Shown: positions 1 to 64,000 of the stretch, in pieces
Numbering within the stretch: the first letter of the stretch is position 1
Layout of the letters: the number at the start of each line of letters is the position of its first letter
Assembly (NCBI RefSeq): GCF_010730355.1
Contig: NZ_AP022576.1
Span: 682,001 to 746,000, forward strand
DNA length: 64,000 nucleotides
Source: Mycobacterium florentinum
GTDB taxonomy: Bacteria > Actinomycetota > Actinomycetes > Mycobacteriales > Mycobacteriaceae
Direction of reading: 5' to 3'
Translations under genes and position numbers: made by a program
Notes under the pieces: generated by a model
What the model saw: the letters and a program-made list of their open reading frames with translations, nothing else
The model's database searches: none
Told to the model about the DNA's origin: nothing

Positions 1-781
1 GGCTCAGACCGTTGACGAACGTGGCGAAGCTGTTGGGCAACGTGGTCTGCCCGGTCAGCAGGAACCACAGTTCGGAGAACGGGTCCGTGGGCGTCGTGGC
101 GGCCGCCGCTGCTTGTGCCGCGGGTGTCGCCGCGGACTGCAGGGTGCTGGGCGTCTGCTGGATCGCACTCGCCGTCGTGCTGGCGGCGTTGCCCGCCCCG
201 GTGCTCGCCGCCGACGAGGTCGCTTCGCCCTGCTTGGCTTGGCCGGAGGGGTCGGTGACCTCCGGTGCCGATTTGAATGGGGTCACCTTGGTCGCCGAGG
301 AGGACTGAGCCGCGTAGTTGTACATCGTGGTGGCGTCCTGGGCCCAGAACTGACCGTATTGGGCTTCGAGTTGCGCGATCACGCCGGTGTTTTGGCCCAG
401 CGTGTTGGTCGCCTTCGCCTGGGCCAGCAGGGCGCGGTTCTGTGCGATCACCGGCGGCGGCACCGCCGAGGAGAACGCGGCCTCGAATGCGGCCGCAGCC
501 GAGGACAGCTGCTGGGCAGCCTGTTCGGCTTGAGTCGCGGTGGTCTTCACCCACGTCACGTATGGGGTCAACGCCTGAACCGCCTTCGTCGAAGCGGCCC
601 CCAGCCACTCCTCGCTGGACAGCTGAGTGATCACGTTCTGGTAGCCCATCGCGGCCGAATTCAGCTCTGCGGCCACGGAATTCCAGGCCGATGCCGCCGT
701 GATCATCGACGTCGCACCCGCGCCCGCATATAGGCGCGCAGAGTTGAGCTCCGGCGGCAACGCCCCAAAATCAATCGACAT
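1..781 (-). CDS. PPE family protein, partial (3' end outside window; PPE27-position in ESX-5)
   Basis: The reading frame starts at ATG 781 and runs off the window edge, so about 260 residues are visible. It begins [11 protein letters not shown], the PPE signature, followed by the helical PPE core with the WxG-type turn SSEEWLGAAS. The sequence is closely similar along its whole visible length to the next PPE protein upstream (1134-2351). PPE proteins pair with PE proteins and are exported by type VII secretion, here presumably ESX-5. It is the last gene in view of the PPE-PE-PPE-PPE series, the order seen at the M. tuberculosis ESX-5 locus. The C-terminal class cannot be judged because that end is missing, although its paralogue is of the SVP class. 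Confidence 0.9.
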   Translation of the reverse strand, partial: MSIDFGALPPELNSARLYAGAGATSMITAASAWNSVAAELNSAAMGYQNVITQLSSEEWLGAASTKAVQALTPYVTWVKTTATQAEQAAQQLSSAAAAFEAAFSSAVPPPVIAQNRALLAQAKATNTLGQNTGVIAQLEAQYGQFWAQDATTMYNYAAQSSSATKVTPFKSAPEVTDPSGQAKQGEATSSAASTGAGNAASTTASAIQQTPSTLQSAATPAAQAAAAATTPTDPFSELWFLLTGQTTLPNSFATFVNGLS

Positions 782-1133
782 GCTTGAGCCTCCTGGATCC
801 CGGCCGGGTTGCGTGACGCATTGATTTGATCGCGAATACCGTTCGGGATCTACGAGTTTGGACTTTTGACGACGCCCGTTGTCGGGTGACCGGGTCCGTT
901 GCCGCGTGCCTGCCGCGCTGGCATTCTGGCAGGTGGACATATCGGGCCGAGGGGTTACGGGCGAATCGGGAGGTGAGCGAAATGCGCTCAGCCAGAACCG
1001 ATCAGCGACTCGTACGGGAGTCGTGGACTCTCCTGCTTTCCGCTTCGCCCGTTCGCACCGAGTCGGGGAAAACGAGATGCACGCACAACGGCTACGGGGC
1101 CGTCATGCGTGCATCTCGCAATGAATCAGATGG
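782..1133. other. Intergenic region between two PPE genes
   Basis: No convincing coding sequence. It holds the strong hairpin near 1073-1118 and a weaker imperfect inverted repeat near 1007-1022 (GACTC...GAGTC). The part nearest 782-830 should carry the leader and promoter of the downstream PPE gene. A purine-rich stretch (GGAGGCTC on the minus strand) just before ATG 781 is its ribosome binding site. Confidence 0.5.
1073..1118 (-). terminator. Strong bipartite hairpin after the PPE gene, probable terminator
   Basis: A perfect 13-bp inverted repeat (arms 1073-1085 and 1106-1118, beginning CGAGATGCACGCA) encloses a second 5-bp stem ACGGC/GCCGT (88-92 and 99-103 of the 1000s). The hairpin begins about 15 nt past the stop codon of the PPE gene at 1134. 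There is no U-tract, which is normal for mycobacterial terminators. It would separate transcription of the two neighbouring PPE genes, or protect the 3' end of the upstream mRNA. Confidence 0.7.
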
Positions 1134-2351
1134 CTACCCGGCGAAGGGTGGGCGGGCCATGACCGTGGGACGGAAGCCGTACCGGGGGCCCGACGCGCCG
1201 AAGCCCTGGCCGGCACCCATACCGGCCAGTGGCATGCCGCCGAGCAGGTTGCCCGAGCCCGCGGCCTCCGGGGCCGCACTGATCGCGCTGACGGGCACCG
1301 CCGCGGCGTGGCTGACCGCCGGTGCGGCTCCCGACCACACCGCCGGGACCGACAACCGGCCGACCGAGGCCGCGTTGCCCAGACCGGCCGCCACCGCCGG
1401 CGCCGCGTGGGCACCGCCGCCGAGCATGCCGCCCAGACCGGCCAAGCCCTTGGGTGCCGCGGCCGCCGCGCTGGCCGCCGCACCACCGATGGCCCCGGTA
1501 CTTTTGGCGATCTGCACACCGCTGTTACCCATACCAACGGAGAAGTACGGCAGACCCTCGGTGTTATAGGCGAAACCGGCGAACGGGCTCAGACCATTGA
1601 TGAACGTCGCGAAGCTGCTGGGCAAGATCGTCTGCCCGGTCAACAGGAACCACCCCTGGGTCAGCAGATCGGAGCCCGAGGTCGTGGAGGCCGCGGGCGT
1701 CGCTGCCGCCTGAATCGTGTTGGGCGTCTGGGTGATCGCGTCCGCGGTCGTCTTCGCCGCGTTGCCCGCCCCGGTGGCCGACGCCGCCGACGTCGCCGCG
1801 CCCTGCTTGGCCTGCGCATCCGGGGTGGTTACCTCGGGGGCGTTCTGGAACGGGGTCACCTTGGTCGCGCTTGCGGACTGCGCCGCGTAGTTGTACAGCG
1901 TGCTGGAGTCCTGGGCCCACATCTGACCGTATTGCGACTCGAGCTGAGCGATCACGCCGGTGTTTTGGCCCAGCACGTTGGTCTGCATCGCCTGGGCCAG
2001 CAGGGCGCGGTTCTGCGCGATCAGCGGCGGCGGCACCACCGACGCGAACGCGGTCTCGAACGCCGCCGAGGCCGAGTCGAGCTGCTGGGCAGCCTGTTCG
2101 GCCTGCGACGCGGTGGTCTTCATCCAGGTCACATACGGAGTCAGAGCCTCGACGGCCTTCGCCGAGGCCGGCCCGAGCCACTCCTCGCTGGACAGCTGAG
2201 TGATCACGTTGTCATAGCCCATCGCGGCCGAATTCAGCTCGGCGGCAAGCGAACGCCAGGCCGAAGCCGCCGTCGTCATCGACGTCGAACCCGCGCCGGA
2301 GTACATGCGGGCGGAGTTCACTTCTGGAGGGAGCGCCCCAAAATCAATCAT
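1134..2351 (-). CDS. PPE family protein, SVP class (PPE26-position in ESX-5)
   Basis: Protein of 405 residues beginning [10 protein letters not shown]. The PPE domain fills roughly residues 1-165, with the SSEEWLG turn near residue 55 and the conserved QNRALL helix. The C-terminal part carries the motif GRLSVPAVW that defines the PPE-SVP subfamily, and it ends YGFRPTVMARPPFAG, a common mycobacterial PPE terminus. The start follows the PE stop by 10 nt, so PE and PPE are co-transcribed and probably co-secreted as a heterodimer through EspG5 and ESX-5. It is a near-duplicate of the next PPE gene. PPE proteins of this class are surface or secreted proteins; the exact function is unknown. Confidence 0.93.
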   Translation of the reverse strand: MIDFGALPPEVNSARMYSGAGSTSMTTAASAWRSLAAELNSAAMGYDNVITQLSSEEWLGPASAKAVEALTPYVTWMKTTASQAEQAAQQLDSASAAFETAFASVVPPPLIAQNRALLAQAMQTNVLGQNTGVIAQLESQYGQMWAQDSSTLYNYAAQSASATKVTPFQNAPEVTTPDAQAKQGAATSAASATGAGNAAKTTADAITQTPNTIQAAATPAASTTSGSDLLTQGWFLLTGQTILPSSFATFINGLSPFAGFAYNTEGLPYFSVGMGNSGVQIAKSTGAIGGAAASAAAAAPKGLAGLGGMLGGGAHAAPAVAAGLGNAASVGRLSVPAVWSGAAPAVSHAAAVPVSAISAAPEAAGSGNLLGGMPLAGMGAGQGFGASGPRYGFRPTVMARPPFAG

Positions 2352-2361
2352 CGTGATCCCC

Positions 2362-2661
2362 TTAACCTGCCGCGGCCGCGTTGGCCGCCTCTGTCAGCGC
2401 ATATGACCCCGAGCTGGTGCTCAAGGTGTTGACGAACTGCTCGTGGATCGCGGTTGCCTGTGCACTGACCGCCTGATACATCTGGGCGTGCGCAGCAAAC
2501 TGTGCCGCCGTCAGCGCCGACACCTCGTCGGCAGCGGCCGGTACCACACCCGTCGTCGGGGCCGCGGCTGCGGCATTCTGGGCGGTCAGCGCCGAACCGA
2601 TCCCCTGCAACGTGCCCGCCGCCGCCGCCAACGCCTCTGGTTGCGTTGTCACAAACGACAT
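2362..2661 (-). CDS. PE family protein (PE18/PE19-like, ESX-5)
   Basis: A 99-residue protein that is only a PE domain, beginning MSFVTTQPEAL with the Pro-Glu pair at residues 8-9. Two long alanine-rich helices follow. At the C-terminus Y87-A-L-T-E91 fits the YxxxD/E general type VII secretion signal. ATG 2661 is chosen because it gives the canonical PE N-terminus and has GAGGGAA upstream. It sits between two PPE genes and 10 nt from the downstream one, which suggests it forms a heterodimer with that PPE. Confidence 0.93.
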   Translation of the reverse strand: MSFVTTQPEALAAAAGTLQGIGSALTAQNAAAAAPTTGVVPAAADEVSALTAAQFAAHAQMYQAVSAQATAIHEQFVNTLSTSSGSYALTEAANAAAAG

Positions 2662-2758
2662 GTGATTCCCTCCTCGGTAACCGTCCGGCGCAAACACCGG
2701 CGGGTTTTCTTGACAATGACGGTAGTTCCTTCGCCGGCGGCGGTATTGCCTCCGTGCG

Positions 2759-2789
2759 AACTATTCAGACCCGGACAACTCTTGTTCAT
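2759..2789 (-). promoter_or_regulatory. Conserved element upstream of the PE gene (copy 1)
   Basis: This 31-bp stretch matches 4433-4463 without gaps at 25 of 31 positions. On the minus strand it reads ATGAACA, then GTTG, then TGAATAGTT. It lies 98-128 bp before the PE start. Sequence around it is otherwise unlike the second copy, so a regulatory role is likely. The binding factor is unknown. Confidence 0.5.
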
Positions 2790-2835
2790 CTGGCAGACAC
2801 TTTTATTTGTCGAGACGTCGAATTCGTATGGCCCG

Positions 2836-4068
2836 TTATCCGGCCGAGGGTGGTCGGACAAGCACGTTGCGCTTGAAGCCGTATTTGTGGGTGAAGCCGG
2901 CGGCCGCGCGCCGGCCGCCTCCCGTCATGGGCATGCCCTGCAGGATGCCGTTGTTGGCGGGCCCGGCGGCGCTGGTGGCGTAGTTGACCATGGTGGCCTG
3001 AACGGCTTGTTCCTCGACCGCCGCGGGTGCGACACCACCCCACGTGGAGGGCACCGACAGGCCGCCGATCTTGGCCGAGGAGGCCAAGTGCGCGGTCGCC
3101 GCGACGCCGCCCGGGTGCCCGCCGCCCAGGGCCGCCAAACCGGCGAACTGCGGCGTCGGATACCACGCACCGCTCGCACCGGCCGTGGTACCGATACCGA
3201 ACGTCGTCTGCTGCTGAATCGAATAACCGAAGCTTCCCTGCCCCACCCCGAAATACGGAAAACCGGCCAGGTTTTTGAAGAATGTGAAGAAGTTGGGGTT
3301 GAGACCCATCGGGTTGGTCGGGGTCGGAATCGTCAACCATCCCACCCACCAGGGCGGATCGGACGCCGTGGCCGACGGATCGGCGGCCGCCGCAGCGGTA
3401 GAGACTTGTTGCAGCGCTTGCGGTGTCGCCGCGTTGGTGGCCAGCTGCGTCGTCCCTGATGTCACGGCCTGCGCGGAGTTGGCCGCCGGCTGCGACGTCG
3501 CCTGACTCACCGCTGCGGCTTGGTCGGCCGTCCCGTCCGGGGCTGTCGTGTTGGGTGGTGACTCAAACGGCTCCACATCCGAGGCGATCGACGAGGAGGC
3601 GGCGTAGCCCTGCATAGCGGCGGCATCCTGAGCCCACATCTCCATGTACTGGGCCTCGGTGGCCGCGATCGCCGGGCTGTTCACCCCGAAGAAGTTGGTC
3701 GCGACCAGGGTCATCAACAGCACCCGGTTAGCCGCGATGACCGGCGGCGGGACCGTCATCATGAACGCCGCCTCGAAAGCGGCCGCCGCCGCCCGCGCTT
3801 GACCGGCGGTCTGCTCCGCCTGAGCGGCCACCGCGCCGAGCCAGGTCACGTATGGCACGACCGCGGCGAGCATCTTCTGCGATGCGGGTCCGATCCACGG
3901 TGCACTGGTGAGTTCGGAAATCACCGCGCTGTACCCGCTGGCCGCCATGCCCAATTCCGCCCCCAGCCCGTCCCACGCTGCGGCCGCGGCCATCATTGGC
4001 CCCGATCCCGGGCCCGCGTACATGCGACCGGAATTGATTTCGGGCGGTAACGCTCCGAAGTCCAACAC
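2836..4068 (-). CDS. PPE family protein, SVP class (PPE25-position in ESX-5)
   Basis: Protein of 410 residues starting at GTG 4068 with LDFGALPPE; the GTG is preceded by GGGAGGACACG, a good ribosome binding site. The PPE domain covers about residues 1-165, and a GGLSVPSTW motif marks the SVP class. A tryptophan- and phenylalanine-containing segment ([20 protein letters not shown]) separates the two parts. It ends with [12 protein letters not shown]. It is the first gene of the visible PPE-PE-PPE-PPE series and is clearly more diverged than the other two PPE proteins here. It is expected to be secreted by ESX-5. Confidence 0.92.
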
Positions 4069-4549
4069 CGTGTCCTCCCTCAATTGGCCGCGATTGCGGT
4101 GGCAATCTCGGCTATCGCGTAAGAACGTTTATGAACCACTTGGTGGTTGCCGCAGCAATTGATATCCGCGTAGCACCGACCCCGGGGAGCCGAACGTCCA
4201 TCGGTCAGCAAACCCCGTGAGTTGGCAATCCAGGCGTGACCCGGGCTGCCCGTCCGCCAACCCCGGCGTGGTGTTCTATCACCATGTTTCCCGGATATTT
4301 GGCCAGGAACGTCATGCCCATCCTGCCTCGACTACCCCCGCTATCAGCAACCGAGCGACAGCTCACTTGGGCTGAACTGCCGCTCGGAAAAGACATTAAT
4401 GGGTTGCGCGCGCGTCGCCGACCACCGATGCCAACTATTCACACCAAGCCAACCATTGTTCATTCCCGGCCAACTGGTGTTCATCTATGCCGACCGGTTG
4501 TTCACCTTTGATTCGCTTACCGGTATCGACTCGGTCGAGACGCACGCCG
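4069..4549. other. Long non-coding region upstream of the PPE/PE genes
   Basis: I find no supported gene. It holds the 21-bp-phased repeat at 4431-4506 and a small inverted repeat AACCAC-ttg-GTGGTT near 4135-4149. The stretch around 4385-4405 is AT-richer than its surroundings. It separates the ferredoxin gene from the PPE/PE series, so it probably has the promoter of that series. Confidence 0.45.
4431..4506 (-). repeat. Phased repeat of a TGAACA-type motif upstream of the PPE genes
   Basis: Units starting at 4449, 4470 and 4491 are spaced exactly 21 bp and share CCAAC..TGTTCAT (plus strand), and a fourth related unit starts at 4431. On the minus strand the units read ATGAACAATGGTTGG, ATGAACACCAGTTGG and GTGAACAACCGGTCG. 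The 31 bp at 4433-4463 recur upstream of the PE gene at 2759-2789. A spacing of two helical turns is typical of sites for a cooperatively binding regulator. The role is inferred. Confidence 0.5.
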
Positions 4550-6180
<1,631 letters not shown>

Positions 6181-6222
6181 CCGCGGTCGATCCGCGCCGA
6201 TCCCAACTCAGCGGCTGCTGTC

Positions 6223-9200
6223 CTACTTGTTGACTTCGGTTGCGGCCACCTGGACGAACACGCCGGTGTCCTCGGCCATCAGCAGGCCTCGACCACGGGG
6301 CAGCGGGCCACCCTTCATCTTGCCGCGGATGAAGCCCTCGTCCGGGTCGGCGTCCATCACCAGCAGTGGCGTATTCGCCTGGTGCAGGGCCCGCAGGATC
6401 GGGTCGCTGCCCGCCGACGACCAACCGCCGAAGGTGCGCGTCACCAGGACATGCAAGCCGACGTCGGCGGCCCGGGTCACCCACGGAGCGATCTGGTGCA
6501 GCGGCGAGTCGAAGCCCGGCGGCAGCTGCTGGACGTCGTCGACGATCAGGAAGATCTCCGGACCGCTCCACCACGACCGCGACAGCAACTCCTGCGCGGA
6601 CAGACCCGGCGGTGGCTGGCGAGCGGCCAGGACGGCCGCCAGCTCGCCCACCAGCGCCTGCACGCCGTCGAGGTTGTAGGCGAACTTCTCCACATACTCG
6701 GTGCCCAGGACGGTCAGCAGCTGACGGCGCGGGTCGACCAGCCAGACCTGCGCCGAGGGCTTTCCGGCCGGCGGTGTCGGCGCGGTGGTCGAGCCCGGGG
6801 CATACAGCCGGCCGATCTCGGACATGATCGTGGCCAGTGTCGTGGTACGCCCACATTCGCGTCGGCCCGTCACCATCAAGTGCGCGTTCTCGTTGAAGTT
6901 GAGGTAGACCGGGGCCAAGTCCAATTCCGAGATGGCCCAAGCGATTCCGCCGACACCAACACCTTGGCGATGGTCTCGGGCGGCCAGCTCGCGCACCTGC
7001 TCCACGCCGAACCGTGCCGGCAGGCGCCGCACCGGAGGTGCCTGGCCGCTCGCGAGCCGGCTGACGGCCGCGACCACACTGTCCGACTCGAACATCTTGT
7101 CGGGGGTGCTGGCCAGCGCGGGCCGGGCCACCAACGTGTGCAGGCCCGCTTGCGGGTCGCTGTCGAGTCGGACGTAGTTCACGGCGACCATGCCGCGCCC
7201 CGGCTTGACCGGAACGTCCTTGGCGAACCGCGACCGCACCAGCTTGGCGTCTTCGACCGCGGCCAGGCGCAGCTCGATGCGGGACCCGAATCCGCTACGC
7301 ACCGGCGGCCGCAGCTCCGATTCACGATCGGCGGTGACCACGACGTGCACCCCGAACGAGGGGCCCTGGTTGATGATCTGGTTCACCTGCTCGATCAGCA
7401 CCTCGTTTTCCTCGGCCAGTGCCCTGTAGTTGTCGATCACCAGGTAGACGTCGCCGAAGCCGTCGTTGGGCACCGGGCCGGCCTCGCCGGCGAACTTGCG
7501 GCGCCGGAACACGTCCATCGAGGCGATGCCGTATTCGAGGAAGCTACGCTTGCGCTCGCGCACCAGCGCCAGTAGTTCGGCCACCGTCCGGCGGACACCG
7601 TAAGGATCGGTCGGACCGGCGACCTCACCCACATGCGGGAGACGCGCGATCGTGGTCAACGCGGTACCGCTGTAGGCCAGGCAGTAGAACTGGATCTGCT
7701 CGGGCGTGTGGGTCAGCGCGGCCGAGCAGATCAGCGTCTGCAGGGCCGTGGTCTTGCCCGCACCACCGGCGCCCAGGATCAAGACGTTGGCACCCGGCCC
7801 GGAGGTGTCCACCGTCCACGGCGGCTGGTCGTGCTTGAACGGCCGGTCGATGATCCCGATCGGGAACGTCAGGTCCCTCGCCGAGCCGTAGTCCTGGTCC
7901 CAGGGGCGGCCGAGGAACCGGTTGACCAAGTCGTCGATCGCGACGGGCTGCGTCAGCGGCGGCTGCCACAACCGGTAGGGCTCGAAGTCGATCTTGCGGA
8001 GCTGATTGATGATCTCCGTGCCGACCTTCGGCGTCCTGATGCCTTCGTCGTCGTCTTCGCTCTCGGCGACTTCGGCCTCGGGCAGCTCGCCGTTGCCGAG
8101 GATCGGTGGCGGCTCGATGTCCGGCCCACCGACGCTGACCTCGAGCGGGGTGAACGAGTTGGTAAACAGCTGCGGGCGAATGTAATCGATGCTGTGCACC
8201 AGCACCGGCGCCTCTTCGCCGTCGATGGTGATCCCGCGCGAGTAGTAGTCACGCCACAGGAATTCGGCCTGGAACCGGACGATGTCCTCAAGGCTTCTAC
8301 GGAAGTAACCCAGACCGGCCTGGGCGGGCAGGTTCACGGCGTTGGGAACACCGGCGGCCTGCGCGGCGCCCGCGGTGCGGGCCTTCAGCACCAACCGGTA
8401 ACCCATGTTCTCCATGAGCTTTTCGGCGCGGCTCTCGATGGTCTGCGATGCCATCATCAGGTGGATCCAGTAGGCGCGACCCTGCCGGCCGATCGAGTCG
8501 AGGACGTCGACCGCGGTCGGCATGATGCGGAACCATTCGTAGAACTCGTCGATAACCACCACGAGCATCGGCAGCGGCGGCATGTCCTGGCCGCGGGCGC
8601 GCATCCTGGCTCGCACCGAGTTGTATTCCTTGGCGTCGTCGACTCCGGCGTTGTCACACACCGCCTTGCGGCGGGCGATCTCGCCCCACAGCGCGTCGAG
8701 GAAGCGCTCCATCAGCGCCTGGTCTTCCTCGAGGTCGGTGATGATCCGCGAGACGTGCGGGACGCCGGCGAACGGCTTGACCGCCGACCCACCCTTGAGG
8801 TCGGCCAGCACGAACTGCAGCTCCTCGGGCGGGTGGGCGAGCATCAGCGACTCGATCACCGTGCGCACCAGCGTCGACTTACCGGAACCCGTGGTGCCGG
8901 ACATGACGCCGTGGGGGCCGTCACCGCCTTCGTCCAGCGACTTCATGTCCAGGAACAGCAGCTCGCCGTTGTCGGAGCGATTGCCGAACGGCACCCGCAA
9001 TCGCGAACGGCCCATCGTGTCGGTGCGAGCGGCCCACAGCGCGTCGAAGTCGATCTCGCCGGGATCGTCAACCCCGTAGTAGGCCAGGATGTCTCGCGCG
9101 CCGATGTGCGCGACCCGCTGGCCGATCTCCTCGTAGGCCTCCGCGAGGCGCCAGTGCGCCAGCTTCTGCCCGAACTCCTCGGCCTCGGCGGCGCTGATCT

Positions 9201-10395
9201 GGTCGGTCAGGGCGAAGAACCACGGCTTGTCGTCGATCACCATCCAGGTGTCGCGGTCGCGAGGCAGTGCCTCGATCACGCCCTTGTCGTCGAACCGCAG
9301 GGTCCGCTCCGGGACCGACGTCCACATCGGCGCGCCGGTCAGGTCGAAGAAGGTCACGCCGTCCACGCCTTCGGCGCTGATCACGTACTCCCATTGGGGG
9401 TCGACAACATCGGCGATGATCACCGTGTGCGGCGTCGGCGTTTGGGCCGACGAGCTCGCGTGGCGGGGCGTGAACGATCCACGGCCGGCGAACAATTCGG
9501 CTTGCTCCGCGGCGAACTCGCGCACCGAGCTGTAAACCATCCGCGCGTTGCCCGCCGCGTCCTGGCGCCGGGAATCACCGAAGTGCGGCAGCCACTTGAC
9601 CCAATCCCATTCGTCCAGGTCCGAACTGACCACGACCATCTGCACGTGGTCGGGGCCATGGGAGAACGCCAGCTGGCAGACGATCGCGCGCATCAGCGCC
9701 AATACCTGCGGTCGCTCACCGATCAGCGAGTACCAAGGTTCCACCAGCAGCGAAACCATCTTGGGCAGGTTGTAGACGACGCTCTGATAGCGACCGAATT
9801 CCTGCAGCGCCTTACCGGTCACGGGCTCCAGCTCGATATCGGTCGGCATGTTTTGGGGCTCACCCCAGGTCACCTCGGGACGCGTCATACCCACGCCGAC
9901 TCGGACCACACCGAAGTTGAGGTCCTTGCCGTCGGGCTTGCGCTCCCACATCCGCGGCGAACCCACGGCAGCGCTGAGCGTGTCGGGAGCGGGGTGGAAC
10001 CACCGGTAGTTGGCGTCCATGCTGTCGGCCGACTCGTGGGCGGTCTCGCGCAGCATGTCCAGCATCAGCATGAACTGGGCGCGCATCGAGTCAAGCTTCG
10101 GGCGGCTCATCTGCTGCTGCTGGCCACCGAACCGGCCGCCGAACATCATCATCGCGACGCCACCGATCATGAAGATCGGGAAGATCGCGCCGGCGCCGCC
10201 GAACACGTGAGAACCGCTGCCGAAGACCATGGCGATCATGCCGATCAGCAGGCCGATCACCAGGACGCCGACGATGATCAGCCACACGGGCTTGCCCTCT
10301 GGCGGCGGAATGCTCAGCGGCGTCGGTAGGACGATGTTTTCCGGCTTGATGACCGGAGGCTTCTCCGGGGTCGGCCGGGCGAATCCACGCTTCAC
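6223..10395 (-). CDS. eccC5: ESX-5 type VII secretion ATPase EccC5
   Basis: Membrane-anchored FtsK/SpoIIIE-type ATPase of 1390 residues, the motor and substrate receptor of the ESX-5 machine. Two transmembrane helices lie near residues 37-60 and 66-86. Three ATPase modules follow: GTTGSGKST near residue 500 is a full Walker A; GAGGAGKTT near 874 is the second; the third, GRRECGRTT near 1176, has Arg in place of the catalytic Lys. Walker B runs such as LVVVIDEF and YLVIDN are visible. The start overlaps the end of eccB5 by 4 bp (ATGA), so the two are translationally coupled. The length equals that of M. tuberculosis EccC5 within one residue or so. Confidence 0.96.
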   Translation of the reverse strand: MKRGFARPTPEKPPVIKPENIVLPTPLSIPPPEGKPVWLIIVGVLVIGLLIGMIAMVFGSGSHVFGGAGAIFPIFMIGGVAMMMFGGRFGGQQQQMSRPKLDSMRAQFMLMLDMLRETAHESADSMDANYRWFHPAPDTLSAAVGSPRMWERKPDGKDLNFGVVRVGVGMTRPEVTWGEPQNMPTDIELEPVTGKALQEFGRYQSVVYNLPKMVSLLVEPWYSLIGERPQVLALMRAIVCQLAFSHGPDHVQMVVVSSDLDEWDWVKWLPHFGDSRRQDAAGNARMVYSSVREFAAEQAELFAGRGSFTPRHASSSAQTPTPHTVIIADVVDPQWEYVISAEGVDGVTFFDLTGAPMWTSVPERTLRFDDKGVIEALPRDRDTWMVIDDKPWFFALTDQISAAEAEEFGQKLAHWRLAEAYEEIGQRVAHIGARDILAYYGVDDPGEIDFDALWAARTDTMGRSRLRVPFGNRSDNGELLFLDMKSLDEGGDGPHGVMSGTTGSGKSTLVRTVIESLMLAHPPEELQFVLADLKGGSAVKPFAGVPHVSRIITDLEEDQALMERFLDALWGEIARRKAVCDNAGVDDAKEYNSVRARMRARGQDMPPLPMLVVVIDEFYEWFRIMPTAVDVLDSIGRQGRAYWIHLMMASQTIESRAEKLMENMGYRLVLKARTAGAAQAAGVPNAVNLPAQAGLGYFRRSLEDIVRFQAEFLWRDYYSRGITIDGEEAPVLVHSIDYIRPQLFTNSFTPLEVSVGGPDIEPPPILGNGELPEAEVAESEDDDEGIRTPKVGTEIINQLRKIDFEPYRLWQPPLTQPVAIDDLVNRFLGRPWDQDYGSARDLTFPIGIIDRPFKHDQPPWTVDTSGPGANVLILGAGGAGKTTALQTLICSAALTHTPEQIQFYCLAYSGTALTTIARLPHVGEVAGPTDPYGVRRTVAELLALVRERKRSFLEYGIASMDVFRRRKFAGEAGPVPNDGFGDVYLVIDNYRALAEENEVLIEQVNQIINQGPSFGVHVVVTADRESELRPPVRSGFGSRIELRLAAVEDAKLVRSRFAKDVPVKPGRGMVAVNYVRLDSDPQAGLHTLVARPALASTPDKMFESDSVVAAVSRLASGQAPPVRRLPARFGVEQVRELAARDHRQGVGVGGIAWAISELDLAPVYLNFNENAHLMVTGRRECGRTTTLATIMSEIGRLYAPGSTTAPTPPAGKPSAQVWLVDPRRQLLTVLGTEYVEKFAYNLDGVQALVGELAAVLAARQPPPGLSAQELLSRSWWSGPEIFLIVDDVQQLPPGFDSPLHQIAPWVTRAADVGLHVLVTRTFGGWSSAGSDPILRALHQANTPLLVMDADPDEGFIRGKMKGGPLPRGRGLLMAEDTGVFVQVAATEVNK

Positions 10396-11912
10396 TTCGG
10401 TACCACCAACTCTGCAGGGGACATATCCATCGGAAGGGTGTCGTGCTCCACCAGCGCATCAGCCCGCGACAGCGTCGGGCCCTGCGGAAGGAGCCGGAGC
10501 GCTACCCACGGCGCCAGGCCCGGAGTGGTTTGCAAACCCAACGCCTCGCGCACCTCGCGGGTGTCGTCCACCCCGAATCGGGCGCCGGCATCCGTCACCC
10601 ACCATAGCGATTCGGTGGTCTTGGCACCGGGGTCGTTACCGGTGACAGCCACGAAGTTCGCGAAGTTAGGACCGAAGTAAACCTGGTCGGCGGTGCGGCC
10701 GGTGGTGTCCGACTTCACCAGCGACACAATCCTTTTCGACTCGGACTGCGACACCGGGATGGTCGGTCCGGACACGACCTGGATGCGGGCCCGGTTCTCG
10801 CCGCTGGTCTTCTCCCACCACCAGCAGGTCGCCGGGTTCTCCCGCAGGTCGGTGACATTCAGTGGGTTGTCCGGATACGACGACAGGTCCAGCTTGTTGA
10901 CCACCGGCATCTTGGCCAACGCCGCGGGTTCCACGGTCACCGGCTTGCTGTTGTTCGCGCCGCCGGCGTTCTGCATGATCTGCGCGACCAATGGCGGCAG
11001 CGTCTGCACGCCCTCGGGCAGCACCAGCGAATACTGCTGGGGCCCACTGATTTGCGGCGTGACGAGGATCGTCCCCACCGGGCCGGGAGCGCCGGGGAAG
11101 GTCGCCGGGCTACCCGCGTTCTGCACTTCGGGCACCGTCAGTTCGGGGCCCACCGGCAGTGCGTCGAACAAGGCGCGGCTCATCGGCTTTGCCATGCTGA
11201 TCTGTTCCGGCGTCAAACCGAGCGGCAACAGGACGGAGCGGTTCGCCGCGTCGATGCGCGACCGGCGTCCTTCCCGGATCACCCAGGTGTCCCCGCTGTA
11301 GCTCAACACCACGGCGTCCGAGCCGTTCAATACGTGCCGGCGGTTGCCGAGGTCGGGCACGCCGTCGATCACCGTCACGGTCACACCCGACGGCGCGCCG
11401 ACGCCGGTCGAACCGGCCACGCTGTCGCAGATCAGCCACGACGACGAGGACGGAGTCTTCGCGCCGAAGGTCGACGGTGCGCCGGGGATGCCCACCATCG
11501 GGCCGCGCGGGATGTTGGCGATCTGGCTGGACCGCACCAGGTGCGGGTTGTCGGGGCGTCCCGTGATCAGCCGCGCCGAGGCCAGGTTCAGTGCCGGGTA
11601 CAGCTTGTCCCCGACGCGGACATACAGCGCACCGGAGTCGCGGTCGGCGATGATCGGCGAATCCCCCACCTGACCGGCCGGGCTGATGAACGAGTACAGC
11701 AGCGCGCCCAGGCAGATCACCGCCGCGGCGGAGACCGACGCCACGATGGCCAAGGTCTGGCGCCGTCCCGGCTCGACCTCCATCCGGACCCGCCAGCGAG
11801 TCAGTGCCATCGACGTCCGTCGCGCAAGGAACTGATAGCCGGTCACCTGCGTGCGCGTCGATAGCCCGAGGCCGTACCCCGAGCCGCGCTGCCCGCGACT
11901 CTCTTCCGCCAC
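10392..11912 (-). CDS. eccB5: ESX-5 type VII secretion core protein EccB5
   Basis: A 506-residue component of the ESX-5 membrane complex. The N-terminus is cytosolic (STRTQVTGYQFLARR), one transmembrane helix spans about residues 46-66 (LAIVASVSAAAVICLGALL), and the large periplasmic part contains ESX-B repeats and several cysteines. GTG 11912 gives AEESRGQRGSG, the N-terminus and length I recall for the M. tuberculosis protein; an in-frame start at 11948 would add 12 residues. It is the first gene of the locus and faces malQ across a 400-bp divergent region. Confidence 0.95.
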   Translation of the reverse strand: MAEESRGQRGSGYGLGLSTRTQVTGYQFLARRTSMALTRWRVRMEVEPGRRQTLAIVASVSAAAVICLGALLYSFISPAGQVGDSPIIADRDSGALYVRVGDKLYPALNLASARLITGRPDNPHLVRSSQIANIPRGPMVGIPGAPSTFGAKTPSSSSWLICDSVAGSTGVGAPSGVTVTVIDGVPDLGNRRHVLNGSDAVVLSYSGDTWVIREGRRSRIDAANRSVLLPLGLTPEQISMAKPMSRALFDALPVGPELTVPEVQNAGSPATFPGAPGPVGTILVTPQISGPQQYSLVLPEGVQTLPPLVAQIMQNAGGANNSKPVTVEPAALAKMPVVNKLDLSSYPDNPLNVTDLRENPATCWWWEKTSGENRARIQVVSGPTIPVSQSESKRIVSLVKSDTTGRTADQVYFGPNFANFVAVTGNDPGAKTTESLWWVTDAGARFGVDDTREVREALGLQTTPGLAPWVALRLLPQGPTLSRADALVEHDTLPMDMSPAELVVPK

Positions 11913-12320
11913 TAATTCACCATCCGGTCTGTTGGAACGCCTGGACACCGTCCAGCACGCGAATCACATCGATAACCGTAAGCCACCCGCAATGACCTCG
12001 CCATGTAGCGCAATGTGGCGTTCACTTCAAAGCCTCGTTACGTCCATCAATCCGGCCGCCGTCATACGCCGACAACGGCCCGCCCAGCGCTGGCACACAC
12101 CGCTGAGCTGGCAGTTTCCAAGTTCCCCACTGGATCCCCCGGCCGGACGATTGCTATCTCCAATGGGATCGTAGCCGCGCATGGCCAACCCGTCCTGTCG
12201 AGCATGTGACTCCCCGGCTACTTCGCTGACCTGCTGAAGAATCGGCGGCCGGCAACGCGGGAGGCGGTCGTCGGGCGGCCCGCGTCGTGCCGGGCGGCGT
12301 TTGGCAGCAAGATGGGCGGC
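11913..12320. other. Divergent intergenic region eccB5/malQ
   Basis: About 400 bp without a supported gene. It must hold the promoter of the ESX-5 operon on the minus strand and that of malQ on the plus strand. I see no outstanding palindrome or repeat. The malQ start has only a weak purine tract upstream. Confidence 0.4.
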
Positions 12321-14462
12321 ATGACTGAGCTCGCGCCGTCATTGGTCGAACTTGCCGGCCGATTCGGCATTGCCACTTGGTACCAGGACTGGACGGGCCG
12401 CCAGGTTCAGGTATCGGAGAGCACGCTGGTGACCGTGCTCGCGGCGCTTGGTGTCGAGGCGGGCACGGAGCAGGACCGCAACGAGGCCCTGACCAGCCAG
12501 CTGCGCAAGTACTGGTCACGTCAGCTGCCGGCGACCATCGTGGCGCGCACCGGCACCCCGACCCGGTTCTGGGTGCACGTCACCCACGGCGATCCCGCCG
12601 AAGTGCTGTTGCGGCTCGAGGACGGCACCGTGCACGGCGGCGTGCAGCAGGTCGACAACTTCACGCCCCCGTTCAATCTGGACGGGCGCTGGGTCGGCGA
12701 GGCGAGCTTTCTGCTGCCGCCGGATCTGCCGCTCGGTTACCACCGCCTGCACCTGCGTTCGAGGGGCATCGAAACCAGCGCCGCGCTGATCGTGACGCCC
12801 GACTGGCTCGGACTGCCCGAGCAGCTCGGAGCCCGGCGGGCCTGGGGCCTGGCCGCCCAGCTCTACAGCGTGCGGTCCGAGCAGTCGTGGGGCATCGGCG
12901 ACCTCACCGACCTCACGGACCTGGCCGTCTGGTCCGCATCCCGGCACGGCGCCGACTACCTGCTGGTCAATCCGCTGCACGCGGCCACCCCGACGATCCC
13001 GATGGAGCCGTCTCCATATCTTCCGACGTCGCGGCGCTTCTTCAATCCGCTTTATCTTCGCGTCGAGTCCATCCCCGAATTCGCCGACCTGACCAAGCGC
13101 GGCCGGCTGCGGCGGCTGCGCGACGACGTCCAGCAGCAGGCCGCCAAGCTCGATGCCATCGACCGGGACAGCGCCTGGACGGCCAAGCGGGAGGCACTGA
13201 AGCTGCTCTACCGGGCGCCCCGGTCGGCGGGCCGTGAGCTGGCCTACGCCGCCTTCCGCGAGCGTGAGGGCAGCGCGCTCGACGACTTCGCCGTCTGGTG
13301 CGCGCTGGCCGAGAAGTACGGCGGCGACTGGCATTGCTGGCCGAACTTCCTGCAGCACCCGACCGCCATCGGTGTCGCCCGGTTCGCCGAAAAGCATGCG
13401 GACGCGGTCGATTTCCACCGCTGGCTGCAATGGCAGATCGACGAGCAACTCGCCGCGGCCCAGTCGCAGGCGGTCCGGGCCGGCATGTCGCTGGGCATCA
13501 TGCACGACCTGGCTGTCGGCGTGCACCCGAACGGCGCCGACGCCTGGGCGCTGCAGGATGTGCTGGCGCTGGGTGTGACCGCCGGCGCGCCGCCCGACGA
13601 GTTCAACCAGCTCGGCCAGGACTGGTCGCAGCCGCCGTGGCGGCCGGATCGCCTCGACGAGCAGGAGTATCGGCCGTTCCGCGCACTGATCCGGGCGGTG
13701 CTGCGCCATGCCGGCGGCGTTCGCATCGACCACATCATCGGGCTGTTCCGGCTCTGGTGGATCCCCGAGGGTGCATCGCCCACCGAAGGCACCTATGTGC
13801 GCTACGACCACGAGGCGATGATCGGCATCGTCGCACTGGAAGCGCACCGCGCCGGGGCGCTGGTGGTCGGCGAGGATCTCGGCACAGTCGAACCGTGGGT
13901 CCGCGACTACCTCTTATTGCGGGGTCTGCTGGGCACCTCGATCCTGTGGTTCGAGCTGGACCGTGACGGAACCGGCGGTCCGCTGCCCGCCGAACGCTGG
14001 CGTGAGTATTGCCTGTCGTCGGTCACCACCCACGATCTGCCGCCGACCGCCGGCTACCTGGCCGGCGACCATGTCCGGCTGCGCGAATCGCTCGGATTGC
14101 TGACCCGGCCGGTGGCCGAGGAGCTCGAATCCGACCGGGCGGAGCGCGAGGCGTGGATGGCCGAGCTGCGCCGGGTGGGGCTGCTCGGCGAGCACGACGA
14201 CGACCCCGAACAGGTCGTCCTGGCCCTCTACCGCTACCTGGGGCGAACGCCGTCGCGGTTGTTGGGCGTCGCGCTGACGGATGCGGTCGGTGATCGCCGA
14301 ACCCAGAATCAGCCCGGCACCACCGACGAATATCCCAATTGGCGGGTGCCGCTGACCGGCCCCGACGGCCGGCCGGTGACGCTGGAGGACGTATTCACCA
14401 ATCGCCGGGCCGCCACACTGACCGACGCGGTGCGTGCCACCCTCGCACCGCCAACCATCTAA
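12321..14462 (+). CDS. malQ: 4-alpha-glucanotransferase (amylomaltase)
   Basis: Protein of 713 residues of glycoside hydrolase family 77. It transfers alpha-1,4-glucan chains between maltodextrins in glycogen turnover, in the cytosol. Characteristic segments are QSWGIGDLTDL and LLVNPLHA, the nucleophile region GGVRIDHIIGLFRLWWIP, the acid/base region GEDLGTVEPWV, and SSVTTHDLPPTAGYL. ATG 12321 (MTELAPSLVEL) matches the known N-terminus; an ATG nine bases upstream is also in frame. Its place next to eccB5 is conserved in M. tuberculosis. Confidence 0.95.
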   Translation: MTELAPSLVELAGRFGIATWYQDWTGRQVQVSESTLVTVLAALGVEAGTEQDRNEALTSQLRKYWSRQLPATIVARTGTPTRFWVHVTHGDPAEVLLRLEDGTVHGGVQQVDNFTPPFNLDGRWVGEASFLLPPDLPLGYHRLHLRSRGIETSAALIVTPDWLGLPEQLGARRAWGLAAQLYSVRSEQSWGIGDLTDLTDLAVWSASRHGADYLLVNPLHAATPTIPMEPSPYLPTSRRFFNPLYLRVESIPEFADLTKRGRLRRLRDDVQQQAAKLDAIDRDSAWTAKREALKLLYRAPRSAGRELAYAAFREREGSALDDFAVWCALAEKYGGDWHCWPNFLQHPTAIGVARFAEKHADAVDFHRWLQWQIDEQLAAAQSQAVRAGMSLGIMHDLAVGVHPNGADAWALQDVLALGVTAGAPPDEFNQLGQDWSQPPWRPDRLDEQEYRPFRALIRAVLRHAGGVRIDHIIGLFRLWWIPEGASPTEGTYVRYDHEAMIGIVALEAHRAGALVVGEDLGTVEPWVRDYLLLRGLLGTSILWFELDRDGTGGPLPAERWREYCLSSVTTHDLPPTAGYLAGDHVRLRESLGLLTRPVAEELESDRAEREAWMAELRRVGLLGEHDDDPEQVVLALYRYLGRTPSRLLGVALTDAVGDRRTQNQPGTTDEYPNWRVPLTGPDGRPVTLEDVFTNRRAATLTDAVRATLAPPTI

Positions 14463-14471
14463 CCGAGCGCC

Positions 14472-14942
14472 ATGACCCTCTCAGCGAACGACCGGTGCGC
14501 GCTCAGCGATGTCGTGCACCGATACGCGGCCGGAGTCGACGACCGTCAATTCGACGCTGTGACAGCACTTTTCACGGCGGACGCCGAGCTGATCGTGCCT
14601 GAGCCGCCGGCCGTGCTCACCCCGGTTCATTCGCATCGCGGGCGACCGGCCATCGCGACGGCGGTCGCGGCGGTGGCCGCGGTCGCGCGTACCGAGCACG
14701 CGATCATCGGTGAGGTGTACGACCAGGGGCCGCGGCCGGGGACGGCACGCGGTCGGATCGCGTGCGTCGCACATCACTGGACGCAGCGCGCCGATGGGGT
14801 GATCGATGCGGCTTGGCATGTGCGCTATCACGACGAGTACGAGTCAACGGAGGCGGGGTGGCGGATCGCGCGCCGGTCGTTGACGGTCAATGCGATCGAG
14901 ACACGGCCGGTCCGTCGGCTGTTGTCGTGGGACCCGGAGTAA
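14472..14942 (+). CDS. SnoaL-like (NTF2-fold) protein
   Basis: A 156-residue protein of the NTF2/SnoaL-like fold. The N-terminal helix LSDVVHRYAAGVDDRQFDAVTALF and the following VTALFTADAELIV are typical, and the C-terminal strand pattern WHVRYHDEYESTEAGWRI also fits. Members of the fold are small-molecule isomerases, hydrolases or binding proteins; no function can be named. It starts 9 nt after malQ in the same direction, so it may be co-transcribed. Confidence 0.75.
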   Translation: MTLSANDRCALSDVVHRYAAGVDDRQFDAVTALFTADAELIVPEPPAVLTPVHSHRGRPAIATAVAAVAAVARTEHAIIGEVYDQGPRPGTARGRIACVAHHWTQRADGVIDAAWHVRYHDEYESTEAGWRIARRSLTVNAIETRPVRRLLSWDPE

Positions 14943-14980
14943 GCGCGGCCACTCCTGCGCGCGAGCGGGTTATCTCGCGG

Positions 14981-15409
14981 CTATTGCATCGCGGCGAGGT
15001 TTTCCACCGACCTGCGCACGTCGGACCGGAGCACTCTGGCCACGACCTTGCCGACCGGCCCGCTGAGCACGCCCCCGCGCAGGTCGGCGGTGAGGTCGAA
15101 TGTCGATCCGGGGTGCATGTCGGTCACCGCCATCGTCACGGTGATCCGGATTCCACCGCGGCCGCGACCTTGCAGCTCAATCGAATTGGGCTCGTCGTAG
15201 CGGGTCACCGTCCAGTGGACGACGTTGCGGAACCCCTTCACCTTGATGCACGACGATACTTTGGTGCCCTGCTCGATCGTCGAGGGGAGCTCGCCGCGCC
15301 AACCGCCGAAGATCGTCATCCACTCGGCGAATCGAGCAAGATCGGACGCCAGTTTCCAGGCTGCGCTCGGCTCCAGGTCAGACCTGGTCGAAACATCCAC
15401 TTGTGCCAA
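14981..15409 (-). CDS. SRPBCC (START-like) family protein
   Basis: A 142-residue protein with the polyketide cyclase/START-like pattern: N-terminal strand VDVSTRSDLEPSAAWKLASDL, a central WTVTRYDEPNSIEL, and the C-terminal helix GKVVARVLRSDVRRSVENLAAM. Such proteins bind hydrophobic ligands in a cavity. TTG 15409 is preferred because AGGAG lies 9 nt before it; GTG 15400 is an alternative. The preceding gene on this strand ends about 140 nt upstream. Confidence 0.75.
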   Translation of the reverse strand: MAQVDVSTRSDLEPSAAWKLASDLARFAEWMTIFGGWRGELPSTIEQGTKVSSCIKVKGFRNVVHWTVTRYDEPNSIELQGRGRGGIRITVTMAVTDMHPGSTFDLTADLRGGVLSGPVGKVVARVLRSDVRRSVENLAAMQ

Positions 15410-15532
15410 GGTTTGTCGCTCCTCTTGAAACCGTGCCGTGAGTCGGGTTCCCCACCGCGTACCCAAGACCGGCGACCCGATAAACCCGCGCGTTGCGTCC
15501 GGCTCGTTATTACCCTGTCGGTCAACGTGTTT

Positions 15533-15552
15533 CGGCTCGGCTCGGCTCGGCT
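15533..15552. repeat. Pentanucleotide tandem repeat, (CGGCT)4
   Basis: Four perfect copies of CGGCT. They abut and slightly overlap the stop codon of the DUF2505-type gene, so slippage would alter little protein sequence. Possible variable-number site. Confidence 0.7.
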
Positions 15553-16108
15553 ACGGCCAGGCTTCGTTCAGCTTCTCCTCCACGTCGATGATCTGAGCGG
15601 CTTGCGATTGCGGTGCGTCGATTTCGTCGGCGACGTATTGGGCGATGAATCGGCGAATCTCGCCGTCTACGCCGGCCAGGATGCGCAGTATCTCGCCGCG
15701 GAACGACTGCGACGACACATTGACGGTGATATCGGAGGGCCGCGGCTTCGCGACGTCGACGATCAGCACCAGTGGTTCGGCGGCGCGGGCCGTCGCGCGC
15801 AACGCGATGTCCCCGGAGACCTGAAAACGCTGCTTGTCGAGTCGCAAATCCAGCAGCAGGTCGATTGACAGCGGAATGTGAATGACGAAAGTGATGCTGT
15901 CGCCCAACCGCCGTGTGACGCGCGGGTCTTGGATCTTGACGTTGGCGCTGACCTTCGCGATTCCGGCGGGTCCCTGCGCAATCGGTTCCATCGCGAATTC
16001 GTTGCCGGCGATATCGGCGAATGCGGCGGCGACACGCTCGGGAGTGACGGCGACTTCGAAGAATCGGCGTCCGAACTCCTCGTAGGTGACGTAGTCGTGG
16101 TTTTGCAT
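15551..16108 (-). CDS. DUF2505 family protein (Rv1780-like)
   Basis: A 185-residue protein starting MQNHDYVTYEEFGRRFFEVAVTPERV. It looks like the START-like DUF2505 family: a long ligand-cavity fold with strands such as SITFVIHIPLSIDLLLDLRLD and a C-terminal helix. Size and position next to the membrane protein and malQ match Rv1780 of M. tuberculosis as I remember it. Function unknown. The gene is divergent from the membrane protein gene starting at 16300. Confidence 0.75.
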   Translation of the reverse strand: MQNHDYVTYEEFGRRFFEVAVTPERVAAAFADIAGNEFAMEPIAQGPAGIAKVSANVKIQDPRVTRRLGDSITFVIHIPLSIDLLLDLRLDKQRFQVSGDIALRATARAAEPLVLIVDVAKPRPSDITVNVSSQSFRGEILRILAGVDGEIRRFIAQYVADEIDAPQSQAAQIIDVEEKLNEAWP

Positions 16109-16299
16109 AGGCTTATACCGTCTCACGCCACCTGCCGGAAACTTAGCTGATCTGTCCGCGTCGTAGGAATTTCACCTCGGTGCGGGACGGTCGCGTCGGC
16201 GAGGCGGCGACGTGTTGTGAACAACGCCACAGTCGGCGCTTCGATTCGGTGTGTCGACCGATCGCCTGGGAGGCTGGACGGCGGAGGTGTTGGAGTCTG

Positions 16300-18081
16300 A
16301 TGGGCGCCCACGAATTGATTGAGCCGCGCTCAGCCGTCTCCCGGGTCGAGGGGGTGCTCGCCTGGCTTGGCGGCGGACACTGGCGCGAATTGGGGGAACG
16401 TCACGAGCGGTCCACCCACGCCGTCGCGGGCGCGGTGGTGCTGCTCGGAGCCGTGTTGGCGTGGCTGGTCGCGGCCTTGGCCGTCGATGCATCGGCACGC
16501 TGGCCGCTGATCGCCGTAGTCGCGCTGACGCTGATCTTCGGTCTGCTGGTCGGGGCGGTGACGCGGGGCATCGCAAGCGGCCCTCACCGCGGTCGGCCCG
16601 GCATCGCGGGACGGATCGTCGTGGCGGTGGCGGTCGGCGTCGTCGTCGGCGAACTCGCCGCACTGGTCGTGTTCTCCCGCTCGATCGATCACCGCCTCGA
16701 GGATCGCGCACTCAGTACCGCGGACTCGGCGCCGGCGGTCGCGCAGGCGTCGGCGGCGCTGCAACAGACTCGGTCCGCGCGCAGCGCGCTGGACGCCGCG
16801 GTCACCCAGGCCCGCAATGGTCAGGACGACGCGTTGGTCGTGGCGCGTTGCGAATACCACCCCAGCCCGGCGTGCCCGCAGACCCGCATCACCGGCGATC
16901 CCGGCGCCGGACCCGAAACCCGAACGGCGAATGAGCTTCTGGCTGATGCGCAGCGCGAGCTCGACACCGCGCTGGCGGCCCGCGACCGCCAGGCGCCCGA
17001 ATTGGACGCCACGATTTCGCGTGAGCAGCGGGCCGTGGACGATGCCCGCCAACGCGTGCTGGCCGAGGCCGGCCCGGGTGGCGTCGGGGCGCGCTGGATC
17101 GCGATGAACGACCTGACGTTCGCCGGCGTCGGGGCGCTGATGCTGCGGTTGCTGACCATCGCGTTTTTCGTGCTGGTGTACTTGCTTCCGCTGATCCTGC
17201 GGACCTGGCGCGGTGAGACCACCCAGGATCGCCACGCGACGGCGCGCGCGGAGCGTGAGCGTGCCGAGCTCGATGCGGACACCGCGATCGCGATCAAGCG
17301 GGCCGAGGTTCGCCGTGAGGCCGAAATTCTTTGGGCCGAACACCAACTCACTCAGGCCCGCCTGGCCATCGAGGCGCAGACCGAGATCGACCGCGAGCAG
17401 CAACGCCGTCGAGTCACCGAAGCCATCGAGGGACCGCAGCCCGCGGCGTCGGTGCGGACTTTCGAACCCGTGCAGGAAGACATCTACCTGCCGATCGCCG
17501 CCGAGGCCGAGGCCGCCAGCCGGGCCGTGCCCGAATTGCCCGCCGCTGCAGCGGTTTCCCGCGAGGAGACAGCGCCGGAGGTGGACAACCTGCCCGCGCA
17601 GATCGAGCCGGCCGACGAGCGCGCCATGCCGTCGATCCCCTCGATTCCCGACGCGACCCGGGCCGCGGCACGCTGGATTCGTCCGCTGGTGCCGCCCTTC
17701 GTTGCGCGGGCCATCGACAACACCACCGCGCCGCTGCGCACCGCGCGCCAGGTGTTCGAAGAGGTCGAGGAGATCACCTTCGCGCTCAGGCGTACTCGCA
17801 AGGTGACTTTCGACTCCGAGAGCTCTGAGCCGAGCGAGCATCGGTCGTCGACGACCGATGCGGCACCCACCGGTCGGGTCGCGTCGTCGCGCACCCACCA
17901 CGAGACGCACGATCACCCACAGGTGGGTCGGCACTCCTCGGTGCGGCTCTGCGTCAAAGACGCCGACGGCCTACCGCTGGGACCGGCGGACAGCGAGCAC
18001 CCGCGGGAGCTGACGGAGCGCGACGGCCCGCGCGAACTTCGCCCGCCCCAAGGGCCGCGCCAACTTCCGCCCGGGAAGTAG
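16300..18081 (+). CDS. DUF4407 membrane protein (Rv1779c-like)
   Basis: A 593-residue integral membrane protein. Helices are visible near residues 43-62 (AVVLLGAVLAWLVAALAV), 66-90, 106-125 and 286-305 (LLTIAFFVLVYLLPLILRT). Between the third and fourth helix is a roughly 150-residue coiled-coil-like extracytoplasmic loop with two cysteines (ARCEYHPSPACPQ). After the last helix comes a charged coiled coil (ERERAELDADTAIAIKRAEV) and a long low-complexity tail. This topology is that of DUF4407. ATG 16300 follows GGAGGTGTTGGAG. Length and position match Rv1779c. Function unknown. Confidence 0.82.
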   Translation: MGAHELIEPRSAVSRVEGVLAWLGGGHWRELGERHERSTHAVAGAVVLLGAVLAWLVAALAVDASARWPLIAVVALTLIFGLLVGAVTRGIASGPHRGRPGIAGRIVVAVAVGVVVGELAALVVFSRSIDHRLEDRALSTADSAPAVAQASAALQQTRSARSALDAAVTQARNGQDDALVVARCEYHPSPACPQTRITGDPGAGPETRTANELLADAQRELDTALAARDRQAPELDATISREQRAVDDARQRVLAEAGPGGVGARWIAMNDLTFAGVGALMLRLLTIAFFVLVYLLPLILRTWRGETTQDRHATARAERERAELDADTAIAIKRAEVRREAEILWAEHQLTQARLAIEAQTEIDREQQRRRVTEAIEGPQPAASVRTFEPVQEDIYLPIAAEAEAASRAVPELPAAAAVSREETAPEVDNLPAQIEPADERAMPSIPSIPDATRAAARWIRPLVPPFVARAIDNTTAPLRTARQVFEEVEEITFALRRTRKVTFDSESSEPSEHRSSTTDAAPTGRVASSRTHHETHDHPQVGRHSSVRLCVKDADGLPLGPADSEHPRELTERDGPRELRPPQGPRQLPPGK

Positions 18082-18087
18082 CCGCGG

Positions 18088-19332
18088 TCAGCTGACGGCC
18101 AGCTCGAGTCGTTCGAGACGGCGCACCAGCAGGCTGGGCAGCCACCGCCCCACGTCGGCCTGCTCGATCGTCGTGGTCCGTTCCAGCAGCAGGCGCAATA
18201 CGATGGTGGCTTCCAGGCGGGCCAGCGCCGCCCCGACACAGAAGTGTGCCCCCTTGCCAAAACTGATGTGTCCCTTGGCTTCGGCGCGATCGAGCAGGAA
18301 CTCGCCGGGTCTCTCGAAATGGGCCGGGTCGCGGTTGGCCGCGCCCCACAACAGCAACAGGTGCGAGCCGGCGGGCAGCTCGACGCCGGCCAGCACGGTG
18401 TCGTTGCGCACGTGCCGGTAGTGGCCCCGGAAGGGTGGCTCGTAACGCAGCGTCTCCTCGATGAATGCCGGTAGCAGCGAAGGGTTTTCGCGCACCTGCT
18501 GCTGGATGTCAAGACGGTTCGCGAGTATCCAGGCCGCGCTGCCCAGCAGCGATGCCGTCGACTCTCCCCCGGCGGCGAACAGAATCACCATCATCACCTG
18601 GGCGGCGACGCTGTCCAGCTTGCCCGACGCGCAGGCCACCGCGAGCTCGCCCAGCAGATTGTCCTGGGGATCGGCGGCGGCGAGCCCGAATTGTTCGTTG
18701 ATGTAACCGCCGAGTTCCATCACCGCGACACCCGCGGCGGCCAGCTGTTCCTCGCCGACCAGCCCTTCGACCGTTTGGGTGGCGGCGTAGCCCCATTTCA
18801 TCAACTGCGCGGCGTCGGCGGTGGGCACCCCGATCAGCTCGGCCACCACCATCATCGGCAGCCGGTTGGCCATGGCGTCCATCCATTCGATGCGTCCGTC
18901 GCGCAGCCCCTGGTGCCACAACCGCCCCGCGGTGTCGGTGGCGAATTGTTCGATCGCGCGGATCCGCCTCGACGCCAACTGGCGCACCACCAGCTTGCGG
19001 TGCACGGCGTGGGCGGGGTCGTCGGCGGTCGCGAGCACGTGCGTTGGTCCGTCGAGCGCATCCATCTCGAATGGCCTGACGGCGCCCCCGCCGGTGTAGG
19101 TCATGGTGGCGGTCAGGTTCGACGAGAAGTCCTCGGGCCGGGCGATGACGTCGTTGACGGCGTCCCAGCCGCAGACGGCATAGAACTCCGAGCCGGCGAT
19201 GCGGTGCACCGCCCCCTCCGCGCGCATCCGCTCGTACAGCGGGTAGGGATCCTGCAGAGATTCGGCGCCGAAGAACGTGTCGGCCTGGGCTATGACGGTC
19301 ACGGGTTCAGCGTGAGCAACGGATATCCACAC
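18088..19332 (-). CDS. cyp144: Cytochrome P450 (CYP144 family)
   Basis: P450 of 414 residues with the oxygen-binding helix FAAGGESTASLL, ExxR in EETLRYEPP, and the haem loop FGKGAHFCVGAALARLE. The I helix has Glu-Ser instead of the usual Asp/Glu-Thr. The visible GTG starts are 19332 and 19299; the shorter gives 403 residues, close to the truncated leaderless isoform reported for M. tuberculosis CYP144. It faces a TetR gene, and a palindrome between them suggests repression by that regulator. Its stop lies 6 nt from the stop of the convergent membrane protein gene. Confidence 0.9.
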   Translation of the reverse strand: MWISVAHAEPVTVIAQADTFFGAESLQDPYPLYERMRAEGAVHRIAGSEFYAVCGWDAVNDVIARPEDFSSNLTATMTYTGGGAVRPFEMDALDGPTHVLATADDPAHAVHRKLVVRQLASRRIRAIEQFATDTAGRLWHQGLRDGRIEWMDAMANRLPMMVVAELIGVPTADAAQLMKWGYAATQTVEGLVGEEQLAAAGVAVMELGGYINEQFGLAAADPQDNLLGELAVACASGKLDSVAAQVMMVILFAAGGESTASLLGSAAWILANRLDIQQQVRENPSLLPAFIEETLRYEPPFRGHYRHVRNDTVLAGVELPAGSHLLLLWGAANRDPAHFERPGEFLLDRAEAKGHISFGKGAHFCVGAALARLEATIVLRLLLERTTTIEQADVGRWLPSLLVRRLERLELAVS

Positions 19333-19418
19333 GTCAACGGCGATGCGGAAAATTGAACACGGCTTCCGGGTGATGCCGGCCGAACCGTCTCATCGGGGAT
19401 TTCGGACCTGCGACGACC

Positions 19419-19446
19419 GTGAGATAACTGGCGAGTATTGTCTCAC
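19419..19446. promoter_or_regulatory. Operator palindrome between cyp144 and TetR
   Basis: Inverted repeat GTGAGATA / TGTCTCAC (arms 19419-19426 and 19439-19446, one mismatch, 12-bp spacer). A third half-site TGAGATA follows at 19449-19455. It lies in the 160-bp divergent region, 48 bp before the TetR start, so it is a likely TetR binding site controlling both genes. Confidence 0.6.
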
Positions 19447-19493
19447 CCTGAGATAGCGCCGTTCCAGTTTCTCGCTTCCAAGGGTGGTGGCCG

Positions 19494-20042
19494 ATGACAC
19501 GCGACGACTGGTTGGTCGGAGGCGATCGCCGCAAAATCGCCACCGAGCGCATTTATGCGGCCGCCACCGAGATGATCACCCGTGAGGGGACGGATGGCTT
19601 CGACATCGACGCATTGGCCAAGCGCGTCCATTGTTCGCGAGCCACCATCTACCGCTATGCCGGCGGCAAGGCCGAGATCCGCGACGCGGTCATCACCCGC
19701 ACGGCCTCGCGCATCATCGAGACGGTGCGGCAGACCGTCGAGAACATGAGCGGTCCGGAGCGGGTTGTCACCGCGATCACCGTGGCGCTCAAGCTGATCC
19801 GGGCCGATCCCCTGTACCACCTGATGAGCAGTCCGGTCCGGGCCGGCGACATCGCCTGGCTGACGGCGTCACCGCTGCTGGCCGGGTTCGCCACGGAATT
19901 GACCGGGCTCACCAACGGCGATGCGCACGGCGCGCAATGGGTGGTCCGCGTAGTGCTGTCGCTGATGTACTGGCCCGTCGGCGACGACGAGGCCGAGCGT
20001 GACCTGGTGCAGCGTTTTGTCGCGCCCGCTTACGCCGGCTGA
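19494..20042 (+). CDS. TetR family transcriptional regulator (Rv1776c-like)
   Basis: A 182-residue regulator. The helix-turn-helix lies near residues 28-60 (FDIDALAKRVHCSRATIYRYAGGKAEI). The C-terminal ligand domain is short. It is divergent from cyp144 with a clear palindrome in between, so it probably represses the P450 and itself and responds to a P450-related small molecule. Position and size match Rv1776c. Its stop is immediately followed by that of the convergent PhlG-like gene. Confidence 0.9.
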   Translation: MTRDDWLVGGDRRKIATERIYAAATEMITREGTDGFDIDALAKRVHCSRATIYRYAGGKAEIRDAVITRTASRIIETVRQTVENMSGPERVVTAITVALKLIRADPLYHLMSSPVRAGDIAWLTASPLLAGFATELTGLTNGDAHGAQWVVRVVLSLMYWPVGDDEAERDLVQRFVAPAYAG

Positions 20043-20864
20043 TTACTCGTCGCCGAAGGCGCCGTAGAGCTCGGGTAAGAAGCCGGCCAGATGGTTCATC
20101 TCCTGCGCGCAGTGCACGAGCAGATTCCGGGCGTTGGCCTCCGGGTCGCCGAGTATGCGAGACGCGATGGGGCGCACCGCCATTGAGGCCACACTTGGAG
20201 CGTTGCGCACCGCGATATGCGGGCCGCCCATCCAAAACCGGGACCGCATTTCGGACCCGGTCGGTGTCGAGCGGACATGGTGGATGAACCAGCCGACATC
20301 GACCGGGGCGTCACTGGCGCCCAGCCGCGCGCAGATCGCCACCGCATCGTCGCTGTCGGGGGGGCAGTCCAGCTGCGCGGGTTCGACGAATTGGATTGCG
20401 CCGTTGAGCATGGTCGAACCGATGTACTCGCTGATCAACGACCAGCGGCCGATGTAGCGCCGCGCGCCTTGGCGGCCGGCGTGTTGATCATCTTGCAAGC
20501 TGTCCTTCCAGGCCGCGGACAGATGCGCCCGCGGGTGCCACAGCTTGTAGCGGCGGGTATCGCTGCCGTGCCACCCGAACCACCAGGACCACATCGCCGG
20601 CGTGACGCCGGGCATGTCGGTGCGTACCGACACCTGATAGCTGCCGTCGTCGAGAACCCCGTAGCCGTTCTCGGTCTGCTGGTAGCCCGCCTCGGCCACG
20701 GTCGCGGCGTCGTCGAACGCCACCAGCGCCATCCCGCCTTGCGGACCATGCTGTAGCGCCTCGACGACATGTGTTGGCAGCGGGGCCATTTCGGGATTGA
20801 AGAATTTACCGAACGGCGTGTTCACGTCGTCGTTGCGATACCCGAGGTACAGATCGCCGGCCAT
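20043..20864 (-). CDS. PhlG-like (2,4-diacetylphloroglucinol/phloretin hydrolase) family protein
   Basis: A 273-residue protein that resembles the zinc-dependent C-C hydrolases PhlG and phloretin hydrolase. Candidate metal ligands are H110 or H114 (LWHPRAHLS), E146 (ISEYIG), H251 and E255 (LVHCAQEMNHL); the last pair has the same four-residue spacing as in PhlG. These enzymes cleave an acyl group from a phenolic ring. ATG 20864 overlaps the TGA of the upstream FAD oxidase (TGATG), so the two are coupled and may act in one route. Substrate unknown. Matches the position of Rv1775. Confidence 0.75.
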   Translation of the reverse strand: MAGDLYLGYRNDDVNTPFGKFFNPEMAPLPTHVVEALQHGPQGGMALVAFDDAATVAEAGYQQTENGYGVLDDGSYQVSVRTDMPGVTPAMWSWWFGWHGSDTRRYKLWHPRAHLSAAWKDSLQDDQHAGRQGARRYIGRWSLISEYIGSTMLNGAIQFVEPAQLDCPPDSDDAVAICARLGASDAPVDVGWFIHHVRSTPTGSEMRSRFWMGGPHIAVRNAPSVASMAVRPIASRILGDPEANARNLLVHCAQEMNHLAGFLPELYGAFGDE

Positions 20865-22204
20865 CAGAGTCGTCCCATCCATGCGTTGAACAGACCATCC
20901 GGGTCATAGGCCGCTCGAATCTTATCGAGGCGGACCATGGCTTCGTCGCTGGCGAATCGGGCCGGGCGCTGGCCGAGGTTTTCGTCGGCCAGCTGAATGC
21001 CGGTGGCCAGGTGCGACATCGCGGCCATGTTGGATCGCGCCCAGTCGCCGTACTTCGCGTCGTCGGATTCGTTCTGCCACGCGCCGTAGAGCGCCAGGTA
21101 GACCTCGTCTTCGATGCTGTAGGCCATATCCGGGCGCGCCGGCGACGGCCCCCAGTTCAGCCACAGGAAGTGTGACGGGTGGTCGGGAATCGTGTCGATG
21201 ATGTTGTGAATGCCCGGCAGCAGGTCCTCGGCCGACGCCGACGTCCACATGTTGTCGGCGGCGTAGCGGTGGTCGGACAGGTAGTTGCTCATCACGGCGG
21301 TGTACCAGGTGGGCATATCGGTTGGCATGTAAGGAATTTTGACCAGCGCCTTGTCGACGACCGGCACCGTTCCGAAGATGGCCAGGGCCTCCTCGGCTTC
21401 CTTCTCGGTATGGGCGAACGCCGGCGACGCGAAGGTGATGGCCGGAGTCTCGAGGTTCATGCTCGGGACGCTTCGGCTTGCCACGATCTGCATTTCGACG
21501 CGGCGGTCCACCTCGGCGCTGACATTGCGTGCCCACGTGTAGATCTCGTCGGCGAGTTCGATCGGATAGACGTAGACGCTGGTGCCGCAGGCGCCGGGGC
21601 GCGGGTACAGCTTGAGGTAGAACGAGGTCACCACGCCGAAGAAGCCCGGGCCGGCACCGCGCGCGGCCCAGTACAGGTCGGCGTGATTGTCTGCGTCACA
21701 GTGGATCTGCTCACCCTCGGCGGTGATCACGTCCAGGCCGATGACGTTCTCGCACGCCAGGCCCCAGACCCGGCTGTTCCAGCCGTACCCGCCCTGCAGC
21801 AGGTAGCCGCCAAGACAGACACCCTTACAGTGCCCGGCGGGAAAGAAGAGATTCTGCGCTTCCAGCTCGGCCATCAGGATGCTGCCGCCCTTACCGGGAC
21901 CGACCACGGCGACGCCCTTGGCGGCATCGATATTCGCGTGGTCGATGCGGCTGACGTCGATCAGCACGGCTCCGTCGCGCAGGTGATTGGCCGCCCAGCT
22001 GTGGCCGCCCGAACGGATGTTGACCTTGAGGCCGTTGGCCTTGGCGTAGCGCAGCGCGCTGACGATGTCGTCGGTGTCGACGGCCTGAACGATCAATTCC
22101 GGGTAGCGGGCCGGCACCCGTTGGTTCCAGACCGTGCCGCGTCGGGCGGCTTCATACCCGTCGTCGCTGCGAAAGAAGTGCCGCCCAGCAGGTAGCGCAC
22201 TCAT
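20864..22204 (-). CDS. FAD-linked oxidase of the berberine-bridge/6-hydroxynicotine type (Rv1774-like)
   Basis: A 446-residue flavoprotein of the VAO/BBE type. RSGGHSW near residue 65 supplies the histidine for covalent FAD attachment, and GHCKGVCLGG aligns with the BBE segment carrying the second covalent link, so bicovalent FAD is plausible. The C-terminal segment RLDKIRAAYDPDGLFN is the standard BBE terminus. It is first in a two-gene unit with the PhlG-like hydrolase and is divergent from the IclR regulator. It probably oxidises a phenolic, alcohol or cyclic substrate with oxygen as acceptor. Confidence 0.88.
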   Translation of the reverse strand: MSALPAGRHFFRSDDGYEAARRGTVWNQRVPARYPELIVQAVDTDDIVSALRYAKANGLKVNIRSGGHSWAANHLRDGAVLIDVSRIDHANIDAAKGVAVVGPGKGGSILMAELEAQNLFFPAGHCKGVCLGGYLLQGGYGWNSRVWGLACENVIGLDVITAEGEQIHCDADNHADLYWAARGAGPGFFGVVTSFYLKLYPRPGACGTSVYVYPIELADEIYTWARNVSAEVDRRVEMQIVASRSVPSMNLETPAITFASPAFAHTEKEAEEALAIFGTVPVVDKALVKIPYMPTDMPTWYTAVMSNYLSDHRYAADNMWTSASAEDLLPGIHNIIDTIPDHPSHFLWLNWGPSPARPDMAYSIEDEVYLALYGAWQNESDDAKYGDWARSNMAAMSHLATGIQLADENLGQRPARFASDEAMVRLDKIRAAYDPDGLFNAWMGRL

Positions 22205-22240
22205 CTGAGCTCCTCTGATCCATTATCCGGTTCTTGTTAG

Positions 22241-22264
22241 TCCGCAATGCGGAACACTATAGTG
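22241..22264. promoter_or_regulatory. Twin palindromes in the FAD-oxidase/IclR divergent promoter
   Basis: Two perfect palindromes nearly abut: TCCGCA-a-TGCGGA at 22241-22253 and CACTATAGTG at 22255-22264. The second contains a -10-like CACTAT and ends 5 nt before the IclR start codon. They occupy the 65-bp region between the divergent genes and are likely the IclR operator. Confidence 0.65.
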
Positions 22265-22269
22265 GAAGA

Positions 22270-23016
22270 GTGCCGCCCACGGAACCCACTGCGCCCACGA
22301 ATCGCGACGAGGGCATCCAGGTGTTGCGTCGCGCCGCCGCCGCCCTGGACGAGATCGCCGCCGAGCCGGGACGGCTCCGCCTGGTCGACCTCGGCGAGCG
22401 GCTCGGGCTGGCCAAATCGACGGCGCGCCGCCTGCTGGTCGGCCTGGTGGAAGTCGGGTTGGCGAGTGTGGATTCGCACGGCCACTTTTCGCTGGGCGAG
22501 CGCCTGCTGGGTTTTGGCAGTGCCGCGGGAGCGCACGTCTCGGCGATCTTCCGGCCGACGATCGAACGGGTGGCGCGCGCGACCGACGGTGAAACGGTCG
22601 ACCTCTCCGTGCTGCGCGGCCAGCGGATGTGGTTTGTCGACCAGATCGAATCGTCGCACCGGCTGCGCGCGGTCTCGGCCGTCGGTGTCCGATTCCCGCT
22701 GGAGGTGACCGCCAACGGCAAGGCGGCGCTCGCCGCGCTGGACGACGACGCGGCGGAGGCGATGATCTCCCGGTTCAGCGCGCCGGTGGGCGAGCGGTTG
22801 CGCCGCGAGACCGCGGAGATCCGGCGAACCGGGATCGCTTTCGACCGGGGCGAACACACTCCCGGGATTTCGGCGGCCGCGATCGCGCGACGAACCTTGG
22901 GCGACAACGTCATCGCCATCTCGGTGCCGGCACCCACCGAACGCTTCCTGGAAAAGGAGCAGCGCATCATCGCAGCATTGCGCACGGCGACCGACTCACC
23001 GGCGTGGACTCGTTGA
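22270..23016 (+). CDS. IclR family transcriptional regulator (Rv1773c-like)
   Basis: A 248-residue IclR regulator. The winged helix-turn-helix covers about residues 15-80 (LRLVDLGERLGLAKSTARRLL), followed by the IclR effector domain (RATDGETVDLSVLRG, VTANGKAALAAL, RTGIAFDRGEHTPGISAAA). GTG 22270 is chosen because it gives the size of Rv1773c and leaves the palindromes upstream; a GTG/TTG-type start at 22234 would place them inside the gene. It likely controls the divergent FAD oxidase and PhlG-like hydrolase in response to an aromatic or acidic effector. Confidence 0.9.
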   Translation: MPPTEPTAPTNRDEGIQVLRRAAAALDEIAAEPGRLRLVDLGERLGLAKSTARRLLVGLVEVGLASVDSHGHFSLGERLLGFGSAAGAHVSAIFRPTIERVARATDGETVDLSVLRGQRMWFVDQIESSHRLRAVSAVGVRFPLEVTANGKAALAALDDDAAEAMISRFSAPVGERLRRETAEIRRTGIAFDRGEHTPGISAAAIARRTLGDNVIAISVPAPTERFLEKEQRIIAALRTATDSPAWTR

Positions 23017-23251
23017 CGAGGCGCGAAGGGGCGGTGAAAACTCGCCGACGGGCCTCGTTACGGCCGCAGATGTAACGCCGGCTCGATTCTTTTGCGACGG
23101 CGCCGCAAGCCGCGCGACCGCGCCGGCCACTGCGGCTCGAGCGGGAACACGTCGTGCTTCAACGGGTTTGGGTCGGTGGGTTCTTGACGTGGGTTGGCAC
23201 GGCCGTGGTACCCCCCAGGGACCCCGGCCGCGCCAAGTTCGTGATCACTTG
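23017..23251. other. Intergenic region between IclR and ANTAR genes
   Basis: About 235 bp between converging genes. I see no credible coding sequence, no terminator with a clean stem and no repeat. It marks the border between the conserved ESX-5 flank and the accessory block. Confidence 0.35.
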
Positions 23252-23539
23252 TCAATAGCTCAGTGCTGCCGCTCCGCTGAACAGTTGACCCCACTCGTGG
23301 CGCGCAGCCGATTGCGCCTCGCTGAAGCTGGTTGTCTTTTCGCCCTCGCCGGCCAGGTGCACAAGCGCCCATGCCATCGCGAATACCGGAACCTTGTGAC
23401 GCAATGCCGCAGTGTGCAGTTCGTCGAACGCCGTCTCCGAACGACACCGGCGAAGTCCGATGATGATCCCCCGCGCAGTGTCGAGAATGCGGCTGGAGTT
23501 CGGGCCGCACGAAGTGTGTGCGGGAACCCAGTTCGCCAT
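23252..23539 (-). CDS. Stand-alone ANTAR domain protein
   Basis: A 95-residue protein that is little more than an ANTAR RNA-binding domain: LDTARGIIIGLRRCRSETAF followed by ALRHKVPVFAMAWALVHLAGE. No receiver, PAS or GAF domain is present. ATG 23539 is preferred over ATG 23548, because AGGAGGT (23555-23549) touches the latter but lies 9 nt before the former. ANTAR proteins bind paired RNA stem-loops and prevent termination. It sits at the edge of the catabolic block, which makes regulation of that block plausible, but this is inference. Confidence 0.75.
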   Translation of the reverse strand: MANWVPAHTSCGPNSSRILDTARGIIIGLRRCRSETAFDELHTAALRHKVPVFAMAWALVHLAGEGEKTTSFSEAQSAARHEWGQLFSGAAALSY

Positions 23540-23831
23540 GCTCTTCATACCTCCTGTTGCGCCCCAACGAAAATCCGCTACTCCGCGTAGCGAACAAGAA
23601 TCCCAGCGAGAACGCATGACTCGCCATCGTGATTCTCAAAGGCGCACTGTGCCATGATTTGTGGAACGGCGCCGTTATGCCATAGCGCCGTCGACATCGA
23701 TACGTGCTTGTGACCGTGTCGATACCGATTTCGGCACCAATCGGGCTGGGGTGTAACGCGGCTCGCACTTCTGCCGACAATGCCGCGTAAGAGCCAATCG
23801 CAGAACGCTTTTGGCGGCAGCACCGGATACC
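23540..23831. other. Intergenic region with hairpins upstream of the ANTAR gene
   Basis: No gene supported. Two inverted repeats lie here: CGCTAC-tccgc-GTAGCG at 23576-23592, which would fold in the leader of the ANTAR mRNA about 20 nt before its ribosome binding site, and ACGGCGC-N12-GCGCCGT at 23666-23691. Base composition is lower in GC than the neighbouring genes. Confidence 0.45.
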
Positions 23832-25052
23832 CTACAGGATCGAGTTGAGGTCCTTCGCCTTTGCGATGTCGTCCCACTCGACGCCGAGTTCGAGCAAAAT
23901 CTCCTCGGTGTGCTGGCCGTGTTCTGGCGCGCGCGCGGGAAGTGGCGGAGTTTCGTTGAATTGAACCGGCGCAGCAACGATTCGGTATTCCTCGCCGTAA
24001 TCGTCGACGTTTGTCACCACGTAGCCGTTGGGTTCGACTTGGGGATCGTTGAGTGTCTCTCGCGGCGTGGCAAGCGCTCCCCACACTCCCGGTTCGTTTT
24101 CGAGCACCTTCCGCCAGTGCGCGAGGTCATGGCCGGCAAACGTTTTCGCGAAGATATCGGTCGCCGCGGCCGCATTCGCGATCAGGTTGCTCGACGGTAC
24201 GAAGCGCTCGTCGGTGGCTAACTCCGCAAGGCCCATCCGCTCGCAGAAGCCGGCCCAGAATTTGTCGGGTTGCAGGAAGACCAGCTGGATCCACCTGCCG
24301 TCCCTGGTTTTGTAGCGATTCACCAGCGGATTGATGGCCAATCCGGGCGGTGCCCCCGGAATGCCGTCGATATCAAAGAAATCGGCGGCACAGATCGACG
24401 GCGCGATGGACCACATGGCCTGCGCCAGCAGAGAGGAATCGACGATCGTCGGCTCGCCGGTCCGTTCCCGGTGGAACAGCGCCGCGCACACACCGCCGGC
24501 CAGCGTGGCCCCACCCTGCAGGTCACCAAAACCGGGGCCCTGGACGGCGGGCGTATCGGTCCCGAACGGGGTGAGGGTGTAGGCCACCCCGCCGCGGGCC
24601 AGGTAGGTGGCCGCGTCGAAGCCGCCGCGATCGCGGTCCGGGCCGCGAACCCCCAGCCCGGTACCGCGGGCGATGATGATCTTCGGGTTGAAGCCGCGAA
24701 TGTCGTCCACGGTCAGCCGGGCCCGCTCCAGCGCGCCGGGCAGCCAGTTGGTCAGGAACACGTCCGCGGTGGCCAACAGGCGCCCGAACAATGCGCGACC
24801 CGTCTCGGATTTGATGTCGATCGCAATGCTGCGCTTGCCGCGGTTGCCCAGCTCGAGGATGAAGTCCGCATCCGGGCGGGCGGCTTCGCGCGTGAAGCCG
24901 CCGACGACCAGCGCCCGGCCCGGGTCACCGAACGCCACGCCCTCCACCTTGATGACGTCCGCGCCCCAGTCCGCCAGCGCGGCACCGGCCGACGGGACGT
25001 ACGTCCATGACGCCAATTCGACGACCCGCACGCCGTCAAGGACACCTGACAT
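23832..25052 (-). CDS. CaiB/BaiF family CoA-transferase
   Basis: A class III CoA-transferase of 406 residues that would move CoA between acyl-CoA and a free carboxylic acid. Typical segments are LDGVRVVELASWTYVPSAGA near the N-terminus, ADWGADVIKVE, GNRGKRSIAIDIKS and ILELGVEWDDI at the end. The catalytic aspartate is probably in the RGGFDAATYLARGG segment. ATG 25052 is preceded by GAGGGGG. It is divergent from the SDR that opens the plus-strand catabolic operon and shares a 250-bp regulatory region with it, so it very likely activates a substrate or intermediate of that pathway. Confidence 0.9.
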   Translation of the reverse strand: MSGVLDGVRVVELASWTYVPSAGAALADWGADVIKVEGVAFGDPGRALVVGGFTREAARPDADFILELGNRGKRSIAIDIKSETGRALFGRLLATADVFLTNWLPGALERARLTVDDIRGFNPKIIIARGTGLGVRGPDRDRGGFDAATYLARGGVAYTLTPFGTDTPAVQGPGFGDLQGGATLAGGVCAALFHRERTGEPTIVDSSLLAQAMWSIAPSICAADFFDIDGIPGAPPGLAINPLVNRYKTRDGRWIQLVFLQPDKFWAGFCERMGLAELATDERFVPSSNLIANAAAATDIFAKTFAGHDLAHWRKVLENEPGVWGALATPRETLNDPQVEPNGYVVTNVDDYGEEYRIVAAPVQFNETPPLPARAPEHGQHTEEILLELGVEWDDIAKAKDLNSIL

Positions 25053-25301
25053 CGCCAACCCCCTCGGTCCGGATCTGTCCTTGCTATTTTAGGTATTCTA
25101 GTTACTCTAAGGGATATCGATAGCCCGGCTACAGCCACGCGCAGGTTTTCGTGGAAGAGATGCGATGGAGCCGATCGTTGGCCAGATTCACCCCAGCGGC
25201 ACAGGCACTTTCGCTCGCCGGCCAGACCACCGTCGTAACGAGCCCCCAACGCGGCTCCCGCACACACGTACGGCAATAGGCACCCGGACGAAGGACGAGC
25301 G

Positions 25302-26165
25302 ATGGGCAGGGTAACGGGCAAGGTGGCCGTGATCAGCGGCGCCGCGCGGGGTCAGGGACGGTCGCACGCGCGGATGCTGGCCGCCGAGGGCGCCGACATC
25401 ATCGCGGTGGACCTGTGCGCGGATATCGACACGAACGAATACCCACTGGCCCGGCCGGAGGACCTGGACGAGACGGCGCGGCTGGTCGAAAAGGAGGGGC
25501 AGCGCGCCTTCACCGCCATCGCCGACGTTCGCGACCGCGTGGCACTGTCCGCCGCGATCGACGAGGGCGTCGCCGAGCTCGGGCACCTCGACATCGTGGT
25601 CGCCAACGCGGGTATCTGCCCGCTCACCGCGGGTCTGCCACCGAAGGCGTTCGCCGACGCCGTGGACGTGGACCTGGTGGGTGTGCTCAACCTCGTACAC
25701 GCGAGTCTCAAACACCTGCAAGCCGGCGCGTCGATCATCGTGATCGGTTCCAACGCGGCCTTCATGTCGTCGATGAACACCACCGGCATCGACGGCGGCC
25801 CCGGCGGAGCCGGGTATGCTTTCGCGAAACTTGCTGCAGCACACTATGTTAACGACTTCGCTCGGGCGCTGGCCCCGTTTTCCATCCGGATGAACGCGGT
25901 GCATCCCACCAACGTCAATACCGACATGTTGCACAGCCCGCCGATGTACCGGGCGTTCCGACCCGACTTGAAGGAGCCGACCCGCGAAGACGCCGAGCCG
26001 ATCTTCCCGTTCGTCCAGGCGATGCCGATCCCCTACGTCGAGCCCGAAGACATCAGCGAGGCGGTGCTGTTCCTTGCCTCCGACGCCGCACGCTATATCA
26101 CCGGACAGCAGCTACGCGTCGACGGCGGCGGCTTCCTCAAGGTCAAGCCATGGTCGGGCGCGTGA
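25302..26165 (+). CDS. Short-chain dehydrogenase, mycofactocin-coupled type
   Basis: A 287-residue SDR. The cofactor motif GAARGQGRSHA replaces the usual GxxxGIG, and a segment between it and the next strand is longer than in classical SDRs, as in mycofactocin-associated SDRs that hold NAD tightly. NAG is present in VVANAGICP and the active-site pair is YAFAK. A mycofactocin partner is therefore likely, but it is not shown here. It is the first gene of the operon; its TGA overlaps the ATG of E1-alpha (TGATG). It would oxidise an alcohol to a ketone or aldehyde. Confidence 0.88.
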   Translation: MGRVTGKVAVISGAARGQGRSHARMLAAEGADIIAVDLCADIDTNEYPLARPEDLDETARLVEKEGQRAFTAIADVRDRVALSAAIDEGVAELGHLDIVVANAGICPLTAGLPPKAFADAVDVDLVGVLNLVHASLKHLQAGASIIVIGSNAAFMSSMNTTGIDGGPGGAGYAFAKLAAAHYVNDFARALAPFSIRMNAVHPTNVNTDMLHSPPMYRAFRPDLKEPTREDAEPIFPFVQAMPIPYVEPEDISEAVLFLASDAARYITGQQLRVDGGGFLKVKPWSGA

Positions 26166-27148
26166 TGCCAAGCGCCGCAGCAGATGTCGAGCGCAAGCTC
26201 TATGCGCTGATGGTGCTGATGAAGGCGGCCGACGACCGACTGTCCAAGGGCATCGGCACCGGTGAGTTCATGTGTGTGTACTGGCCGTCACGCGGCCAGG
26301 AGGCGATCGCCGCGGCAATGGGTGTCGCGCTGCGACCCTACGACCAGCTGGTGACGACCTACCGCGGACTCCACGATCTGATCGGGAAGGGCGTCCCCCT
26401 CGAGGAAATCTACGGCGAGATGATGGGACGCACGGTCGGCGCCGGCCGCGGCAAAGGCGGCACCATGCACATCGCCAAACCCGAGGTGGGCGTGATGCTT
26501 TCGACCGGAATCGTCGGCGCCGGGCCGCCAGTGGCCGTCGGGCTGGCGATGGCCGCCAAACGTAAGGGGCTCGATCGAGTCACCGTGGTGAGCTTCGGCG
26601 ACGGCGCCACCAACACCGGCTCGTTCCACGAGGCGGCCAACATGGCCGCACTCTGGGATCTGCCGATGGTGTTCGTCTGCCAGAACAACCTGTACGCGGA
26701 GATGACGCCGACCCACGACACCATGAAGATCGAGCGGGTCGCCGACCGGGCCGCCGGATACGGGATGCCGGGCGTCCGGGTCGACGGCAACGACCCGCTG
26801 GCGGTGAAAGACGCGCTCGACGAGGCACTTCGTCGGGCGCGCGACGGTGCGGGCCCCACCTTCATCGAGTGCGTGACATTCCGTTTCCGCGGCCACTATT
26901 TCGGCGACCGGATGCCCTATATCCCCAAGGAACAACTCGAAGCCGCGGTGGCCGCCGACCCGGTGCCGCGCTTTCGCCGGCGTCTTGCCGACGCGGGCAG
27001 CTGCGACGAACACGAGCTCGCGCGCATCGACGACGAGGCCCAGGCCGCCGTGGAATCCGCTTTGAAAGTCGTGATGGGCGCCGATTCCCCGTCGGTCGAC
27101 GAGCTCGACCGTGACGTGTACGCAACTCCGATCAAGTTCCCGGTGTAA
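26165..27148 (+). CDS. TPP-dependent dehydrogenase E1 component, alpha subunit (acetoin/pyruvate dehydrogenase type)
   Basis: A 327-residue E1-alpha subunit. The thiamine diphosphate motif begins with GDGATNTGSFHEAANMAAL and ends with QNN about 30 residues later. GAGRGKGGTMH and the C-terminal FRGHYFGDRMPY are family segments. With E1-beta it would decarboxylate or cleave a 2-oxo acid or acyloin and acylate a lipoyl group. The start overlaps the SDR stop codon by one base. No E2 acyltransferase or E3 gene follows, unlike ordinary complexes. Confidence 0.92.
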   Translation: MPSAAADVERKLYALMVLMKAADDRLSKGIGTGEFMCVYWPSRGQEAIAAAMGVALRPYDQLVTTYRGLHDLIGKGVPLEEIYGEMMGRTVGAGRGKGGTMHIAKPEVGVMLSTGIVGAGPPVAVGLAMAAKRKGLDRVTVVSFGDGATNTGSFHEAANMAALWDLPMVFVCQNNLYAEMTPTHDTMKIERVADRAAGYGMPGVRVDGNDPLAVKDALDEALRRARDGAGPTFIECVTFRFRGHYFGDRMPYIPKEQLEAAVAADPVPRFRRRLADAGSCDEHELARIDDEAQAAVESALKVVMGADSPSVDELDRDVYATPIKFPV

Positions 27149-27152
27149 CGAC

Positions 27153-28151
27153 ATGGACGAAAAAGAGATGACGATGCGCGAGGCGCTGAACCTCGCGCTG
27201 GATCAGGCGCTGGCGGCCGACGATCGAGTGTTCTTGCTGGGTGAGGACATCGCCGATCCGGGCGCATCCGGACCGACGGCGGGGTTGTCGACGAAGTACG
27301 GCCACGACCGGGTGCTGGACACTCCGATCTCGGAGGCCGCGATCGTCGGCGCGGCGATCGGCGCCGCGATCGACGGACTGCTGCCGGTGGCCGAGATCAT
27401 GATCATGGACTTCATCGGCATCGCCGCCGACCAGCTGATCAACAATGCCGCCAAGCTGCGGTTCATGACCGCCGGCCGGACAACCGCGCCGATCACCATC
27501 CGCACCCAGGTGTACGCCGGACTGGCCACCGGTGCCACACATTCGCAGAGCCTGGAGGCATGGTTCATGCACATCCCGGGCATGAAGGTGATCGTGCCGT
27601 CCACCCCGCGCGACGGCAAAGGCCTACTGACGGCCGCGATCTTCGACGAAGACCCATGTCTGTTCGTCGAGACGATCCGGCTGCAAAGCAGGAAGGGGCC
27701 GGTTCCCGTCGACCCCGGATTCTCCATTCCCCTCGGCCAGGCCGATATCAAGCGGCCGGGCACCGACGTGAGTCTGATCAGCTACGGGCGCAGCGTGCAC
27801 GACGCGCTCGCGGCGGCGGCCACGCTGGCCGAACAGGGGGTCAGCGCCGAAGTCGTGGACCTGCGCACCCTGGTGCCGCTGGATGTCGAGACCATCATCG
27901 CGTCGGTACGGCGTACCCGCAGGGCCGTAATCGTGCACGACGCAGTCCAATTCGCCGGCCCCGGAGCGGAGATCGCGGCGATCGTGGGATCGGAGCTGTT
28001 CGGCGAACTCGCCGCACCCGTCGAGCGGGTGGCCGCCCGGTTCGTGCCCAACCCGGCCGCGGCCGCGCTCGAGGCGCAGGTGTACCCGTCACCGGCCCGC
28101 GTCGTCGAGGCGGCGCTGCGTACTCTCGCGAAAGCGAATGCGCATGGCTGA
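27153..28151 (+). CDS. TPP-dependent dehydrogenase E1 component, beta subunit
   Basis: A 332-residue E1-beta (transketolase central and C-terminal domains). It starts MDEKEMTMREALNLALDQAL; FLLGEDIADPGA, the ADQLINNAAKLRFMT helix, and the C-terminal AVIVHDAVQFAGPGAEIAA are conserved. It begins 4 nt after E1-alpha and its end overlaps the lipoyl-domain gene by 8 bp. The partner is certainly E1-alpha; the substrate remains open, with acetoin-type or branched 2-oxo acids as possibilities. Confidence 0.92.
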   Translation: MDEKEMTMREALNLALDQALAADDRVFLLGEDIADPGASGPTAGLSTKYGHDRVLDTPISEAAIVGAAIGAAIDGLLPVAEIMIMDFIGIAADQLINNAAKLRFMTAGRTTAPITIRTQVYAGLATGATHSQSLEAWFMHIPGMKVIVPSTPRDGKGLLTAAIFDEDPCLFVETIRLQSRKGPVPVDPGFSIPLGQADIKRPGTDVSLISYGRSVHDALAAAATLAEQGVSAEVVDLRTLVPLDVETIIASVRRTRRAVIVHDAVQFAGPGAEIAAIVGSELFGELAAPVERVAARFVPNPAAAALEAQVYPSPARVVEAALRTLAKANAHG

Positions 28152-28380
28152 CTTCGTTATTCGAATCCCCCGAGTGTCGGTCGCGGTAGCCGAAGCGGAG
28201 CTGACCGGGCTCCTCGTCGACGCCGGCGAACACGTCGAGGCGGGCACGCCGATCTATGTGATCGCCACCGAGAAGGTGGAACAGGAAATCGAAGCCGGAG
28301 CATCCGGCACCGTGCGGTGGACGGGCCAGGTCGGGACCATCTATGACATCGGCGCCGAAATCGGCATCATCACTTCATAA
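28144..28380 (+). CDS. Free-standing lipoyl-domain protein
   Basis: A 78-residue protein that is only one biotinyl/lipoyl domain: FVIRIPRVSVAVAEAELTGLLVDAGEHVEAG, then IATEKVEQEIEAGASG. K44 in TEKVE takes the place of the lipoylated lysine of the DKA hairpin. No linker, E1/E3-binding domain or catalytic acyltransferase domain is present. It overlaps E1-beta by 8 bp; an in-frame ATG at 28138 is also possible. It must serve as a swinging arm for the E1 pair, delivering the acyl group to an enzyme encoded elsewhere or to a non-canonical acceptor. Confidence 0.88.
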   Translation: MADFVIRIPRVSVAVAEAELTGLLVDAGEHVEAGTPIYVIATEKVEQEIEAGASGTVRWTGQVGTIYDIGAEIGIITS

Positions 28381-28397
28381 CTGGCGAAAGGGCAAAA

Positions 28398-29270
28398 ATG
28401 GACCTCAACGAGACGCGCGAGCGCATCATCTACCAGAAAGATGGTCCGATCGCGAAGATCACCCTGAACTGGCCGGAGAAGGCCAACGCTCAGGACCAGA
28501 AGCTGGCCGAGGAGGTCGACGCCGCCCTGCTGGATGCCGACCGCGACTACGACATCAAGGTTTTGGTGCTCAAGGCCAACGGCAAGGGATTCTGCTCCGG
28601 GCATGCGATCGGCAACAACGCCGTCGACTACCCGTCGTTCGTGGAGAACGCGATGGTAACCGGACACCCGTGGAAGGCGCAGTCGGATCTGTTCGTCAAG
28701 CCAACGCTGAATCTATGGGAGTTCTCCAAACCCACCATCGCGCAGGTGCACGGCTACTGCGTGGGCGGCGGTACGCACATGGGCCTGACCACCGACATCG
28801 TCATCGCGTCGGAAGACGCCTACTTCTCCTATCCGCCGCTACAGGGATTCGGCATGCCGTCAGGTGAATGTTCGATCGAACCTTGGGTTTTCATGAACTG
28901 GCGCCGCGCCGCCTACTACCTGTTCACCGCCGAGGTGATCGACGCCCACAAGGCGCTGGAGGTCGGGCTCGTCAACGAGGTGGTCAAGCGGGAGGACTTG
29001 GACGCCCGCGTGGACGCGATCGCCCGCCACATCGCCCAGGCGCCGTTGACGACGTTGATGCTCACCAAGGCAAATCTCAAGCGGGCTTGGGAGTTGATGG
29101 GCATGCGGGTGCACTGGCAGAGCTCCAACGACCTCGTCGCGCTCGCCTCGATCAGCAAGGACGTGCAGCAGTTGATTCAGACCGTGTTCAAGGACAAGGT
29201 GTTGCCGTCCGAGCACGCCCGGCGCCAGGCCGCGGCCGCCGCCCAGACCGACGGCGCCGCGGCAACGTAG
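28398..29270 (+). CDS. Enoyl-CoA hydratase/isomerase family protein
   Basis: A 290-residue crotonase-fold protein. The oxyanion-hole segments are KGFCSGHAI and HGYCVGGGTHMGLTTDIVIAS. The position of the first catalytic Glu in the second helix shows a tyrosine/serine-rich PPLQGFGMPSGE instead of the usual ExxxG, so the chemistry may differ from simple hydration. The C-terminal LTTLMLTKANLKRAWELMGM is closely matched by the second crotonase gene at 33895. It lies 17 nt after the lipoyl gene with AAAGGG before its ATG. Confidence 0.88.
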   Translation: MDLNETRERIIYQKDGPIAKITLNWPEKANAQDQKLAEEVDAALLDADRDYDIKVLVLKANGKGFCSGHAIGNNAVDYPSFVENAMVTGHPWKAQSDLFVKPTLNLWEFSKPTIAQVHGYCVGGGTHMGLTTDIVIASEDAYFSYPPLQGFGMPSGECSIEPWVFMNWRRAAYYLFTAEVIDAHKALEVGLVNEVVKREDLDARVDAIARHIAQAPLTTLMLTKANLKRAWELMGMRVHWQSSNDLVALASISKDVQQLIQTVFKDKVLPSEHARRQAAAAAQTDGAAAT

Positions 29271-29278
29271 GTCCGCTG

Positions 29279-30811
29279 GTGAACATCGCCGATCACGCGA
29301 TCGCGGTCGCCCAGTCAACGGCTCTGATTGCCGACGGCACCGCGATCTCGTTCGGCGAGCTGTACGAACGAAGCCAACGAGTCGCCGCGGCACTACACGA
29401 TGCGGGGTTGCGCCGCGGGGACGGTGTGGCCCTGGTATTGCCGAACCGCCCGGAGTTCTTCGAAATCACCTGGGGCTGCCAGCTTTCCGGCCTCTACTAC
29501 ACCGCGGTCAACACCCACTTCACCGCCGATGAGGCCGCCTACGTGATCGGCGACTCCGATGCGAAGGCGGTGTTCGTCGACGCGTCGATGCCCGAAATCG
29601 CCTCTCACGTGCGCGATGTCAACGCGGCAGTCGGGGTCCATATCAGTGTCGGCGGCGAACTACCCGGCTGGCGCGGATACGAGGACACCCTGGCGGCGGC
29701 GGGTGCTGCGCCGCCGGTGTCGGACGGATCCGAGATGCTCTACTCCTCGGGGACCACGGGACGACCCAAGGCGGTCCGCCGGCCGCTGCCCGCCGACGGC
29801 AACGGCTCCTGGGCCCAGTCGGTGCTCGAGATGGCGCTGACCCACCGCTACGGCATGAGCCCGTCGAGCGTGTACCTGTCCCCCGCGCCGCTGTACCACG
29901 CGGCCGGGGTGAACTACACCATGGCGGTCAACCGCGTCGGCGCCGCGTCGATCATGATGCGCAAGTTCGACGCGGAGACCGTGCTGAGACTGATCGACAC
30001 CCACCGCGTGACGCACGCCCAATTCGTCCCGACGATGTTCGTGCGCATGCTCAAGCTGCCCGAGGCGGTGCGGCGCAGCTACGACGTCTCCAGCCTGCGC
30101 TGCGTGATCCACGCGGCCGCTCCCTGCCCGGTCGACGTCAAGCACCAGATGATGGACTGGTTCGGGCCGATCATTCACGAATACTATGGCGGCACAGAAG
30201 GATTCGCGGGAACCGTGATCGGTCCCGAGGAGTGGCTCGCCCACCCCGGCTCGGTGGGCATACCGATGGCCCCGGTACACGTCGTCGGCGACGACGGCCA
30301 AGAGCTTCCCATCGGCCAGGCTGGAGAGCTTTACTTCGAAGGTGGACCCGATTTCGAGTACTTCAAGGATCCCGTCAAGACCGCGTCGGTGTACAACGAC
30401 CGCGGTTGGCGCTCCCTGGGGGACATGGGATACGTCGACGAGGACGGGTACATGTACCTGACCGATCGGTCGACGTTCATGATCGTCTCCGGTGGGGTGA
30501 ACATCTACCCGCAGGAGGCGGAGAACCTCCTGATCATGCATCCCAAACTGGTCGATGCCGCGGTCTTCGGCGTTCCCAACGACGAATTCGGCGAAGAGGT
30601 CAAGGCCGTGGTGCAGCCCGTCGCGGGCGTCGCGGCCGGACCCGACTTCGAGGCCGAGCTGATCGCGTACTGCCGGGCCCACCTGGCCGGGTACAAGTGC
30701 CCGCGCACAGTCGAATTCGACCCGGAATTGCCTCGCGATCCGAACGGGAAGCTCTACAAGAGGCGCATCCGCGAGCGTTACTGGCAGGGGCGCGCATCAC
30801 GGATCGTGTGA
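29279..30811 (+). CDS. Acyl-CoA ligase (AMP-binding family)
   Basis: A 510-residue ANL-family ligase that activates a carboxylic acid to its CoA thioester through an acyl-adenylate. The phosphate-binding loop is YSSGTTGRPKAV, the adenine motif YYGGTEG, and the hinge region YLTDRSTFMIVSGGVNIYPQE; the C-terminal lysine is in DPNGKLYKRR. GTG 29279 (NIADHAIAVAQST) lies 8 nt after the preceding stop. It is central to the operon and very probably makes the CoA ester used by the crotonases. Confidence 0.92.
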   Translation: MNIADHAIAVAQSTALIADGTAISFGELYERSQRVAAALHDAGLRRGDGVALVLPNRPEFFEITWGCQLSGLYYTAVNTHFTADEAAYVIGDSDAKAVFVDASMPEIASHVRDVNAAVGVHISVGGELPGWRGYEDTLAAAGAAPPVSDGSEMLYSSGTTGRPKAVRRPLPADGNGSWAQSVLEMALTHRYGMSPSSVYLSPAPLYHAAGVNYTMAVNRVGAASIMMRKFDAETVLRLIDTHRVTHAQFVPTMFVRMLKLPEAVRRSYDVSSLRCVIHAAAPCPVDVKHQMMDWFGPIIHEYYGGTEGFAGTVIGPEEWLAHPGSVGIPMAPVHVVGDDGQELPIGQAGELYFEGGPDFEYFKDPVKTASVYNDRGWRSLGDMGYVDEDGYMYLTDRSTFMIVSGGVNIYPQEAENLLIMHPKLVDAAVFGVPNDEFGEEVKAVVQPVAGVAAGPDFEAELIAYCRAHLAGYKCPRTVEFDPELPRDPNGKLYKRRIRERYWQGRASRIV

Positions 30812-30833
30812 CGCTGACACAAGGGATGACGAG

Positions 30834-32201
30834 ATGGCAGTAGAGACAGGTTCGAGACGAGCCCACGTGGACTGGACGGCGTTGCCGGTGCCGTGGGCGG
30901 TGCAGGCCGCCGACCGAATTCCCAAGCAGCGCTATTACGACCCGGACTTCTACGCGCTCGAGGCCGAGATGTTGTGGCCGCGGGTGTGGCAGATGGCCTG
31001 CCGGCTCGAGGAGATACCCAACCCCGGCGACTACGTGGAGTACGAGATTCTCGACGAGTCGATCATCGTGGTGCGCGTCGACGGCGAGAATGTCCGGGCT
31101 TATCACAACGCCTGCCGTCACCGCGGGGTAAAGCTGGTGGAAGGCAACGGAAGCCGGCGCACCTTCGTCTGCCCGTTCCACGGCTGGTGCTGGGGCATCG
31201 ACGGGCGCAATACGTTCGTGCTGCGGCCCGAGGCCTTCGCCGCGGACAACATGCGCCCGGAAGACCTCGAACTCGTCTCGGTCCGCTGTGAGCTCTGGGG
31301 TGGCTGCGCGTGGATCAACCTCGACGCCGCGGCGCCGCGGCTGCGCGAGTGCATGGAACCGTTCGCGTCGATCTACGACGCCTGGCACGTGGAGACGCTG
31401 CGCACCGAATGGTGGCAGTCCTGCCGGCTTCCGGTGAACTGGAAACTCGCGACGGCGGCGTTCATGGAGGGCTACCACGTTCCGCAGACGCACCCGCAGC
31501 TACTGCCCTCGAGCATGCCCACCACATCCGCGAAGCCCGGCCTGGCGCAGACCAACCTGTATTTCATGCGCACGCTCGGCGAAGGCATGGCGGGCATGAC
31601 GCATGAGAACGACGTCCGTATCGCCGAGGGCTTGCAGAACATCGAGCTGCCGGCCGATCCGGCCGAGGCTATGGCTACCTGGCGCAGGACCCTCAACGAC
31701 GCGATCGTCAGCTGGCATCGTGCCCGGGGCTGCGACATTCCCGACTTGAATGACCTTGCGCGGCGCGGGATCACCGAGGCGATCAATTTCGCCTTCCCGC
31801 ATTACTTCGTGCTGCCCCAATACAGCAGCGCCTCGTCCTATCGGATCCGGCCACTGGGTCCGGAGGAGACGCTGTTCGAGATCTGGTCGCTCACTCGCAT
31901 CCCGCCGGATCAGGTGACGGGCAAGCCCACACCGCCCGAACCGATGGCGCCCGACGACCCGCGCTGGCCGCCGATTCCCGCCCAGGACTTCTCCAATCTG
32001 CCGCGACAGCAAAAAGGACTCCACTCCAAGGGTTTTGAATTCATGCGACTCTCTTACCAGATCGAAGGACTGATCTCGAACTTCGAGCGGGTCATCGACG
32101 GGTTCCTGGCCGGCCTGAGCTACGACGCGCTGGTGCCCGCGATCCAGAAGACCAATACCACCATCGACGTGCCGATCGCCGACCTCGGGTTGGGCTCATG
32201 A
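30834..32201 (+). CDS. Rieske non-haem iron oxygenase, alpha subunit
   Basis: A 455-residue ring-hydroxylating oxygenase. The Rieske 2Fe-2S cluster is bound by C94-x-H96 (ACRHRGVKL) and C113-x2-H116 (VCPFHGWCWG). The mononuclear iron site is in FMEGYHVPQTHPQ (two histidines four apart), followed by a later Asp/Glu. It would hydroxylate a ring of the substrate. No ferredoxin or reductase gene is adjacent, so electrons must come from elsewhere. Its TGA overlaps the ATG of the KstD-like gene. Confidence 0.92.
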   Translation: MAVETGSRRAHVDWTALPVPWAVQAADRIPKQRYYDPDFYALEAEMLWPRVWQMACRLEEIPNPGDYVEYEILDESIIVVRVDGENVRAYHNACRHRGVKLVEGNGSRRTFVCPFHGWCWGIDGRNTFVLRPEAFAADNMRPEDLELVSVRCELWGGCAWINLDAAAPRLRECMEPFASIYDAWHVETLRTEWWQSCRLPVNWKLATAAFMEGYHVPQTHPQLLPSSMPTTSAKPGLAQTNLYFMRTLGEGMAGMTHENDVRIAEGLQNIELPADPAEAMATWRRTLNDAIVSWHRARGCDIPDLNDLARRGITEAINFAFPHYFVLPQYSSASSYRIRPLGPEETLFEIWSLTRIPPDQVTGKPTPPEPMAPDDPRWPPIPAQDFSNLPRQQKGLHSKGFEFMRLSYQIEGLISNFERVIDGFLAGLSYDALVPAIQKTNTTIDVPIADLGLGS

Positions 32202-33898
32202 CCACTGCGTGGGACCGCTCGGTGGACCTGCTGATCGCGGGCAGCGGTGGCGGCGGCATGGTGGCGGGGCTGGCCGCGCTGGACAGTGGGCTTGAGCCCC
32301 TGATCGTCGAGAAGCAGGCCCTGGTCGGCGGATCGACCGGGCTGTCCGGCGGCATCGTCTGGCTGCCCAACAACCCGCTGATGCGTGCCGACGGCATCGC
32401 CGACTCGCACGAAGACGGCCTGGCCTATCTGGGCGACGTGGTCGGCGATATCGGTGCGGCGTCCTCGGCAGCACGGCGGGAGATGTTCCTCACCGCGGGC
32501 TACGAGATGATCAACTTCCTTATCCGCAAGGGTGTTCGGCTGATCCGCTGCGCCGGCTGGAGCGACTACTACCCGAATCACAAGGGCGGCAACGAGTCCG
32601 GCCGGGCCATCGAGGGAATCCCGTTCGACGCGGCCGAACTCGGCAGCTGGCATGACAAGGTGCAGCCCCCGCTGGCAAAGAACTACGGGTACGTGGTGCT
32701 GACCAACGAGCTGCGCTCGGTCCAGTACTTCAACCGGGCGCCGCGCGCATTCGCGGTCGCCACCAAGGTGTTCCTGCGGACCGCCGCGGCGCGAGCACGC
32801 CGGGCCCAGATCCTCACCAACGGCGCCTCACTGATCGCGCAGATGCTCAAGGCGCTGATCGACCTCAGCGGAAATCAACCCCCGTTGTGGACGAATACCG
32901 CGATGGAGGACCTGATCGTCGAGGACGGCCGCGTCGTCGGCGCGCGGGTCAATCGGGACGGCGTCGCGCTGAACATCGAGGCGCGCAAGGGAGTTCTGCT
33001 GGCCGCCGGCGGCTTCGGCCACAACAAGGAGATGCGCCGCCGCTACAGCGGCGACCAGCCCAACGAGGGACAGTGGTCGATCGCCAACGCCGGCGACACC
33101 GGCGAGGTGCTGGAGACGGCCATGCGACTGGGCGCCCAAACCGATCTACTCGACGAAGCATGGTGGCTGCCTTCGGTTTTCATCGCCAACGGCGGTGCCG
33201 TCGCCGCGTCGCTGGGCTCTGGACGACAACGGCCCGGCGCCATCTACGTCGACTCGACCGGGCGGCGGTTCTGCAACGAGTCGAACTCCTACGTCGAGGT
33301 CGGCAAGGCGATGTACGCCAACAAGGCGGTGCCCTGCTGGATGATCTTCGACGACGGATACGTACGCCGATACGTCACCAGCGCCAATCCGCTGAAACGC
33401 AATCAGCACCTGCCCCCCGAGCTGATCGAAAAGGGCGCGGTCAAACGCGGCGCCACGATCGCCGACCTGGCCCGCCAGATCGACCTGCCCGCCGACGAGC
33501 TGTCGCACACCATCGAACGGTTCAACCGGTTTTCGGCCAAGGGCCTGGATCCCGACTTCGGGCGCGGCCAGTCGGCCTACAACGACTGCCTCGGCGATCC
33601 GGGGTATCGGCCCAACGCCGCGATCGGCCCGCTGGACCGCGCGCCGTACTACGCGACCAGGGTGCTCCCGTCCGATGTTGGAACCTGCGGGGGCGTGATC
33701 ACCAACGAACACGCCCAGGTGCTCGATCAGCAGGACCGGGTGATCGACGGTCTGTACGCGACCGGCAACACCACCGCGACGGTGATGGGCCGCACGTATC
33801 CGGGCGCCGGCGCGAGCATCGCCAGCTCGATGGTGTTCGGTTACGTCGCCGCCCGCCATGCGGCCGGGCGCAAGATCGCCGGCCAGATGAGCCGCTAA
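32198..33898 (+). CDS. FAD-dependent 3-ketosteroid dehydrogenase-like flavoprotein
   Basis: A 566-residue member of the fumarate reductase/KstD flavoprotein family. FAD binding is shown by GSGGGGMVAGLAAL and GGSTGLSGGIVWLPNN, both typical of 3-ketosteroid-delta1-dehydrogenases. Near the C-terminus TYPGAGASIASSMVFG has the Tyr and Gly that act in KstD catalysis. It would introduce a C=C bond next to a ketone. It overlaps the oxygenase gene by 4 bp and its stop overlaps the convergent crotonase stop. A steroid or other cyclic ketone is the likely substrate class. Confidence 0.9.
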   Translation: MTTAWDRSVDLLIAGSGGGGMVAGLAALDSGLEPLIVEKQALVGGSTGLSGGIVWLPNNPLMRADGIADSHEDGLAYLGDVVGDIGAASSAARREMFLTAGYEMINFLIRKGVRLIRCAGWSDYYPNHKGGNESGRAIEGIPFDAAELGSWHDKVQPPLAKNYGYVVLTNELRSVQYFNRAPRAFAVATKVFLRTAAARARRAQILTNGASLIAQMLKALIDLSGNQPPLWTNTAMEDLIVEDGRVVGARVNRDGVALNIEARKGVLLAAGGFGHNKEMRRRYSGDQPNEGQWSIANAGDTGEVLETAMRLGAQTDLLDEAWWLPSVFIANGGAVAASLGSGRQRPGAIYVDSTGRRFCNESNSYVEVGKAMYANKAVPCWMIFDDGYVRRYVTSANPLKRNQHLPPELIEKGAVKRGATIADLARQIDLPADELSHTIERFNRFSAKGLDPDFGRGQSAYNDCLGDPGYRPNAAIGPLDRAPYYATRVLPSDVGTCGGVITNEHAQVLDQQDRVIDGLYATGNTTATVMGRTYPGAGASIASSMVFGYVAARHAAGRKIAGQMSR

Positions 33899-34728
33899 GA
33901 ATCTTCGCGGTCGACGAAATCGCGTGGCTTCATGCCCGATTGCATGAGTTCGGCCCGCCGAGCCTGAACATCGGTGGCGGCGCCGACCATATTGGTCAGG
34001 ATGTGGCTGACCTGAAGGTGCACGCGCATACCCATCAATTCCCAGGCACGCTTGACGTTGTTCTTGACCGCCATCAGTGTGGTCAGCGGGATTTGGGCGA
34101 TCTTGCGGGCCATCTCCTCGACCGTGTCCTCGAGGTCTTCGCGCGGCACCACCCGATTGAGCAGCCCCCAGTCGAGGGCCTGCTGGGCGGACAGCGTCGG
34201 CGCCAGCAACAACCAGTCCATGGTGCGATGCCAATTCATCAGCAGCCACGGCTCAATCATGGTGTGCCCGCCCGGTTCTCCGAGGCTTTGGGCAAGCGGC
34301 ATCTGGAAATACGCATCGTCGGACGCCACGCAGAAGTCGGTCAACAAGCCGAGATAGATCCCGCCCCCCATGCAATAGCCGTGGATCTGCGAGATCGTCG
34401 GCTTGGGAAATTCCCACAGGTACAGCGTCGGCCACAGAAACAGGTCGGCGGTGCCTTTGTACAGGTCCTCGAACGTGTTTCCGAAATCCGGATAAGGGTT
34501 TTCGTCGGGCCCCCAGCGCGCCACATGGCCGCCGCAGAAGCCCTTACCGTTTGCCTTGAGGATGACGACCTTGATCTCTCTGTCGCGGTCGGCCTCGTGC
34601 AGACATTCGTCGACTTCCGTGACGAGGACGGCATCCTTGGTATTGGCCTTGTCGACCCGATTCAAAATGATCCGCGCAATCGGCGGTTCGCGTTCATAGA
34701 TGACCGCGTCGAGCTCGCGCCGCTCCAT
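33895..34728 (-). CDS. Enoyl-CoA hydratase/isomerase family protein
   Basis: A 277-residue crotonase-fold protein with KGFCGGHVARWG and HGYCMGGGIYLGLLTDFCVAS as oxyanion-hole segments. It is a close paralogue of 28398-29270, both sharing the LTTLM.KN.KRAWELMGMRVH tail. ATG 34728 is preferred because its N-terminus then lines up with the paralogue; ATG 34758 adds 10 residues and lies before the GGGAGG ribosome binding site. It is convergent with the KstD-like gene and divergent from the nitrile hydratase-type genes. It probably handles a related CoA intermediate. Confidence 0.87.
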   Translation of the reverse strand: MERRELDAVIYEREPPIARIILNRVDKANTKDAVLVTEVDECLHEADRDREIKVVILKANGKGFCGGHVARWGPDENPYPDFGNTFEDLYKGTADLFLWPTLYLWEFPKPTISQIHGYCMGGGIYLGLLTDFCVASDDAYFQMPLAQSLGEPGGHTMIEPWLLMNWHRTMDWLLLAPTLSAQQALDWGLLNRVVPREDLEDTVEEMARKIAQIPLTTLMAVKNNVKRAWELMGMRVHLQVSHILTNMVGAATDVQARRAELMQSGMKPRDFVDREDS

Positions 34729-34854
34729 TATCGGGACATTACCCTCCCGGCAACTCATTTAGCGGTTGCGTGATCTTGCGGTGAGGAGTGAGGTGTATTG
34801 AGTGCGCACCTGGCTGCGCCACGGCCGACATTGCGACGACGAGTGGAGCTGGTT

Positions 34855-35706
34855 ATGGCGACCCCTGCGGACCGCGCAGCCCAGCTGGACCTGGTGGCCA
34901 GGCTCAAATCCGCCTACCCGGAACTTCCGGACGCGCCGACGCCGGATCTCATCGATCACGACCGATTCGCCGCATACGCGAAGACCCCGCACGACGTCGG
35001 CGGGGAACCCGACGCGCCGATCAAGTACGAGAACAAGCAGTACGAGATCTGGGAAGAGAACACCTACATCATGTGTGAGGTGCTCGGCTGGCGGGGCATC
35101 TGGCTGTCGGAGGAACGGCGCCGGATGGGCAATGTCGACCTCGGCCGCGCCATCTATCTTGGTCTGCCCTACTACGTGCGCTGGTTGCTCGCCGTGGTGC
35201 GCGTCCTCGTCGAGAAGCACCACATCGGGGTGAGCGAGCTGGCCGAGCGCATGGTCGAGGTCAAGGCCCGGTATGAGGGCGGGCTGCAGGGTAAGCCTCT
35301 GGAGGCCAAGCCGAAATTCGAAGGCGACCCGGCCACGGTCAAACGCAACGAACACCACATCCACGCCGTCGGCAAGGGCGATCCGCAGGTTTTTGCCGGG
35401 CAGGCCGGCGAGCCGAAGTTCCGGGTCGGCGACAAGGTCGTCGTCAAGGACCTGCCCATCCTGCTCTATACCCGCACCCAGGAATACGTCCGCGGCGCCC
35501 AAGGTGAGATCGCCGTCGTCACCTACGAAAGCCCCGCCGCCGAAGACGAGACCTGGGCCGGCCCCGATCAAAAACCCGAGTGGTTCTACATCGTTCGGTT
35601 CAACCTGTCCGAACTCTGGCACGGTTACACCGGTCCCACCAACGACACGCTGCAGACCGAGATTCCCCAACGGTGGCTCGAAGCGGTCGAAAGGACCTCA
35701 GCATGA
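34855..35706 (+). CDS. Nitrile hydratase/thiocyanate hydrolase beta-type subunit
   Basis: A 283-residue protein resembling NHase beta. The N-terminal half has the helical pattern ending YYVRWLLAVVRVLVEKHHIGVSELAERM; the C-terminal half is the SH3-like barrel (FRVGDKVVVKDLPILLYTRTQEYVRGAQGEI) with RFNLSELWHGYTGP. Thiocyanate hydrolase encodes these halves as two proteins; here they are fused. ATG 34855 is preceded by GGAG with 6-nt spacing. ATGA overlap couples it to the metal-site subunit. Confidence 0.88.
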   Translation: MATPADRAAQLDLVARLKSAYPELPDAPTPDLIDHDRFAAYAKTPHDVGGEPDAPIKYENKQYEIWEENTYIMCEVLGWRGIWLSEERRRMGNVDLGRAIYLGLPYYVRWLLAVVRVLVEKHHIGVSELAERMVEVKARYEGGLQGKPLEAKPKFEGDPATVKRNEHHIHAVGKGDPQVFAGQAGEPKFRVGDKVVVKDLPILLYTRTQEYVRGAQGEIAVVTYESPAAEDETWAGPDQKPEWFYIVRFNLSELWHGYTGPTNDTLQTEIPQRWLEAVERTSA

Positions 35707-36407
35707 CCGATCACGACCACGATCACGATCGCACCGCAGCGCCGATGGTGGACGAGATCACCGATTTCGAGGTCCTCGAGATAGCCCTTCGCGAATTGTG
35801 CATCGAGAAAGGCATTTTCACCGCCGAGGAACATCGCCGCATGACCGAATACGCCGAGCAGATCGGTCCGACTCCGGCGGCCCACCTGGTGGCCCGGGCC
35901 TGGCTCGACCCCGAATTCAAGAAGCTGGTGATTTCGGATCCGCTTGCCGCCAGTAAGGAAGTCGGCGTCGACTGGCTGCACCCCACGGGTTTCGGCACGC
36001 CGAGTGACTTCACGGCCTTTCACGTCTTGGTGGACACGCCGACCCTGCACCACGTCATCGTGTGCACGCTCTGTTCCTGCTACCCGCGCCCGATTCTGGG
36101 CAATTCGCCCGAGTGGTACCGCACGCCCAACTTCCGCCGTCGCATCGTGCGCTGGCCGCGCCAGGTGCTCGCCGAGTTCGGCCTCTACCTACCCGAAGAG
36201 GTCGAGATTCGGGTCGAGGACTCGAATCAGAAGCACCGATTCATGGTGATGCCCGTACGCCCCGACGGAACCGACGGCTGGACCGAAGACCAGCTGGCCG
36301 AAATCGTCACCCGCGACTGCCTGATCGGTGTCGCCCTGCCCAAGGCCGGCGTCACCACGAACGCGATCACCGAAACCCGGCCCGCCATCCATCCGGTTGC
36401 CGACTGA
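35703..36407 (+). CDS. Cobalt-type nitrile hydratase alpha / thiocyanate hydrolase gamma-type subunit
   Basis: A 234-residue metal-binding subunit. The motif V-C121-T-L-C124-S-C126 is the cobalt variety (Thr; iron enzymes have Ser) and supplies three sulphurs, two usually oxidised, and two backbone amides to Co(III). YPRPILGNSPEWYRTP and RRRIVRWPRQVL are family segments. The N-terminus MTDHDHDHDR is histidine/aspartate-rich and could bind metal. It would hydrate a nitrile to an amide or hydrolyse thiocyanate; sequence alone cannot decide. Confidence 0.92.
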   Translation: MTDHDHDHDRTAAPMVDEITDFEVLEIALRELCIEKGIFTAEEHRRMTEYAEQIGPTPAAHLVARAWLDPEFKKLVISDPLAASKEVGVDWLHPTGFGTPSDFTAFHVLVDTPTLHHVIVCTLCSCYPRPILGNSPEWYRTPNFRRRIVRWPRQVLAEFGLYLPEEVEIRVEDSNQKHRFMVMPVRPDGTDGWTEDQLAEIVTRDCLIGVALPKAGVTTNAITETRPAIHPVAD

Positions 36408-36422
36408 CATGGAGGCCAACAC

Positions 36423-36794
36423 GTGAGCGCTTCCGAAAGCTTGGACCCGGCCAAGACCTCGACGATCGCGTCGCTGACGAAAATCGTTGAGCGAAACCAG
36501 GTCTGGAGCCGAATGGCGGCCAAATACGGAGTCGACAACCCGGTGCCGCCGTGGCAGACCAGCCTGGACGGGATCTGCGACGCCCTCGATCAAAGCGCTT
36601 GCGGCCCAGAGACACTCGGCTTCCTCGAGCGGCGCAACGAGGAGGACACCCTGTCGGCGACGGTGTATTCCGAGCTGCCGTACCCGGAAAACCGGTTGGT
36701 TGCACTGGCGCATTCGCTCTTGGCGCATGGTGTGATCGACGAGGCCGAACTCGAAGAGCGCATGGCGGCCGTGCGGGCCCGGCTCGAATCCTGA
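36423..36794 (+). CDS. NHase-beta N-domain-like accessory protein
   Basis: A 123-residue protein starting at GTG 36423 (GGAGG 7 nt upstream). Its C-terminal half, YPENRLVALAHSLLAHGVIDEAELEERMAAV, resembles the helical N-terminal part of the NHase beta subunit and the NHase/thiocyanate hydrolase activator proteins. It contains a single Cys. It follows the metal subunit by 15 nt, so it is likely a third subunit or the cobalt-insertion activator, which is otherwise absent. Family placement is moderate. Confidence 0.7.
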   Translation: MSASESLDPAKTSTIASLTKIVERNQVWSRMAAKYGVDNPVPPWQTSLDGICDALDQSACGPETLGFLERRNEEDTLSATVYSELPYPENRLVALAHSLLAHGVIDEAELEERMAAVRARLES

Positions 36795-37091
36795 TCAATC
36801 GCGGCGACGCACATCACATGGCACTTTTTCGTCGTTGTGTGCCCGGTGCGCTATGCTGGCAGCAACGTTGGCCTCACAGCTAGATGTCAACTACGTCGTG
36901 GAACGCTTCTTCATCCCAGTGGTGCCGCCCCGAAATTCGGGCTAACTCACCACGTTCAGGTGATCCGTGCATCCGCACCAGCTTGTCTCGCGGCGATCGA
37001 TTTTGCCCTCCGGCAATCTCGCCACCTTGTGCTGAGAACCGCGCGCGACAAGCAGCGGCCCGGCATACCGATGCCTGAAAGGCACCGAAAA
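36795..37091. other. Long leader region of the DEAD-box helicase gene
   Basis: No gene supported. The helicase start has nearly 300 bp of upstream sequence, with a -10-like TATGCT at 36852-36857 but no clear -35. Long structured leaders are common for mycobacterial RNA helicase genes; no hairpin stands out to me here. Confidence 0.35.
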
Positions 37092-38474
37092 GTGACTACC
37101 GACAAAACCTTTGCCGATCTCGGCGTACGCGGACAAATCGTCAGCGCACTCGCGGAGCGCGGCATCGAACATCCATTTCCGATCCAGGTCGCGGCCCTGC
37201 CCGATACGCTGGCCGGGCGCGACGTACTCGGCCGCGGAAAAACGGGCAGCGGCAAGACGCTCGCCTTCTCGATCCCACTTGTCAGCCGGCTCTCCGAAGG
37301 CGGCCGCCGCCGGTCGCGGCCATCGGGTTTGGTGCTCGCACCGACCCGCGAGCTGGCGAGCCAGATCACCGCGACGCTGGAGCCGTTGGCAGCCGCCTGC
37401 GGTCTACGCGTCACGACGATCTTCGGCGGTGTCTCGCAACACCGTCAGGTGGTCGCGCTGAAATCCGGCGTCGACATCGTGGTGGCCTGCCCGGGTCGCC
37501 TCGAAGATCTGATGAAGCAGCGGCTGATCAGCCTCGATGCGGTCGAGATCACCGTGATCGACGAGGCCGATCACATGGCCGATCTCGGCTTTCTGCCCGG
37601 CGTCACCCGAATCCTGGCCGCCACTCCGAACGGTGGCCAGCGGCTGCTGTTTTCGGCGACCCTGGACAACGGCGTCGACAAGCTCGTCAACCGGTTCCTG
37701 CGCGACGAGGTGTTGCACTCCGTCGACGGAGCCGACTCTCCGGTATCCGAGATGACGCATCACGTGTTCCACGTCGCCAACGCGGAGGCCAAGAAGGAGG
37801 TCGTGCACCGGCTCGCTTCCGGCACCGGCCGCCGAATTCTGTTCATGCGCACCAAGCATCAAGCGCGCAAACTCGCCAAGCAGCTCACCGAATCGGGAGT
37901 TCCGTCAGTCGACCTGCACGGCAACCTGTCTCAGCCCGCACGTGAGCGCAACCTGGCGATGTTCGCCTCGGGCAGCGCCCGGGTGCTGGTGGCAACGGAT
38001 ATCGCCGCGCGCGGCGTGCACGTCGACGAGGTCGAACTTGTCGTGCACATCGACCCGCCCGCCGAGCACAAGTCCTATCTGCACCGCTCCGGGCGCACCG
38101 CGCGCGCCGGCAGCGCCGGTGACGTCGTCACCGTCGTGCTGCCCGAGCAGCGACAGGACACCCAGGCATTGATGCGCAAGGCCGGTATCAAGGTCGCACC
38201 TCAGCACGTGACGGCGACATCGGAGGCCGTGCAGGCGCTGGTCGGCGAAATTGCGCCTTACCAAGCACCGGCGACGGCGCCCGCGCGTTCGCATCAGCAG
38301 CAGCGGCCGAAGGCCGGCGGGCAACGTCACCGCAACAGCAGCCGGTCACCGAAACGCAATCCCGCTCCGACCGAATCGGCGACCTCGCACCGCAGCAACA
38401 CGCCCAACCACCGCACCGCCACGTCGACGCGACGGGTCGAACATCGTCGCCGATCGAGCCGCGCGCAGGGGTAG
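37092..38474 (+). CDS. DEAD-box RNA helicase
   Basis: A 460-residue ATP-dependent RNA helicase. Visible motifs in order: Q motif HPFPIQ, motif I GKTGSGKT, PTRELA, motif II VIDEADHM, motif III SAT (LLFSATLD), DIAARGVH, and motif VI HRSGRTARAG. Motif I begins GRGKTG rather than the usual AxAKTG. The tail of about 75 residues is basic and rich in Gln, Arg, His and Ser, as in RhlE-type proteins. GTG 37092 is preferred for its GAAAGG ribosome binding site; ATG 37071 is an alternative. It likely remodels RNA in ribosome assembly or decay. Confidence 0.93.
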   Translation: MTTDKTFADLGVRGQIVSALAERGIEHPFPIQVAALPDTLAGRDVLGRGKTGSGKTLAFSIPLVSRLSEGGRRRSRPSGLVLAPTRELASQITATLEPLAAACGLRVTTIFGGVSQHRQVVALKSGVDIVVACPGRLEDLMKQRLISLDAVEITVIDEADHMADLGFLPGVTRILAATPNGGQRLLFSATLDNGVDKLVNRFLRDEVLHSVDGADSPVSEMTHHVFHVANAEAKKEVVHRLASGTGRRILFMRTKHQARKLAKQLTESGVPSVDLHGNLSQPARERNLAMFASGSARVLVATDIAARGVHVDEVELVVHIDPPAEHKSYLHRSGRTARAGSAGDVVTVVLPEQRQDTQALMRKAGIKVAPQHVTATSEAVQALVGEIAPYQAPATAPARSHQQQRPKAGGQRHRNSSRSPKRNPAPTESATSHRSNTPNHRTATSTRRVEHRRRSSRAQG

Positions 38475-38485
38475 TTTCGCCGGCC

Positions 38486-39031
38486 TCACGCTCGCGCCAG
38501 CAGCCATGCCTGCCCCTGGCCTTCGCCGGCGGCGATGACGTCCAGGTCGCCGAAGGCCACGGTGAGCTCGCCGGGCGCCGCGCGAAACGGACCCGGTTCG
38601 GCCCCGACTTCGCTGAGCGCCGCCGTGGCCAGCAGTCCGCCCGGCGCCAATCGATCGATGAACGCCCGGTCGAGGCGACGGTCGCGGAACTTGTGGCAGA
38701 CGATCACGTCGACGGGTGGCCCGTCCGGCAGGCCGTGGTCGAGATCCACGACGTCAAAACGGCAGCGCTCGTCGACGCCGCGGTGCCGGGCCAATTCCCG
38801 TGCTTGGCCGATGGCCACCGCGGAGACGTCCAACCCGACGACCTCCATGCCGCGCTGGGCCAGCCAGACGGCGGCGAAGCCCCGGCCACAGGCGATATCG
38901 AGCGCCCGCCCGGTGGTCGGGAAAATGTCGGCATAAGCGGCAAACGCGCCGGGCGGCCCCACCGCACCGCCGGACGCCGGCCCCTTGCCGGCGTACCGCT
39001 CGTCCCAACGGCGCTGGTCCTGCCGGGTCAC
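38486..39031 (-). CDS. Class I SAM-dependent methyltransferase
   Basis: A 181-residue methyltransferase. The SAM motif is ALDIACGRGFAAVWLAQRG, followed by VVGLDVSAVAIGQAREL (motif II acidic end) and DVIVCHKFRDRRL. It is of the thiopurine/TehB-like class. GTG 39031 is chosen because AAGGTGG lies 5 nt upstream; longer starts would add residues of poor composition. It is convergent with the helicase gene (11-nt gap). Substrate unknown. Confidence 0.85.
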   Translation of the reverse strand: MTRQDQRRWDERYAGKGPASGGAVGPPGAFAAYADIFPTTGRALDIACGRGFAAVWLAQRGMEVVGLDVSAVAIGQARELARHRGVDERCRFDVVDLDHGLPDGPPVDVIVCHKFRDRRLDRAFIDRLAPGGLLATAALSEVGAEPGPFRAAPGELTVAFGDLDVIAAGEGQGQAWLLARA

Positions 39032-39194
39032 AGCCGCCACCTTACGACGCTCGGCACGACGAACGCCCACCGCAAAGTTCTGGACAGCTGTCCGCATTTG
39101 ACGCATCTTGTCGCGCTTTCGTGTCCAGCAAGCCAGCCGAATGTCACTCCGTTGCCGCTGCACCGCGTCGTTTAGCGGCTACGGGACGGTGTTG

Positions 39195-39237
39195 TTGGCC
39201 GGGGGCATTCCGTTTCCTACACTAGACGGGTGTCTAG
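39195..39237 (+). promoter_or_regulatory. Leaderless promoter with overlapping palindromic operator of a TetR gene
   Basis: TTGGCC (39195-39200), 17-bp spacer, TACACT (39218-39223), then the GTG start at 39230, which is where transcription would begin. The palindrome CTAGAC-gggt-GTCTAG (39222-39237) covers the -10 end, the start site and first codons. This predicts a leaderless mRNA with tight autorepression. Confidence 0.65.
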
Positions 39238-39829
39238 AGAAGCGGCGCCTGCTGACCGGATGGTGGACGGTGCCGCGGGTGCCCGCCGCTCGGATCGGCG
39301 GCCGGGGCAAACGATCCGCAAGGTCCTCGACGCCGGCCTCGAGGAACTGCGTGCATCGTCATACGCCAACCTGACGATGCGGGCCGTTGCCGCCCGCGCC
39401 GGGGTATCGCCGGCCAGCGCCTACACCTACTTCCCGTCGAAAAGCGCCCTGGTGGCCGCGGTGTATCTGCGTTTTCTGCACGAACTGCCGCTGCACACCG
39501 ATGTCAACGACACCACCAAGACCCGGGTGAGCGCGACGCTGCGCGACATGGCGGTGGCCGTGGCCGACGAGCCCGAGCTCAGCGCCGCCTGCGGAGCGGC
39601 GTTGATGGCCGACGATCCCGCCGTCAAGCCACTGCGCGAACAGATCGGCGAAGAAGTGTCCAAGCGGATCGCCGCCGCGCTGGGGCCGGGCTGGCCGCGG
39701 CCCGTGAAATCGACCCTGCAGATGACCTTCGCCGGTGCGCTGATGACGGCGCGTTTCGTCAGCTACGAGGAGATCGCCGGGCAACTCGACGAGGCGGTCA
39801 ACCTCATCCTGGGAGCTTCGGTTGCCTGA
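39230..39829 (+). CDS. TetR family transcriptional regulator
   Basis: A 199-residue TetR regulator. The helix-turn-helix is LTMRAVAARAGVSPASAYTYFPSKSALVAAVY near residues 46-77. The C-terminal domain is helical with no recognisable ligand motif. GTG 39230 has no Shine-Dalgarno sequence and coincides with the predicted transcription start. It is followed by an acyl-CoA ligase gene in the same direction 72 nt on, which it may control. Confidence 0.9.
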   Translation: MSREAAPADRMVDGAAGARRSDRRPGQTIRKVLDAGLEELRASSYANLTMRAVAARAGVSPASAYTYFPSKSALVAAVYLRFLHELPLHTDVNDTTKTRVSATLRDMAVAVADEPELSAACGAALMADDPAVKPLREQIGEEVSKRIAAALGPGWPRPVKSTLQMTFAGALMTARFVSYEEIAGQLDEAVNLILGASVA

Positions 39830-39901
39830 TTAGCCTGCCGCACAAGTGATTTGGACCAGTCTATCCCGCCGGGCAGCGCCGGCGAAACTTCGAGGAGAGT
39901 C

Positions 39902-41575
<1,674 letters not shown>

Positions 41576-41648
41576 ACCGCCTATCCCGCGCCGAACACCG
41601 GTTGCCCGGACAGCGGGCGCCGGTTCCGGGCCGGCTGCGCGCATCAGC

Positions 41649-41676
41649 AACGATCGTTTAGCTGCGACGATATGAT
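41649..41676 (+). promoter_or_regulatory. Promoter and palindrome upstream of the second TetR gene
   Basis: A perfect 10-bp palindrome AACGATCGTT (41649-41658) covers the -35 region of a -10-like TATGAT (41671-41676). Transcription would start near 41683, on the first base of a GTG codon. Confidence 0.5.
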
Positions 41677-41682
41677 CGAGCG

Positions 41683-41718
41683 GTGATGATGACCGACGAC
41701 ACGTTTGCCGCCCGCTGA
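41683..41718 (+). CDS. Candidate leaderless 11-codon upstream ORF
   Basis: Reading from GTG 41683 gives VMMTDDTFAAR and a TGA at 41716-41718, two bases before the ATG of the TetR gene at 41721. The GTG lies at the transcription start predicted from TATGAT. The TetR ATG has no Shine-Dalgarno sequence of its own, which suggests that its translation is coupled to this small ORF. Leaderless small ORFs are common in mycobacteria; expression here is inferred. Confidence 0.4.
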   Translation: MMMTDDTFAAR

Positions 41719-41720
41719 TC

Positions 41721-42389
41721 ATGCGCAGTCACGGTTGGGCCGGAAACACGCCCTCCTCCGACGAAGAGGCGATCGAGCGGATCCTGGATGCGGCGGACCA
41801 GATTATCGACGAACGCGGCTCGGCCATGCGGATCGCCGATGTCGCCCGCGCTCTGGGCGTGACCCGGCAGACCGTGTACCGGTATTTCCCCGGCACCCAG
41901 GCATTGCTGGTGGCGAGCGCGATGCGGTCGGCCGACGGCTTCCTCGATCATCTGGCGGCCCATCTCAAGGGAATCACCGACCCCGTCCTGGCGGTGACCG
42001 AAAGTTTCGCGTTCGCCGTCGAACAGCTGGCTTCCGACAACCAGCTCGAGTTGGTGCTCAACCGGCGCAACCGCAGCGGTCAAACGATCTCCATCGTGTC
42101 GGATACCGCGCTCGCGTTCGGGCGATCGATGCTGCACCGCTTCGACATCGATTGGGAGCAGCACGGTTTCGACGACGAGGGCCTGGACGAGTTGAACGAA
42201 TTCACCCTTCGGCTGCTGCACTCGTTCCTGGCAGACCCCGGCCGGCCCCCGCGCAGCGGATCCGATCTTCGGCGCTACCTGATCCGTTGGATCGGACCGG
42301 CCATCGCCTACCCGCAAATCGCCCAGGCGATGGATCCGTTGCGGGCTCCCGAGCCCCGAGCCCGGCGGAGACCCTCGGCCGCGTCCTGA
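41721..42389 (+). CDS. TetR family transcriptional regulator
   Basis: A 222-residue regulator with the HTH MRIADVARALGVTRQTVYRYFPGTQALLVA near residues 36-65. The C-terminus has an arginine-rich tail (APEPRARRRPSAAS). It follows the acyl-CoA ligase by 145 nt and precedes a small membrane protein gene by 32 nt in the same direction. Its own promoter and a palindrome lie just upstream. Confidence 0.88.
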   Translation: MRSHGWAGNTPSSDEEAIERILDAADQIIDERGSAMRIADVARALGVTRQTVYRYFPGTQALLVASAMRSADGFLDHLAAHLKGITDPVLAVTESFAFAVEQLASDNQLELVLNRRNRSGQTISIVSDTALAFGRSMLHRFDIDWEQHGFDDEGLDELNEFTLRLLHSFLADPGRPPRSGSDLRRYLIRWIGPAIAYPQIAQAMDPLRAPEPRARRRPSAAS

Positions 42390-42421
42390 TTCCGGGGCCA
42401 GCTGCTCAAGGAGGAGTGACC

Positions 42422-42895
42422 ATGGTCGGACTGGGACAGCTCGCGCTGGACGGCGCACCCGTTTTCGGTGCTGCCATGCTCGCGATCGCGGCCGTGCAGT
42501 TCCGGGGCCCCGACTACCGGAAATTGATCGAGCAGGACATGGACCTGCTGGATCGACTCCCGCCCGAGGCCACCGAGCGGCGCGACGCGCTGCGGCACTC
42601 GATCGACTCCCGCATCGACGATCTGATCGACTCGGCAAACCGCAGTCGCGCCTGGCGCAGGGCCGCGATGTCGTACCAAGGCAACTGGCGCGATGTGGTG
42701 GTGGTGCTTTGCGCCGTGCTGTTCACGATCGTCTGGTGGGACGTCGACCACAGCCGAGGCAACTGGTTGCCGATGTTCATCCTCCTGATCATGCTGTGCG
42801 TGCTGGCCGCCGCCTACGCATTCCGCGGCGTGCTCCGGGCGGTCAGTGCCTTTGTGCACAGGCGGCGCGCCGGCGAGCAGGACGCGCCAAAGTAG
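42422..42895 (+). CDS. Small membrane protein of unknown function
   Basis: A 157-residue protein with an N-terminal hydrophobic helix (PVFGAAMLAIAAVQF), a charged central stretch with coiled-coil character, and two further membrane helices (VVVVLCAVLFTIVWW and FILLIMLCVLAAAYAF). AAGGAGGAGTGACC precedes the ATG. It shares the transcript of the TetR gene. I do not recognise a family. Confidence 0.7.
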   Translation: MVGLGQLALDGAPVFGAAMLAIAAVQFRGPDYRKLIEQDMDLLDRLPPEATERRDALRHSIDSRIDDLIDSANRSRAWRRAAMSYQGNWRDVVVVLCAVLFTIVWWDVDHSRGNWLPMFILLIMLCVLAAAYAFRGVLRAVSAFVHRRRAGEQDAPK

Positions 42896-43001
42896 CTGCG
42901 CGACGGCGCTTTATCGGGCGGCCGGCGCCCGGGGTGACAATCCGGCCGACGCGAAAACGCATACGAAGCGCTCGTGGTGAAAGTGTGACAAAATTCAACG
43001 C

Positions 43002-43823
43002 GTGAAGGCGTACGCCCTCCCCGTTTTACTTTGTGCCGCTACAACGTCCACCTGGGCGTTGATCCCTCCCGTTCGGACCGCGTCGGCCGAACCGTGCCCC
43101 GATGTCGAGGTCGTATTCGCCCGGGGCACCGACCAGCCGCCCGGACTGGGCGACATCGGCGACGATTTTGTCGAGGCTCTGCGTGCGCGCCTCGGCCCCA
43201 AGTCGCTCGGGGTATACGCGGTCGATTACCCGGCGACCATGAGCTTTCCCAAAGCCGTCGACGGCATCAGCGACGCGGGTGCTCACATTGAGCAGACCGC
43301 GGCGGCCTGCCCCAAAACCCAGATGGTGCTGGGCGGGTACTCTCAGGGTGCGGCCGTGATGGGCTTCGTCACCGCTAGCCAGGTGCCCGATGGTGCCCGC
43401 GTCGGGCAGGACCTGCAACCGATGCCGGCCGAGGTCGCCAACCATGTTGCCGCGGTCGCCCTGTTCGGCAAGCCGGCGAGCCAATTCATGAGCATGATCA
43501 ATCAGCCGCCGGTCACGATCGACCCGCTGTATGCGCCCAAGGCCATCGAGTTGTGTGTGCCCAACGATCCGATCTGTAGTGGCTCGGGCGACTTCTCCGC
43601 CCATCGGCTGTACCAGCAGGTCGGGATGATCGATCAGGCAGCGGATTTCAGCGCGAACCGCATTGCCGAAGCAACTCCCCCGACACCCTCGCCGACGCCG
43701 GGACACGGCCCGACGGCGACGCCGGCGCCGGTGCATTCAGCCGCACCGTCGGCCACGCCGTCACCGACGCCCGCGCCGGTGACCTCGCACCACCCCGGAC
43801 CACCCCCGGGACCGGCGGCGTAA
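43002..43823 (+). CDS. Secreted cutinase family serine esterase
   Basis: A 273-residue protein with a signal peptide of about 29 residues (cleavage near TASAEPCP). The nucleophile elbow GGYSQG contains S114; the Asp and His are in CVPNDPIC and the following FSAHRLY. Paired cysteines fit the cutinase fold. Mycobacterial relatives (Culp proteins) hydrolyse lipid esters at the cell surface. The last 55 residues are a Pro/Thr/Ser-rich tail of the cell-wall-spanning type. GTG 43002 is the likely start. Confidence 0.92.
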   Translation: MKAYALPVLLCAATTSTWALIPPVRTASAEPCPDVEVVFARGTDQPPGLGDIGDDFVEALRARLGPKSLGVYAVDYPATMSFPKAVDGISDAGAHIEQTAAACPKTQMVLGGYSQGAAVMGFVTASQVPDGARVGQDLQPMPAEVANHVAAVALFGKPASQFMSMINQPPVTIDPLYAPKAIELCVPNDPICSGSGDFSAHRLYQQVGMIDQAADFSANRIAEATPPTPSPTPGHGPTATPAPVHSAAPSATPSPTPAPVTSHHPGPPPGPAA

Positions 43824-43878
43824 GTCCTCGGGGAGCGGGTCTCGGCCTCGAAAAGCTCTGTTCCACTGAGTGATTCAC

Positions 43879-44256
43879 TCAGTAGCGGGGCGCCGCCTCG
43901 AGAACCTCGACGGCGGCGTCGATGTTGGGAATGATGGTCGGACCGTAGTGGTTCACCAGCTGCCCGAGCGCGCGGGTGATATGCGGACCGACGACGCCGG
44001 CAGCCAGGACCTCCTCGGCCAACACGATGCCGTTGACGATGTGGCCGGCGCGCAGGCGCCCATCGGCGGTGAGTTCGTAGCGCCAGTCGCCGATTTGGAC
44101 CCGCTCCGGCGCCGACCGGAAAAACCCGCGCCGCGCCGGGGTCAGAATGACGCCGGGCACGCCGCAGAACACCCTGATCACCTGCCCGACTCCCCCGGGC
44201 CCGGCCAGGGCCGCTCCGATCGCGCGGCTGGCCCGCTCATGGTCGTACGTCGTCAT
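43879..44256 (-). CDS. Conserved hypothetical protein (DUF5073-like)
   Basis: A 125-residue protein, MTTYDHERASRAIGAALAGPG, with a central strand-rich part (RVQIGDWRYELTADGRLRAGHIVNGIVLAEEVL). The actinobacterial DUF5073 family is my tentative assignment. Its ATG overlaps the TGA of the YbjQ-type gene (TGATG), so they are co-translated. Function unknown. Confidence 0.65.
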   Translation of the reverse strand: MTTYDHERASRAIGAALAGPGGVGQVIRVFCGVPGVILTPARRGFFRSAPERVQIGDWRYELTADGRLRAGHIVNGIVLAEEVLAAGVVGPHITRALGQLVNHYGPTIIPNIDAAVEVLEAAPRY

Positions 44257-45041
44257 CAATCACTCATCGGAAGCACGAACGACGGTGTGATGGTTTGCGG
44301 TTCACTGGTGCGGCGCACGGCGGTGCCGGCCACGTAGAACTCGACGGTGTGGTGGCCCCAGGCGTAGTTGGAGATGGCGAAATGCACACCCACGACGCCG
44401 TTTGCACCGTCTCGCTCGGCCTCGCTCTGCATGCGCGACATGGCCAGCTCCCGGGCTTGGTAGCTGCCCTGCGTCCACTGCGGCATCTCGGCGTTGCGCC
44501 CCACCTGGCCGAGTGTCCGCAGGAAGCCTTGGACGGCAATGTGAAACACACAGTTGCCCATCACGAATGCGACCGGCGCAAACCCGGAGCGCAGCAGGGT
44601 GGTCAGATCCTGGCCGGACAGGTGGCTGCTGAATGCCTGCCCGTTGGGCCGTCGAAACGCTCCCGGCTTTGCGGTGTATTTCACGGCGGTTCCGACCGCG
44701 ATGAATTCCAGATGCTCGCCCTCACCCTGATGGCGCCAATCGAGCCGGACACCGACCACTCCGTCAGCGCCCAGCGCGTCGGCCTCGGCCTGCATTCGCG
44801 ACATCGCATTCCACCGCGCCCGGTAGGTCGCGTCGGTCAGCACGGGCAGCTCCGACTGCTGCCGGATACCGGTGAACTGGTAGCCGACGTGATAGACGGA
44901 AACGCCCATCACGAGCTCCATCGGCTCGAATCCGGCGCCATGCAGCAGTGCGAATTCGTTGATCGAAAGATCGGACGTCCATAACTTCCCGGCGTGCGAG
45001 AGGCGTTCGCTGGCGACGGGGTCGAGCTGGTTCGGTTCCAT
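44256..45041 (-). CDS. Tandem YbjQ-fold (heavy-metal-binding DUF74) protein
   Basis: A 261-residue protein made of two homologous halves. Each half has a helix and GF.P...VMG..V.H segment, then ARE/ARW.AMSRMQ.EA..LGA.GVVGV and ending E(F/H)..VGTAV. YbjQ proteins are about 100-residue pentamers; here two copies are fused. ATG 45041 follows AGGAGGGTC. The neighbour downstream is the DUF5073-like gene, translationally coupled. Role unknown; metal binding is a family guess. Confidence 0.8.
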   Translation of the reverse strand: MEPNQLDPVASERLSHAGKLWTSDLSINEFALLHGAGFEPMELVMGVSVYHVGYQFTGIRQQSELPVLTDATYRARWNAMSRMQAEADALGADGVVGVRLDWRHQGEGEHLEFIAVGTAVKYTAKPGAFRRPNGQAFSSHLSGQDLTTLLRSGFAPVAFVMGNCVFHIAVQGFLRTLGQVGRNAEMPQWTQGSYQARELAMSRMQSEAERDGANGVVGVHFAISNYAWGHHTVEFYVAGTAVRRTSEPQTITPSFVLPMSD

Positions 45042-45183
45042 TGTCAAAGACCCTCCTGCGGTTCGCAGCCAGCGTAGGCCGCGGTGCCTTCGAATACACA
45101 CATAACATGCGACATTGTCGAGCGAAGGGACGCAGTGGTGTCCCGGTTACCGGTCAGCGGCGGCGTGCGATGCGCCGTCGTCC

Positions 45184-46587
45184 TCACGCGTCCGGCGGGT
45201 AGCTGTCGTCGGAGGGAATGTCATCGCACTCGAGCAGCTCTTTGAGCGCATCGGGGAACGCGTCGGCCATGCCCCACAGGTCGGGCAGCAGATCCGGGCA
45301 GCCGATGAGGCCGACGCCGAGTTCTCCGTTGAGCGACATCACGGTGATGTTGAGTCCGGCGTCGCCGATGATCGGCCCGAGCGGGTACATCGCGGCGACG
45401 CGGCAGCCCAGGAAATACAGCTGATCCCGCGGGCCCGGCACATTCGACAGGATGAGGTTGTAAGCGCTGCGGTTGATCGGGATGTGCGGCAGCAACCGCA
45501 TCGCCGCGCCGAACATGGTCGGGCCGCCGAACTGTGTCCAGTCGTGCAGCAGGGTGGGGCCCAAGGCAGCCGTGTGCTCTTTAGCGGCACTGTTTCCGGC
45601 GGCGATGGTGCGGATACGTTCGGCCGGATCGCTGATTTGGCTTTCAACCCGGCAGAACATCCAGGTGGTCTGGTTGCGCCCGGGGCGGTCGGACTTGCCG
45701 TGCACCGACACCGGCACGGTGGCCACCAGCGGGTTCTCGGGGAGCTCGCCGCGCTCCAGCAGGAAGCGTCGTAGCACGCCGGCGCACAATGCCACGACCA
45801 CGTCGTTGACGGTCACCCCGAAGCGGGCCTTGACTCGCTTGACGTCGCGCATATCCAGCTGCGTGTAGGCGATGTTGCGGTAGCGCGTGACCGAGCCATT
45901 GAGCGGGGACGACGGGGCCGAGAACGGCGCGGCCATCGTGCGGCCATCACGCGCCCGCAGCACCGTCTGCGCCAACGTCAGGATCGTCGCGGGCACCACC
46001 GTCGCCAGCCGCAACGGACGACGGGCAAATCCCATCAGACCGCTCACCGCGATCTGGAGCGGATTACCGCCACCCGCGCCGCCGACCGCCTTCGGTGCCG
46101 GCGCGTCGGGCGCCAAGCTGCACAAATGGGCCAGCAGGTTGGCACCCGCGACGCCGTCGACGAGCGCGTGGTGAACCTTGAGCATCATCACAACCGCGTC
46201 GCTGTTGACACCGCCCTGCAGCACCCACATCTCCCAGAGCGGTCGATCACGGTCCAGCGGCAGCCCGGCGACGTACCCACAGATCTCGGCCACCTCGCGG
46301 CGCCCCCCGGGCGCCGGCACACCGACGTGCTGCACATGCCGTTCCAATTGGAAGTCCTCGTCGTCCACCCACACCGGGTGGTCCACGTTCAACTGGTTGT
46401 CGGCGAGCTTCATCCGGAATTCAGGCACCGCCGCAACGCTTTTTGCCAGCGCGGACCGGAACGCACCGTAGCTGTACCCTCCCGGCATCGTCGACGTGTC
46501 CAGCTCCAAAACACAGCACACGTTCAGTGGTTGTGTCGGCGTCTCCAAGTAGAGAAAAAACGCGTCAAGCCCGCTCAGTCGTTCCAT
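45184..46587 (-). CDS. Wax ester synthase/diacylglycerol acyltransferase (WS/DGAT)
   Basis: A 467-residue acyltransferase making triacylglycerol or wax esters from acyl-CoA. The active-site motif H139-H140-A-L-V-D144-G145 is intact. N-terminal MERLSGLDAFFLYLETPTQPLNV and C-terminal SNVPGPRDQLYFLGCRV are family signatures. It is divergent from the ABC transporter genes, with a strong palindrome in between. One of many Tgs-type enzymes of mycobacteria. Confidence 0.94.
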   Translation of the reverse strand: MERLSGLDAFFLYLETPTQPLNVCCVLELDTSTMPGGYSYGAFRSALAKSVAAVPEFRMKLADNQLNVDHPVWVDDEDFQLERHVQHVGVPAPGGRREVAEICGYVAGLPLDRDRPLWEMWVLQGGVNSDAVVMMLKVHHALVDGVAGANLLAHLCSLAPDAPAPKAVGGAGGGNPLQIAVSGLMGFARRPLRLATVVPATILTLAQTVLRARDGRTMAAPFSAPSSPLNGSVTRYRNIAYTQLDMRDVKRVKARFGVTVNDVVVALCAGVLRRFLLERGELPENPLVATVPVSVHGKSDRPGRNQTTWMFCRVESQISDPAERIRTIAAGNSAAKEHTAALGPTLLHDWTQFGGPTMFGAAMRLLPHIPINRSAYNLILSNVPGPRDQLYFLGCRVAAMYPLGPIIGDAGLNITVMSLNGELGVGLIGCPDLLPDLWGMADAFPDALKELLECDDIPSDDSYPPDA

Positions 46588-46920
46588 AGCCGCCCGCTCG
46601 ACTAGTGACTTGGTAAACCCCCCGGTGCCTAGGAGTCTAGGTAGGTGACCAGTGGTCGGCTACACCACGAGTGGACGCACTCGGTTAAATTTTGAATACA
46701 TACCGCCACGGTATTCAGCTTGAAGTGCAGGCGATCGGGGCCGGCAGGCCACCTTCGCGCGGCTCGAGGCGTCGGCCAGGATCGGCACTTCGCCGAGGCG
46801 CTGCGGCCGCATGCCATGAACCGATCACGGTCGGGTCTCGTTAACCGGGTACCAGCGCCTTGGGCGCCGTGCGGTTAGCGGCAGACGCGCGCTGATTACG
46901 CGTGAAGCCGCAGGAGGATC
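46588..46920. other. Divergent regulatory region WS/DGAT - ABC transporter
   Basis: No gene supported. Nested palindromes at 46693-46717: outer arms TGAATAC / GTATTCA with 11-bp spacer, and inside them TACCG-cca-CGGTA. An AT-rich run (TTAAATTTTGAATAC) marks a probable promoter. A pair of CTAGG words lies near 46629-46641. Confidence 0.5.
46693..46717. promoter_or_regulatory. Nested palindromic operator candidate
   Basis: Outer inverted repeat TGAATAC / GTATTCA and inner TACCG-cca-CGGTA, in the 330-bp divergent region. The two share bases, suggesting a site for a dimeric regulator. Confidence 0.55.
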
Positions 46921-47664
46921 ATGTTCAGACGACTCGACACCCGCGCTGGCCCCAAGCACAAGCTGCTGACCATCGAGTTGTGTGATGTGGTGCGCGAATA
47001 CCAGATTGGCGGACAAACCGTTCGTGCCCTCGACGACATCAGCCTGCGCCTCGAGGGCGGGCAATTCGTCTCGATGGTCGGGCCTTCCGGTGCCGGCAAG
47101 AGCACGTTGCTGCATTTGCTCGGCGCGCTGGACTCCCCCGATTCCGGGTCGATCGAATTCGACGGGGACGAGATCGGCCGACTCAACGACCAACAGCAGT
47201 CACAGTTTCGCCATCACCGCGTCGGCTTCATCTTCCAGTTTTTCAACCTCCTACCGACCCTGTCCGCGTGGGAGAACGTCGCAGTACCCAAGCTGCTCGA
47301 CGGCGTGCGCCTCGGCAAGGCCAAACCCGACGCGATTCGGCTGCTGGAGCGGGTGGGCCTCGGACACCGGACCGAGCACCGGCCGGCGGAGCTCTCGGGC
47401 GGCCAGATGCAGCGCGTCGCGGTGGCGCGGGCGCTGATGATGGACCCACCGTTGATCCTCGCCGACGAACCCACCGGAAACCTCGACTCCACCACGGGCG
47501 CTTCGATACTGACGCTGCTCGCCGACGTCGCGCACGAAGCCGGGCGCGGCCGCCTGGTGGTGATGGTGACCCACAACCCCGAAGCCGCGGAGGCAACCGA
47601 CCGGGTGATCATGCTGCAGGACGGCCGGATCGTTTCCAACGAACGATCGGCGGTCCTGGTGTGA
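46921..47664 (+). CDS. ABC transporter ATP-binding protein (LolD/MacB type)
   Basis: A 247-residue ABC ATPase: Walker [11 protein letters not shown]-loop [16 protein letters not shown], signature [15 protein letters not shown], Walker [13 protein letters not shown]. The pattern is that of ATPases paired with FtsX-like permeases. AGGAGGATC precedes the ATG. It overlaps the permease gene by 4 bp (GTGA). Confidence 0.95.
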
Positions 47665-50198
47665 GACCGGGTTCCGCGATCAGCGCCACCGCAAGCCGGC
47701 TACGTGTGTTCAGCCTGCGTGAACTCGCCGTGCACCGGCGGCGCACGTTCGCCTCGATCGCGGTAATGGCCGTCTCCGCAATGTATTTGGTGGCGGTATT
47801 CGGTATCTTCGGCTCGATCACCGGTTCGGTCAATCGCCTCAGCGATGGGATCGCCGGCGTCGCCTCGCTCGAGGTCTCCGGGATCACCGACGCGGGATTT
47901 CCCGACGCGATCGCCGCCGACGTCGCCGCGGTTCCCGGGGTGGCGACCGCCGCGCCGATGATCCGGACATCGGTGTCCACCTCGTCGGGGCCGGTGTTGC
48001 TGTTCGGTGCCGACGATCGGCTTGCGGCGTTGGGCGGTGCGCTCAAGGACGCGTTGAAAAACGGTGCGCCAGAGCAGAAAACCGGTGCACCGGATCAACC
48101 CGCGAATCCACCTGGACCCGCGAACGGGGTCCGGGTCGGTCCGGGAGTCGGTCATGGCAAGGGAGAGACGTTCCAGCTCGGCTCGGATTCGGTCACGGTG
48201 ACCGAGGTGCTCGCCGGCAAGGAGGTTGCGGCGCTCAACGGCGGGCACTATGTCCTCGCGCCACTTGCGTTGGCGCAGAACGTCACCGGACGCCAAGGCC
48301 AGCTCGACTCGATCCTGATCACGATCAAGCCCGGCGCCGATCTGGGGCAGGTTCGCTCCGCGGTGAACGCAGCGGTCAATGGCCGCGCCATCGTCGCCGA
48401 CCCGAGTATGAGGGCGACTCGAGCCGGCGACGGTGTCAAGCTGATGAACTACATGGCCCTGATGGGCGCGATGGTCGCGTTGATGGTCGGCGCCTTCTTG
48501 ATCTACACCACCATGACCATGGCGATCACCCAGCGCCGGCCGGTCATCTCGATGCTGCGCGCGATCGGCGGCCGGCGCGCCGTCATCGTCCGCGACATGC
48601 TCGCGGAGGCGGCGATCCTCGGGGTGATCGGCGGCGGGATCGGCTCGGCAATCGGAATCCTGATGGGCCGCCTCGCAATTGGCCGATTGCCACCGGCCAT
48701 GACGCAAGGCCTCGAAGCCCGCATCGAATACTGGCTACCCGGCTACGCGATACCGGTAGCGATCGTCACGACCGCGCTGACCAGCGTGGTGGCCTCGGCG
48801 ATGGCCGCACGGCAGGTCTACAAGGTCGCACCGATCGAGGCGTTGGCGCCCGTCGGAGTGTCGGCGGCCGACCGCGTGCCGCGCTGGCTGCGGGTCGCGT
48901 GCGGTGTCGGGGCGACCACGGTCTTCGCGGTGTCCATCGCGGTCGTCATCACCCAGCGCGGCATCCTGGCGTTCATCGCGATGTCGGCCGTGTTCTCCGC
49001 GGAGATCGCGCTCGGCTTCGCACTCACCATGCCGATCGTCAACGCCGCGGCCGCCACCGCGCGAATATTCGGCACCGTCGGCGCCCTCGCCGCGGCGACC
49101 ATTGAGCGCGCGCCGCGACGGGTCTGGGCGACGGTCATGACGGTGGTGATCGCGGTCATCACGACCGTCACGATCACCGGCACCAACAACGACATGATCC
49201 GGTCCGCGCGTGGCATCTTCGCGCCGGTGGTGGACACTCCGGTGTGGGTGAGCGCGAATCCGCCCGACACCTACCCCACTGACGCTCTGCCGCAAGGACT
49301 TTCCGACAAGCTGGCGGCCGTGCCGGGCGTCGCGCATGTCACCGAGGGGGCGTACGGGTTCGCCGAAGTGGGGGGCACGCGGGTGATGCTCGACGGGTTC
49401 TCCGCGGGGACTGCCGATCCGCTGTACCGGGCACTCGACCGGCAGGTGCGCGACGACGTGCTGGCCGGCCGCGGGGTGGTGCTCTCGCAGAATCTGGGTA
49501 AGACCCTGCACGTCCGGGTCGGCGACCAGCTCCGCATCCAAACGCCGCACGGCGTGCGGCAGGCGCCGGTGCTGGCCCTGGTCCCCTATTTTTCGACGGT
49601 CATCGGCACCCTGGGCTTGAGCCTGGACCAGCTGCGGGCGTGGTTCGACCGCCCGGTCGCGACGACGCTGCAGATCGCTGCGGCCCCCGGCGTGGATCCG
49701 CGTCGGTTACTGTCCGATATCCGTGCGGCGGTCCCGGCGCCGAACTACGTCTACGACGGCAACGCCGAGCTGGCCGGCCTCGAGGCGCCGATGCATCAGA
49801 GCATGTTCATCGCCAACGCCGTCTGGATCATCGTGGTGCTGGTGGCCGCGGTCGCGCTGCTCAACACGTTGACGCTGTCCGTGCTGGAACGGCGTCGCGA
49901 AATCGGGGTGCTGCGCGCGATGGGATCCAGCCGCCGGTTCACCCTGCGGATGGTGCTGGCCGAGGCGGCCGGAATCGGGTTTGTGGGCGGCATTTTGGGG
50001 CTGGCGTTCGGGTGCGCGGACCAGTGGCTGTTCAGTCTGGTCAGCGGCGACATGATGAATTTCCACGTCACCTTCCACCCCAGTTGGATGGCACTGGCGT
50101 TTACCCTCGGCGCTCTGGCAATCAGCCTGCTCGGCTCGGTCCCACCCGCCCGCCGCGCGGCCCGCTTGAACATTATCGAAGCGGTCGGCATCGAATAA
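47661..50198 (+). CDS. FtsX-like ABC transporter permease
   Basis: An 845-residue permease with two FtsX domains. The first helix is near residues 26-52; helices 2-4 lie near 265-380 and again near 715-840, with periplasmic loops of about 220 and 300 residues between. The domain signatures are [26 protein letters not shown] and [28 protein letters not shown] 47661 is the start and overlaps the ATPase stop. It likely moves a lipid or lipoprotein or works as a mechanotransmission device. Confidence 0.93.
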
Positions 50199-50201
50199 GA
50201 G

Positions 50202-50825
50202 CTATTCGGTGAGAGTGGCAAACCCCTGCAGATGAGGTTTGCACGGAAACGGCACCGGGGTACGTGGGATGCTGCGCAATCCCGCGGTATCGAATCCGGC
50301 GGCCGCAATGGAATCGACGGTTCGCCGGTTCGGTTCACATCCGGCCGCTAGCCAAGACCATGGCTTGGCGACCAGGTCCTGCATCCGGCCCGTCGCGCCC
50401 TCACCGCGGACGTGCTCGAGGACGACCAGCCGACCACCCGGCACCAGGACACGCCGGATCTCCGCCAGCGTCGCGGTGACGTCGTCGACCGAGCACAACA
50501 CCAGCCCGATATGCACCGAGTCGAAGCTGTTGTCGCCGAACGGTATTGATTCGCCGGTCCCTTCGACGATGTCGGCGGCGATCCCGTGCTGAAACGCCAG
50601 ATGAGACGCCATCTGGCGGAACGCGGCCACCGGCTCTACCGCCGCGATCGAGGTCACCGCGGGCGGCACGAACTTCAGGTCGGTACCCGGTCCCAGACCC
50701 ACCATCAGCAGCCGACCGGTCGCGTGCGCGATCGCGTCTCGGCGATACCGGTTATAGAAGAGGCGATCGAAAACCGGCTGGCCGAAGCGATATATGTAGG
50801 GAAATAACGGATTACCGGGCGTTAT
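50202..50825 (-). CDS. Class I methyltransferase (UbiE/METTL7-like) with probable ATA start
   Basis: A methyltransferase with SAM motif LLMVGLGPGTDL, then VEPVAAFRQ, and the downstream GLVLCSVDDVTATLAEIRRVLVPGGRLVVLEHV. The first ATG (50705) begins inside the SAM motif and gives only 167 residues. The same frame upstream encodes a good N-terminal helix region (NPLFPYIYRFGQPVFDRLFY) but has no ATG, GTG or TTG back to a stop. ATA at 50825-50823 would give 207 residues and overlaps the upstream stop TAA by four bases (ATAA). The start is thus unusual, or the gene is start-impaired. Confidence 0.65.
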   Translation of the reverse strand: MTPGNPLFPYIYRFGQPVFDRLFYNRYRRDAIAHATGRLLMVGLGPGTDLKFVPPAVTSIAAVEPVAAFRQMASHLAFQHGIAADIVEGTGESIPFGDNSFDSVHIGLVLCSVDDVTATLAEIRRVLVPGGRLVVLEHVRGEGATGRMQDLVAKPWSWLAAGCEPNRRTVDSIAAAGFDTAGLRSIPRTPVPFPCKPHLQGFATLTE

Positions 50826-51460
50826 CGACTACCTAGGTCCATACGAAAAGGCGGATACTCGTCACGCATCAACGATACATACACCGCCACCCGATAGCGC
50901 CACCGCACAATGCCCATCAGCAGATCGAACATGCCCTGCGGGATGGTCCCGGTGCACAACAACGCCACGGCGGCGATCACGCAGAGCAGCTGTAGCAGTG
51001 GCTCCAGCGCCCAGCACAGCAATACCTGCGGGGCCCCCAGTAGCCAGGTCTTCACCAGAACGGCCCAATTCGTCAGGTGCTCGGGATATTCGACGTCGAG
51101 TTCGCCCGGATAATCGGGCCGGGCCGCGAGCGTGAAGGGCGGGTATTTGTCGGTGCTGTTCATCGGGAACCGGTAGTTCATCACCCGCCACGACCAGCGC
51201 AGCACGCCGACGTTGAAGTCGAAGATCGGGCGCGGATAGCGTCCGGTGAATAGGATCGCGACACCGGCCACGACCGTCAGGATCGGATACACCAGGTACA
51301 GAAGAATCAGGATGGGATAGTGCGGCACGGCCAGCACACACCACTTGACGAGCCAAAGCCAGCGTGACGGGGAATCGAAATCGCCACGCACGCGGACGGT
51401 CTCGAACGGCGCGTGGACCGTTTCGATCTCGACGACGCGGGATTCGGTCACGGTGATCAC
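50822..51460 (-). CDS. DUF4389 membrane protein
   Basis: A 212-residue membrane protein. Helices near residues 38-75 (WLVKWCVLAVPHYPILILLYL and YPILTVVAGVAILFTG) and near 135-175 (LLGAPQVLLCWALEPLLQLL). The repeated element RYP.PIFDFNVGVLRWSWRVMNYRF...YPPF and IPQGMFDLLMGIVRWRYRVAVYV..DEYPPF is that of DUF4389. GTG 51460 overlaps the FAD gene stop (GTGA). It shares a transcript with the flavoprotein and the methyltransferase. Confidence 0.85.
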   Translation of the reverse strand: MITVTESRVVEIETVHAPFETVRVRGDFDSPSRWLWLVKWCVLAVPHYPILILLYLVYPILTVVAGVAILFTGRYPRPIFDFNVGVLRWSWRVMNYRFPMNSTDKYPPFTLAARPDYPGELDVEYPEHLTNWAVLVKTWLLGAPQVLLCWALEPLLQLLCVIAAVALLCTGTIPQGMFDLLMGIVRWRYRVAVYVSLMRDEYPPFRMDLGSR

Positions 51461-52638
51461 CGCCTGATCGGAGTCGCTTTCGCGAGATCGCGATCGATCT
51501 CCGCCGCGATCCGCGGGTGGCTGGTTATCCGCACGAAGTGGGTCAATATCGAGGTATGCAAGCGATCCGACATCCATGCCGCCGGCCGCAACACGGACTC
51601 GCGATGTGCGACCTGCAGTGACGCCACCCGGGATACCGCGCTCACCTGACGTCGCCGGGTCTTCTCGTATGAGCGCAGCGCACGCGACAGCTCGGCCCGG
51701 CTGCTGCCGGAGTCGAGACCCGAAATCGTCTTGCCCAACACCATGGTGTCGAGCAGGGCCTGATTCGTTCCCTGCGCGAAAGTGGGCGGCATCGTGTGCG
51801 CGGCATCGCCGAGCAGGGTCACCGGCCCGCCACTCAGCGGTGCGGGTACCGGATGCCGGAAATGCGGATAGGGCGAATGGGCCAGATCTTCGTCGGTCAG
51901 CTTCGCGAGCACCAGGTCGACCGGATCGGACCAGCCGGCGAAGGTCGATCGGATCGCTTCGATCGGGCGACGTGGCCGAATGAAATCGCGCGACCACGGC
52001 AAGTCGAACCACCACTGCACGGATGAGCCGCCGGCCGGCCAAACGCCGGTGTTTCCGGTAGCGCCGATGATGAGATGAGCGGTCTCCCGGTCGACGAGCT
52101 CGGGAAGGCTGACCAGGCCCTGCCAACTGCACCAGCCGGTCGGCTCGGCGGCCGGCGCACCGACCAGGTCGCGGATCACCGAATGCAGACCGTCGGCGCC
52201 GATCAACAGGTCGCCTTCGGCCACGCTGCCGTCCTCGAACCCGACCGCGACGCCGTCGGACATCGTGATTACCTGAGCTGCGCGCGCGTTGCAGCGGACG
52301 CGATCGGCCGGGAAGTCCGTCAGCAACCGTTCCAGCAGGACGCGGCGCGGAACCATCCGAACGGCCGCGCCCAGTTGCTTCACCATCGCGTTCACGTCCA
52401 ACGTGGCGACCCGATGCCCCCTCGACGTACGCAAGCGCACGCTGGACAGTGGTTGACCCGCCCCCTCCATGTCGACGCCCAGCTGCCGCAATACCGTCTC
52501 GCCGTTGGACCAGATGGTGATGGCACCGCCGCCTGCTCGCGTATCCGCGCGTTGGTCGAAGACGGTGACATCGTGGCCGTCCCGGAGCAATCCCCGGGCA
52601 ACCGAAATTCCGCTGACGCCCGCGCCTATCACCAGCAC
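51457..52638 (-). CDS. FAD-dependent monooxygenase (PHBH/UbiH type)
   Basis: About 393 residues. The dinucleotide motif is LVIGAGVSGISVARGLL, followed by DLLIGADGLHSVIRD (DG motif) and LLGDAAHTMPPTFAQGTN (GD motif): a group A aromatic-hydroxylase flavoprotein. The start is uncertain. GTG 52638 puts the motif at the N-terminus. ATG 52722 would add 28 residues but overlap the divergent gene starting at 52687. It is first of a three-gene coupled operon with the DUF4389 and methyltransferase genes; hydroxylation and methylation of one small molecule is a plausible function. Confidence 0.85.
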   Translation of the reverse strand: MLVIGAGVSGISVARGLLRDGHDVTVFDQRADTRAGGGAITIWSNGETVLRQLGVDMEGAGQPLSSVRLRTSRGHRVATLDVNAMVKQLGAAVRMVPRRVLLERLLTDFPADRVRCNARAAQVITMSDGVAVGFEDGSVAEGDLLIGADGLHSVIRDLVGAPAAEPTGWCSWQGLVSLPELVDRETAHLIIGATGNTGVWPAGGSSVQWWFDLPWSRDFIRPRRPIEAIRSTFAGWSDPVDLVLAKLTDEDLAHSPYPHFRHPVPAPLSGGPVTLLGDAAHTMPPTFAQGTNQALLDTMVLGKTISGLDSGSSRAELSRALRSYEKTRRRQVSAVSRVASLQVAHRESVLRPAAWMSDRLHTSILTHFVRITSHPRIAAEIDRDLAKATPIRR

Positions 52639-52686
52639 CCGCAGCGGTCGCCTCGATCGCGCCGGCGATGATGGTAAACAGCTGAT

Positions 52687-53616
52687 ATGACTGCTGGCGC
52701 CCGCGCGATCACGCTGTTCCATCCGCCCTCTGATCCTGCGCGATACGGCCAGTGGGTGGTCGGCTATCTTGCTTCGGCTCGTCACTCTCCTGGACACGTA
52801 AGCGCGCGCGAATCGGTTCAAGGAAACCGGCCGCTCGATTGGGCCGTCGAAGTCGCCTTCCGCGATGCTGATCTGCTCGACGCCTGGTTGGACAGCGCTG
52901 AGCGCCAAGCCGTTCTGCGCGAAGGCGAGAAGCAGGGCTGGTGGCGCTGCGCATCCGAACTGATCCTGATGCAAGGTGAGCCCCCGGCCGCCAACGTCGG
53001 CATTTTCCTGCACAGCGTCACGCCCGGCAAAGAAGCTGAATTCATCGCCACCCAAAGCGAACTCACACGAAGCATCGTCGCATTTCCCGGATACGAAGGC
53101 ACAGCGTTGTTTCCGTCCGATTCCTTCGGACAACAATGGATGTCGGTGCTGCGATTCCGACGGGCGGATCAGCTGACGGACTGGATGCGCTCGCGCGAGC
53201 GCCAAGACGCGCTGCCGCGGCTGCGCGGTGGATTGACCCGCGACTTCGCCGAATTGACCCGCAGCGCGCCGTTCGGGTCAACGATTCGAGTCGACGACGG
53301 GCAGACCAGGATCACGCCGGCATGGAAGACCGCGATGCTGGTGCTGCTCTGCCTCTACCCCACCGTGATGCTGCTGTCGAAATCGCTCTCGCCGGCGCTG
53401 GGCAAGCTTGGGGTGAGCCCGTCGGTGTCGTTGTTCGCCGGCAATGTGATCAGTATCGTTGCGCTGCAATGGGTCTTGGTCCCCGCCGTTTCACGGCCCT
53501 TTCGGCGCTGGCTAGACCCGATCGATGGGGCGTCGACGGCGATCTCTGCGGCGGGCGCGGCCACGATAGCGGTCGCCTATGGCGCGCTCCTCGCGCTTTT
53601 CCAGCTCGTGGGCTAG
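52687..53616 (+). CDS. Membrane-anchored tandem ABM domain protein
   Basis: A 309-residue protein. Two antibiotic-biosynthesis-monooxygenase (ABM, dimeric alpha-beta barrel) domains cover about residues 5-95 and 100-190. A membrane domain of three helices follows (MLVLLCLYPTVMLL, ISIVALQWVLVPAV, ATIAVAYGALLALF). ABM proteins break down or oxygenate haem or polyketides; fusion to membrane helices in this form is found in actinobacteria. It is divergent from the FAD monooxygenase gene. Its TAG overlaps the TAG of the next convergent gene on the palindrome CTAG. Confidence 0.85.
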   Translation: MTAGARAITLFHPPSDPARYGQWVVGYLASARHSPGHVSARESVQGNRPLDWAVEVAFRDADLLDAWLDSAERQAVLREGEKQGWWRCASELILMQGEPPAANVGIFLHSVTPGKEAEFIATQSELTRSIVAFPGYEGTALFPSDSFGQQWMSVLRFRRADQLTDWMRSRERQDALPRLRGGLTRDFAELTRSAPFGSTIRVDDGQTRITPAWKTAMLVLLCLYPTVMLLSKSLSPALGKLGVSPSVSLFAGNVISIVALQWVLVPAVSRPFRRWLDPIDGASTAISAAGAATIAVAYGALLALFQLVG

Positions 53617-54497
53617 CCGCGGGCACCAATCATCTTGTGCAGGTCCTCGATACCCCACGGCGCGGCATCGTGGTGATCGCGATAACCGAGCAGGGACGGC
53701 GCCGGCCGATCGAAGCGGCCGACGAATCCGCCTGCGGCAACCAGGATCTGACCCGTCACGTCACGCGCCAGGTCGCTGGCGAGATAGGCGTAGAGCGGGG
53801 CCACAAACGCGGGCGGCGCACTATCCAGCGACGCTTGCATGGTCACGTCGTCCAGCAAGCCGCGGCGGTGCAAATCCTCGATGTGCTTCTCGTACTCGGT
53901 TCCGGTCGACAGCCGTGTTCGCGCGCCGGGGCACACCACATTGGCCCGCACGCCTTTGGCTTTGAGCTCCGCGGCGATGGCCACCGTCAAACCGTTGACG
54001 GCGCCCTTACCCGCGGGGTAGCCGGTGCCGCCGTAGTCGCCGAGAAAGGCCACCGAACTGGTGTTGACGATCGTCCCATGTCCCTGCGCGACCATCGCGC
54101 GTGCGGCGACCCGGCAGGTGTGAAACACCGTGCCGACGTGGGCGCTCATCAGCCGATCGAAATCCTCCGGCGTGATGTCCAGGATCGACGAGCCGGGCGG
54201 CTCGGCAATCCCGGCGCAATTGATCAGGACGTCGAATCGGCCGAAGGTGTCGCGGCAGGTGTCCACCAACTCGGCAGCGACGGCCTCGTCGTCCGCGGAC
54301 CCGACCACCGGGACGGCCCGGCCCCCCGATGCCTCGACCGCCGCGACGGTCTCGGTGACGGCATCGCCGTCGCGGCCGTTGACCACCACGCCGGCGCCGA
54401 GGTCGCCCAGCAGCTCGACGACCGCGCGGCCGATGCCGCGGCTTCCGCCGGAGACCACCGCGGCGCGCCCGGCGAGTAGATCCTGGGCGCTCGTCAT
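53613..54497 (-). CDS. Short-chain dehydrogenase/reductase
   Basis: A 294-residue classical SDR: cofactor motif SGGSRGIGRAV, CAG in NCAGIAEPP, NTSSVAFLGDYGGTGYPAGK with Ser and YxxxK. The C-terminus GRFDRPAPSLLGYRDHHDAAPWG is longer than the family norm, as in FabG-like multifunctional enzymes. ATG 54497 is the sensible start (TSAQDLLAGRAAVVSGG). Substrate unknown. Confidence 0.9.
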   Translation of the reverse strand: MTSAQDLLAGRAAVVSGGSRGIGRAVVELLGDLGAGVVVNGRDGDAVTETVAAVEASGGRAVPVVGSADDEAVAAELVDTCRDTFGRFDVLINCAGIAEPPGSSILDITPEDFDRLMSAHVGTVFHTCRVAARAMVAQGHGTIVNTSSVAFLGDYGGTGYPAGKGAVNGLTVAIAAELKAKGVRANVVCPGARTRLSTGTEYEKHIEDLHRRGLLDDVTMQASLDSAPPAFVAPLYAYLASDLARDVTGQILVAAGGFVGRFDRPAPSLLGYRDHHDAAPWGIEDLHKMIGARG

Positions 54498-54904
54498 TTG
54501 CCGAACAGTACGCGTTTGCCGTTGACCAGCGCTTTCCGGGTCCAGGACGCGGGACGGGGATTGCTCGGCGGCGGGCAATTGCGAACCAGCCCGGAGCCAT
54601 GCCCCGGGGGGCGTAATATGGCGAGTTGAGTCCGTCTGGACGCATCACCGTTTAGCTAAAAGCGGTCAGTCAGCCGTACGACCGCTGGGCTGTGGCTCTG
54701 GTGATTCATAACCTCCCGGGTCGCCCCCGCGTGGCGCACGCGCTGTAAACACCCGGTCCGTGCCGACGGATCGGGTGCAGTGGGATGGCGCACGCGCGCC
54801 GCACCCCGCTGCCCCGCGACCCCAAGGGAGTGCGTCGCAATGCAAATTCATTGGTGTGCAGATCTTTTCGCGCGGCATCTCGCCGGGACGAGGCGGTCAG
54901 CCAG
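54498..54904. other. Divergent region SDR - sigma factor
   Basis: About 400 bp with no gene I would support. Contains a low-GC patch (CCGTTTAGCTAAAAGC, near 54648-54664) that may be part of a promoter. No anti-sigma factor gene lies here. I did not find a convincing SigF-type -35/-10 pair (GTTT..GGGTA). Confidence 0.4.
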
Positions 54905-55714
54905 ATGACCGAAGCCCTCGCTCCGCCCCGGCCCATGCGGCCGGCCAGCACTCACAAAGACGATTCCTACGACGACGTCGTCGACATGTTCCTGACGCTG
55001 AGCACGATGCCCGCCGAATCGCACGAGTACCGCCGGCAGCGCGAATGCATCGTGAGCCGGTGCCTTCCGCTGGCCGACCACGTGGCTCGTCACTTCGCGC
55101 GACGTGGTGAGGGTTTGGACGACCTGACCCAGGTCGCACGCCTGGGCCTGATGAACGCCATCAACCGGTTCGACCCCGAAAAGGGCCCAAGTTTCATCGG
55201 GTTCGCGATTCCTACCATGATGGGCGAGGTTCGGCGCCACTTCCGCGATTACAGCTGGGGCATGCGGGTACCTCGCCGGCTGCGCGAGCTGCACGTCCAA
55301 ATCATCAGGGCGACAGCGGATTTAGCACAGAAGCTGGGCAGGGCTCCAACCGCCCGCGAGCTGTCGCAGGAGCTGGGAGTCCGGCACGACGAGATCGTCG
55401 AATGCCTGGTGGCCGGCGATGCCTACCAGCTGGAATCCCTGGACGCACCCGTGGGCGCCGACAACACCGGGCGGACGCGGTTGGTCGCCGACGCGGTGGG
55501 TGGCGTCGACCCTCAAATCGACCACATCACCAACCGCGAAGCGGTGCGCACCCTGATAGCCGACCTCCCGGTGCGCGAGCGGGAGGTACTGCGTATGCGG
55601 TTCTTCGAGTCGATGACGCAGAGCCAGATCGCGGAGCGAATCGGCGTGTCACAGATGCAGGTGTCACGCATCCTGGCGAACACCTTGTCGTCCCTGCGCG
55701 ACCAGCTGGAATAA
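54905..55714 (+). CDS. SigF-like alternative sigma factor
   Basis: A 269-residue group 3 sigma factor of the SigB/SigF type. Region 2 has CLPLADHVARHF and DDLTQVARLGLMNAINRFDPEKG, region 3 follows VPRRLRELHV, and region 4 ends SQIAERIGVSQMQVSRILANTLSSLRDQLE. The C-terminus resembles that of M. tuberculosis SigF strongly. ATG 54905 is preferred; an earlier in-frame start at 54785 is possible but has poor sequence. No UsfX/RsbW-type gene is next to it, so its regulator must be elsewhere. Confidence 0.92.
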   Translation: MTEALAPPRPMRPASTHKDDSYDDVVDMFLTLSTMPAESHEYRRQRECIVSRCLPLADHVARHFARRGEGLDDLTQVARLGLMNAINRFDPEKGPSFIGFAIPTMMGEVRRHFRDYSWGMRVPRRLRELHVQIIRATADLAQKLGRAPTARELSQELGVRHDEIVECLVAGDAYQLESLDAPVGADNTGRTRLVADAVGGVDPQIDHITNREAVRTLIADLPVREREVLRMRFFESMTQSQIAERIGVSQMQVSRILANTLSSLRDQLE

Positions 55715-55821
55715 CCCCTGCCGCTTGGGTGCCCGGCCCTGCGGCGGCACGCGCCCTGTACTGTGCCTTTGGGGTGAAATCGACTCCGTCGCCGGATCGA
55801 GCCTGGAAGGAGCACGATGCG

Positions 55822-56445
55822 ATGAGGCTTTCCCGACCTGTCATCACGGGGGTTGCCGCGGCGACAGCGCTGGCGTTGACCTTGGCCGGCTGTGGTGGCA
55901 ATCCGAAGCCATCGCCGACGACATCAGGGTCGGCCACCTCATCGAGCAGCAAGTCCAGTGCCGCACCGACCTCTTCGACCCCGGCAGCGCCGGCGGCCGA
56001 CTACACCGGCTGGCTGATCCAGGTGACCGATATCGATGCGCCGGTGCCCTTCACGGGGACACCGCCGACGGCCAACCCGGACGGCCAGCCCGGCGCGACG
56101 ATCACGTTCAACACCCAGGACAACAGCCACACCATCAAATCCACCATCCAGGTGCTGGCGGACCCCGGTGCCGCGACGAGCGCGCTCAACGCGGCGAAAT
56201 CGGCACAGGGTGGCGCGATCAAGCATCCCACCACGGACGCGGTCAAGATCGGCACCGATGGAGCGGTGGTGTCCGGCAATTCACCCGACAACTCCAAGGG
56301 CATCGCGGTGTTGCTGTTCACCGAGGGCAAGGCCTTTGTCACGATTGAATTCGACGGCCCGCCCGACACGCTGCCGCCGCCGGACTTCATCAACGACATC
56401 GGCCAGAAGCAAGACGCGGCCGTGAAGAAGGGGCTCGGCGGCTGA
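55822..56445 (+). CDS. Lipoprotein of the mycobacterial LpqN/sensor-domain type
   Basis: A 207-residue lipoprotein with signal peptide and lipobox LAGC near residue 23, then a Ser/Thr/Ala/Pro-rich linker. The folded part includes DYTGWLIQVTDIDAPVPF, TPPTANPDGQPGATITF and GIAVLLFTEGKAFVTIEF. It follows the sigma gene by about 107 nt with GAAGGAG before the ATG. A decayed copy lies immediately downstream. Likely surface-anchored; ligand unknown. Confidence 0.85.
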   Translation: MRLSRPVITGVAAATALALTLAGCGGNPKPSPTTSGSATSSSSKSSAAPTSSTPAAPAADYTGWLIQVTDIDAPVPFTGTPPTANPDGQPGATITFNTQDNSHTIKSTIQVLADPGAATSALNAAKSAQGGAIKHPTTDAVKIGTDGAVVSGNSPDNSKGIAVLLFTEGKAFVTIEFDGPPDTLPPPDFINDIGQKQDAAVKKGLGG

Positions 56446-56447
56446 GT

Positions 56448-56755
56448 CAGGGTCGCCGTCCGTCACACGGCGCTGCCACGCTGGTTGCTTTCGCGGCCGC
56501 CGCTGAATTGGCGGGCTGAGGTGGCGGCTCCAAGCCGCCGCTCACGACCTCGCGATCGGCCACATCCGTTGCGACCAGCCATAACTCGACGCCGGTGCCG
56601 CCACTGCGGTCCGACCACACCGGGTTGCTGATCAAGGCCAGCGATCTCAATTCGCCCGAAAACTTCACGGCGACAACACCGATGGCCAGGCGGCCGTCGC
56701 CACCACCTTCAGTAACCCGGAGCGCACGCACGTAATCATGGGGCACCGCTCGTGA
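56448..56755 (+). pseudogene. Decayed paralogue of the preceding lipoprotein
   Basis: Reads as a degraded copy in the same family. Signal-like AATLVAFAAAAELAG is followed directly by TGA (56517-56519) where the lipobox cysteine codon should be, then GGGSKPPLTTSRSATSVAT as linker, and DHTGLLIKASDLNSPENFTA corresponds to the intact DYTGWLIQVTDIDAPVPFTG. A frameshift near 56685 then moves the DGQAAVATTFSNPERTHV part into another frame. No start codon is visible. The C-terminal third is missing. Confidence 0.75.
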
Positions 56756-56760
56756 CGCGC

Positions 56761-56784
56761 ATTAAATAAACGGCTTGATTTAAT
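56761..56784 (+). promoter_or_regulatory. AT-rich palindrome upstream of a TetR gene
   Basis: Inverted repeat ATTAAAT-N10-ATTTAAT (arms 56761-56767 and 56778-56784), ending 10 bp before the GTG at 56795. The composition stands out from the surrounding GC-rich DNA. Likely the operator of the TetR and perhaps of the P450 operon. Confidence 0.6.
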
Positions 56785-56794
56785 CCGTCGCGCG

Positions 56795-57472
56795 GTGTTC
56801 ACTGAGGCGGTGAAAGCCGAGCGGAGCGCGCGCTCCGACAGATCGATGGGTACCCGAGAGGCGATCCTGTCGGCCGCCGAATGGTTGTTTGCCGAACGCG
56901 GAATGTATGCCGTGTCCAACCGGCAGATCAGCGAAGCGGCCGGGCAGGGCAACAATGCCGCGGCGTGCTACCACTTCGGCACCCGCACCGAATTGTTGCG
57001 CGCGATCGAGAGCAAGCACCGTGAGCCGATCGAGGAACTGCGTGCCCAGATGTTGGACGACATCGGCGATTCGACCGAGCTGCGCGACTGGGTGAGCACC
57101 CTGGTGCGGCCCCTCACCGATCACCTGGCCGCGCTGGGCACGCCCAGCTGGTACGCGCGTTTCGCCGCCCAGGCGATGGCCGACCCCACCTATCACCACG
57201 TCGTCACCAAAGACGCCCTCATGTCGCCGAGGCTGGTGCAGACGATCGAGGGCATCACTCGTTGCCTGCCCGACCTGCCTAAGCGAGTGCGCTCCGAACG
57301 GATCGTCATGGTCCGAAATCTGCTGATGCACACCTGCGCAGAGCACGAGGGCGCGCTCGCCGAGCACGGGCCGCGATCGCGGTCCAGTTGGCCGGTTGCC
57401 GGCGAGGGATTGATCGACGCAATCGTCGGATTGTGGCGCGCGCCGGTGCATGTGAATGCCGCGGGCGACTGA
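56795..57472 (+). CDS. TetR family transcriptional regulator
   Basis: A 225-residue regulator. The HTH is YAVSNRQISEAAGQGNNAAACYHFGTRTELLRAI near residues 38-70. The start could be GTG 56795 or GTG 56810. It is the first gene of the P450-SDR-CAR cluster and probably represses it, through the AT-rich palindrome next to it. A carboxylic acid or aldehyde is a reasonable guess for the effector. Confidence 0.88.
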   Translation: MFTEAVKAERSARSDRSMGTREAILSAAEWLFAERGMYAVSNRQISEAAGQGNNAAACYHFGTRTELLRAIESKHREPIEELRAQMLDDIGDSTELRDWVSTLVRPLTDHLAALGTPSWYARFAAQAMADPTYHHVVTKDALMSPRLVQTIEGITRCLPDLPKRVRSERIVMVRNLLMHTCAEHEGALAEHGPRSRSSWPVAGEGLIDAIVGLWRAPVHVNAAGD

Positions 57473-57494
57473 CCACCCCCTAGCGAGGAGCACG

Positions 57495-58724
57495 ATGACC
57501 GACATCTCAACCGATGCAGCCACCGATATCCCGGACTTCCCAATGACGCGGGCCGCGGGCTGCCCGTTCGCTCCTCCCCCGGAGTCGTTGGCGCTCAACG
57601 CAACCAAGCAGCTCAGCAGGGTGCGAATCTGGGACGGCAGCACACCGTGGTTGATCCACGGCTACGACGCGATCCGGTCGCTGTTCACCGATTCACGCGC
57701 CAGCGTCGACGACCGGTTGCCGGGCTATCCGCACTGGAACGAGGGAATGCTCGCGACGGTGCACAAACGGCCGCGCTCGGTGTTCACCTCCGATGCCGAG
57801 GAGCACACCCGCTACCGCCGGATGTTGTCGAAGCCCTTTACCTTCAAGCGCGTCGAAGGGCTGCGCCCGGCGGTCCAGAAGATCGCTGACGAGCGCATCG
57901 ATGCGCTGCTGGCCGGCCCCAAGCCCGGCGATATCGTGAGCACTCTGGCGCTGGCCGTCCCGACGCTGGTGATCAGCGAGATGCTGGGCGTGCCCTACGA
58001 GGACGCGGACTTCTTCCAGGAGCAAGCACACCGGGGCACCGGGCGCTACGCGACCGAAGAGGACACCGCCCAGGGCGCCGCGTCGTTGGCGAAATACATC
58101 GCCAAGCTGATTCGGACCAAGATGGAAAGTCCTTCTGAGGACCTGGTGTCCGATCTGGCGGAGCGGGTCAACGCCGAAGAGATCAGCGTGCGCGAGGCCA
58201 CCCAACTGGCCCTCGGCGTGCTGATCGCGGGCCACGAGACCACCGCGAACATGATCAGCCTGAGCATCGCCGCCCTGCTCGAGCACCCCGATCAGCGACA
58301 GTTGTTGTGCGAGACCGATGATCCGAAGGCCATCGCCACCGCGGTCGAGGAGCTGATGCGCTACCTGAGCATCATCCAAACCGGTCAACGTCGCATCGCG
58401 ATCGAGGACATCGAAGTCGGCGGCGAGACGATCCGCGCGGGCGAGGGCATCATTCTCGATGTCGCACCGGCGAACTGGGATAACCGCCAGTTCCCCGACG
58501 CCGACCGGCTGGACCTGACCCGCGACGACGGCGCGCACGTCGGATTCGGCTATGGCCGCCACCAATGCGTGGGACAACAGCTGGCCCGCATGGAATTACA
58601 GATTGTGCTGCCCACGCTGCTGCGCCGGGTTCCGACGCTGCGGCTGGCGGTGCCGGTCGAGGAGCTTCCGTTCAAGCACGACACGTTGGCCTACGGCGTC
58701 TACGAGCTTCCCGTGACATGGTGA
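57495..58724 (+). CDS. Cytochrome P450
   Basis: A 409-residue P450: I helix [11 protein letters not shown], ExxR in EELMRYLSI, haem loop [17 protein letters not shown]. The family resembles CYP105/107-like bacterial P450s. GAGGAGCACG precedes ATG 57495. It overlaps the SDR start by 7 bp. It shares the cluster with a carboxylic acid reductase, so a terminal or ring oxidation of the same molecule is plausible. Its ferredoxin is not adjacent. Confidence 0.92.
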
Positions 58725-59665
58725 AGCCGGACCTGACGCTGGCCGTTCCGAATCTGACCGGAAAGCTCGCGGTCGTCACGGGCGCCAACAGTGGTCTGGG
58801 ATTCGGTCTGGCGAAGCGACTGGCGGCCGCCGACGCCGATGTGGTGATGGCGATCCGGAGCAACGCCAAGGGCGAGGCCGCGATCGCCGAAATCCGCCGC
58901 GAGGTTCCCGCCGCGAAGCTCAACATCAAGCAGCTGGATCTGGCGTCACTGGAAAGCGTTGCGGCACTGGGTGAAGAGCTCAGGGCCGAAGGCCGGCCGA
59001 TCGACGTGTTGATCAACAACGCCGGCGTGATGACCCCGCCGCAGCGCCAGGAAACCAGCGACGGCTTCGAGTTGCAGTTCGGCGCCAACCATCTGGGCCA
59101 CTTTGCCCTCACCGGACACCTGCTGCCGCTGCTGCGCGCGGCGACGTCGTCGCGGGTCGTCACCGTGAGCAGCATCGCCGCGACGCAACCCAAGCTGACC
59201 TTCGACGACCCCAACGCCCGGCACGGCTACAAGCCGATGGTCTCCTACGGCGTCGCCAAGCTGGCGCAGCTGATGTTCGCGGTCGAGCTCGACCGCCGCA
59301 GCAGCAGGGGCGGCTGGGGTGTGACGTCCAACGCGGCGCACCCGGGGCTGAGTAAGACCAACCTGCTCAGCGGCGCATCGTATGGGCGGGACAAACCGAC
59401 GCTGCAGGCGCGCCTGACCCGATTGACCTGGCGGCTACTGCCGTTCATGTGGCTGGAGATCGACGAGGGCATCAAACCGACTCTCTACGCGTCGGTGTCG
59501 CCGGATGCCGAGGGCAGCCGCTACTACGGACCACGGGGGTTCTACGAAACCGCCGGGGGCGGAGTCACATTCGCCGGGGTACCCCGGCTGGCACGCGATG
59601 AAATCGAGCGGCAACGACTGTGGCAGCTCTCCGAAAAGCTCACCGGCGTCACCTACCCGAGCTGA
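58718..59665 (+). CDS. Short-chain dehydrogenase (retinol dehydrogenase/protochlorophyllide reductase-like)
   Basis: A 315-residue [41 protein letters not shown] and YGVAKLAQ, the last with the active-site Tyr and Lys. The long C-terminus ends [14 protein letters not shown], typical of mycobacterial RDH-like SDRs. ATG 58718 overlaps the P450 end. It may interconvert the aldehyde produced by the reductase and an alcohol. Confidence 0.9.
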
Positions 59666-59686
59666 CTTGAGGAAAGGCACCGCAAT

Positions 59687-62600
59687 ATGGCGTTCGTCGG
59701 CCGCTCTGACGTAAAAGATCCCGGCGCCCAGCAGGACCAGTGGGAACGCTTGGCACGCCGGCGCGAACGCCTCTACGCCGACGACGCGCAATTCAGCGCC
59801 ACCCGCCCCGACGAGCGGATCGCCGCCGCGGCGCGCACACCCGGGCTGCGGATCGGCGAAGTCATGGCAACCGTGTTGCAGGGCTACGCGAACCGGCCGG
59901 CACTGGGACAGCGGGTGCGCGAAGTGGTCACCGATCCCGCCACGGGGCGCTCGACACTGACCTTCCTGCCGCGCTTCGAGACCGTCAGCTACGCGGAGCT
60001 CTGGGAGCGGGTGCGGGCGGTTGCCGGCGATTGGCACCGGCACGAACAGCATCCGGTGCGGACCGGCGATTTCGTCTGCGTGCTCGGTTTCGCCAGCATC
60101 GACTACACCGCGATCGAGTGCGCCTGCATTCACCTCGGTGCTGTGGTGGTGCCGCTGCAGACCAGCGCACCGGCCGCCCAGCACGCGCCGATCCTCACCG
60201 AGACCCAGCCGCGAATATTCGCCGTCGGGATCGACAACCTCGAGATCGCCCTGGAAACAGTGCTACAGGCGGCCTTGACCGGCGCCGCGCCCCAGCGTCT
60301 GATCGTGTTCGACTACGAGGCCCGCGACGACGACCAGCGGGCCAGCTATCAGGCCGCCCGCGACCGGCTAGCCGCTTCGGGTAGCGGGCTGGCTATCGAG
60401 ACACTCGATGATGTTGTCGCGCATGGAAAGTCACTGCCGGTCCCGCCGCTGCACGTCGCGCCGGCCGACGAGGATCCGCTGGCATGGGTGTTCTACACCT
60501 CCGGCAGCACCGGAACACCCAAGGGCGCGATGTTCACCGAGAGTCTGTGCATCGGCACCTGGCTCGCGCAGTCCGATCAGCCGGTGATCACGTTGAGCTA
60601 CATGCCGATGAGTCACCTGATCGGCTATGGCTACGTGATTTTGACCCTGGCCAACGGCGGCACCAGCTATTTCGCCGCCAAGAGCGACCTGTCCACGCTG
60701 TTCGAGGATTTGTCGTTGGTGCGACCGACGTCGATGAGCCTGGTGCCCCGGGTCTGCGAGATGTTCTACCACCACTATCAGCGCGAGTTGGACCGGCGCG
60801 GTCTGGCCGGCGACGAGGCGGACGCCGAGGAATTGACCACCGCGATCCGCGAGCAGATTCTGGGCGGCCGCGTGCTGGCCGTGGGCTGCGGATCGGCGGC
60901 ACTGTCGCCGGAAATCAAGGAGTTCATGGAGGTGGTGCTCGACCAGCACCTGCTGATCGGTTATTCGTCCACCGAGATCGCGGGCGGGATGATCGTGGCC
61001 GACGAGCATGTGCTGCGACCGCCGGTGATCGACTACAAGTTGCTCGACGTTCCCGAACTCGGCTACTTCAACACCGACAAGCCTTATCCCCGTGGGGAAT
61101 TAGCGGTCAAGTCGGCTCGTTTCATGGCGGGCTACTACAACCGTCCCGACCTGACGGCCACGATGTTCGACGCGGACGGCTACTACAAGACCGGCGACAT
61201 CATGGCCGAAGTCGGTCCGGACCGATTGCGCTACGTCGACCGGCGCAACAACGTCATCAAGCTTGCGCAGGGTGAATTCGTCGCCGTTTCGCGGTTGGAG
61301 GCGTTGTACTCGACCAGCCCGCTCATCCACCAGATCTACATCTACGGCAACAGCGAACGGTCCTTCCTGCTCGCCGTGATCGTGCCCATCGATGCCGGTG
61401 TCGGCACGTCGGCGATCGCCGAATCGCTGCGCAGCATCGCGCGCGAGAACGCGCTCAACGGCTATGAAATCCCCCGTGATTTCCTGGTCGAGACCGAGCC
61501 GTTCAGCCTGGCCAACGGCCTGTTGTCCGGTGTTGGAAAGTTCCTGCGGCCCAAGCTCAAAGCGCGATATGGAGACCGCCTGGAGCAGCTCTACGCGGCC
61601 ATGGCCGACGACCAGCTGCAGCAGCTGCGCGCATTGCGCACCGGTGGCGCCGACCAGCCGGTGCTGGCGACGGTCAGCAAGGCCGTGCAGGCCACCCTGG
61701 GCGTGCCGGCGGCCGACGTCTCGCCGGAGGCCAGGTTCATCGATCTGGGCGGCGATTCGCTGTCGGCGCTGACCTTTTCGACGCTGCTGGCCGACATCTA
61801 CGGCGTCGAGGTCCCGGCGGGTGTGGTGATCGACCCGACCGGGGATCTGCTGCGCATCGCCGACCACATTGAGCGGCATCGCAATTCCGACGTGCGGCGG
61901 CCCAGCTACGCATCCGTGCACGACGGCGCCGGCGGTCACGAGGTGGCGGCCGCGGACCTAAGCCTGGACAAGTTCATCGACGACCACATCCTGAAGACCG
62001 CGATGACCTTGCCCGCACCCACCAGTGCGATCCGCACCGTCCTGCTCACCGGTTCGACCGGGTTCCTGGGGCGGTTCCTCGGCTTGGAATGGCTGCAACG
62101 ACTGGCTGATTCGGGCGGCACCCTGGTCTGCCTGACGCGCGGCGCGGACACCGCCCACGCGCACCAGCGCATCGAGGCGGCCCTGGATTCCGACCCCAAG
62201 CTGCTCGACCGGTTCCGGACCCTGGCCGACGGCCATCTCGAAGTCGTGGCGGGCGACATCGGCGAACCCGGCTTCGGGCTCGACGAGGTGACCTGGCAGC
62301 GCCTCAGCGAGACCGTCGACCTGATCGTGCATCCGGCCGCTCACGTCAACCATGTGCTGCCGTATCAGCAGTTGTTCGGCCCCAATGTCGTCGGTACCGC
62401 CGAAGTGATCCGGTTGGCGATCACCGCCAAACTCAAGCCGGTCCACTACATCTCCACGCTGGGCGTCAGCGCCGTGGCCCATCAGCTGGTGGACGAAGAC
62501 ACCGACATCCGGCGCTCCGTTCCCGCGTGTGTCGTCGGCGACGGCTACGCCAACGGTTACGGGATCAGCAAGTGGGCCGGCGAGGTGTTGATGCGCGAAG

Positions 62601-63199
62601 TACACGATCTGTGCGGGCTACCCGTGGCGGTGTTCCGGCCGGGGATGATCCTGGCCGACAGCCGCTACGCGGGGCAGCTCAACGTGCCGGACATCTTCAC
62701 CCGGCTGCTGTTCAGCCTGGTGGCAACCGGCGTCGCGCCGCGGTCGTTCTATCACGCCGGTGACGCCCAACCGCACTACGAAGGCCTGCCGGTCGACTTC
62801 CTGGCCGACGCGATCGCCGCGATCGGACCGCGACATGGCAGCAGCTTCGCGACGTACAACACGACCAACCCGCACGACGACGGCATCTCGATGGACACGT
62901 TCGTCGACTGGATCATCGCCGCGGGCTACCCGGTCGAAAAGATCGACGACTACTCGAGTTGGCTGGCCCGCTTCGGGACGGCGATGGGGGCACTGCCCGA
63001 ACGGCAGCGCGCCCAGTCGGTGCTCACCGTGCTGGACGTCTACCGTGAACCCATGCCCGCTATCGCCGGCTCACCGGTACCCGGCGCGCAATTCCAGTCC
63101 GCGGTCGAACACTCGGGTCGCGCGATCCCCCACGTCTCGCAACAGCTGATCCAGAAGTACCTTGCCGACCTGGCCCAGATCGGTGTGCTCACCCGGTGA
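59687..63199 (+). CDS. car: Carboxylic acid reductase (FadD9-type, A-T-R domains)
   Basis: A 1170-residue three-domain enzyme reducing carboxylic acids to aldehydes with ATP and NADPH. The adenylation domain (about residues 1-650) has YTSGSTGTPKGAM, GYSSTEIAGG and the hinge YVDRRNNVIKLAQGEFVA. The carrier domain bears LGGDS with S691 for phosphopantetheine. The reductase domain begins GSTGFLGRFLG near residue 788 and contains YGISKW near 957. It needs a phosphopantetheinyl transferase. The gene follows the SDR by 21 nt. Confidence 0.96.
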   Translation: MAFVGRSDVKDPGAQQDQWERLARRRERLYADDAQFSATRPDERIAAAARTPGLRIGEVMATVLQGYANRPALGQRVREVVTDPATGRSTLTFLPRFETVSYAELWERVRAVAGDWHRHEQHPVRTGDFVCVLGFASIDYTAIECACIHLGAVVVPLQTSAPAAQHAPILTETQPRIFAVGIDNLEIALETVLQAALTGAAPQRLIVFDYEARDDDQRASYQAARDRLAASGSGLAIETLDDVVAHGKSLPVPPLHVAPADEDPLAWVFYTSGSTGTPKGAMFTESLCIGTWLAQSDQPVITLSYMPMSHLIGYGYVILTLANGGTSYFAAKSDLSTLFEDLSLVRPTSMSLVPRVCEMFYHHYQRELDRRGLAGDEADAEELTTAIREQILGGRVLAVGCGSAALSPEIKEFMEVVLDQHLLIGYSSTEIAGGMIVADEHVLRPPVIDYKLLDVPELGYFNTDKPYPRGELAVKSARFMAGYYNRPDLTATMFDADGYYKTGDIMAEVGPDRLRYVDRRNNVIKLAQGEFVAVSRLEALYSTSPLIHQIYIYGNSERSFLLAVIVPIDAGVGTSAIAESLRSIARENALNGYEIPRDFLVETEPFSLANGLLSGVGKFLRPKLKARYGDRLEQLYAAMADDQLQQLRALRTGGADQPVLATVSKAVQATLGVPAADVSPEARFIDLGGDSLSALTFSTLLADIYGVEVPAGVVIDPTGDLLRIADHIERHRNSDVRRPSYASVHDGAGGHEVAAADLSLDKFIDDHILKTAMTLPAPTSAIRTVLLTGSTGFLGRFLGLEWLQRLADSGGTLVCLTRGADTAHAHQRIEAALDSDPKLLDRFRTLADGHLEVVAGDIGEPGFGLDEVTWQRLSETVDLIVHPAAHVNHVLPYQQLFGPNVVGTAEVIRLAITAKLKPVHYISTLGVSAVAHQLVDEDTDIRRSVPACVVGDGYANGYGISKWAGEVLMREVHDLCGLPVAVFRPGMILADSRYAGQLNVPDIFTRLLFSLVATGVAPRSFYHAGDAQPHYEGLPVDFLADAIAAIGPRHGSSFATYNTTNPHDDGISMDTFVDWIIAAGYPVEKIDDYSSWLARFGTAMGALPERQRAQSVLTVLDVYREPMPAIAGSPVPGAQFQSAVEHSGRAIPHVSQQLIQKYLADLAQIGVLTR

Positions 63200-63232
63200 T
63201 CCGCAGCGAGAAGTGATCCCAACGAAGGGACG

Positions 63233-64000
63233 ATGATGTCCAGCCCAGCCCGCACCGTGTACCCCGAGGGCGTGATCGGCGCGCCCAAGCACCGTCACGG
63301 TCACGCCGCGGAATTCGGCACCGGCCTGCCGCCCGGCACCGAGGTGTTCTCCGCCGACAACCACATCTCGGTGGCCGACGACATCTTCTACGAGCGGTTT
63401 CCCGACGACCTCAAAGATCAGGCCCCCCGGATCTGGTACGAGGATGGCGCGTATCTGCTCGGCCAACCCGGACAGTCAATGGTGGTGGGCGATTTCAGCG
63501 CGGTGCTGATGCAATACGACGATCTGGCAGGTGCGGCCACCAACAACGTCGAGGCGCGGATTCGTGAGCTCGCCGAAGACGGCGTCGACAAGGAACTGGC
63601 CTTCCCCAATGCGGTGCTGGCGCTGTTCCATCACCCCGACCACGACATTCGCGAGCGCATCTTCCGCGTCTACAACGAGCACATCGCCGCGGTTCAGGAG
63701 GGCTCAAACGGCCATTGCTACGGAGTCGGGCTGATCAACTGGTGGGATCCGCGCGGCGCCCGTCGTACGCTGACCGAACTGAAATCGTTGGGGCTCAAGA
63801 CGTTTCTGATGCCGATCAGCCCCGGCAACGACGAAAACGGCCGGCTCATCGATTACTCCAGCTCGGCGATGAGCGCGGTATGGGACGAGATCGAAGAGGC
63901 TGGGCTGCCCATCGCCCATCACATCGGCGAGAGTCAGCCGAAATTTCCCAGCGAGGTCAACAGCGTCGCGGTGGCGATGATGGTCAACATCGACTCGTTT
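63233..64000 (+). CDS. Amidohydrolase family protein, partial (3' end outside window)
   Basis: About 256 residues from ATG 63233 (GAAGGGACG upstream) run off the window. The segment SADNHISVADDIFYERFP, then VGDFSAVLMQYDDLAGAATNN and GVDKELAFPNAVLALF, is the pattern of the mycobacterial amidohydrolase-2 metal-dependent hydrolases. The usual first metal motif appears as SADNHIS instead of S.DDH. HHIGES may be the later metal histidine. It belongs to the same operon as the reductase. Confidence 0.85.
   Translation, partial: MMSSPARTVYPEGVIGAPKHRHGHAAEFGTGLPPGTEVFSADNHISVADDIFYERFPDDLKDQAPRIWYEDGAYLLGQPGQSMVVGDFSAVLMQYDDLAGAATNNVEARIRELAEDGVDKELAFPNAVLALFHHPDHDIRERIFRVYNEHIAAVQEGSNGHCYGVGLINWWDPRGARRTLTELKSLGLKTFLMPISPGNDENGRLIDYSSSAMSAVWDEIEEAGLPIAHHIGESQPKFPSEVNSVAVAMMVNIDSF

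What the first reader, a model, noticed from the sequence alone, without database searches (positions are those of the whole stretch)
25302..33898. Catabolic operon with TPP-dependent E1 subunits and a bare lipoyl domain but no E2 or E3
Eight genes overlap or lie within 22 nt: SDR of the mycofactocin type, E1-alpha, E1-beta, a 78-residue lipoyl domain, crotonase, acyl-CoA ligase, Rieske oxygenase and KstD-like flavoprotein. Standard 2-oxo-acid dehydrogenases have an E2 in which the lipoyl domain is fused to an acyltransferase. Here the arm is free, like glycine-cleavage H protein, and would pass an acyl group to an unknown partner. The gene mix suggests breakdown of a cyclic keto acid or steroid-like acid. 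The facing crotonase and the divergent CoA-transferase complete a candidate pathway that I do not recognise as described.
Basis: partly seen in the sequence, partly recalled or inferred. Interest (0 to 1): 0.82.

Follow-up and report, generated by a model that had tools for sequence, protein, structure and literature searches.

The report
Detached lipoyl arm in catabolic operon
A mycobacterium carries a conserved breakdown operon in which a thiamine-dependent enzyme pair sits beside a free-standing lipoyl 'swinging arm' that is normally welded to a larger enzyme; similar layouts recur in other bacteria, and we did not find this one described.

Summary
In detail: eight co-directional genes (25302-33898) overlap or lie within 22 nt, including E1alpha, E1beta and a 78-residue lipoyl protein, with no E2 or E3. 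This one-contig genome has two E2 catalytic domains, DlaT and an E2-E1 fusion (OdhA/KGD type). The layout is selected: close lipoyl orthologues in 28 of 88 same-genus genomes, the lipoyl-lysine motif in 88 of 88 called copies, dN/dS 0.02-0.22. Of 75 free-lipoyl loci labelled, from mycobacteria, other Actinobacteria and two plasmids, 72 have E1 nearby and 42 also a Rieske oxygenase and a KstD-like enzyme; only 4 have a stand-alone E2 catalytic domain and 2 an E3. So the partner is not wholly unknown: some relatives encode a detached E2 core, and the three actinobacterial ones group with DlaT-type cores. DlaT plus a shared E3 in trans is therefore the likeliest partner here, a mirror image of OdhA/KGD, which borrows lipoyl groups in trans. 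Lipoylation, co-expression, product and substrate are untested; my guess is a cyclic ketone cut as a ketol. New variant of a known kind.

The parts
23832..25058 (-). CaiB-type CoA-transferase, divergent from the operon
   Evidence: CaiB-type NCBIfam models, below their cut-offs; next to the cluster in 81 of 89 labelled loci
25302..26165 (+). SDR, mycofactocin-coupled type
   Evidence: TIGR03971 332.7 bits over cut-off 300; MftC in genome
26150..27148 (+). E1alpha subunit (ThDP-dependent dehydrogenase)
   Evidence: PF00676; ThDP motif GDG...NN at residues 150-180; alignment to 1ni4_A
27153..28151 (+). E1beta subunit
   Evidence: ORF from 27111; aligned with solved E1beta chains; ISE at 59-61, THSQ at 129-132
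28144..28380 (+). free-standing lipoyl protein, 78 aa, lipoyl lysine K44
   Evidence: model of pLDDT 89.7 with lipoyl/biotinyl fold and K44 between strands 36-41 and 46-50
28398..29270 (+). crotonase-type protein (ECH1)
   Evidence: PF00378
29279..30811 (+). acyl-CoA ligase, FadD4-like (below that model's cut-off)
30834..32201 (+). Rieske oxygenase alpha-type protein, no beta subunit gene next to it
   Evidence: CRH, CPFH and EGYHVPQTH motifs
32198..33898 (+). KstD-like flavoprotein
   Evidence: NF009478 878.5 bits over cut-off 789; aligned with solved KstD chains
33895..34758 (-). facing crotonase-type protein (ECH2)
   Evidence: present in 80 of 89 labelled loci

Best explanation
The operon encodes a ThDP-dependent acyl-CoA-forming dehydrogenase with a detached arm. 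E1alpha-beta cleaves a C-C bond next to a carbonyl of a catabolic intermediate and reductively acylates the free lipoyl protein at K44. The loaded arm then meets an E2 catalytic core given in trans, most likely DlaT (the PDH E2), and a shared E3, giving acyl-CoA and NADH. It sits in a cluster that prepares and finishes a cyclic substrate (SDR, KstD-like, Rieske oxygenase, ligase, crotonases, CoA-transferase). Shown here: gene content, conservation, intact E1 motifs, conserved lipoyl-lysine motif, no E2/E3 in the operon, separate E2 cores in a few relatives and their kinship with DlaT-type cores. Inferred: lipoylation, DlaT and E3 as partners, acyl-CoA as product. Guessed: the substrate, and that E1 cuts a ketol made by the KstD-like and Rieske enzymes.
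For: E1 motifs kept: GDG...NN in 82 of 85 E1alpha, THSQ in 84 of 84 E1beta. TEK[VA]E in 88 of 88 called lipoyl copies, 76 distinct. Lipoyl dN/dS 0.036-0.101. Genome offers two E2 cores, DlaT and an E2-E1 fusion, and LipB. Split E2 (free arm plus separate catalytic domain) in L069, L070, L161, L174. Actinobacterial split cores group with DlaT-type cores, 95/81, apart from 12 other E2 cores. Precedent read in passages: OdhA/KGD depends on lipoyl-lysine given in trans and acts with the PDH complex (PMC10415282).
Against: [quoted passage not shown] tuberculosis (quoted in PMC10415282), so lipoylation here must be shown. Nothing shows that DlaT accepts this arm or a bulky acyl group. OdhA/KGD also falls, on a long branch, into the DlaT group of the E2 tree, whose inner order is open, and the Paraburkholderia split core lies outside it on a long branch with weak support. 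Bearers do not have more E2 genes than non-bearers, but many have some beyond DlaT, so other partners are possible there. Some related E1 pairs have no lipoyl gene seen nearby (L170, L175). Another E1-like protein (78.2 bits, 4469511-4470182) is in the genome and was not identified.
Confidence: 0.55

Rival explanations
1. Hydrolytic or other unloading: E1 acylates the free arm, but the thioester is hydrolysed or passed on without any E2 (for example by the crotonase encoded next to it), the free acid is activated by the FadD of the operon, and E3 only re-oxidises the arm.
For: No E2 in 71 of 75 free-lipoyl loci. A crotonase gene follows the lipoyl gene directly in the window type and in the L058-L066 type; a ligase is in the operon.
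Against: Relatives with a dedicated E2 core show that CoA transfer is at least sometimes the fate of the arm. In several other families a Rieske gene and not a crotonase follows the lipoyl gene.
Confidence: 0.18
2. The E1 pair works mainly without the arm, as a non-oxidative ThDP lyase or decarboxylase, and the lipoyl protein is accessory.
For: Related E1 pairs without a lipoyl gene seen nearby (L170 Sphingobium, L175 Rhodococcus). A ThDP-dependent non-oxidative decarboxylase acts on a ring acid in riboflavin breakdown (LumK/LumL, PMC12746152, passages), though it is a different, smaller protein pair.
Against: Strong purifying selection on the lipoyl gene and a constant lysine motif; E1 present in 72 of 75 free-lipoyl loci; the E1beta His aligned with that of solved lipoyl-using E1s is kept (its role recalled).
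Confidence: 0.12
3. A dedicated acyltransferase of another fold, unlinked in the genome, unloads the arm (as the alpha/beta-hydrolase-type part of acetoin dehydrogenase E2 may do; that architecture is recalled).
For: Best NCBIfam match of the arm is the acetoin dehydrogenase E2 model; in the Streptomyces plasmid locus a patatin-like hydrolase gene follows the lipoyl gene.
Against: No alpha/beta-hydrolase gene was identified in the window operon; genome-wide candidates were not searched.
Confidence: 0.12

Closest known systems
2-oxo acid dehydrogenase and acetoin dehydrogenase complexes (E1alpha/E1beta, E2, E3)
   Same: E1alpha, E1beta and an E2-type lipoyl domain, with aligned active-site motifs
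   Different: Lipoyl domain is its own gene; no E2 catalytic domain and no E3 in the operon; subunits score under the PDH model cut-offs
Split-E2 modules in relatives (L069, L070, L161, L174)
   Same: E1alpha, E1beta and a free lipoyl protein in a row; L161 also has KstD-like, Rieske and ferredoxin genes
   Different: They have a stand-alone E2 catalytic domain (about 246-257 aa in L069, L161, L174; called at 233 aa in L070); L069 and L070 also an E3
Actinobacterial OdhA/KGD with PDH
   Same: Component sharing with the PDH complex is established there (PMC10415282, passages)
   Different: There the E1-E2 fusion borrows the lipoyl arm; here the arm is supplied and the E2 core would be borrowed
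GcvH and LbpA lipoate-binding proteins
   Same: Free-standing lipoyl proteins (PMC6067878, passages)
   Different: They belong to glycine cleavage or sulfur oxidation; this one lies beside E1 and matches E2 lipoyl models
Steroid KstD/KshA pair
   Same: KstD-type dehydrogenase and a Rieske oxygenase side by side
   Different: Rieske protein only remotely like KshA; the other steroid genes were not looked for

Membership tests
2-oxo acid dehydrogenase complex | E1alpha/E1beta with ThDP motif and active-site Glu/His | tested here: met
   (roles of residues recalled)
2-oxo acid dehydrogenase complex | lipoyl domain fused to an E2 acyltransferase domain | tested here: not met
   78-aa frame with its own stop; no PF00198 near it
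2-oxo acid dehydrogenase complex | E3 encoded with the complex or available in the cell | tested here: inconclusive
   none in the operon; eight PF02852 proteins elsewhere, not identified one by one
2-oxo acid dehydrogenase complex | oxidative decarboxylation of a 2-oxo acid to acyl-CoA | not testable with these tools
   needs enzyme assays
Acetoin dehydrogenase | cleavage of an acyloin | not testable with these tools
   closest lipoyl model only; no tree with proven acetoin E1s was made
Lipoylated protein | conserved lipoyl lysine in a hairpin of the lipoyl fold | tested here: met
   TEK[VA]E in 88 of 88; model and PDB matches, which include biotinyl domains too
Lipoylated protein | lipoylation itself | not testable with these tools
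   LipB is in the genome; mass spectrometry needed
Mycofactocin-dependent SDR | TIGR03971 over cut-off and mycofactocin genes in the genome | tested here: met
3-ketosteroid Delta1-dehydrogenase (KstD) | family model and catalytic Tyr/Gly positions | tested here: met
   NF009478 over cut-off; YY124-125, Y365, Y534, G538 by alignment and motif (roles recalled)
3-ketosteroid Delta1-dehydrogenase (KstD) | activity on 3-ketosteroids | not testable with these tools
   enzyme assay needed
GcvH/LbpA | glycine-cleavage or sulfur-oxidation context and GcvH-type sequence | tested here: not met
   matches only Biotin_lipoyl in Pfam and E2-type models in NCBIfam; no such neighbours labelled

The most novel reading that the evidence does not exclude
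A conserved oxidative ring-opening module: the KstD-like enzyme turns a cyclic ketone into an enone, the Rieske oxygenase makes it an alpha-ketol, and E1 cuts the ring at the ketol, as acetoin dehydrogenase cuts acetoin, loading the opened acyl chain on a diffusible lipoyl carrier that the housekeeping PDH core unloads to CoA. This would be an alternative to Baeyer-Villiger or dioxygenase ring opening and would make a lipoyl protein a soluble acyl carrier.
Probability: 0.2. Interest if true: 0.8.

Novelty: new variant of a known kind. Interest (0 to 1): 0.55.

Why it matters
Textbook 2-oxo acid dehydrogenases tie the lipoyl arm to the E2 core. Here the arm is a separate protein kept under selection beside E1. 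A profile of ten such arms matches 2983 short proteins at E <= 1e-5 in a large protein collection (120 listed; fragments of longer E2s are not excluded), and many of the listed ones are named 'E2 component', which hides that no acyltransferase is present. If the arm is lipoylated, these mycobacteria have a lipoylated carrier beyond the PDH E2, and the PDH core would serve a catabolic pathway. It makes acyl transfer by an untethered arm testable, and it points to an undescribed pathway with a Rieske/KstD-like/E1 core in several actinobacterial families.

Tried and rejected
An E2 dedicated to this operon elsewhere in the genome: none besides DlaT and the E2-E1 fusion. Link between the cluster and extra E2 genes: none seen, 1-6 PF00198 matches in 28 bearers (mean 3.7) against 2-9 in 28 same-genus genomes without the window-type lipoyl protein (mean 3.9); six bearers have exactly two. 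Lipoyl protein as a decayed E2: rejected, constant length and motif, low dN/dS. Biotin carrier: rejected by motif only; the fold does not tell them apart. GcvH type: rejected. Steroid pathway by KshA kinship: not supported. The phloretin-hydrolase/FAD-oxidase/IclR genes (20043-23016) and the thiocyanate-hydrolase-like genes are linked in only a part of the 89 labelled loci (19, 28, 27 and 25-26), so they were left out.

Short frames of E2 matches were followed up: in G660 the lipoyl and catalytic parts lie at the ends of two contigs; in G623 they are adjacent in different frames, a frameshift or a natural split, not resolved. Lipoyl hits of 78-84.2 bits, some in short frames, were not inspected one by one.

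Rows left out: L159 is biotin-type, not a relative; L163, L166 and L167 proved to hold the lipoyl domain in, or next to, ordinary E2/E3 genes and are not in the count of 75; L170, L171, L172 and L175 have no free lipoyl gene that I saw and are not in it either. Alignment A2 held one mis-stranded row (L054) and was replaced by A3.

Literature: ten full-text searches gave no description of this operon; only 20 of 22 and 20 of 50 papers were listed, and I saw listings and starts of abstracts there. Passages only were read of PMC10415282, PMC6067878, PMC12746152 and PMC7176365.
Full report
What is there. The window lies in a 6.22-Mb one-contig genome. Its genus is Mycobacterium by its relatives: the named loci are mycobacterial, and E1beta is nearest to M. 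triplex (94%). The eight genes of the finding are as described, with two details amended: the ligase is called from 29279, since its mechanical ORF runs back into the crotonase, and E1beta from 27153. The facing crotonase and divergent CaiB-type gene are there. dN/dS is 0.017 to 0.220 for the eight genes against L105, L133, L102 and L053.

The arm. The lipoyl gene starts over the E1beta stop and ends in its own stop. In the loci printed, L159 apart, the frame ends within about ten residues of the end of the domain. TEK[VA]E is in 88 of 88 copies that were labelled lipoyl by 60% identity or more, 76 of them distinct; some genomes are in that set twice, since L033-L057 and L096-L158 overlap. In 11 diverse free lipoyl proteins P9, G28, Y38, K44, G55, Y67 and G70 are invariant. 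A predicted model (14 sequences, mean pLDDT 89.7) has the flattened-barrel fold of lipoyl and biotinyl domains (best PDB matches TM 0.7-0.9, both kinds among them), with K44 between strands 36-41 and 46-50.

E1 looks intact. The ThDP motif GDG...NN is at 150-180 of E1alpha and found in 82 of 85 loci; L034, L143 and L158 miss it, L034 because its E1alpha match is broken in two, the others not examined. E1beta has THSQ in 84 of 84 loci (67 HSQS, 17 with T or N in the last place). A looser pattern for the ISE glutamate matched 84 of 84 but says little. Both align with solved E1 chains. What these residues do is recalled.

No E2 or E3 in the operon. The genome has two PF00198 matches: one at 96765-97448 in a 620-residue frame with two lipoyl domains, DlaT by architecture, and one in a 1274-residue frame that also holds an E1 domain, OdhA/KGD by architecture. 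PF00364 gives nine matches, not all identified. PF02852 gives eight. A weaker E1-like match lies at 4469511-4470182. LipB lies about 2 kb from DlaT. MftC is present.

Distribution. A close lipoyl orthologue (75-100%) is in 28 of 88 same-genus genomes, the own one counted, of 148 genomes searched. Of 89 labelled loci 81-85 have CaiB, SDR, E1alpha, E1beta, FadD, Rieske and KstD, and 80 ECH2 (contig ends cut some). A fuller form (for instance L053, L134, L145, L147, L154) has two acyl-CoA dehydrogenases, a zinc alcohol dehydrogenase, a P450, a Rieske ferredoxin and two PF04909 amidohydrolases, and the Rieske-KstD-ECH2-CaiB block on the other side (L134 and L154 show parts of it). In 394 class-level genomes, 32 lipoyl hits of 91 bits or more in 24 genomes stand apart from the rest, which begin at 84.2 bits. 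The 32 proved free-standing where I labelled them; the lower ones were not inspected one by one.

Context. I labelled 75 free-lipoyl loci, the window included: 72 have E1, 53 E1 and a Rieske oxygenase, 44 E1 and a KstD-like gene, 42 all three. A stand-alone E2 core is in 4 (L069, L070, L161, L174), an E3 in 2 (L069, L070); no weaker E2 or E3 match appeared at E 1e-8. Of the 30 window-type mycobacterial loci none has either. L057, L169 and L200 lack E1. Several stretches are cut by contig ends, so presences are lower bounds, and these are loci, not independent genomes. Other contexts: E1alpha-beta as one protein with luciferase-like, thiolase and crotonase genes (L058-L066); E1 with acyl-CoA dehydrogenase, thiolase and OB-fold genes, and in five loci an RPE65-type gene (L068, L072, L160, L168, L177). 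L173, a Streptomyces plasmid, has CoA-transferase, crotonase, amidohydrolase, Rieske, ferredoxin, KstD-like, E1 and lipoyl genes and no E2 annotated. L174, a Paraburkholderia plasmid, has E1, a lipoyl protein and a separate E2 protein.

Who unloads the arm. In the E1beta tree (55 rows) the window type and nine rows of family f104 form one clade (100/100). Its sister, on a weak branch (82/41), holds L161, L069, L070, which have a split E2, and L071, L182, which have none; L174 sits far away. So the separate E2 core was gained or lost more than once. In the E2 tree (28 rows) L161, L069 and L070 fall in one group with nine cores that I took for DlaT by rank and frame, two plasmid E2s and, on a long branch, OdhA/KGD (95/81; inner order open), apart from 12 other E2 cores; the L174 core is outside on a long branch. 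With the L161 core as query in 26 genomes, the bearers without a split E2 gave a DlaT-like best match (52-66%) and at most one weaker match; two of these best matches were in short frames and are explained in part by contig ends or a frame change. So a DlaT-like core is what some relatives use for such arms, and DlaT is what this genome offers. PMC10415282 (passages) states that OdhA/KGD depends on lipoyl-lysine in trans, that PDH and ODH form a mixed complex, and that actinobacterial E2p is a minimal trimer; borrowing from PDH is thus known there, in mirror image. It also quotes E2p as the only lipoylated protein reported in M. tuberculosis, which warns that lipoylation must be shown.

What it breaks down. 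Unknown. KstD active-site positions are kept. The Rieske protein is nearest, among solved chains, to carnitine monooxygenase, and has EGYH where that has ECYH. I saw no extradiol dioxygenase or aminotransferase among the genes identified, but many neighbours were not identified. The order enone, ketol, E1 cleavage is the most economical reading that I found for the recurring Rieske/KstD-like/E1 set; it is an idea, not a result.

Literature. Ten full-text searches found no account of this operon or of E2-type free lipoyl proteins beside E1. The library lacks most subscription journals.

Noticed in passing
window 34843-36794 (+): Nitrile-hydratase-like beta (34843-35706) and alpha (35703-36407) genes, the alpha one over the cut-off of the thiocyanate hydrolase gamma model (389 bits, cut-off 291), then a 123-aa protein without a Pfam match; next to the cluster in about a quarter of 89 loci.
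   Followed up: partly
window 20043-23016: Phloretin/diacetylphloroglucinol-hydrolase-like gene, FAD_binding_4 oxidase gene and divergent IclR regulator, kept together in a part of the mycobacterial loci; may be a pathway of its own.
   Followed up: partly
window 23058-23823 (-): Three short overlapping coding-like pieces between the IclR and CaiB genes that look like remnants of a gene; similar pieces match in several relatives.
   Followed up: no
window 6223-11912 (-): FtsK/SpoIIIE-type ATPase (1390 aa) beside an EccB-type protein, parts of a type VII secretion locus.
   Followed up: no
window 57456-63199 (+): P450, SDR and an 1170-aa protein of AMP-binding, PP-binding and NAD_binding_4 domains, the layout of a carboxylic acid reductase.
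   Followed up: no
L058-L066: Second mycobacterial type of free-lipoyl locus with E1alpha and E1beta fused in one protein of 650-677 aa, beside luciferase-like, thiolase, MaoC and crotonase genes; in L058 a crotonase fused to a nitronate-monooxygenase-like domain.
   Followed up: partly
L068, L072, L160, L168, L177: Third mycobacterial type: E1 pair, ligase, two acyl-CoA dehydrogenases, OB-fold and thiolase genes, free lipoyl protein and an RPE65-type carotenoid-oxygenase-like gene.
   Followed up: partly
L161 3669-5335: Rieske ferredoxin and a NuoF-like protein (Complex1_51K, NADH_4Fe-4S) beside the Rieske oxygenase, perhaps an unusual electron supply; a NuoF-like and a Rieske-ferredoxin gene are also in L071.
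   Followed up: no
L171 5988-9708: Rhodococcus plasmid pWB1: one-protein E1 and a 564-aa protein annotated as muconolactone isomerase family that holds an E2 core, beside sugar-isomerase-type genes.
   Followed up: no
L222 1917-3057: DlaT-like lipoyl and catalytic parts adjacent in different frames in G623: frameshift or a natural split of the housekeeping E2.
   Followed up: partly
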